Shown here: piece by piece, positions 1-26,149 of the stretch
Position numbering within the stretch: the stretch's first letter is position 1
How the letters are laid out: each line of letters begins with the position of its first letter
Source of the DNA: a virus
DNA: 26,149 nucleotides
Direction: 5' to 3' (one strand)
Virus record (IMG/VR): IMGVR_UViG_3300044957_000416
Location: 1-26,149 of that record
Program-made: the position numbers and the translations under genes
The notes under the pieces: generated by a model
The model's input: the letters and a program-made list of their open reading frames with translations, nothing else
Databases searched by the model: none
Told to the model about the DNA's origin: nothing

Positions 1-1
1 C

Positions 2-448
2 GCGGCCGTCGAGCGACAAGAGCGCGCCGCGCTCATCGCGAGCCGCCCCGACTTCGACGAGGCCACGCGCGAGCTGCTGGCGCACGCGCCGCTTGAGAGC
101 GTTCGCGCGCACGTCGCGAAGGCACCCAAGCGCACGATGCCCGATCGCGCGGCCTCGGCGCAGCCCAACGTGCGGCCCACGGCGCAGCCGGGGAGCGCGA
201 AGGATCGCGCGCCGCACGCGCTCACGCCTCCCGTGACGCAGAACGACATCGCGCGGCACGCGCTCGCGAACCGCCTGATCGGCAACACGCAGGTCGTCGT
301 CGGAAGCCGCCTCGAGCGCGACGCGACGGGCCGCGTCGCAAAGGTCGAGTTTGGCGTCGACCGCGATCTCGTCGCGGGCGAGCGCAACCCCGACCGCCTC
401 GCCGCGGTTCGCCTCCGGGGCTCGAGCCCCGTCACGCGCATCGACTGA
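2..448 (+). CDS. Phage head maturation protease, Mu gpI-like (C-terminal part)
   Basis: The reading frame is open from the first bases and ends at TGA 446-448, so the gene begins upstream. The visible part has the pattern seen at the C-terminus of Mu gpI-type proteases: a charged helix with ALIASRPDF, then a second helix (LLAHAPLESVRAHVAKAP), then a Pro/Ala-rich linker and a basic tail. In the Mu family the protein cleaves the scaffold during prohead maturation, and the C-terminal part can also act as scaffold. The catalytic region lies outside the window. The position directly before a decoration protein and a gpT-like capsid protein supports the call. An ATG at 137 also exists, but the upstream frame reads as the same protein, so it is probably internal. 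Alternative: a separate scaffold protein. Confidence 0.6.
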   Translation, partial: AAVERQERAALIASRPDFDEATRELLAHAPLESVRAHVAKAPKRTMPDRAASAQPNVRPTAQPGSAKDRAPHALTPPVTQNDIARHALANRLIGNTQVVVGSRLERDATGRVAKVEFGVDRDLVAGERNPDRLAAVRLRGSSPVTRID

Positions 449-499
449 TCGACTGATCGCACGACCTGATCACCACGCTCACCCGAGAGGCCGCACACC

Positions 500-910
500 A
501 TGTCCTTCTTCCTGCGAAAGCCGATCACGCTCAACTCTCTTCGCGCGGTGCTCGCCGCTGCGGAGGTCGCCGTCAAGGGCGAGACGGCCTGCATTGACAC
601 CGCCTCGGGCGAGTTCGTCGTCGGAGCCGTCGGCACCGGCCTCGTTCCGGTGGGCACGTTCACGGAGGCGCTCACGGGCGACGGCGTCAAGACCACGCTC
701 GTCGCGACCTTCGACGAGATCCGTGCGCAGGAATGGATCAACGACACCGTCGCGCCGGTCCTCGCGACGCACCTCGGCCAGACCGTCTACATCAAGGACG
801 GTCGCACCGTGACGATCACCTCGGCGGGACACAGCAAGGCCGGGACGTTCCTCGGCTTCGACACCAACGGGCGGTGCATGGTCGCGCCGCGTCCCTTCTT
901 CACGGCCTGA
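500..910 (+). CDS. Putative capsid decoration/stabilisation protein
   Basis: 136 aa, immediately upstream of the major capsid gene, where Mu-like phages often place a small head decoration or stabilisation protein. The sequence is rich in short beta-type segments with no membrane or signal segment. Its N-terminal part (RKPITLNSLRAVL, then CIDTASGEF, GTFTEALTGDG and VYIKDGRTVT) reappears almost colinearly as the first ~130 residues of the large adsorption protein at 14646, which starts RKPITINGLCAVL and keeps CIDTATGQF, GTFTEALVGDG and VYIKDARTVT. A purine-rich GAGAGG sits about 10 nt before the ATG. The decoration role is inferred from position and size; no catalytic motif is visible. Confidence 0.55.
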   Translation: MSFFLRKPITLNSLRAVLAAAEVAVKGETACIDTASGEFVVGAVGTGLVPVGTFTEALTGDGVKTTLVATFDEIRAQEWINDTVAPVLATHLGQTVYIKDGRTVTITSAGHSKAGTFLGFDTNGRCMVAPRPFFTA

Positions 911-933
911 TCTCGATCTCCCACCACGTTCGC

Positions 934-949
934 GCGCTCGAGTGAGCGC
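934..949 (+). promoter_or_regulatory. Hairpin upstream of the capsid gene
   Basis: GCGCTC (934-939), loop GAGT, GAGCGC (944-949): a perfect 6-bp stem just before the strong ribosome-binding site AGGAG (952-956) of the capsid gene at 964. No T-run follows. It may stabilise the capsid transcript's 5' region or be chance in GC-rich DNA. Confidence 0.3.
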
Positions 950-963
950 ACAGGAGTCCTCAC

Positions 964-2046
964 ATGGATAGCGTCGAGCTGCAGTCGGTCGTGATCACTC
1001 TCGAAGAGTCGATGTCGATCGCGATGATCACCGACTACCAGCGCGCGATGCGCTCGGAGAACATCTGGTGGCCGTCGATCGCTCGCCCGCGCGACATCAG
1101 CTCGCGCAAGGAGACGATCCACTGGCTGCTCGACTCCGCGAAGATCGAGCCGCGCGACATCGGACAGATCGCATTCGAGGACATGAGCACGGTCGACCTC
1201 GTCGTCGAGCCGAAGTTCGCGTCGAGCGGCCTTGAGATCGGCATCGAGGCGTTCCAAGACCTCGAGAACGGCGTGTGGGGAGGCCGCGCGATCAACGCGG
1301 GCACGGCATGGGCGCGTCAGATCGGCGTGCAGATGGCCTACTACCCGCAATTCCGTCTCGCTGCGGCGATGCTCGGCAACCCGACGGCCTACGACGGCGT
1401 CGCCTTCTTCGCGCACGGGCACCCGACGAACCTCAACGATCCGTCGGCGGGCACGTACACGAACCTTCTTGACGCGGTCGCGGCCGACGGATGGTCCGGC
1501 GTGCTCGCGCCGATCGACTCGTCGGTCACCGTCGACGCCGCGCTCAACAACATCCAGCGCGTGCTCGCGTACATCGCGAGTCTCAAAGCCCCGAACGGCC
1601 GCGATCCGCGCTTCCTGCGGCCGATCGGGATCCTCGTGCCGCCCGCGCTCACGGTGCGAGCGCAGCAACTCACGAACGCGCGGTTCATCGCGCAGGCCGC
1701 GGGCGCGACGGGCGGTGGCTCCGGCGACATCGAAGCCGTGGTCCGCAACTGGGGCATGGGCGATCCGCTCGTCGCCGCGGAGCTGGGCGCGGGCTTCTCG
1801 TACTCGTACCAAGGCGGGCCGAACGTCGCGGGCTCCGATCGCGACTACTACATCATCTGCGAGACGCAGGACGTCGAAGTCTCCGGGTTCATCTACGGCC
1901 GACGCGAGGCGTTCAACGTCATCTACCACGACCTCGCCTCGAGCGCGGAGCTCGCGCGCAAGGGCAAGCTGCAGTGGGTCTGCCGTGGCCGCAACGAGAT
2001 CGTGCCGGGCCTGCCCTACACGATCTTCAAGGTCAAGGGCGTCTGA
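964..2046 (+). CDS. Major capsid protein, Mu gpT-like
   Basis: 360 aa, the size of Mu gpT-type major head subunits. Recognisable family pattern: an N-terminal helical region with SARP-like WWPSIARPRD, then FEDMSTVDLVVEPKFASSG, GIEAFQDLENG, the long helix AINAGTAWARQIGVQM, then the segment VAFFAHGHPTN followed by DPSAGTYTN, which matches the gpT pattern in which an F(F/L)xxxHP segment precedes an asparagine-rich loop. The C-terminus has FIYGRREAFNVIY. It forms the icosahedral shell with the protease and decoration protein upstream. The start is well defined by AGGAG seven bases before ATG. The gene is followed by two hairpins, consistent with high-level, separately terminated expression. Confidence 0.8.
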   Translation: MDSVELQSVVITLEESMSIAMITDYQRAMRSENIWWPSIARPRDISSRKETIHWLLDSAKIEPRDIGQIAFEDMSTVDLVVEPKFASSGLEIGIEAFQDLENGVWGGRAINAGTAWARQIGVQMAYYPQFRLAAAMLGNPTAYDGVAFFAHGHPTNLNDPSAGTYTNLLDAVAADGWSGVLAPIDSSVTVDAALNNIQRVLAYIASLKAPNGRDPRFLRPIGILVPPALTVRAQQLTNARFIAQAAGATGGGSGDIEAVVRNWGMGDPLVAAELGAGFSYSYQGGPNVAGSDRDYYIICETQDVEVSGFIYGRREAFNVIYHDLASSAELARKGKLQWVCRGRNEIVPGLPYTIFKVKGV

Positions 2047-2055
2047 CGCTCTCAT

Positions 2056-2079
2056 CCCGCTCGGTGCCACACGAGCGGG
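2056..2079 (+). terminator. Hairpin 1 after capsid gene
   Basis: CCCGCTCG (2056-2063), 8-nt loop, CGAGCGGG (2072-2079): perfect 8-bp stem 10 nt after the capsid stop codon. No T-tract follows, so intrinsic termination is uncertain; it may be a partial terminator or a 3' stabilising structure. Confidence 0.5.
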
Positions 2080-2089
2080 GTCGCCATGG

Positions 2090-2131
2090 GAAGGCACAGA
2101 GCTCGAGCTTCGGCTCGGGCTCTTTGCCTTC
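2090..2131 (+). terminator. Long UUCG-capped hairpin after capsid gene
   Basis: Left arm 2090-2108 pairs with right arm 2113-2131: 17 Watson-Crick pairs, one G-U and one mismatch over 19 positions. The loop is TTCG closed by C-G, the exceptionally stable cUUCGg tetraloop. It lies in the 101-bp gap between capsid and neck genes. No clean T-run follows (the right arm itself holds TCTTTGCCTTC). Likely a strong terminator or RNase barrier that sets capsid mRNA apart from the tail operon. Confidence 0.65.
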
Positions 2132-2132
2132 G

Positions 2133-2141
2133 TGCTAGGGT
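2133..2141 (+). promoter_or_regulatory. Possible extended -10 element before neck/tail genes
   Basis: TGCTAGGGT lies just past the long hairpin and 6 nt before the GTG start at 2148. It resembles an extended -10 (TGn plus TAGGGT), with no convincing -35. A related TGCTAGAAC occurs in the same setting (hairpin, then motif, then GTG start) at 12968. Weak evidence on its own. Confidence 0.25.
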
Positions 2142-2147
2142 GAGGCC

Positions 2148-2648
2148 GTGCCCGCTTACCTCTCACTCGCCACGTTCAAGGCAGCAACGGTCGCGGCCGA
2201 CGAGTCTGTCGACGAGGTCGAGGCGCGTTATCCCGGCTGGATCGACAACCAGCTCGCGATCAAATCGCAATGGCTCGATTCCAGGCTTCGCAAGCGGTAC
2301 CTCTTCCCGCTCACGACGACGCCGTACCCGCTCGTCGTGACCGACTGGCTCTCGCGCATCGTCACCGAAGCGATGATGCGAAAGCGCGGGATCGATCCGA
2401 CGGACGAGCAGGCCGCGACGTACATTGACGATCGCAAGACGGCCGAAGCGGAGGTGCTCGAGGCCGCGAACGCCGAAGAGGGTCTCTTCGATCTGCCGCT
2501 GCGGGCCGACACGTCGACGACGGGCATCGTCGCGCCGGTCGTGCTCGGGTACTCGGAGGCTTCGCCCTACGTCGCGTTCGACATCCAGGCCGAAGCGGCG
2601 CGGCGCGAGGACGCGCAGGGCACCGGGACCGGCGACGGGGCACCGTGA
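2148..2648 (+). CDS. Head-tail connector, Mu gp36-like
   Basis: 166 aa from GTG 2148. The N-terminus reads YLSLATFKAATV, then a helix with an LDSRLRKRYLFPL motif, then VVTDWLSRIVTEAMMRKRG: the pattern of the Mu gp36 (DUF1320) neck family, where an xSRLRxRYxxP motif follows the first helices. Position directly after the capsid gene matches Mu gene order (T, 35, 36, 37). It probably forms a ring joining portal and tail. The C-terminus overlaps the next start by 4 bp (GTGA). Confidence 0.65.
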   Translation: MPAYLSLATFKAATVAADESVDEVEARYPGWIDNQLAIKSQWLDSRLRKRYLFPLTTTPYPLVVTDWLSRIVTEAMMRKRGIDPTDEQAATYIDDRKTAEAEVLEAANAEEGLFDLPLRADTSTTGIVAPVVLGYSEASPYVAFDIQAEAARREDAQGTGTGDGAP

Positions 2649-3013
2649 AGCGGCCCCCGGTCTCGATCTCGGAGCTGCGAGCGCCCAACGACGCGCAACC
2701 GGGCGACGAATGGCCTCCCGTGCTCTTCGGCGTCCCGCAGAGGCCTCCGATCCGCCTCGTGGGAGCGCCTGGGACGCCCTGTGATGCCCCTTCGGGCGCT
2801 CGGACGGGTGAAGGTAGCCCCACGGAAACGGAGCCCGTAGAGCGCCGGGAGGCGGCCGGTCGCGAAGCGGCGCTCTTCGGCCTCCCGAAGCGCCCGCCGA
2901 GAGGCCTCCGGAGAGCTTCTGGGAGCCCCGTGGAAGCCCCGGAGGGCGACCGGACGAGCGATGGTAGGTCCGAAGAGCCGGAGCCCGTAGAAGAGCTCGG
3001 GGAGGCCTCTTGA
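2645..3013 (+). CDS. Unrecognised Pro/Glu-rich protein with a 50-residue tandem repeat
   Basis: 122 aa from GTG 2645, overlapping the gp36-like gene by 4 bp and the following TTG start by 4 bp, so it is embedded in a translationally coupled chain. Residues 26-75 and 76-122 are two copies of one unit: LFGVPQRPP / LFGLPKRPP, GAPGTPCDAPSGARTGEG / ASGSPVEAPEGDRTSDG, then EPVE in both. It is rich in Pro, Gly, Arg and Glu, so probably disordered. The DNA of the unit belongs to a repeat family also found near 17923 and 26011, so this gene may be a repeat that became coding. No function is recognised. Alternative: a non-coding repeat pair that happens to stay open. Confidence 0.45.
   Translation: MKRPPVSISELRAPNDAQPGDEWPPVLFGVPQRPPIRLVGAPGTPCDAPSGARTGEGSPTETEPVERREAAGREAALFGLPKRPPRGLRRASGSPVEAPEGDRTSDGRSEEPEPVEELGEAS
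2720..3010 (+). repeat. Two tandem copies of a dispersed repeat (copies A1, A2)
   Basis: Units start at about 2720 and 2870 (150-bp period). Shared landmarks are CTCTTCGGC, AGGCCTCCG, a CTGGGA block, then GGAGCCCGTAGA followed by a GGGAGG block. Unit A1 shares an identical 19-mer (2761-2779) with the copy at the right end of the window (26028-26046). Confidence 0.6.
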
Positions 3014-3837
3014 CCACGCCCGTTCTCGCGCTCGAGCGCCTTTTCGTCGACGTTCAGACCCGTTTCGCGAGCGAGGCGGGCCTGATCGGGCTCCCCGAGA
3101 CCGCCTACTTCACCGGAACCGCCTCGATCGCTGGGTCTCCGACCGCTGCGGCCGAGGTGAAGATCCTTTTCACGGTCGGCGGGACCGTCGGAGTGGCCGG
3201 GATCGTCTACCGCGTCTCGACCGACGACGGTGCGACCTACGGCGCGCCGATCGCGCTCGGTCTCGCGACGGCGATCGTCGTGTTCGGCGTCACGCTCACG
3301 CTCGCGGGCGCTGTCACGGCGCTCGACTACGTTCGCTGGACGCAGAACGGTCCCGCGGTGCCCGTGTTCCAGTTCGGGACGCGCGAGCCCGCGAAGCGCG
3401 GCGACGTGTATCGCGTCGTGTTCGTCCCCGGCGACGCGTCGGGCAACGCGGGCGAGGTCGTCGCGCCGCGGAACCCCGGCCGCAACCCTCGCCCGCTCGC
3501 GACGCTCGTCGAGCTGTTCACGATCTACTGCGAGGCGTTCGACTCGAGCGCGGGCTCTCCCGAGGTCGAGCTGCGACAGTGGAAAGCAGCGCGCCTCTTG
3601 TGGGACGCGGTTATCCGTGCGATCTACCTCTCGGCCCACGGAACCTACGAAGTGATCAGCACCGAGCACATGGTCGAGCGAGCGACGCGCCGACACGCGT
3701 GGTCGATGCGCTCCGTCCTCGCGATCCAGGCGATGGTGCCCGACGCGCCCGCGTTCGTGGTCACGCCTCCGCAGGTCGCACTGACCGTCGGGCTCGAGGT
3801 CGACGACGACCCCGTCGAGATCATCACCCCGCCATGA
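3010..3837 (+). CDS. Neck / tail-terminator-like protein (gp37 position) with inserted domain
   Basis: 275 aa from TTG 3010, which overlaps the preceding TGA. Residues 1-30 and 118-250 look like one conserved phage neck protein: RGDVYRVVFVPGD, NPGRNPRPLATLVELF, an AARLLWDAVIRAIYL helix and a trailing beta region. Its place between gp36-like and tail-completion genes fits a tail terminator (Mu gp37 position). Residues ~33-117 are an insert with the pattern GGTVGVAGIVYRVSTDDG then ALGLAT, which recurs inside the sheath at 4256 (GGTIGVAGITFQWSLDGG then ALGVAT). The insert looks like a beta-sandwich surface domain. Function inferred from order; domain sharing seen directly. Confidence 0.55.
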   Translation: MTTPVLALERLFVDVQTRFASEAGLIGLPETAYFTGTASIAGSPTAAAEVKILFTVGGTVGVAGIVYRVSTDDGATYGAPIALGLATAIVVFGVTLTLAGAVTALDYVRWTQNGPAVPVFQFGTREPAKRGDVYRVVFVPGDASGNAGEVVAPRNPGRNPRPLATLVELFTIYCEAFDSSAGSPEVELRQWKAARLLWDAVIRAIYLSAHGTYEVISTEHMVERATRRHAWSMRSVLAIQAMVPDAPAFVVTPPQVALTVGLEVDDDPVEIITPP

Positions 3838-4241
3838 GCAACGGAGCTGCACAGCTGGACGGACAGATCGCTCGCTTGCGCGAGCTGGCGAAGCTCGTGC
3901 CGAGCGCGGCACCCGCGGTCGCCGTCGCGATGTCCGATGTCATCGTCGCGAACATCGCGCGCGGAGTCGGGCCGGACGGCGCGCCGTGGGAGCGCACGGA
4001 GGAGGGCAAGCAGCCGCTCCGCGGCGCGGCCAAGGCGCTCGAGGTGCGAGCCGTCGGCACCGTCGTCGTCGCTACTCTCACCGGCCCGGAAGCACGGCAT
4101 CACCTCGGAGCCGTGCGCGGAGGCGTGAGACGTGAGATTCTCCCCACGGGCGGCACGATCCCCGGCCCGATGGTCGATCGGATCGAGCGCGCGGTCACAG
4201 ACAGGTTTCGGGCGATCATGTCCCCAACGGTTCGTCGCTGA
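3834..4241 (+). CDS. Tail completion / virion morphogenesis protein
   Basis: 135 aa from ATG 3834 (ATGA overlap with the previous gene). N-terminal helices are followed by GVGPDGAPWER, the D/G-x-x-W pattern of the phage virion morphogenesis family (P2 gpS, Mu gpG). Then HHLGAVRGGVRREILPTGG, matching the usual 'H..G....' plus 'R..LP' region, and a C-terminal helix. The protein would join the tail to the capsid. Length matches the family (~130-160 aa). Longer in-frame versions beginning upstream at 3579 would overlap the neck gene and are not preferred. Confidence 0.6.
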   Translation: MSNGAAQLDGQIARLRELAKLVPSAAPAVAVAMSDVIVANIARGVGPDGAPWERTEEGKQPLRGAAKALEVRAVGTVVVATLTGPEARHHLGAVRGGVRREILPTGGTIPGPMVDRIERAVTDRFRAIMSPTVRR

Positions 4242-4255
4242 ACGGAGAGCACGTC

Positions 4256-5716
4256 ATGTCCCAACCCTCGGTCACGATCACGGAGCTCGATGGCGCGCTC
4301 GGCATTCTGCCGACGAGCGCGGGCCGACTTCTCGCCGTCGTCGGCGTCTCGAGCGCGGGGCCGGTCAACACGCCCGCGACCTACGCACGGATTCCGCAGC
4401 TGACCGCGGACTTCGGGATCGGCCCGATGGTCGAGGCGGCCGCCTATTACATCGAGAAGTTCGGGCGACCCGTGATCGTGGTCCGCACCGGGCAGAGCAT
4501 CGCGGGGAGCTATCCCGCGGGAGCTGCCACCGTCGCGACGGGCACCGGCACCTCCGTCACCACGGTCGATCTGCTCACCGCGCCCAACGACGACTTCGAG
4601 TGCTACTTCAAGGTCGTCACCGGAGGCACCATCGGCGTCGCGGGCATCACGTTCCAGTGGTCGCTCGACGGAGGGCGCACGCTCTCGCCCGTCACCGCGC
4701 TCGGGGTCGCGACGAGCTTCGTGTTCCCGACGAGCGGAGGCGTGAAGATCGACTTCGCCGCGGGCACGCTCGTCGCGGGCGACACGCGCACGTTCCGCGC
4801 GACGGCCCCCAACTGGAACACGACCGAGATCGGTACCGCGCTCGACGCGCTGTTCGCGACCGCGGCTTCGTGGGAGTCGGCGCACATCGTCGGCCCGATC
4901 AACGGCGCGGACTTCGACACGATCGATCCAAAGTTCTCGGCGGGCCTCACGTCCGGCAAGTACCACGGATGGATCGGCAACACGCGCATGCCCGACCTCG
5001 GCGAGAGCGAGGCGACCTACCTCGCGGCGATGTCCGCGATCTTCAACAGCAAGGCGACGATCTTCGGTGAGCTGTGCTCCGCGGCCGCGAAGATCATCTC
5101 GTCGGTCTCCGGGCGGCAGTACCGGCGACCCGTCGCGTTCGCGGTCGCCGCGCGCGAGGGCTTCTACTCCGAAGAGATCGACATCGCAGACGTGAACCTC
5201 GGCACGCTGCTCGGCGTGTCGATCCGCGACGCGAACGGCAACCCCGACGAGCACGACGAGTCGCTCAACCCCGGCCTCGACGACGCGCGCTTCACCGTGC
5301 TCCGAACGTGGGACGGCATCCAAGGCGTCTACGTCAACCGGCCGCGCATCCTCTCGGCCGCGGGCTCGGACTTCGACCTCTACACGAAGCGCCGCGTCAT
5401 CAACCTCGCGCACGCCGCGCTGCGGTCCTACTTCATCCGTCGGCTCAACAAGCCGATCCAGGTCGACACGTCGACCGGGTTCATCCTCGAGAGCGAGGCG
5501 CTCGAGATCGAGAACGGCGCGCTCGCCGCGATGCGCTCCGTGCTGCTCGCGAAGCCGAAGGCCTCGGGGATCCAGTTCGCGCTCTCGCGCACCGACAACG
5601 TGCTCAGCACCAAGACGCTGACCGGGCAGGCTCGCGTCATCCCGCTCGCCTACCCCGAGTTCATCGAGCTCGAGGTCGGCTTCCTCAACCCCGCGCTGCA
5701 GGTCCAGACCGTCTGA
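4256..5716 (+). CDS. Contractile tail sheath protein
   Basis: 486 aa from ATG 4256 with GGAG upstream. The N-terminus (VTITELDGAL, then LLAVVGVSSAGPVNTPA) and the lane of domains that follow (DFGIGPMVEAAAYYIEKFG, RPVIVVRTG) fit phage tail sheaths of the DUF2586-like group. The C-terminal part has NRPRILSAAGSDFDLYTKRR, VINLAHAALRSYFIRRLNKP and a final beta handshake region. Residues ~95-186 form an inserted domain homologous to that in the neck protein at 3010. The sheath surrounds the tube and contracts to drive injection. It is followed directly by the tube gene, as in all contractile-tail modules. Confidence 0.8.
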   Translation: MSQPSVTITELDGALGILPTSAGRLLAVVGVSSAGPVNTPATYARIPQLTADFGIGPMVEAAAYYIEKFGRPVIVVRTGQSIAGSYPAGAATVATGTGTSVTTVDLLTAPNDDFECYFKVVTGGTIGVAGITFQWSLDGGRTLSPVTALGVATSFVFPTSGGVKIDFAAGTLVAGDTRTFRATAPNWNTTEIGTALDALFATAASWESAHIVGPINGADFDTIDPKFSAGLTSGKYHGWIGNTRMPDLGESEATYLAAMSAIFNSKATIFGELCSAAAKIISSVSGRQYRRPVAFAVAAREGFYSEEIDIADVNLGTLLGVSIRDANGNPDEHDESLNPGLDDARFTVLRTWDGIQGVYVNRPRILSAAGSDFDLYTKRRVINLAHAALRSYFIRRLNKPIQVDTSTGFILESEALEIENGALAAMRSVLLAKPKASGIQFALSRTDNVLSTKTLTGQARVIPLAYPEFIELEVGFLNPALQVQTV

Positions 5717-5731
5717 TCGCGCGACGCGCGA
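5717..5731 (+). repeat. Perfect palindrome between sheath and tube genes
   Basis: TCGCGCG-A-CGCGCGA: two 7-bp arms around one base, starting right after the sheath stop codon. It could form a hairpin in the mRNA and tune relative sheath/tube expression, or be chance in GC-rich DNA. Confidence 0.35.
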
Positions 5732-5751
5732 CCATTTAGGGAGCAACGAAC

Positions 5752-6225
5752 ATGAGCGACGCGATCAGGGTCAACGGCAATCAGCTCTCCTGGGGCTCGA
5801 TCTCCGTCAAGGTGAACGGAGAGCGCTACTTCGGGTTCACGTCGATCGGCTACGCCGACTCGCGCGAGCGCGTGAAGGCCTACGGCATGGGCCGCGCGCA
5901 CGCGCCGCGCGGACGCTCGCGCGGCAAGTACGCCGTCGAGCCCGTCACGCTCACGGGATGGAAGTCGAGCATGCAGGCGCTTCGCAAGGCGCTCGCGGAC
6001 GCGGGCGACGGCGAGAGCTACGGCGACACGATCTGTCAGATCGTCGTGCAGTACGTCGAGGCCGACGACACGCCGGTCACCGTCGAGCTCGAGGACTGCG
6101 TGTGGTCCAAGAACACGACGAGCGAGGAAGAGAGCCCCGACCCGTTGAAGGAAGATGCCGAGTTCGACTGCATGCGGATCCGGCGTAACGGGCTCGTGCT
6201 CTTCGACAACTCCGAAGGGAGCTGA
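5752..6225 (+). CDS. Tail tube protein
   Basis: 157 aa from ATG 5752, with AGGGAG upstream. It follows the sheath directly. Beta-rich, with INGE-like core VKVNGERYFGFTSIGYADSRERVKAYG, then LTGWKSSMQALRKALA and a terminal acidic segment (SEEESPDPLKEDAEFDCMRI) typical of Mu gpM/P2 FII-like tubes, which end in a strand giving xxxRIxRNG. It polymerises as hexameric rings around the tape measure. No other role competes with this position. Confidence 0.75.
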   Translation: MSDAIRVNGNQLSWGSISVKVNGERYFGFTSIGYADSRERVKAYGMGRAHAPRGRSRGKYAVEPVTLTGWKSSMQALRKALADAGDGESYGDTICQIVVQYVEADDTPVTVELEDCVWSKNTTSEEESPDPLKEDAEFDCMRIRRNGLVLFDNSEGS

Positions 6226-6265
6226 TCGAGCACACGCGCAGGCGACGCGCGAAGGAAGGTGAATC

Positions 6266-6739
6266 GTGGCCGAGGACAAGCGACAACCATCCCCCCCGCT
6301 GCAGGCGGGCGGGTCTCTCGAGGAGCGGCTCGCAGCGGCGCGCGAGCGCAAGAGGCTCGCGGACGAGCAGCGCGAGCGAGCTGCGGACGCTGCGAGCTTG
6401 CTCGCGGAGGTCGAGGCGGCAGAGCGCGAGGCGAGCGACGCCGAAGCCATCGCGAAGGCGACGGCGGAACACGGCGCGGGCAAGATCGCGACGATCGCGA
6501 CCGAGCTTGGGGTCGTGATCGTGAAGCGCCCGCACCCGGCGCACTACAAGCGGTTCCGCGACAAGGGTGAGACCAAGTCGGCCGACCTCGAGCAACTCGT
6601 GCGACCGTGCCTCGTGCATCCCGACGCGTCGCGGTTCGATCAGATCCTCAACGAGCAGCCCGCGACGCTCGACCGCTGCGCCGATCAGGTCGTCACGCTC
6701 GCGGGCTTCCGCGGAAAGGAGCTGTCGGGAAAATCGTAG
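6266..6739 (+). CDS. Tail assembly chaperone, short form (lambda gpG-like)
   Basis: 157 aa from GTG 6266 with AAGGAAGG upstream. Residues 15-75 are a charged Ala/Glu/Arg helix likely to form a coiled coil; residues 75-157 include KRPHPAHYKRFRDKGETKSADLE split over the conserved middle, the pattern of tail assembly chaperones (Mu gp41 position). It lies between tube and tape measure. The frame ends at TAG 6737-6739, immediately after a canonical slippery heptamer (6727-6733), so a fraction of ribosomes should extend it into the next frame. The chaperones bind the tape measure during tail assembly. Confidence 0.75.
   Translation: MAEDKRQPSPPLQAGGSLEERLAAARERKRLADEQRERAADAASLLAEVEAAEREASDAEAIAKATAEHGAGKIATIATELGVVIVKRPHPAHYKRFRDKGETKSADLEQLVRPCLVHPDASRFDQILNEQPATLDRCADQVVTLAGFRGKELSGKS
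6727..6733 (+). promoter_or_regulatory. Programmed -1 ribosomal frameshift site
   Basis: GGGAAAA sits in the zero frame as tcG GGA AAA, exactly the X XXY YYZ phasing, two codons before the TAG stop. After a -1 slip, reading continues ATC GTA GCC and joins the open frame ending at 6921. A hairpin candidate starts 17 nt downstream (GAGGCGC at 6751-6757 with GCG and CCTC up to 6768, one bulged A), and another perfect 6-bp stem at 6766-6783. Lambda G/GT uses the sister heptamer GGGAAAG. Confidence 0.8.
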
Positions 6740-6921
6740 CCCTGCGAGCGGAGGCGCGGCGCGACCTCGGCGTGTGGGCCGAGTGCCTGCTCGCCATGTT
6801 CGGCAACGAGTCGCAGGGAACCGACGCCGAGGTCGTGCGCGCGCTCACCGGAGCGAGCATGCTCGCAGAGGCGATGCACGACGTCAGGCAGATCAAGCGC
6901 CTGCTCACACCGAAAGAGTGA
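6733..6921 (+). CDS. Frameshift extension of tail assembly chaperone (lambda gpGT-like)
   Basis: Translated only as a fusion after the -1 slip at 6733. It adds 62 residues to the first 156 of the short form (total about 218 aa). The added part starts IVALRAEARRDLGVWAECLLAM and contains a second helix (VVRALTGASMLAEAMHDVRQIKRLL). The short C-terminal helical domain is what binds the tape measure in lambda. An independent start upstream in this frame is not supported by a ribosome-binding site. The tape-measure gene begins 7 bp after the stop. Confidence 0.75.
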   Translation: MVALRAEARRDLGVWAECLLAMFGNESQGTDAEVVRALTGASMLAEAMHDVRQIKRLLTPKE

Positions 6922-6927
6922 CCGACC

Positions 6928-8739
6928 GTGACCACGACCGCGACCTTCACCGTCGAGCTGCGAGACGAGACCTCCGGGGCCGCGAACGCGGCCGCGGGCT
7001 CGCTCTCGCGGCTCAGGGCGAAGATCGAGCAAGACACGAAGGCTCTTCGCGAAATGCAGGCCGCGATGGGCCGGTTGAAGGGCGGCACCTCGCGCTCGAG
7101 CGCGGCCGCCACGGAGCTTCGGAACCGCATCGCGGCACAGCGCGCCGCGATCGCGAGCGCGCAAGAGCGGTTCATCGCGCTCGGAGGCACCTTCGGGAAG
7201 GCCGAAGAGCGCGCGACGGGCTTCGCGGGCATGCTCGGGGAGCTTGCGGGCAACCTACAGGGCGCGGGCGGTGCTCTCGGAGGCTTCGGAGGCCAGCTCG
7301 CGACGCTCGCCGGGGCTCTCACGAACCCGATCGCGCTCGCGGGCCTCTTCGTGACGGGCCTCGTCGCGCTCGCGGGAGCTGCGATCGCCGCGAACCTCGC
7401 GATCGCGGGCATGATCGTTCAGCTCGCTCGCCTTGCGGTCACGGAGAGCGACGCGCGGAGGTCTGAGGCGCTGCACATCGAGGGTCTCAACACGCTTCGG
7501 CAGGCCTACGGGCTCGGCACCGCGAGCGTCCGCGACTACCAGGCAGCGATCGACCGCGCGAGCGACTCGACGAACCTCTCGCGCGACGCGCTCGAGGGCT
7601 ACGCGCGCTCGCTCTCTCGCGCTGGGCTCCGCGGCGACGCGCTGCGCGACGCGGTCGAGGCGATGGGCATCGCGGCGATGGTGCAAGGCGAGCGCGGCGC
7701 GCAGAGGTTCCGTGCGCTCGCGATGCAGGCGCGACTTGCGGGTCGTTCCGTCGCGGAGCTCGCAGAGCAGTACCGCGATCGCCTCGGGCCGATCGCGCAT
7801 CGCATGATGCTGTCGCTGCCGAACCAGACCGAGCGCCTTCGACGCTCGATCGCGCGCATCTTCTCGGGCCTCAACACCGATCGCCTGCTCGGCGCGCTCG
7901 ACATGGTGCTCTCACTCTTCTCGCAGAGCACGGCCTCGGGCCGCGCGCTCTCTCGCATCGTCGAGGCCGTGTTTCAGCCTATGATCGACGACGTCGCGGT
8001 GCTCGGGCCGATCGTGCGGCGCTTCTTCCAAGGCATCGTGATCGGCGCGCTCGTCACCACGATCGCGGTGCTTCGCGTTCGCAACGCTCTCCGCGACACG
8101 TTCGGAGGCACCGACCTATTCGAGAACGTCGATTCTCTCAACTTTGCGCTCGGAGTCGGCGTCGCGCTCTTCGGGCTTCTGGCGATCTCGCTCGCCTCGA
8201 TCGCGTTCCTCGCGGCGCTCGCGATCGGTCCGTTCGTCGCGCTCGGGCTCGCGATCCTCGCGATCGGAGCTGCAGCGGCGCGCGCGGTTCGCACCGTCGT
8301 CGACTTCTTCTCGTCGAACAACGTCGGCGGGCTCGCCGAGGGGATGATCAACGGGATCGTGTCCGGGCTCACGAAGGGGCGCGACCGGATCATCGAGACC
8401 GTGCGCGGCCTCGCGCAGTCTGCGGCCGACACGTTCCGCGAGGCGCTCGGGATCGCGAGCCCCTCGCGTGTGTTCGCGGAGTTCGGCGCGTCGATCACGG
8501 GCGGTCTCACCGAAGGCATCGACGCGGGCACGCCGGACGTCGACGCAGCGGTCGGCGGGCTCGTCGAGGCACCCGCGGGCGGCGCTGCGCGCGCGGGCGG
8601 GTCGACCGTCTCGATCACGATCGGCGAGATCGTCGTCAACGCGGGCAACACGCAGAACCCGCGCGACCTCGCGCTCGGGATCCGCGACGAGCTCGCTTCG
8701 CTTCTCGAGGGCGTGTCGATCGAGCTGGGGGCGACGTGA
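6928..8739 (+). CDS. Tail tape measure protein
   Basis: 603 aa from GTG 6928. N-terminal ~1-110 is helical and coiled-coil-like; two hydrophobic blocks follow (about residues 115-165 and 405-455, the latter VALFGLLAISLASIAFLAAL), as expected for tape measures that enter the host membrane. Residues ~465-530 hold the hallmark GLAEGMINGIVSGL, then ALGIASPSRVF and GASITGGLTEGI repeats common to contractile-tail tape measures. At ~1.5 angstrom per residue the tail would be roughly 90 nm, a short-to-medium tail. Its neighbours are the chaperone pair upstream and baseplate genes downstream. Confidence 0.85.
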   Translation: MTTTATFTVELRDETSGAANAAAGSLSRLRAKIEQDTKALREMQAAMGRLKGGTSRSSAAATELRNRIAAQRAAIASAQERFIALGGTFGKAEERATGFAGMLGELAGNLQGAGGALGGFGGQLATLAGALTNPIALAGLFVTGLVALAGAAIAANLAIAGMIVQLARLAVTESDARRSEALHIEGLNTLRQAYGLGTASVRDYQAAIDRASDSTNLSRDALEGYARSLSRAGLRGDALRDAVEAMGIAAMVQGERGAQRFRALAMQARLAGRSVAELAEQYRDRLGPIAHRMMLSLPNQTERLRRSIARIFSGLNTDRLLGALDMVLSLFSQSTASGRALSRIVEAVFQPMIDDVAVLGPIVRRFFQGIVIGALVTTIAVLRVRNALRDTFGGTDLFENVDSLNFALGVGVALFGLLAISLASIAFLAALAIGPFVALGLAILAIGAAAARAVRTVVDFFSSNNVGGLAEGMINGIVSGLTKGRDRIIETVRGLAQSAADTFREALGIASPSRVFAEFGASITGGLTEGIDAGTPDVDAAVGGLVEAPAGGAARAGGSTVSITIGEIVVNAGNTQNPRDLALGIRDELASLLEGVSIELGAT

Positions 8740-9260
8740 GCTTCAACCCGATCAGCTCGCCCGTCGACTACATCCTGCTCGCGAACCGCAGGTCTCCGGG
8801 CATCGCGACGTTGTCGAACGTCAACTCTCCGCGCATGTGGGACGAGCGTCGAGGCTTCGCGCTCTCCGGCGCGCGCGTCGTGTTCCGCGGTATCGGCCTC
8901 GCGCGGCCGATCTGCACGCTGCGTCTCGTGAACGACGCGGACTTCGATGCGTGGCACGAATGGCGCGAGCTGGTGCAGCGCCCGCCCATCGGTGAGCGCG
9001 GGCGCGCGCAGGACATTTGGCACCCCATCCTCGAGGATCTCGGCATCGTCTCCGTCGTCGTCGAGGACGTCACGCAGCCCCGGCAGGTCGAGGACGGCGT
9101 GTGGGACATCGACATCAAGTTCATCGAATTCCGTCGACCCGTCGTGACGCTCGAGACCATCGGCTCGAGCGAGACCACGCCCACCGACCCCGTCGATCGT
9201 TTCATCGACGAGCTCTCGTCGCAGGTCCAAGCTCTCGCCGGAGGGCCGGGAACACCGTGA
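8736..9260 (+). CDS. Baseplate/tail hub-associated protein
   Basis: 174 aa from GTG 8736 (GTGA overlap with the tape measure). Soluble, beta-rich, with Trp-rich segments (DAWHEWRELVQRPP, DIWHPILEDLGI) and a terminal pattern VWDIDIKFIEFRRP that resembles tail proteins ending in 'W.i.i.f.e.r'. It occupies the slot taken in Mu by gp43 (N) between tape measure and hub. The exact family is not certain; alternatives are a LysM-free distal-tail protein or a hub spacer. A charged tail follows (PTDPVDRFIDELSSQV). Confidence 0.45.
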   Translation: MSFNPISSPVDYILLANRRSPGIATLSNVNSPRMWDERRGFALSGARVVFRGIGLARPICTLRLVNDADFDAWHEWRELVQRPPIGERGRAQDIWHPILEDLGIVSVVVEDVTQPRQVEDGVWDIDIKFIEFRRPVVTLETIGSSETTPTDPVDRFIDELSSQVQALAGGPGTP

Positions 9261-10495
9261 CCGCGTACTGCCACATCGGAGGCGACACCATCCTCGAGGC
9301 GACCGTCGTCGTCCCCAACGTCGGCCCGTGGTACGCGAACCTCGTGTTCGAAGGCGCGCCCGACGTGTCCGGCGCGGTCGTGCTCAACGTCGGCGCGCTT
9401 GAGCTGCACGGCTTCGTCGACCCTCGCGCGAACGGCGTGTTCGGTGAGCAGCGGAGGTGCCGTGTCGTCGCGGGCGCTGCGGGGTGGGGCACCGTGCTTC
9501 CCGCGCTCCACTATCACAGCGACTCGGGCGTTCGCTCGCGCTCGGTCGCGGACGACGCGGCGCGGCTCGCGGGCGAGACGATCGGCGCGTTCAACCCGAC
9601 CGCGACGCAGGTCGGGATCGACTACACGCGGCAGGCGGGCCTCGCGTCGCGCGTCCTCGAGGACGTGATCGGCACCGCGCCGTGGTGGGTCGGCTACGAC
9701 GGGCGCACGAACGTCGGCGCACGCAGCGCGTCGACCCCCGACGTCGAGACCTACGAAGTGCTCGAGCACGACCCCCGGCTCTCGCTCGTCGAGCTAGCGG
9801 TCGACGATCTCGCGGCGATCACGATCGGCGCGAGGCTGAACCGGCCTCCGCTCGTCGACGTCGTCGAGGTGCACGAGCTAGAGATCATCGTCGCGAGCGA
9901 TCGAGCGCGCGTGCGCGCGTGGTACGGCGGCACGCTCACGGCGCGCGGGCGCATCGCGCGCTCGTTGCAGGACATCGCGCGCCGCTCGACGGACGGCAAG
10001 CTCTTCGGCCGCTACCGCTTCCGCGTCGTGCAAATGAGCGGCGACCGCGTCGAGCTGCAGGCCGTCGCGTCGATCGCGGGCCTTCCCGACGTGCTTCCGA
10101 TCTCGATGCGCCCCGGCGTCGCCGGAGCCAGCTCGGCGCTCGCGGGCGGTTCCATCGTGCTCGTCGAGTTCATCGAAGGCGACCGCACCATGCCGATCGT
10201 GTCCGCGTTCACGCCGAAGGGCGATCCGGGGCACGCGCCGGACGAGACCGTTCTCGAGGTCGTCTCGACTCTCCGGCTCGGTGATCCCGGCGCGACCGAC
10301 CCCGTCGCGCTCGCGCCGAGTATCGACTCGCAGTTCGACGACATCAACTCCGCGCTCGACGCGTTCGCTGTAGCGGTCCCGGTGCCCAACGACGGGGGTG
10401 CGTTCATTCAGTCGGCATTCAAGGCCGTATGGGGGCCGGGAGCGCCTCCGAAGCCCCCGTCGAACGTGGGCGCGACGAAAGTGGTGGGCCTATGA
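9257..10495 (+). CDS. Baseplate hub protein with C-terminal spike/OB-like part
   Basis: 412 aa from GTG 9257 (GTGA overlap). Residues 1-210 look like a hub (gp27-like) domain: WYANLVFEG, VLNVGALELHG, repeated Gly-rich strands and APWWVGYDGRTNVG. Residues ~260-360 resemble a gpV-like OB-fold: YRFRVVQMSGDRVELQAV, LPISMRPGVAG, GGSIVLVEFIEGDRTMPIV. In Mu these roles lie on separate genes (gp44 and gp45), so a fusion is proposed. The remaining C-terminus is low in structure signals and may trimerise or carry the tip. The hub assignment comes from order and pattern; the OB-fold claim is an inference. Confidence 0.5.
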   Translation: MTAYCHIGGDTILEATVVVPNVGPWYANLVFEGAPDVSGAVVLNVGALELHGFVDPRANGVFGEQRRCRVVAGAAGWGTVLPALHYHSDSGVRSRSVADDAARLAGETIGAFNPTATQVGIDYTRQAGLASRVLEDVIGTAPWWVGYDGRTNVGARSASTPDVETYEVLEHDPRLSLVELAVDDLAAITIGARLNRPPLVDVVEVHELEIIVASDRARVRAWYGGTLTARGRIARSLQDIARRSTDGKLFGRYRFRVVQMSGDRVELQAVASIAGLPDVLPISMRPGVAGASSALAGGSIVLVEFIEGDRTMPIVSAFTPKGDPGHAPDETVLEVVSTLRLGDPGATDPVALAPSIDSQFDDINSALDAFAVAVPVPNDGGAFIQSAFKAVWGPGAPPKPPSNVGATKVVGL

Positions 10496-10974
10496 GCGCC
10501 GAGGTCAAGGCACAGATCGCTCGCGACCTCGCGACGCTCGTGCAGATCACCGACTTCCCGGTCGCGCCGTTCGGGTACGGCTCCGACATTTCGGGCGACT
10601 TCGACGTCAACCCCACGGCGCGCGAGGTCAAGGCGTTCACCACGCTCGCGCTCGCGCAGGCGCTCGTGCGGCGTCTCGACTGTCCGCGCGGCGCGCTCCC
10701 CGACGACAAAGACTACGGCGTCGACCTCCGCTCGTACTGCAACCGCGGAGTGACCGCGAACGACCTCCGCTCTCTTGGCGGGCAGATCAAGGGCGAGCTG
10801 CAGAAGGACGATCGCGTCGACACCGTGACCGTGCGACTCGCGCCAAGCTCGACCGGGACGTCGCTGCTCGTCGAGCTTGCGATCCGTCCCGTCGATGCGA
10901 GGATCGGCGGGTTCTCGCTCACACTCTCGGCCTCGAGCGCGTCGGTGCTGCTCGAAGAGATCAAGGCGGTCTGA
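10492..10974 (+). CDS. Baseplate wedge protein, gp25/gpW-like (Mu gp46 position)
   Basis: 160 aa from ATG 10492, which overlaps the hub stop (ATGA). An upstream in-frame start at 10429 would overlap the hub gene by 66 bp and lacks support. Core pattern GYGSDISGDFDVNPTAREV, then LAQALVRRLDCPRGALPDD, DYGVDLRSYCNRGV and a C-terminal beta region (VTVRLAPSSTGTSLLVELAI): the usual gp25-like fold in which an ALxxRLxTPRGxL helix precedes the strands. It forms the inner wedge with the gpJ-like protein that follows. Confidence 0.65.
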   Translation: MSAEVKAQIARDLATLVQITDFPVAPFGYGSDISGDFDVNPTAREVKAFTTLALAQALVRRLDCPRGALPDDKDYGVDLRSYCNRGVTANDLRSLGGQIKGELQKDDRVDTVTVRLAPSSTGTSLLVELAIRPVDARIGGFSLTLSASSASVLLEEIKAV

Positions 10975-10977
10975 CCC

Positions 10978-12147
10978 ATGCCCACGCTCGCAGAGCTGAC
11001 GACGCCCCTCACGCGGACCGAGATCGAGGCCGCGATCTACTCCGCGATCGAGGCGCTCGGCGTCAAAACGACGTCGTGGAAGCCGGGAGCCATCGCGCGC
11101 ACGATCATCGCGGGCACCGCGATCGTGCTCGCGGCGTTCTCGACGCTGCAGGCGCGCATCGCCGAGTCGGGGTTCCTCGAGCTGGCCGCGGGCGACTGGC
11201 TCACGATCGTCGCGCGCGAGGTCTACGGCGTCGAGCGGAGTAACGGCACGTTCGCCGCGGGCAACGTGACGTTGACGAACACGGGAGGCGGTCTCTTCAC
11301 GCCTGGAATCGGCGACGTGATCTTTCTCAACTCGACGACGGGCAAGACCTACCGCAACACCGCGGCGTTCGTGCTCAACCCGTTCCAGGTCGGGCTCGTC
11401 GTTCCGGTCGAGGCGATCGAGATCGGCGCGGACTCGACCGCAGCGCCCACCGACATCGACGACTTCGTGACAGTGCTGCTCGCCGTCACCGTCACGAACC
11501 CCAACGCGCTCGTCGGACAAGACCCCGAGACCGACGCCGCGCTTCGCGAGCGGTGCCTCGCAAAGACAGGCGTGCTCTCGCCGAACGGCCCCGCCGACGC
11601 CTACCGCTTCCTCGCGCTCTCCGCGGTCACGACAGGCGGCACGCCTGCGGGCGTCACGCGCGTTCGCACCGTGCCCGATGGTGCGGGCAACGTGCTCGTG
11701 ATCCTCGCGACGGCGTCCGGCCCGGTGACGGGCATCATCGGCGACCCGTCGACGCCGCTCGGAGCTGCTAACGAGGCAATCCAGACTCAATGCGTTCCGC
11801 TCGCCGTCACCGCGACGGTGCAGAGCGCGGTCGCTTCGACGATCGCGGTGACCTACTCGCTGTGGGTCAAGAATACGATCGGGCTCACGGTCTCGCAGAT
11901 TCAGACGCAGGTCGCGACCGCGCTCGCGGTGTTCCTGTCGACGCAGCCGATCTCGGGCTCGCGCAAGGTGCCCGGTCCCGGCTTCGTGTTCGTCGAGCAA
12001 CTCGAGGGCGTGATCGCCGAGGCCGTCGGCGCGTCGTTCCTCGTCGACGTGCAGGTCACCGTGCCCGCGGCTAACGTCGCGATCGCGAGCAACGGCGCGC
12101 CCGTGCTCGGCACCGTCACCCCGACCGTCACCGTGGTCGCGCCATGA
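10978..12147 (+). CDS. Baseplate J-like protein (Mu gp47-like)
   Basis: 389 aa from ATG 10978, close to the ~360-390 aa of the family. The N-terminus has an amphipathic TEIEAAIYSAIEALG helix; then ELAAGDWLTIVAREVYGVER, the 'G.wL...a...yg..R' motif of baseplate J proteins. The central strands (GNVTLTNTGGGLFT) precede LVGQDPETDAALRERCLAKTG, the diagnostic 'G.d.Etd..lR.R' motif, and LSAVTTGG. The C-terminal half has repeated beta segments. It bridges hub and outer wedge. Overlaps the next gene by 4 bp. Confidence 0.8.
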   Translation: MPTLAELTTPLTRTEIEAAIYSAIEALGVKTTSWKPGAIARTIIAGTAIVLAAFSTLQARIAESGFLELAAGDWLTIVAREVYGVERSNGTFAAGNVTLTNTGGGLFTPGIGDVIFLNSTTGKTYRNTAAFVLNPFQVGLVVPVEAIEIGADSTAAPTDIDDFVTVLLAVTVTNPNALVGQDPETDAALRERCLAKTGVLSPNGPADAYRFLALSAVTTGGTPAGVTRVRTVPDGAGNVLVILATASGPVTGIIGDPSTPLGAANEAIQTQCVPLAVTATVQSAVASTIAVTYSLWVKNTIGLTVSQIQTQVATALAVFLSTQPISGSRKVPGPGFVFVEQLEGVIAEAVGASFLVDVQVTVPAANVAIASNGAPVLGTVTPTVTVVAP

Positions 12148-12944
12148 CAGACGAGACGCCCGCACCTCCCGAAAGGCTCTCGTTCATCGCGGCGATGCTG
12201 CGCGTCTCGCCTCCGTGGCTGCGTCGCATGATCGGAGGCGCCATCATGCAGGGGCTCGGGACACCGATCGAAGGCGAGGTCGACCGCAACGTCGCGGGCC
12301 TTCGCATGCGCTTTCCCGGAGGCGGCGCGGACGAGGACGCGCTTGGCTACACCGGGCGCGAGCGCCGCATCTTGCGCGGCCCCGGCGAGCTCGCAGAGAC
12401 CTACGCGATCCGCCTGCGGAAATGGTGGGACTCGCATCGCATCCGAGGCAACGCATACGCGCTGCTCGACCAAATGCACGCCTACTTCCTCGCGACGAAC
12501 CCAGGCCTTGAGATCGTCTACGTCGCGAACACGGGCACGGCCGACGCGCGCGTCGACACCGCGGGCGTGATCACGCGAGGCGGGAACGTCATGCCCGGTT
12601 GGACCGGCGACGGCGAGGTTCCGCCACAGTGGGCTCGCTTCTGGCTCTTCCTCGAGCTGCCAGGCGACACGTTCAACACCGTCCTCGTCGACGAGAACGG
12701 CGACCCGATCGTCGACGAGGCGGGCGAGGCGATCCTCGTCGCGATCTCGATCTACGCGCTCGGCCCCGAGGAGCTCGCGGAGATTTGCGCCGTGCCTCAC
12801 GAATGGAGCGCAGCGCACATCGATCGCATCTACATCGGGATCATCCCACCGGACGGGATCCTCTGGGGATACCCGGCCTCGCTCACATGGGGCGAGCCGG
12901 GGCGAACGTGGGGCGGCGACCTTTCCGTGCGCTTTACATGCTGA
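12144..12944 (+). CDS. Baseplate/tail protein, gpI-like position (Mu gp48)
   Basis: 266 aa from ATG 12144 (ATGA overlap). It follows gpJ and precedes the fibres, the slot of Mu gp48 / P2 gpI, which attaches fibres to the wedge. Visible pattern: an N-terminal helix (WLRRMIGGAIMQGLG), the acidic/aromatic middle (FPGGGADEDALGYTGRERR, RLRKWWDSHRIRGNAYALLDQM) and a C-terminus with YIGIIPPDGILWGYP. In gpI proteins a WWDS/R-type helix followed by a fibre-contact beta part is common. Functional assignment rests mainly on gene order. Confidence 0.55.
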   Translation: MTDETPAPPERLSFIAAMLRVSPPWLRRMIGGAIMQGLGTPIEGEVDRNVAGLRMRFPGGGADEDALGYTGRERRILRGPGELAETYAIRLRKWWDSHRIRGNAYALLDQMHAYFLATNPGLEIVYVANTGTADARVDTAGVITRGGNVMPGWTGDGEVPPQWARFWLFLELPGDTFNTVLVDENGDPIVDEAGEAILVAISIYALGPEELAEICAVPHEWSAAHIDRIYIGIIPPDGILWGYPASLTWGEPGRTWGGDLSVRFTC

Positions 12945-12948
12945 CCGG

Positions 12949-12964
12949 GACGCGCGACCGCGTC
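12949..12964 (+). terminator. Short hairpin after gpI-like gene
   Basis: GACGCG (12949-12954), loop CGAC, CGCGTC (12959-12964): perfect 6-bp stem in the 41-bp gap before the fibre genes. No T-run follows. Possible partial terminator at the baseplate/fibre border. Confidence 0.35.
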
Positions 12965-12967
12965 GCG

Positions 12968-12976
12968 TGCTAGAAC
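12968..12976 (+). promoter_or_regulatory. Possible extended -10 element before fibre genes
   Basis: TGCTAGAAC right after the hairpin and 9 nt before the GTG start at 12986; compare TGCTAGGGT at 2133-2141 in the same arrangement. No clear -35. Low confidence. Confidence 0.25.
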
Positions 12977-12985
12977 GGGGGCTCC

Positions 12986-13669
12986 GTGCCGCAGAACATC
13001 ACCGACGTCTCGACCTTCACCGCGCCGGTCGTCGCGCCTGCGGACGGCGATCCGCTGAACGCTGCCTCGATCACGGCACCGGGCGTCGGGCTGCAGGCGC
13101 TCGCAAACCGCACGCGCTTCCTCGGGAACCGCATGGGCGTCGGGCTCGCACCGCCGCTCACCGACGAGTTTCTCTACAACCCCACGATCGCGCGCGCTCT
13201 CCCGATCTCGGGCATGGAGTTCGCGCTCTCGACCGACGCGGGCGGGGTCTCCGAATGGCTGCGCAACCTCTCGGGAGGCGTCGTCTACCAAAACCCGCTC
13301 GCGAACGCGGTGTTCGCGAGCGCGCGCGTGCGCGTGCCGAGCGGCTCGACGATCACCGGGTGCGAGGTGCTCGTGCGCTCGAGCGGCGTGCGAACGCCGG
13401 GGAATGGCTGGTTCGCGAAGCTCTATTCGCAGACCGAGCCGTGGGGTGCGCCCGCTGCACCGAGCGCCGTGCAGCAAGGAAGCACGGAAGAGGGCGGTCT
13501 CTCCGCTGGCTACAGCGTGATCGCGATCGGCTCGATCACGCCGTTCCTGATCGTCGCTGGCGAGTCGGCGCACATCATCGTCACCGGGCCGACAGGCGCG
13601 CTCGGTGCGAACGATCAGCTTCTCGCGGCCCGCGTCCTCTTTAACGATCGCGGCCCGCGCAACGCATGA
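12986..13669 (+). CDS. Tail-fibre-like adsorption protein (collar/fibre adaptor)
   Basis: 227 aa from GTG 12986. The N-terminal region has TFTAPVVAPADGDPLNAAS followed by LQALANRTRFL, a pattern found at the head of many phage fibre proteins, where it carries the helix that starts trimer formation. The remaining ~160 residues are Gly/Ser-rich strands (SGGVVYQNP, SGSTITGCEVL, GESAHIIVTGP) compatible with a beta-prism or jelly-roll receptor-contacting part. No enzymatic motif is visible. It is the first of three adsorption proteins. Confidence 0.5.
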   Translation: MPQNITDVSTFTAPVVAPADGDPLNAASITAPGVGLQALANRTRFLGNRMGVGLAPPLTDEFLYNPTIARALPISGMEFALSTDAGGVSEWLRNLSGGVVYQNPLANAVFASARVRVPSGSTITGCEVLVRSSGVRTPGNGWFAKLYSQTEPWGAPAAPSAVQQGSTEEGGLSAGYSVIAIGSITPFLIVAGESAHIIVTGPTGALGANDQLLAARVLFNDRGPRNA

Positions 13670-13678
13670 GGCTCGAGC

Positions 13679-14635
13679 ATGGCGCGCACTGTCGACCAAC
13701 TACCTCCGGCCCTCGTCGTCAACCCGACTGACCGGCTGCTCGTCTCGCAGGCGGGCATCGCGAAGCGAGCCGATCAGTCGCAGGTTGCGGCCGGAGGTGC
13801 GGGGATCACGCAGCTCACGGGCGACGTGCTCGCTGGCCCCGGCGCGGGCGCGCAGGCCGCGTCGGTCGTGAAGGTGCAGGGCTTTCCGTGGGACACGACC
13901 GCACCCGCACCGGGCGACGTGCCGACGTGGGACGGCGCGCAGTACACGCCGCAGCAGCCGTACATACCTCCGACCAGCCCCTTCATTTCGCAGACGTTCA
14001 CGGGGGCCACGGGGACGCTCGTCGTCGGCACCGGAGGCGGGATGGTGCGCTCCATTCCGCCTCCGGGTGGACAGGTGCTCACGCTGCCTCCGGCGACGGA
14101 CGGGCTCGTGTTCTTCGTCGCGAAGGCTGCCGGAGCTGCAGGCGACGGGATCTCTCTCGCGCCAGACGGCTCAGACACGATCGAATACTTGAACGCCAAC
14201 TTCGAGCTCCCCGGCTCGCTGCGCCTCGTGTTCGGCGCAGGGGTACGGAGCCGGACGATCGGCTGGGTCGTGTTCGTCAACGGATCGAACAATTGGGCCG
14301 TGTTGTCGGTCGACTCGGGTTTGCCGATCTACCACTACGCGGCGAACGACACGCTGCCCGACTTCCAAGACATGACCGTCACCGTGGATCTGTCGGCGGG
14401 CTCGTTCTCGCTGGCTCTGCCGACGAGCGCGTCTGTCACGAACGCGGGCCGTCGCATCCGTGTGATCCAGTCGGTGTTCCCGTCGTTCGTCGACTCGCTC
14501 ACGCTCACGCGCGTTCCGGGCATCCTGATCAACGGCGTCAACGCCGATCTCGTGTTCTTTCCGGGCAGCCCCTTCTCCGCGATCGAGCTAATCCAGCTCC
14601 TGACCGGCGACTGGTGGGCCAACATCACCTACTGA
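13679..14635 (+). CDS. Tail fibre protein
   Basis: 318 aa from ATG 13679, GAGG upstream. The N-terminal third carries the fibre motif QLTGDVLAGPGAGAQAASVV then GDVPTWDGAQYTPQ, which is widespread among phage tail fibres. The rest is beta-rich and ends with a conserved hydrophobic tip (FSAIELIQLLTGDWWANI). Pro/Ser-rich linkers separate the domains. Probable host-range determinant; no chaperone gene follows it. It is coupled to the 504-aa protein 10 bp downstream. Confidence 0.55.
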   Translation: MARTVDQLPPALVVNPTDRLLVSQAGIAKRADQSQVAAGGAGITQLTGDVLAGPGAGAQAASVVKVQGFPWDTTAPAPGDVPTWDGAQYTPQQPYIPPTSPFISQTFTGATGTLVVGTGGGMVRSIPPPGGQVLTLPPATDGLVFFVAKAAGAAGDGISLAPDGSDTIEYLNANFELPGSLRLVFGAGVRSRTIGWVVFVNGSNNWAVLSVDSGLPIYHYAANDTLPDFQDMTVTVDLSAGSFSLALPTSASVTNAGRRIRVIQSVFPSFVDSLTLTRVPGILINGVNADLVFFPGSPFSAIELIQLLTGDWWANITY

Positions 14636-14645
14636 GGGCGTCACG

Positions 14646-16160
14646 ATGTTCGTTCGCAAGCCGATCACGATCAACGGACTTTGCGCGGTGCTCGACGCGG
14701 GCGAGGTCGCGCGCGTCGGGGAGCTCGCGTGCATCGACACCGCGACGGGCCAGTTCAAGGCGGGCATCGCGGGCCTCGCGTCGCTGCAGCCCTTCGGAAC
14801 CTTCACCGAGGCGCTCGTCGGTGACGGCGCGCGAAAGACCTACGTCGCCGCGTTCTCCGAGATCACGGCGTTCGCGTGGCTGAACGACACGATCGCGCCG
14901 GTCACGATGCCCGCAGACCGCGGCGCGCTCGTGTACATCAAGGATGCGCGCACGGTGACCGCGGACTCGGGAGGCGGCGCGAACGCGGTCGCGGGCGTCG
15001 CGATCGACATCGACGTCGGCGGGCGTGTGCTCGTGCAGAGCCCGATCGGGTTCGCGAGCAGCGGCTCGGGATCGGGAGCTGCAGCCGGGGAAACGCTCGT
15101 GTTCTCCGACTACGGCGCGCAAGATCCGGCGCAAGGGCGCTACACGAGCTGGGCCGATCTGTACGCGGCAGCGTTGGCCGGATCCGGCCCGATCCGCATC
15201 GCGTTCGATCAATTCGACATCAACATCCCGATCGTCATTCCGGGTGCCGCGTGGGTGTTCCCCGTCGAGCGCCGGATGACGTGGGAATCGCTGTGGGGGC
15301 TCGGACGTCCCACGACCGTCGTCCTCGACGACGGCTGCGTGATTCACGACCTCAACGTCGTCGGCGTCGGCCTGTACCTCTTAGGCGACTCGTCCTCGCC
15401 CAGCCTTGCGTTCTCACCGACCGGAGGGGCGAACGTGCTGCTCGTCCAGGGACCGGGCTCCGCGATTGCCAATCTCGGCACCTCTCCGATGATCGAATGG
15501 TCGGTCGACAATAGCGTTCAGCTGCTCATCATCGCGCTTCAACAAGGCGCGATCTCGAGCCTCGGGGCAGGCGCTCCGGTGCTTCACGTCAAGCCGACAG
15601 ATGGCGACACCGCATTCGTGGCTCTCTTCGCCTTCGACGGCTCGCTTGTCGAGCCCGACACGATCTCGGACGACGACAGACGCGGCACCGCGATGTGCCC
15701 CATTACCATGAACGGCGAGGCGTTCGTTGCGTTCGATCAGCCTCAATGGACCGGCGCGGTTCAGTTCGGCATCAACCCGCTCACCAAGTTCCCGGTCTCG
15801 TACTCCCGGCCGAGGTTCAACATCCAGTCGAACGTGCTCGCGCCCGGACGCGGCCCCTACGTCATGGGCAACCAGATCGGGGTGTTCGACCCGTACCTCA
15901 CCGGAGAGAACGGGTCCGAGTTCGTTCGCTTCGACGGGAGCGTTCCCGGCTTCGTAGACGTCACGTTGCCCGACCCGCGCTACTGCCACGGGCAGACGTG
16001 CCTTTTCAAAGAGACACAGGGGACGAGCGGCCTGGGACAGCTGCGGCTGACCACGCCGTTCGGCGCGGTCGAGTATTTCTCTCCGACCAAGACGTTCCCG
16101 GCAGTCGGACACCTCGCGGTGCGTGTCACGAGCGACGGGGAAAACTGGTGGATCACATGA
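14646..16160 (+). CDS. Adsorption protein with decoration-like N-terminal domain
   Basis: 504 aa from ATG 14646. Residues 1-~130 are a clear duplicate of the decoration protein at 500: FVRKPITINGLCAVL, ACIDTATGQF, GTFTEALVGDG, LNDTIAPV, VYIKDARTVT. A flexible Ser/Gly linker (SSGSGSGAAAGE, near residue 140) leads to ~290 residues of beta-rich sequence resembling a beta-helix or sheet spike, and a C-terminal tip (DVTLPDPRYCHGQTCLFKE, then VGHLAVRVTSDGENWW) of a kind common in fibre ends. It may therefore sit on the capsid as a head fibre or reuse the domain as a tail anchor. The domain sharing is directly visible; the location on the virion is inferred. Confidence 0.6.
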   Translation: MFVRKPITINGLCAVLDAGEVARVGELACIDTATGQFKAGIAGLASLQPFGTFTEALVGDGARKTYVAAFSEITAFAWLNDTIAPVTMPADRGALVYIKDARTVTADSGGGANAVAGVAIDIDVGGRVLVQSPIGFASSGSGSGAAAGETLVFSDYGAQDPAQGRYTSWADLYAAALAGSGPIRIAFDQFDINIPIVIPGAAWVFPVERRMTWESLWGLGRPTTVVLDDGCVIHDLNVVGVGLYLLGDSSSPSLAFSPTGGANVLLVQGPGSAIANLGTSPMIEWSVDNSVQLLIIALQQGAISSLGAGAPVLHVKPTDGDTAFVALFAFDGSLVEPDTISDDDRRGTAMCPITMNGEAFVAFDQPQWTGAVQFGINPLTKFPVSYSRPRFNIQSNVLAPGRGPYVMGNQIGVFDPYLTGENGSEFVRFDGSVPGFVDVTLPDPRYCHGQTCLFKETQGTSGLGQLRLTTPFGAVEYFSPTKTFPAVGHLAVRVTSDGENWWIT

Positions 16161-16327
16161 GCAACCACATCAGCGAGGAGGAGCTCGCAGCGGAGCGCGA
16201 GAAGCGACGCGAGAAGTACGCGCCGCTGATGGAACGCGTGCGCGCGCGCCGCGACGTCGTCGACGCAGAGAAGGTCGCAGAGGCCGCGAAGGCGCTGCGC
16301 AAGCGCAAGGAACGTGGAACACCTTGA
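16157..16327 (+). CDS. Small charged protein, unrecognised
   Basis: 56 aa from ATG 16157 (ATGA overlap with the adsorption protein). Almost entirely a charged helix (ISEEELAAEREKRREKY, EKVAEAAKALRKRKER), with no membrane segment. It overlaps the next gene's GTG by 14 bp, so it belongs to the lysis-side chain. Function unknown; may be a coiled-coil partner of a nearby protein. Confidence 0.5.
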   Translation: MSNHISEEELAAEREKRREKYAPLMERVRARRDVVDAEKVAEAAKALRKRKERGTP

Positions 16328-16538
16328 ATCGATCATCACGGGGCTCGTCGGGGCCGGGAGCGGCGCGGGCCTCGCTGCGCTCGCGGCGCGCGCGATCATG
16401 CGCGAAGAGATCAAGCGCATCGTCGACGAGGCGCTCGAGAAAGAGCGGCGCGAGCTGCGCGAACGCTTCGCGACCCGTGAGGACGTGCTACGCCTCGAGG
16501 GCAAGATCGACGTGCTGATCGCACGCCTCGGAGGATGA
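16314..16538 (+). CDS. Small membrane protein of the lysis region
   Basis: 74 aa from GTG 16314. Residues 5-28 are hydrophobic and Gly/Ala-rich (SIITGLVGAGSGAGLAALAA), then the chain turns into a charged helix (REEIKRIVDEALEKERRELRE) and ends with LRLEGKIDVLIARLGG, a coiled-coil pattern. One transmembrane segment plus cytoplasmic or periplasmic coiled coil fits an accessory lysis protein or membrane-anchored spanin-like/antiholin protein. No family is recognised. It precedes the holin-like gene with 3 bp between them. Confidence 0.5.
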   Translation: MEHLESIITGLVGAGSGAGLAALAARAIMREEIKRIVDEALEKERRELRERFATREDVLRLEGKIDVLIARLGG

Positions 16539-16541
16539 AAC

Positions 16542-16985
16542 GTGGACACGATCAAGACCTACCGTCACACGCTCGTCGCGCTCGCCTTCGCGGCGCTCGC
16601 GATCGTCGCGCTAGTGTTCGTCCCCGACGAGCGCCTCGACAAGCTCGTGCGTCTTGCGGAGCGCGTGATCGTCGATCCCGCGGGCGCGACCGCGTTCGTC
16701 GCCGTCATCGCTGGCGCGCTCACCACGCTTCGCGGAGCGTGGATGCGCGTGCCTCCCGCGAGCGTCGTGCTGCTGGCGCTCGCGGTCTCGACGATCACGG
16801 CCTGCGGCGCTCAGCTCACGTCGGAACAGCGCACCGCGCTCGCGATCGAAACGCAGCGGTGCGTTGTGAACGAGCGCGCGATTGTCGACCGCGTCGGAAC
16901 CACCGAAGAGCAGGACCGCGCCGATCTCGCTGCCGAGCGCGCGCGCTGCGACGCTGCTCGAGCTGCGATCACGGAGACACCATGA
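16542..16985 (+). CDS. Holin-like membrane protein with C-terminal lipoprotein part
   Basis: 147 aa from GTG 16542, preceded by GGAGG seven bases upstream. Residues 8-26 (TLVALAFAALAIVALVFV) and 46-62 (ATAFVAVIAGALTTL) are transmembrane segments, which resembles a two-span phage holin. After M68 comes a third hydrophobic stretch (SVVLLALAVSTITAC) and a lipobox-type TITAC, then a hydrophilic helix with two more cysteines (QRC, ARC). Two functions may be fused or made from separate starts. It sits two genes before the endolysin. Alternatively this is one membrane protein with no lysis role. Confidence 0.5.
   Translation: MDTIKTYRHTLVALAFAALAIVALVFVPDERLDKLVRLAERVIVDPAGATAFVAVIAGALTTLRGAWMRVPPASVVLLALAVSTITACGAQLTSEQRTALAIETQRCVVNERAIVDRVGTTEEQDRADLAAERARCDAARAAITETP
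16743..16985 (+). CDS. Internal-start lipoprotein, o-spanin-like (candidate)
   Basis: 80 aa in the same frame as the holin-like gene, from ATG 16743. GGAG lies five bases before this ATG, a textbook ribosome-binding site. The product has a basic residue, a hydrophobic core (VVLLALAVS) and a lipobox TITAC with Cys at residue 21, i.e. a type II signal peptide. The mature part is short and helical. Lipoprotein plus endolysin plus holin is a usual Gram-negative lysis set, where the outer-membrane spanin is a small lipoprotein. It is a candidate only: no inner-membrane spanin partner is certain. Confidence 0.4.
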   Translation: MRVPPASVVLLALAVSTITACGAQLTSEQRTALAIETQRCVVNERAIVDRVGTTEEQDRADLAAERARCDAARAAITETP

Positions 16986-17242
16986 GCAACGAGATCGACA
17001 CCGCGCGCAAGATCGTCGACGTCGTCGCCGAGGGCGTCAACGCGGTCACGCCGCTCATCGCTGGCGCAGCGCCGGAGGTCGCGCCCTTCGTTCCGCTCGC
17101 GCTCGGAGGCGTTCGCGCGCTGCTCTCGTTCGCGGACCAGCTCGGGCACGGCGACGCGGTGCGCGCGAGCCTCGACGCGGAGCTCGCTGCGGCGCGAGCT
17201 GCAACCGACGACGCGCTCGAGCGGAAGCACGGCGGCCGATGA
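16982..17242 (+). CDS. Small protein of the lysis region, unrecognised
   Basis: 86 aa from ATG 16982 (ATGA overlap). The middle (VAEGVNAVTPLIAGAAPEVAPFVPLALGGVRALL split here by prolines) is moderately hydrophobic and could contact membrane; the C-terminus is an Ala/Arg-rich helix ending KHGGR. It overlaps the amidase start by 4 bp. Function not recognised; position suggests a lysis accessory. Confidence 0.45.
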   Translation: MSNEIDTARKIVDVVAEGVNAVTPLIAGAAPEVAPFVPLALGGVRALLSFADQLGHGDAVRASLDAELAAARAATDDALERKHGGR

Positions 17243-17904
17243 CTGCGTCGCTCAAGGTGCCCGCAGGCGTCACGCTCGTCGACTGGCGCTCGCAGGCCGA
17301 CTACCGCGGCCTCATGGCGGGCAACGGCAAGTCGGCGCGCGCGCTCTTCCGGGCCGGGAAGGTCGTCATGCGGCCACCGGCCGACGTCGTCGGGATCATG
17401 TGGCACGTCACCGCGTGCCTCTTCGGCGTGTCGCCCGCGGCCGTCCGCGAGGCCGGAGGCGACGCGAAGCTCGCGCGCGATCGTCGGGCTCTTCGCATCC
17501 CGGCGCACGCGACCGTCTTTCGCGACGGGCACGTCGTCGTTCCGTTCGATCTGCTCGCGTACCTCTGGCACGGCAACGGGGGCAACGCGGCGTCTCTCGG
17601 GGTCGAGATCGAGAGCGACGACGGATCGATCACGCCCGAGCAGGTCATCGCGTGTCGATGGCTCGCGCGCTGGTTCGTCGCCGAGGCCCGCAAGGTCGGC
17701 GCGACGATCCGAGAGACGTGGGCGCACCGGCAGACGAACGGCATCAAGCCCAACGACCCCGGCCCCGTCGTGTGGCGCGAGGTCGCGATCCCGTCGAGCG
17801 AAGAGCTTGGCCTGACCCGCACGATCCGCGGACTTCCGGGCAGCACGCCCGCGGTCAAGCATGGGCTCCCGATCCCGCTTGCCTGGGATCCGCTGGGGAC
17901 GTGA
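17239..17904 (+). CDS. Endolysin: N-acetylmuramoyl-L-alanine amidase (PGRP/AmpD-like)
   Basis: 221 aa from ATG 17239 (ATGA overlap). Amidase_2 pattern: IMWHVTAC with His56, YLWHGNGGNAASLGVEIE with His111 and the usual GIE-like strand, then WAHRQTNGIKPNDPGPVVW with His163 and Asp173. His56, His163 and Asp173 are the probable zinc ligands, as in AmpD-type enzymes that cut the bond between MurNAc and L-Ala in peptidoglycan. No signal peptide is visible, so release would depend on the holin. A later exported protein (17906) may act with it. The fold is confidently recognised; the exact cut is family knowledge. Confidence 0.75.
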   Translation: MTASLKVPAGVTLVDWRSQADYRGLMAGNGKSARALFRAGKVVMRPPADVVGIMWHVTACLFGVSPAAVREAGGDAKLARDRRALRIPAHATVFRDGHVVVPFDLLAYLWHGNGGNAASLGVEIESDDGSITPEQVIACRWLARWFVAEARKVGATIRETWAHRQTNGIKPNDPGPVVWREVAIPSSEELGLTRTIRGLPGSTPAVKHGLPIPLAWDPLGT

Positions 17905-17905
17905 C

Positions 17906-18604
17906 GTGCGCCCGTCGAGGATGCCCCAGGAAGGCCTGGGGCTCGGTCGCCGTGTGAGCGGAGGTCCAGGGAGCTCGAGGGCCGTAGAACGCCTCGGAGG
18001 GGCCGTAGCGGCCCTCGTTTTCGCGCTCGGGATCGCGGTCGCGCGGCCCCGTGCCGTCGTGGGGCAGGACGAGCCCCCATGGTCGTTCGACTCGGACGCG
18101 CTCGCGCTCGCGCGGATCTGCCGTCACGAGGCCGGTTTCCCTCCGCGTCGAGGGCGCGGCGCGCGTGCGTGGTGGGACTTCGGCGACGACTGCCCCGCGA
18201 TCTTCGCTGTGCTCGAGCGCGTGCGAGCTGCGATGGAAGCGCACCGCGATCGTCTCGTCTCGCTCCCCGAGGCCGTGCACGCCTACTCGCGAGGCCGGAT
18301 CTACGACCGCTCGCGCACCGATGGCTCGTGCGACGTCGCGTGGCTCGACGAGTCGGGCGACGAGCCCGCGTGCTGGCGAGGCTCGATCCCGTGGTCTCGT
18401 CGACGCGATGCGTGGCTCGCGGTCCTCGAGCACGCGCGCGCGATCGTCGCGCGGCAGGTCACGGATCGATGCGACGCCCCTCCGCTGCACTGGGGCTGCG
18501 GGGAAGTGCAGACGGCGCGCGGGTGCCGCGACCACGAACGAGCCGCGCGAGCCGGATGGTCGCGCGTCTCGTGCGGTCGCACCGACAATTGGTTCTATCG
18601 TTGA
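17906..18604 (+). CDS. Exported protein, putative second cell-wall hydrolase
   Basis: 232 aa if GTG 17906 is the start. Other in-frame starts are ATG 17861, ATG 17921 and GTG 17954; the last gives the tidiest signal peptide, with hydrophobic core VAALVFALGIAVA and a probable cut near residues AVVGQ. The mature part has LARICRHEAGF with a Glu in a 'rEag' setting, CPAIFAVLERV, a Tyr/Ser/Arg segment (AYSRGRIYDRS), and Cys-rich WGCG and TDNWFY motifs. The opening resembles SleB-like hydrolases or transglycosylases with a catalytic Glu, but I cannot name the family. Its 5' end lies in a dispersed repeat. It converges with the leftward operon (10-bp overlap of 3' ends). Confidence 0.5.
   Translation: MRPSRMPQEGLGLGRRVSGGPGSSRAVERLGGAVAALVFALGIAVARPRAVVGQDEPPWSFDSDALALARICRHEAGFPPRRGRGARAWWDFGDDCPAIFAVLERVRAAMEAHRDRLVSLPEAVHAYSRGRIYDRSRTDGSCDVAWLDESGDEPACWRGSIPWSRRRDAWLAVLEHARAIVARQVTDRCDAPPLHWGCGEVQTARGCRDHERAARAGWSRVSCGRTDNWFYR
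17923..18004 (+). repeat. Dispersed repeat copy C at the 5' end of the exported-protein gene
   Basis: Shares with the copy at 26011 the blocks GGAAGGCCT, GAGCGGAGGTC and GGGCCGTAGA followed by GCCTCGGAG and GGCC. In the reading frame of the gene it encodes SRAVERLGGA, close to the repeat peptide PVEELGEA in copy A2. It lies upstream of the signal-peptide core. Confidence 0.5.
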
Positions 18605-18948
18605 CGGTGCCGCTTGACCTTGGCGAGCGCCTCGACGAGCGCGGCCTCGGCCTCTGCGGCGATCTTGTGGCCTCCCGCGGCGCGATGGTACGCGCGCGCC
18701 GCGTCGACGAGGTCGTCGAGCAACTCGACAAGCGCGTCGCGCTCGGCGCGTACCCGGCCGACATCGGCGCGGGCAATCCCGAGCGACTCTGCATCGAGCC
18801 CGCCGATCGCGCGCGCGTCGTCGCGCTCGCGCTCGAGCGTCGCGGCGCGCTGCTCCGCGTCGTTCGCGCGCGTCGCGTGTCGGTTGAGCTGCAGTCCGTA
18901 CCACTCCGCGTCCTTCCCGCACTGAGGGCAGACCTCGCGCGCGTTCAC
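18595..18948 (-). CDS. Coiled-coil protein with a CxxC motif, unrecognised
   Basis: 117 aa from GTG 18948 on the minus strand (GTGA overlap with the upstream gene). The N-terminus has VCPQCGKDAEWYG, a single CxxC knuckle that could bind zinc with other ligands. Residues 25-115 are a long charged helix rich in Glu, Arg and Ala (DAEQRAATLERERDDAR), so a coiled coil is likely. It is the last gene of the leftward early operon and its stop overlaps the end of the convergent hydrolase gene by 10 bp. No family recognised. Confidence 0.5.
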   Translation of the reverse strand: MNAREVCPQCGKDAEWYGLQLNRHATRANDAEQRAATLERERDDARAIGGLDAESLGIARADVGRVRAERDALVELLDDLVDAARAYHRAAGGHKIAAEAEAALVEALAKVKRHRQR

Positions 18949-19613
18949 GCCGGCACCTCGAGACGCGCGTCGATCTCTGCGAGGTACGCGGAGAAGCGGT
19001 GGCGGGCGATGTGCCACGGAGAAAGCTCGCTCGCTCGCAGTCGATCTCGCAGAAGCGACGTCGGCACCTCGTGCGAGCCGGACAGGCGATCGCACGGCGC
19101 GATGGTCGGCGCGTACTCTGGAAGCTGCCAGTCGCGCGGCTCCGTCGTCGCGAAGAGGTCGCGCCGCTCGATCGCGAGAGCAACGAGATCGGCGCGTCGC
19201 ACAAGCGACGGAGTCGCCGACGCGAGCCCGAGCGCCTTGCGGACCACGCGATCGATCTCCGCGCACACGCGCTCCCACCGATCGACGACCTCGCGCGGAT
19301 CGTCGTCGGGGCCGCGGAACGCGCTCTTCAACGGCGACGTGAGATCGCCGTAGTAGGCCTCGGGCGCGTCGTGCAGCAGCCCCTCGCGCACGATCGCGGG
19401 CGGCGCTCCCCAGCTCGCGAGCAGATCGGCCACCAGCATCGAGTGATGCGCGACGGAGTAGGGCTCCCCCGCGGTGTGTCCGTTGAACCTGGCGATCCTC
19501 GAGAGCGAGTGCGCGATGTCGCCCACGTTGACGTCCTCGACGCGAGGCTCGCAGAGCTCGAACGCGATGCCCGAGACGGTCTGCACCCACGGCTTCGTGA
19601 TCTCGTAGTTCAT
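18945..19613 (-). CDS. HD-domain phosphohydrolase (YfbR-like)
   Basis: 222 aa from ATG 19613 (minus). Residues 52-92 hold the HD signature: YSVAHHSMLVADLL (His56-57), then LLHDAPEAYYGDLTSPLK with the His81-Asp82 pair and Glu85, and Asp142 in RRADLVALAIERRD. This is the metal-binding set of HD-superfamily phosphohydrolases of the YfbR (5'-deoxynucleotidase) type, which hydrolyse deoxynucleoside monophosphates. Phages use such enzymes to reshape dNTP pools. Gene overlaps its neighbours by 4 bp. Substrate cannot be read from sequence; a signalling-nucleotide substrate is an alternative. Confidence 0.65.
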   Translation of the reverse strand: MNYEITKPWVQTVSGIAFELCEPRVEDVNVGDIAHSLSRIARFNGHTAGEPYSVAHHSMLVADLLASWGAPPAIVREGLLHDAPEAYYGDLTSPLKSAFRGPDDDPREVVDRWERVCAEIDRVVRKALGLASATPSLVRRADLVALAIERRDLFATTEPRDWQLPEYAPTIAPCDRLSGSHEVPTSLLRDRLRASELSPWHIARHRFSAYLAEIDARLEVPA

Positions 19614-20683
19614 GCGTCGGGATCCTCTCCGCGCGCGATCGCGGCCGCGCGCCGCTGCTGCTCGAGCGCCTCGGCGGGCGCGTGATCGGTGAACACAGAC
19701 GGCCCCGCTTCGTTGATGGGCGCGGAGGCCTTCGCGGCAGCCTTCGCTGCGGCTGCCACCTTCGCGGCCTTCGTGCTCGGCGCGGGCTTCTCGTCGCTCG
19801 ACGAGGCGCTTGCGGTCTTGCGCTGCTCGTCGAGAAGCTCGCGGATCGTGGTCTCGCCGGAGCGGATCGCGGAGAACCATCGACGCAGCGTGCCAAGCTG
19901 CGCGGGCGACACCGCGTCGAGCGAGGCACCAAGCGCCTCCGCGAGCTGCGCCGGCATCACGCCGATCTCTGCGAACGCATCGAGGATCTTCCGCTTCGCG
20001 GCCTGCGGATCTTGCGCGTCCTCTTTCCGCAGCGTGGCGCGCGTGCGGTCGAGCGCCTCGTCGACGAGGTCTCCGGGCACGAGCCGGAGGATCAGCGTGC
20101 GCATCGCGCGGCTCACGAGCCCGTTGTGCTTTGCGAGCAGGTCCGCATCGTTCGCGCGGATGATGTAGACCGAGTGCCCCTGCGAGGTCACGCGCGTCCC
20201 GATCACGTCGTCGCTCGGCTTCGCGTTTTTGCGCTCGACCGTCTTCTCGACGCTCACGTCTTGCGAGTAGGTCGCGTTGCTCTCAAGGTCGGTCACCGTG
20301 CAGCGCACGAGGCGCGCGGTCGCATCCTCGAACGTGACCACGCTCTCGATCGCGAGGTTGCCGAAGTGCCGCGCGAGCCCCTCCGCGAACCGGATGCTCG
20401 GGCCGGTGATCGTCTTGCCCGCGCGAGGGAGCTCGTACTCTGCGGCCTCCGCGAAGCGCGGGCGATCGCACTCGCGGAGGATCTTGATCCGCGCGGTGTC
20501 CTCGTCGCGCGGCTGGTGTCGCGCCATCACGAAGCGCGCCTCGACGTTCGCGCGCGCCATCGCGGCCGCTGCGCTCGACGAGGTCTCCCCGCTCTTCGTG
20601 AGGCTCGTGCCTCCCGCGCCGTCCGTGCGCGTCATGCCTGCGCCGACCTCGCCGCGTCTCTCGATCTCGTGTCCTTCGCTCAT
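19610..20683 (-). CDS. Putative phage recombination (single-strand annealing type) protein
   Basis: 357 aa from ATG 20683 (minus), followed by an Ala/Lys-rich C-terminal tail (KAAKVAAAAKAAAKA). The conserved block is RFAEAAEYELP, then GPSIRFAEGLARHFGN, then a CTVTDLESNATYSQDV segment: a family that phages encode beside YqaJ-type exonucleases. Here the exonuclease gene is two genes upstream in the same operon, which supports a two-component exonuclease/annealing system for recombination-dependent replication. I recognise the pattern but not a named family. Not RecT, Erf or Rad52 by any motif I can see. Confidence 0.5.
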   Translation of the reverse strand: MSEGHEIERRGEVGAGMTRTDGAGGTSLTKSGETSSSAAAAMARANVEARFVMARHQPRDEDTARIKILRECDRPRFAEAAEYELPRAGKTITGPSIRFAEGLARHFGNLAIESVVTFEDATARLVRCTVTDLESNATYSQDVSVEKTVERKNAKPSDDVIGTRVTSQGHSVYIIRANDADLLAKHNGLVSRAMRTLILRLVPGDLVDEALDRTRATLRKEDAQDPQAAKRKILDAFAEIGVMPAQLAEALGASLDAVSPAQLGTLRRWFSAIRSGETTIRELLDEQRKTASASSSDEKPAPSTKAAKVAAAAKAAAKASAPINEAGPSVFTDHAPAEALEQQRRAAAIARGEDPDA

Positions 20684-20687
20684 GTTC

Positions 20688-20897
20688 TCACCCGTTCTCG
20701 CGGAACCAGTCCGCGGCCTTCTCGATCACTCCCGCCAACGTCTCCGCTTCGACCACGACCCCGTCGCTTGCGCGGCGCACGAGCGCAAGGGGCCAGCACA
20801 CGATCGTCCAGTCATGCACTCCGCCAAGCGGGTGCTCGAGGTGCCACCGATCGCGGTGCGACGCCAGCAACGCGAGGTCTGCGTCGATGTCGCTCAT
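20688..20897 (-). CDS. Small protein of the early operon, unrecognised
   Basis: 69 aa from ATG 20897 (minus), between the exonuclease and the recombination-protein gene, overlapping the former by 4 bp. Trp-containing and amphipathic (HRDRWHLEHPLGGVHDWTIVCWPLAL), with a C-terminal helix (GVIEKAADWFREN). Soluble; function unknown, possibly a regulator of its neighbours. Confidence 0.5.
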   Translation of the reverse strand: MSDIDADLALLASHRDRWHLEHPLGGVHDWTIVCWPLALVRRASDGVVVEAETLAGVIEKAADWFRENG

Positions 20898-21964
20898 CGC
20901 TTCTTGAACCTCACGTCGAGCACGCGGCTCGACGTCGTTGTCGTGTACTTCGCGATCAGGTCGCGCACAATCGCCGCGCCGATGTCGCCGAAGCGCGCCT
21001 CGAGCGAGGCGCTCAGCTCATCGGCGACGAGCTTCCAGTCGGTTCGCGATCGCGTCCGCGACGACCAAGACGCCTTGCCCCACGCGCCGCGGTAGCCCTC
21101 GACGTTGCCGAGCATCGCGCAGAGCTGCGCGGCGACGAGGTCGCGTCGCTCCTCTGCGAGCTTCACGCCCTCGCGCGCGACGTCGTAGTCGCTCGCGAGC
21201 AGCGCAACCTCGGGCGGCGCGTCGAGCAGCCCGCGATCCGGGCGCGCGTACACGCGGGCGAGCGTGTCGAGGTCGCGCTCGGTTGGCATTGGTGCCTCGT
21301 CGACGTCGACGTGCGCGGCCCACCACGGGCCAAAGGCCTCGAGCAGCGCCTCGAGCAGCGCCTCGTCGATCTCGACCTCGTACACGCGGCGATCGGTGCC
21401 GATGTCCGCGGCGACGTGCGCGACCGGCGCGGCCCACCCGTAGACCTCGCGCACGGTGAGCGTCTGCCAATGAACCTGGCAGAGAACGTGCTCGGGTAGG
21501 CCGTCCGCGCCCGCGTCCTCTGGACCCCACGCGTGCGCTCCACCGCTGCCAACGTACTTCGCCTCGACGACGATCGGGCCGTACCGCGCATGTCGCGCGA
21601 TCGCGTCGGGCGTCGCGCCTCGTCGAGAGTCGCGAGGCGAGAGCAGCGTTCCGGGGCCTGGGTGCTCGACGTGCTCGACGAGCCCGTGCCGCGTCACGCG
21701 CCTTCGGTAGCCAGCGATCACCGCGGCCTCGTGATCGTTGCCCGCTTCCATCGCCATCGAAGGCAACGGCGCGGCGCGACCCGTCGCCGAGGCCCACACG
21801 TCGAGCGGCGTGCGAAACGGGTCGACGCCGATGATCGCCGCGATGTCACTCGCGCCGCAGTAGCCCACGCGCGCGATCGTCGGCGCGCTCTGCGCGGGCG
21901 CGCCATGGGGCTTCGCGAGCTGGCGCGCGATCGTCGCGTCGTCGAGGCTCAGGTCGTCGCTCAC
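20894..21964 (-). CDS. YqaJ-like viral exonuclease
   Basis: 356 aa from GTG 21964 (minus). Pattern of the YqaJ/lambda exonuclease superfamily: YCGASDIAAIIGVDPF at ~35-50, AGNDHEAAV with Glu79, ATPD with Asp120, then IVVEAKYVGS with the Glu134-x-Lys136 pair, and QVHWQT with Gln163. The D...ExK...Q set forms the metal-binding nuclease centre that digests one strand of a duplex end. A C-terminal half of ~190 residues has coiled-coil character. The neighbouring annealing-type protein completes the pair. Confidence 0.75.
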   Translation of the reverse strand: MSDDLSLDDATIARQLAKPHGAPAQSAPTIARVGYCGASDIAAIIGVDPFRTPLDVWASATGRAAPLPSMAMEAGNDHEAAVIAGYRRRVTRHGLVEHVEHPGPGTLLSPRDSRRGATPDAIARHARYGPIVVEAKYVGSGGAHAWGPEDAGADGLPEHVLCQVHWQTLTVREVYGWAAPVAHVAADIGTDRRVYEVEIDEALLEALLEAFGPWWAAHVDVDEAPMPTERDLDTLARVYARPDRGLLDAPPEVALLASDYDVAREGVKLAEERRDLVAAQLCAMLGNVEGYRGAWGKASWSSRTRSRTDWKLVADELSASLEARFGDIGAAIVRDLIAKYTTTTSSRVLDVRFKKR

Positions 21965-22173
21965 GCCGCGCTCTCGATCTCGGTGACGGCCGCGAACACC
22001 TCGATCAGCGCCGCCTCAAGCGCGGGGCCGGAGCCGCGCGCCTCGTGCCCCTTCGACGTGATCGCTACCGCGACCCATTCGCCTCGAGGCGGGCGCTCGA
22101 CGGTGAGCCGTTGGAGCTCGAACGCCGAGATCGCGTTCGCGAGGTCGAGCACGAGAGGTCCGGGCGCGCTCAC
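21961..22173 (-). CDS. Small early protein, unrecognised
   Basis: 70 aa from GTG 22173 (minus), with 4-bp overlaps to both neighbours, so translationally coupled. The sequence has a compact alternating pattern (LVLDLANAISAFELQRLTVE, then EWVAVAITSKGHEARG, then a C-terminal helix AALIEVFAAVTEIE), like a small alpha/beta fold. A longer reading upstream would overlap the next gene out of frame and is not supported. Confidence 0.5.
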   Translation of the reverse strand: MSAPGPLVLDLANAISAFELQRLTVERPPRGEWVAVAITSKGHEARGSGPALEAALIEVFAAVTEIESAA

Positions 22174-22400
22174 TTCGACGGCTCCTCGAGCGCGGCGAGC
22201 GCGAGTTCGTGTTTCTCCCACGACGCAAACACGGCCTCGACCGCGTCCGCGTCCGTCGCGCGCTCGTCCGCGTTCGCGAGCGGCACGAGCGCGAGCTGCG
22301 CGCGACGCAACGGCAACCACTTGCGAAGCGCCGCCATCGCCCTCGCGCGCTCACGCGCTTCGGCCTTGTCCACAACCCTCGTCGCTGCATCGAGCTTCAT
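22170..22400 (-). CDS. Small early protein, first gene of the leftward operon
   Basis: 76 aa from ATG 22400 (minus), with GAGGTGCGG just upstream as ribosome-binding site. A longer version from 22451 would begin inside the putative promoter region, so it is less likely. The protein is helical and charged (KAEARERARAMAALRKWLPL), with no membrane segment. It starts the operon that carries the exonuclease. Function unknown; a small DNA-associated or regulatory protein is possible. Confidence 0.5.
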   Translation of the reverse strand: MKLDAATRVVDKAEARERARAMAALRKWLPLRRAQLALVPLANADERATDADAVEAVFASWEKHELALAALEEPSK

Positions 22401-22495
22401 CACCGCACCTCCGACCTCGCTTCTGCCACGCGCCGGTAAGCAAGTCAACAAATCTTACTTGACCTCGCACGAGCCCACGCGCACTCTCGGCGCTC
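22401..22495. promoter_or_regulatory. Divergent early promoter/operator region
   Basis: 95 bp between the leftward and rightward early operons, noticeably AT-richer at its centre. GTCAA (22444-22448) and TTGAC (22459-22463) form an inverted pair 10 bp apart, and each is a -35-like TTGAC for one direction: TTGACC rightward, TTGACT leftward. A second inverted pair is GTAAG (22436-22440) and CTTAC (22454-22458). The -10 boxes are weak (CAGAAG leftward; none clear rightward). The RHH gene begins at 22496, so it may regulate this region. Confidence 0.5.
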
Positions 22496-22651
22496 ATGGA
22501 GAACGATGATTCGCTGACGATCAAACTGCCGCGCGATCTTCGCCGCTGGCTTCGCGTGCAGGCCGCTGTGCGCGAGGTGTCGGTGAGCGCGCTCGTGCGC
22601 GAGCTGCTTGAGGCTGCTCGAGCGACGACGAAGAAAGGGGCTCGCCGATGA
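22496..22651 (+). CDS. Ribbon-helix-helix (CopG/Arc-type) DNA-binding protein
   Basis: 51 aa from ATG 22496. Reads ENDDSLTIKLPRDLRRWL, then a second helix with SVSALVRELLEAAR: the ribbon (LTIKLP), helix A and helix B of a small CopG/Arc repressor. It is the first gene of the rightward operon and lies directly beside the divergent intergene with paired repeats, so autoregulation or an early-switch role is plausible. The next start overlaps its stop by 4 bp (ATGA). No ligand-binding part. Confidence 0.65.
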   Translation: MENDDSLTIKLPRDLRRWLRVQAAVREVSVSALVRELLEAARATTKKGARR

Positions 22652-22812
22652 ACGACGACGACGGCTTTCGCACCGATCGCACCTACTCGACGCCGGTCTA
22701 CCGGCACGGCTTCTATGTGAAGTCGCACCGCTGGTACTACGACGAGTGCGGCAGCCCCGTGCCGCTCGACGACGACGGCCCGGGCTTCGACGACGACGAC
22801 GAGGACGAGTGA
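22648..22812 (+). CDS. Acidic small protein, unrecognised
   Basis: 54 aa from ATG 22648 (ATGA overlap with the RHH gene). Aromatic core (YSTPVYRHGFYVKSHRWYY) followed by a strongly acidic tail ending FDDDDEDE. The tail could mimic DNA or bind a basic partner, but that is speculation. The methyltransferase ATG overlaps its stop. Confidence 0.45.
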   Translation: MNDDDGFRTDRTYSTPVYRHGFYVKSHRWYYDECGSPVPLDDDGPGFDDDDEDE

Positions 22813-23552
22813 TGTTCTCGGCCCGACACGGCGACGCGCTCGACTGGCTGCGGTCGCTTGACGACGAGAGCGTCGATCTCTGCGTCTCCGATCCGGCCTA
22901 CGCATCGCTCGAGAAGCACCGCGCGCGGGGCACCACGACGCGCCTCAAGGTAAGCGAGGGCTCGTCGAACGCGTGGTTTGACATCGTGCCGAACAGCTAC
23001 TTCGGCCCGCTGTTCGCCGAGCTGCATCGCGTGCTCGTGCGCGACGCCCACTGTTACATCCTCTGCGACCAAGAGACCGCCTTCGATGTCGTGAAGCCGT
23101 GCGCGATCGCCGCGGGCTTTCAGTGGTGGAAGGCGCTCGTGTGGGACAAGCAGACGATCGGGATGGGCTACCACTACCGCTCGCGGTTCGAGCACGTCTG
23201 CTTCCTCGAGAAAGGCAAGCGCAGGCTCTCGGATCTCGGCGTGCCCGACGTGCTCGACTTCCCGCGCGTGCGCGACGGGTACCCGACCGAGAAGCCCGTC
23301 GAGCTCTTGCGCGTGCTCGTCACGCAGAGCAGCGAACCGGGCGAGCTGGTGATCGACCCCTTCATGGGCTCGGCGTCGTGCGGCGAGGCCGCGCTTCTCG
23401 AGGGTCGAAGGTTCGCAGGCGTCGATCTCTCACCCGACGCTGTCGCGCAGTCGCGCGCGCGACTTCGTCGCTTCGGACAAGAGGCCGACATCATCACACC
23501 GAGGCGTCGACGCTCGCTCTTCGACGAGCTTCCGAAAGGCAAGGGACCGTGA
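22812..23552 (+). CDS. DNA adenine/cytosine-N4 methyltransferase, beta-class
   Basis: 246 aa from ATG 22812. Motif IV reads VSDPAY (Asp27 to Tyr30), where DPPY is usual; motif I comes later as DPFMGSASCGEAALLEGRRFAGVDL split at residues ~182-206; TEKPVELL lies between. Motif IV before motif I marks the beta class of N6-adenine/N4-cytosine methyltransferases. No restriction partner is visible, so it is probably an orphan used for self-protection or regulation. The Pro-to-Ala change in the catalytic motif is unusual and may alter activity. It sits with RusA and the replication genes. Confidence 0.7.
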   Translation: MFSARHGDALDWLRSLDDESVDLCVSDPAYASLEKHRARGTTTRLKVSEGSSNAWFDIVPNSYFGPLFAELHRVLVRDAHCYILCDQETAFDVVKPCAIAAGFQWWKALVWDKQTIGMGYHYRSRFEHVCFLEKGKRRLSDLGVPDVLDFPRVRDGYPTEKPVELLRVLVTQSSEPGELVIDPFMGSASCGEAALLEGRRFAGVDLSPDAVAQSRARLRRFGQEADIITPRRRRSLFDELPKGKGP

Positions 23553-24070
23553 CCGCTCCGCTTCTGCTCTTCACCGTTCCGATCGTCGCATCGTGGCAAC
23601 GCATGCGCGTCGGGAAGGGTCGCCACTACAAGGCACCCGAGCAGCGCGAGCTGCAGAACCTGATCGCGATCCACGCGATCCGCGCGCGCAACGTGTGGTC
23701 GCAGACCTCGCGATCGTGGGATCCGACCGCGCGCTTCGCGCTCACGATCGCGTACCACGCGCCGGACATGCGACGGCGCGACGTCGACCGCGTCGAGTCG
23801 CTCGTGCTCGACGCGCTCACGGGAACCATCTGGCTCGACGACTCCGACCGCTACGTCGTCGACGCGCGCACGGTGCGATGCGACGCCGAGGGCCGCGCGC
23901 TCGTGCACATCGGCTCCGGCGAAGCCACGACGCACCGCGTCGCAACCGTCCCCGAGGGCTCGACCTACATCATCGTCGAGCGCGTCGGGGATCCGCTCCC
24001 GGCCCCGAAGCGGTCTCGCTCGGTCGCGACGCGTCGCTCGACGTCGCGCGCGGTCACAGTCCGGCGTTGA
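23549..24070 (+). CDS. RusA-like Holliday-junction resolvase
   Basis: 173 aa from GTG 23549 (GTGA overlap). Diagnostic stretch MRRRDVDRVESLVLDAL (Asp78, Asp80, Asp88) then TIWLDDSDRYVV (Asp97, Asp98): the acidic residues that in RusA coordinate metal and cut Holliday junctions. N-terminal FTVPIVASWQRMRVG is also typical. The C-terminal ~40 residues are a basic extension (PAPKRSRSVATRRSTSR) that may hold DNA. Its operon neighbours (methyltransferase, initiator, loader) fit recombination/replication. Confidence 0.7.
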   Translation: MTAPLLLFTVPIVASWQRMRVGKGRHYKAPEQRELQNLIAIHAIRARNVWSQTSRSWDPTARFALTIAYHAPDMRRRDVDRVESLVLDALTGTIWLDDSDRYVVDARTVRCDAEGRALVHIGSGEATTHRVATVPEGSTYIIVERVGDPLPAPKRSRSVATRRSTSRAVTVRR

Positions 24071-24106
24071 CATGTCACGTTACCGCGTGACATGGTGCGT
24101 GACATG
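24071..24106 (+). promoter_or_regulatory. Operator-like inverted and direct repeats at the initiator start
   Basis: CATGTCACG (24071-24079) and CGTGACATG (24086-24094) form a perfect 9-bp inverted repeat with a 6-bp spacer. CGTGACATG occurs again at 24098-24106, 12 bp after the previous copy. The array runs across the possible ATG starts at 24092 and 24104. Its core CGTGACA also occurs in the internal repeat cluster at 24497 in the opposite orientation. Confidence 0.6.
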
Positions 24107-25021
24107 ACGGGATACACCAAGCTCTTTGGGTCGATCTTGCGGTCCACCGTGTGGCGCGCGCCCGCGCACGTCCGGCTCGTGTGGATCGCGCTGCTCGCGC
24201 TGGCCGACCGCGACGGGGAGGTCGACGCCTCGATCCCCGGCCTCGCGGACGCCGCGGGCGTGGAGCTCGAACAGTGCGAAGAGGCGCTCGCGGTGTTCCT
24301 CGCGCCCGACCGCTACAGCCGGACGCCGGACCACGAGGGCCGTCGCATCGAGAAGATCGACGGGGGATGGCGGTTGCTCAACCACGCGAAGTATCAGCAG
24401 CGGCTCGGCCTCGAGGAACGCCGACAACGCGATCGCGAGCGGCAGGCGAGGCACCGCGCCGCGGTGAAATCGCGAGAAACCTCGGCAGAAGCCCCCCTGT
24501 CACGCCCTGTCACAGCCGGTCACACGGAATCCGACACGCAGACGCAGCTGCAGACGCAGACGCAGACGGAACCCTCTCCCAAGCGAGAGGGTTCCTCGCG
24601 TGCGCGCGCGCGCGCGACGGGCGGGGTCGACGAGCCGGAACCGCGCCCGAGCCCCGTGCTCGACGAGGCCCGTCGAGCGGAGGCCGCACGCGCACGCCTC
24701 GCGCCGATCTGGCGAGAGCGAACCGGCGCGACCCCGCTCGAGCTGTCGGCGCTCACGCCTCGGGCCGAGATCGTCGCTCAGCTCGCGGGCCTCCCCGACG
24801 AGCCCCAGCTGAGCGCGGCCGTCGGGCGCTTCTTCGACGACGAGGCGATGCGCCGCAAGGGATGGCCCGTCGCGTGGTTCCTTCGCAACCCCGCTCAGTG
24901 GACCGGGCGCGGAGGTGCCAAGGGCGGGCACGCGCCCGCGCGCAAGGGCTCCGACTACGAAGCTCGCGAGATGAGCTTCGAGCAACTCATGCAAGAGAGC
25001 GAGGGTAAAGCCAATGGGTGA
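24104..25021 (+). CDS. Replication initiator protein (phage O-like)
   Basis: 305 aa from ATG 24104; an ATG four codons earlier (24092) is also possible. Residues 1-100 resemble the N-terminal winged-helix domain of phage replication proteins: GYTKLFGSILRSTVW, then RLVWIALLALADRDGEV, SIPGLADAAGV, then EGRRIEKIDGGWRLLNHAKY. Residues 105-195 form a disordered, repeat-rich linker, and the rest a C-terminal helicase-loader interaction part (AQLAGLPDEPQLSAAVGRFF, WPVAWFLRNPAQW). It is followed by a DnaC-like loader, as in lambda O/P. An origin-like repeat cluster lies within its linker DNA. The stop overlaps the loader by 8 bp. Confidence 0.7.
   Translation: MTGYTKLFGSILRSTVWRAPAHVRLVWIALLALADRDGEVDASIPGLADAAGVELEQCEEALAVFLAPDRYSRTPDHEGRRIEKIDGGWRLLNHAKYQQRLGLEERRQRDRERQARHRAAVKSRETSAEAPLSRPVTAGHTESDTQTQLQTQTQTEPSPKREGSSRARARATGGVDEPEPRPSPVLDEARRAEAARARLAPIWRERTGATPLELSALTPRAEIVAQLAGLPDEPQLSAAVGRFFDDEAMRRKGWPVAWFLRNPAQWTGRGGAKGGHAPARKGSDYEAREMSFEQLMQESEGKANG
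24497..24595 (+). other. Candidate replication origin inside the initiator gene
   Basis: Three GTCAC-core direct repeats at exact 10-bp spacing (CTGTCAC at 24497 and 24507, CGGTCAC at 24517), then a hexamer array CAGACG in five units (24539-24568; the second is CAGCTG), then a perfect inverted repeat with 11-bp arms: 24568-24578 against 24585-24595, loop CCAAGC. The array codes the TQTQLQTQTQT linker. Lambda's origin also lies within gene O in the linker part. The core matches the operator-like repeats at the gene's start. Function is an inference; the repeats are directly visible. Confidence 0.55.
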
Positions 25022-25736
25022 CAGCGAACCGATCCGGCCGGAGTTCCAGGCGATGCTCGACTCGATGCGTGAGGCGGGCGCGTTCGCGACCGAAGAGCAA
25101 GTCGCGGAGTACGAGCGGGCGCAGCGGCGCGAGCTGCGAGTGCAGGCTCTTGCGTCGAGCGGGCTGCACCTCCCCGACGAGGATCGACGCCTCGTGCTCT
25201 CGGGGAGGCTCGACCGCACGAAGGTCGCGTGCGCGACGGTCGCGACGTGGGCAAGGGGAGCTCCCAAGCCGGGGCAGCCCACGGTCGGATGCACGCCGGG
25301 GATCCTCGTGCTCTGCGGGGGCGTGGGGACGGGCAAGACGCTCGCGGCCGCTTGGTGGCTCTCGCACGTTCGCGGGCGGGCGCTCACGATCCACGAAGCC
25401 GTGCGCGTGTACACGCGATGGAAGCGCGCGACCTACAAGCCCGAACAGGCCGAAGAGGCGCTCGAGCGCATCGCGCGGATCGACTGCCTCGTGCTCGACG
25501 AGCTCGGGCAAGAGAGCGACTCCGACGCCGAGACCGCGCGAGAGGTGCTGCACTGGATCGTCGACCGACGGCAGAGCGCACGCAGGCGCACGCTCATCAT
25601 CACAAACCTCACCTCGAGCGACCTCGGCGCGCGCTTCGTGCGAGGCGACTACGACGGGCGCACCGCCGATCGGTTGAAGGCACACGGACAGGTCGTCGAG
25701 GTCGCGGGCGAGTCGATGCGACGGAGGCGACCGTGA
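25014..25736 (+). CDS. DnaC/IstB-like helicase loader ATPase
   Basis: 240 aa from ATG 25014 (8-bp overlap with the initiator). Walker A CGGVGTGKT at residues 101-109, Walker B CLVLDELG with Asp162 and Glu163, and sensor region IITNLTSSDLGARF, then TADRLKAHGQVVEV and GESMRR, the usual DnaC/DnaI layout ending in an arginine-containing block. The N-terminal ~70 residues are helical and charged, as in the helicase-binding part. It loads the host DnaB helicase at the origin, taking the place of lambda P. Its GTGA overlap couples it to the small membrane gene. Confidence 0.75.
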   Translation: MGDSEPIRPEFQAMLDSMREAGAFATEEQVAEYERAQRRELRVQALASSGLHLPDEDRRLVLSGRLDRTKVACATVATWARGAPKPGQPTVGCTPGILVLCGGVGTGKTLAAAWWLSHVRGRALTIHEAVRVYTRWKRATYKPEQAEEALERIARIDCLVLDELGQESDSDAETAREVLHWIVDRRQSARRRTLIITNLTSSDLGARFVRGDYDGRTADRLKAHGQVVEVAGESMRRRRP

Positions 25737-25834
25737 CCGGGGAGCAGGCCGCGTCGCTCGCGCTCGTCTGGCTCTTCGTAATCACGGCGCTCCTGCTCAA
25801 GCCCGTCGTGCGTTGCTGGACGGAGGACGAGTGA
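25733..25834 (+). CDS. Very small single-span membrane protein
   Basis: 33 aa from GTG 25733, with 4-bp overlaps on both sides (loader stop; next GTG). Residues 5-25 are one hydrophobic span (ASLALVWLFVITALLLKPVV) followed by a short Cys-containing acidic end (RCWTEDE). The overlaps and the lack of any disabling stop support real translation. Function unknown; small early phage membrane proteins often alter host envelope processes. Confidence 0.45.
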   Translation: MTGEQAASLALVWLFVITALLLKPVVRCWTEDE

Positions 25835-26097
25835 GCTACCCCGACGACGTCGTCGCCGAGCAGACGTTTGACCTCTCGCCCGACGAGGTCGCGGAGCTGC
25901 ACGCGACCGGGGCCGGGCAGACGCTCGCGGGCAGGGGCGACCGTGTGACGTGGTCGACCGTCCGGCAGACCCTTCGCGACGGGCGGGTCCGATGGCTTAC
26001 TCGTGGGAACTGGCCGGGAAGGCCTCGGGGAGCGCCTGGGACGCCCGAGAGCGGGCAGGGACGGGGGAGCGGAGGTCGGAGGGCGCGCGGGCCGTAG
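25831..26097 (+). CDS. Small protein with repeat-derived C-terminus, unrecognised
   Basis: 88 aa from GTG 25831 (GTGA overlap). The first ~55 residues look like a small regulator-type domain (LSPDEVAELHATG, then VTWSTVRQTLRDGRVRWL). The last ~35 residues (GRPRGAPGTPE, then Gly/Arg-rich) are coded by dispersed repeat copy D, and the TAG stop lies in the repeat's GGGCCGTAGA block. So the C-terminus is likely set by the repeat, not by the original gene. A second frame starting at ATG 25992 stays open to the window end. Confidence 0.5.
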   Translation: MSYPDDVVAEQTFDLSPDEVAELHATGAGQTLAGRGDRVTWSTVRQTLRDGRVRWLTRGNWPGRPRGAPGTPESGQGRGSGGRRARGP

Positions 26098-26114
26098 AGA
26101 GCCTCGGAGAGGCC
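26011..26114 (+). repeat. Dispersed repeat copy D near the right end
   Basis: Carries a 19-bp block (26028-26046) identical to copy A1 at 2761-2779, plus GGAAGGCCT, GAGCGGAGGTC, GGGCCGTAGA and GCCTCGGAG shared with copy C at 17923. In an alternative frame it encodes ASGSAWDA then RRSEG and VESLGEA, close to the repeat peptide of copy A2. Sequence after it is G-rich (26115-26149) and shows no gene I can support. Confidence 0.55.
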
Positions 26115-26149
26115 CGGACGGGGGGGGTCACAGTTGTAGGGGGTCCAGG

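Follow-up and report, generated by a model that had tools for sequence, protein, structure and literature searches.

The head fibre protein gp8.5 of phage phi29 binds the shell through a decoration-type (beta-tulip) base at its N-terminus, and its C-terminal part is a projecting spike (PMC7602432). T4 Hoc and T5 pb10 are likewise shell-bound, with outward domains thought to contact the host (PMC7602432), although these domains are Ig-like. In the contractile-tailed Agrobacterium phage 7-7-1, head fibres make the first contact with the host (PMC12796354). As for decoration proteins that carry no fibre, mass spectrometry detected ORF h of phage PaMx73 in virions purified on CsCl, and the authors, who modelled it as gpD-like, proposed a decoration role for it (PMC4378225).

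In this work, we analyzed a stretch of DNA of 26,149 nucleotides from an uncultured phage (IMG/VR record IMGVR_UViG_3300044957_000416; "the window" denotes this stretch at its full length) that encodes a 136-aa protein (P0001) and a 504-aa protein (P0002) with a common N-terminal domain. Read from sequence alone, P0002 may share the layout of gp8.5, with a domain at residues 1-131, a linker at residues 137-149 and a body of 355 residues, and the gp8.5 base (PDB 6qyy) is among the best PDB matches of the models of both window proteins. The phi29 protein, however, carries a spike that is helical and supercoiled, and no paralogue in bare form is described for it (PMC7602432), whereas in the window a bare paralogue is present, the body reads beta-rich and is unrelated in sequence, and the shell is of the gpT type. 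ORF h of PaMx73 and its D3112-group counterparts belong to the same phrog_1731 family and occupy the same head position between the protease and the major head gene, but ORF h has 132 aa and is without a fibre body. Soc, the second decoration protein of T4, differs in fold from Hoc, whereas the two proteins of the window share their presumed docking domain. The fibres of 7-7-1 leave from the pentamer centres and their protein was not identified; the likeness to P0002 drawn here is one of presumed function. The union of a decoration base and a spike in one protein (gp8.5) and bare decoration proteins of the phrog_1731 family (PaMx73) were already known; new is that one genome holds two genes for the same docking domain, a bare one and, in the tail cluster, an apparently fibre-bearing one. 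We found no precedent for such a pair in the open-access literature. It is seen in one contig; two independent assemblies reach no further than window bases 10,809 and 9,733, short of the tail cluster.

Results

Two copies of one domain in the window

The features considered are the following, in window coordinates.

500..910, + strand: 136-aa bare capsid decoration protein of the phrog_1731 family, P0001 (phrog_1731 E 2.4e-11; protease and capsid flanks; AlphaFold2 fold)
964..2046, + strand: gpT-like major capsid protein, to which the domain presumably docks (PF10124 Mu-like_gpT E 1.7e-12; phrog_371 major head protein)
10978..12147, + strand: baseplate J-like protein, which marks the tail/baseplate cluster (PF04865 E 5.2e-17; phrog_6 E 5.1e-34)
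12986..14635, + strand: two genes of 227 aa and 318 aa, presumed to encode tail fibres, directly before P0002 (by position only; order as in L039)
14646..15038, + strand: second decoration domain, P0002 residues 1-131 (55% identity; phrog_1731 E 3.9e-7; L012 sister; pLDDT)
15054..15092, + strand: Ser/Gly/Ala linker, P0002 residues 137-149 (read from the sequence; pLDDT below 60)
15093..16160, + strand: fibre-like C-terminal body and tip, P0002 residues 150-504 (without detectable relatives; model unreliable)

Both open reading frames are present, P0001 at 500-910 and P0002 at 14646-16160. In BLASTP, residues 1-130 of P0002 align colinearly with P0001 with 71 of 130 positions identical (55%), three short gaps and E 2e-33, and on this alignment the likeness is far beyond chance. 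A sequence-only reading of the window had described such a near-colinear match over about 130 residues, followed by a Ser/Gly linker; both descriptions hold, and all the shared motifs that it quoted were found in the two copies. A tblastn search of the whole 26,149-base record placed the P0001 domain at exactly two sites, 500-910 and the open reading frame at 14646. Between the copies, dN amounts to 0.46 and dS to about 1.0, a high DNA divergence that indicates an old or imported pair and not a fresh duplication. A recent tandem-type duplication was ruled out, since synonymous divergence is close to one change per site and the P0002 domain groups with the decoration protein of another viral record, L012, instead of with the bare protein of its own genome.

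Both copies match phrog_1731 ("virion structural protein", head and packaging), P0002 over residues 16-129. The gene of P0001 is flanked by a head maturation protease (phrog_53), seen in L002 (the same phage, independently assembled and extending further upstream), and by the gpT-type capsid gene (PF10124). The protease-capsid position is also taken by a family member in a Pannonibacter plasmid prophage and in D3112-group Pseudomonas phages; ORF h of PaMx73 (phrog_1731 E 1.1e-56) is encoded between the protease and the major head gene, and Myxococcus phage Mx4 encodes a phrog_1731 protein as well. The gene of P0002 lies outside this interval, downstream of the baseplate and tail-fibre genes, and its product was therefore classed as a domain-carrying protein and not as a standard decoration protein. 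When its N-terminal domain was compared with Pfam and PHROGs, phrog_1731 was the only match, and no known baseplate-attachment family was found.

Related Casadabanviruses differ at the protease-capsid position, as PaMx73 (L057) has a phrog_1731 gene before the capsid gene and JBD30 (L054) is without any gene there. The shell of JBD30 bears a different protein, the minor capsid protein gp39 (PMC11445458). The gp39 gene lies downstream of the capsid gene; gp39 was discarded as a candidate homologue, because in JBD30 the protease directly precedes the capsid gene and a phrog_1731 gene is missing. Elsewhere in the window (16882-25736), an amidase, a YqaJ-type recombinase, a DNA methylase and an IstB-like ATPase are encoded beside the contractile-tail, gpT-type virion module, and no Mu-type transposase was noticed in the window.

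Predicted fold

The sequence-only reading had proposed structure prediction of both copies as a check; the AlphaFold2 models of P0001 (pLDDT 85.6) and of the P0002 N-terminal domain (pLDDT mostly 92-97 across residues 11-130) show the same nine strands in the same order. The top 15 PDB matches of the P0001 model in Foldseek all came from entries on phage or virus heads; most were decoration proteins, with phi29 gp8.5 among the matches, and matches 2-10 of the P0002 model were the same set. Leading the decoration matches of both models were phiCD508, Pam3, the phi29 gp8.5 base, HFTV1, T1, YSD1, SHP and lambda gpD. These matches are weak for both models (E 0.007 or weaker, TM-score at most 0.48 by target length) and, with E-values above 0.001 and low TM-scores, the models make it likely, though unproven, that the domain belongs to the gpD/SHP/gp8.5 (beta-tulip) decoration fold class. 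A search of the PDB by sequence gave no credible match. Some fold matches in BFVD were long proteins named tail fibre-like, collagen-type or major tropism determinant N-terminal domain; with TM-scores near 0.3, they were kept only as a hint of a role in the tail, considered below.

Kinship of the second copy

In the domain tree, the P0002 copy is sister to the decoration protein of L012 (support 99/95), a record whose capsid protein is 92% identical to that of the window, and P0001 falls outside this pair. A family HMM built without these three sequences gave the P0002 domain 83.1 bits, the L012 protein 83.4 and P0001 111.8, and 32 of 58 consensus positions were matched by the P0002 domain against 30 and 31 by the other two. 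By the first two scores and the consensus matches, the P0002 copy looks as decoration-like as a genuine capsid-locus protein. Its branch is nevertheless the longest of the trio (0.51 vs 0.23 and 0.19), suggesting that some constraint may have changed. At informative sites, the L012 protein sides with P0001 over roughly the first 85 residues and with P0002 from there on (best split, p 0.0012; 2 of 500 permutations were as good), and this shift of allegiance along the gene suggests that decoration domains have recombined within a single pool.

Bare and extended relatives

Searching with aligned capsid and domain sequences as well as with the baseplate J protein, we gathered 34 other viral records, several of which are fragments. 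One copy of the domain was found in 31 of the 34 and two copies in none, the eight records of at least 40 kb included; the pair, for which the sequence-only reading had proposed a profile search in other phages, has no second case in this set. Similarly, the 118 isolate phage records matching the family member of L036 contained 118 places, one each, in a tblastn search of a kind that would overlook strongly diverged second copies.

At the capsid locus, some 20 phages have a short protein of about 133-149 aa and nine have an extended one. Complete extended forms occur in L005 (325 aa), L010 (344 aa), L022 (248 aa), L023 (244 aa), L024 (244 aa), L027 (246 aa) and L040 (247 aa), and partial ones, cut at the contig edge, in L035 and L052; a collagen-like TGPTGA linker is present in L005, L010 and L035. 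The C-terminal bodies form three groups without cross-matches (L005/L035/L052, L010/L013 and L022/L023/L024/L027/L040), all of them found solely on capsid-locus proteins and in no other gene of the loci examined. L013, whose capsid protein is 68% identical to that of the window, has lost the domain to the contig edge, and its pre-capsid gene ends in a body of the L010 type (49% identity over 77 residues). With several unrelated bodies on one docking domain, the latter looks like a socket for exchangeable bodies in this lineage. The body of P0002 resembles none of these capsid-locus extensions.

Three further observations were made in these records. The short capsid-locus decoration protein of L043 (225-671; also L051, 1501-1947) has one collagen-like stretch, GPRGPQGEPGA, at its end, which would fit a fibre that was lost or that starts in another frame. 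In L012 (6818-9200), a 2.4-kb insert absent from the window directly follows the capsid gene and holds genes of 143, 276, 234 and 107 aa; the 234-aa product contains repeats of the type VEVQAASTATLSDISSATAF and is perhaps another head appendage. At the start of the viral contig L010 (44-383), a conserved repeat (44 bases in the alignment) occurs five times with a spacing of 73-75 bases and forms a CRISPR-like array, in or beside the phage and just before a portal-like gene.

The body of P0002

Residues 150-504 of P0002 matched nothing in Pfam, PHROGs or the PDB sequences, nor, with tblastn, in isolate phages up to E 10. Searches with tblastn of isolate phages with P0001 and P0002, and of plasmids with P0001, were without result, as were an exact-peptide scan of viral contigs for P0002 and two bacterial-genome scans in which the domain alignment served as query. 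The AlphaFold2 model is unreliable for the body (pLDDT mostly below 50) and falls below 60 at the linker; our impression from the residues themselves is of a beta-rich, fibre-like sequence. By eye, the tip of P0002, the L022-type module and the neighbouring 318-aa fibre gene look alike, but the module matches neither P0002 nor the fibre gene. Homology of the tip with the C-terminal module of L022, L023, L024 and L027 was ruled out by profile comparison (probability below 1%), and homology with the 318-aa fibre gene by BLAST, which found nothing. Both presumed fibre genes (227 aa and 318 aa) were without a family match in Pfam and PHROGs. L039, with a baseplate J protein 60% identical to that of the window, shows the same gene order: J is followed by one gene and then by two more, which start much like the presumed fibre genes in the window. 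Among the genes after J in L039, a counterpart of P0002 is absent. P0002 thus looks like a gene added at the end of the fibre cluster, its start lying 10 bases after the upstream neighbour.

Discussion

Taken together, these results make it rather likely that P0002, composed of a decoration domain, a linker and a body, is a capsid-mounted (head) fibre or receptor binder, and the phage would then probably have host-binding fibres on both head and tail. This reading draws on the homology between the two copies, the phrog_1731 match of both, the detection of PaMx73 ORF h in virions, the decoration-like fold matches, the extended relatives at the capsid locus and the kinship with L012. Counting against it are the place of the gene outside the head module, after the baseplate and tail-fibre genes, the longest branch within the trio, a body unlike the capsid-locus extensions and the weak Foldseek E-values. 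The sequence-only reading had interpreted the domain as a head decoration domain and P0002 as a candidate capsid-mounted fibre, and both parts are supported by fold, synteny, the mass spectrometry of a family member, the extended capsid-locus relatives and the tree. Its further view that nothing standard predicts this pairing was too strong, as phi29 gp8.5 is known (PMC7602432) and extended forms are common in the family.

An attachment to the tail is an unlikely explanation. A decoration-type domain copied into the tail-fibre cluster would, in that case, fix a receptor binder on the baseplate or on the fibres encoded by the two adjacent genes, a reading favoured by the position of the gene directly after two presumed tail-fibre genes, by a domain branch longer than the bare ones and by the BFVD matches, at low TM-score, to long tail fibre-like and tropism-determinant proteins. 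The domain nevertheless keeps the family pattern like a capsid-locus protein (83.1 vs 83.4 bits; 32 vs 30 and 31 of 58 positions), its sister is a decoration protein beside a 92% identical capsid, and in the other records where its place was read the family member is at the capsid locus. We regard it as improbable that both copies are shell proteins but that the body of P0002 is an enzyme (e.g., a capsule or polysaccharide lyase) or a protective coat on the head instead of a receptor binder. The sequence after the linker gives the impression of a beta-helix entry and no relatives of the body were found, both in keeping with such a role, whereas no enzyme family was matched in Pfam or PHROGs and the model of the body is unreliable. 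Finally, P0002 might be a neutral product of recombination between decoration and fibre genes, with little or no expression and without a virion role. The mosaic relation of the three domains suggests recombination in the pool and the pair occurs in no other record; however, 504 codons remain open, synonymous divergence between the copies exceeds nonsynonymous divergence (dS about 1.0, dN 0.46) and the gene follows its upstream neighbour closely, which makes this explanation very improbable.

If P0002 is indeed a head fibre, its residues 1-130, a gpD/gp8.5-like domain, would bind the mature gpT-type shell at sites of the kind that the bare P0001 occupies, probably as a trimer to judge from the fold class. 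The flexible Ser/Gly linker would project the beta-rich body, whose distal tip would touch the host surface. The bare P0001 would supply most of the shell-stabilising subunits, and P0002 would be a minor, fibre-bearing variant that competes or co-assembles with it. Docking, stoichiometry, oligomeric state and receptor binding of P0002 are all inferred in this scheme. It is also conceivable, although here we are somewhat more doubtful than confident, that bare and fibre-bearing forms made from two distant genes share one set of shell sites, with the relative expression of the two copies determining how many head fibres are mounted, and that the single-gene capsid-locus forms of the relatives, bare or extended, represent states before the split.

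If the head-fibre reading is true, host-binding parts would be mountable on the phage head by reusing a shell-cement domain, and a gene annotated as a tail fibre by its position would be a head fibre. The family would then offer a natural series of bare forms, forms extended with several unrelated bodies and a form split into two genes, with the docking domain as an exchangeable socket. A second copy of a decoration domain outside the head module would, moreover, provide a simple test for head-mounted adhesins elsewhere.
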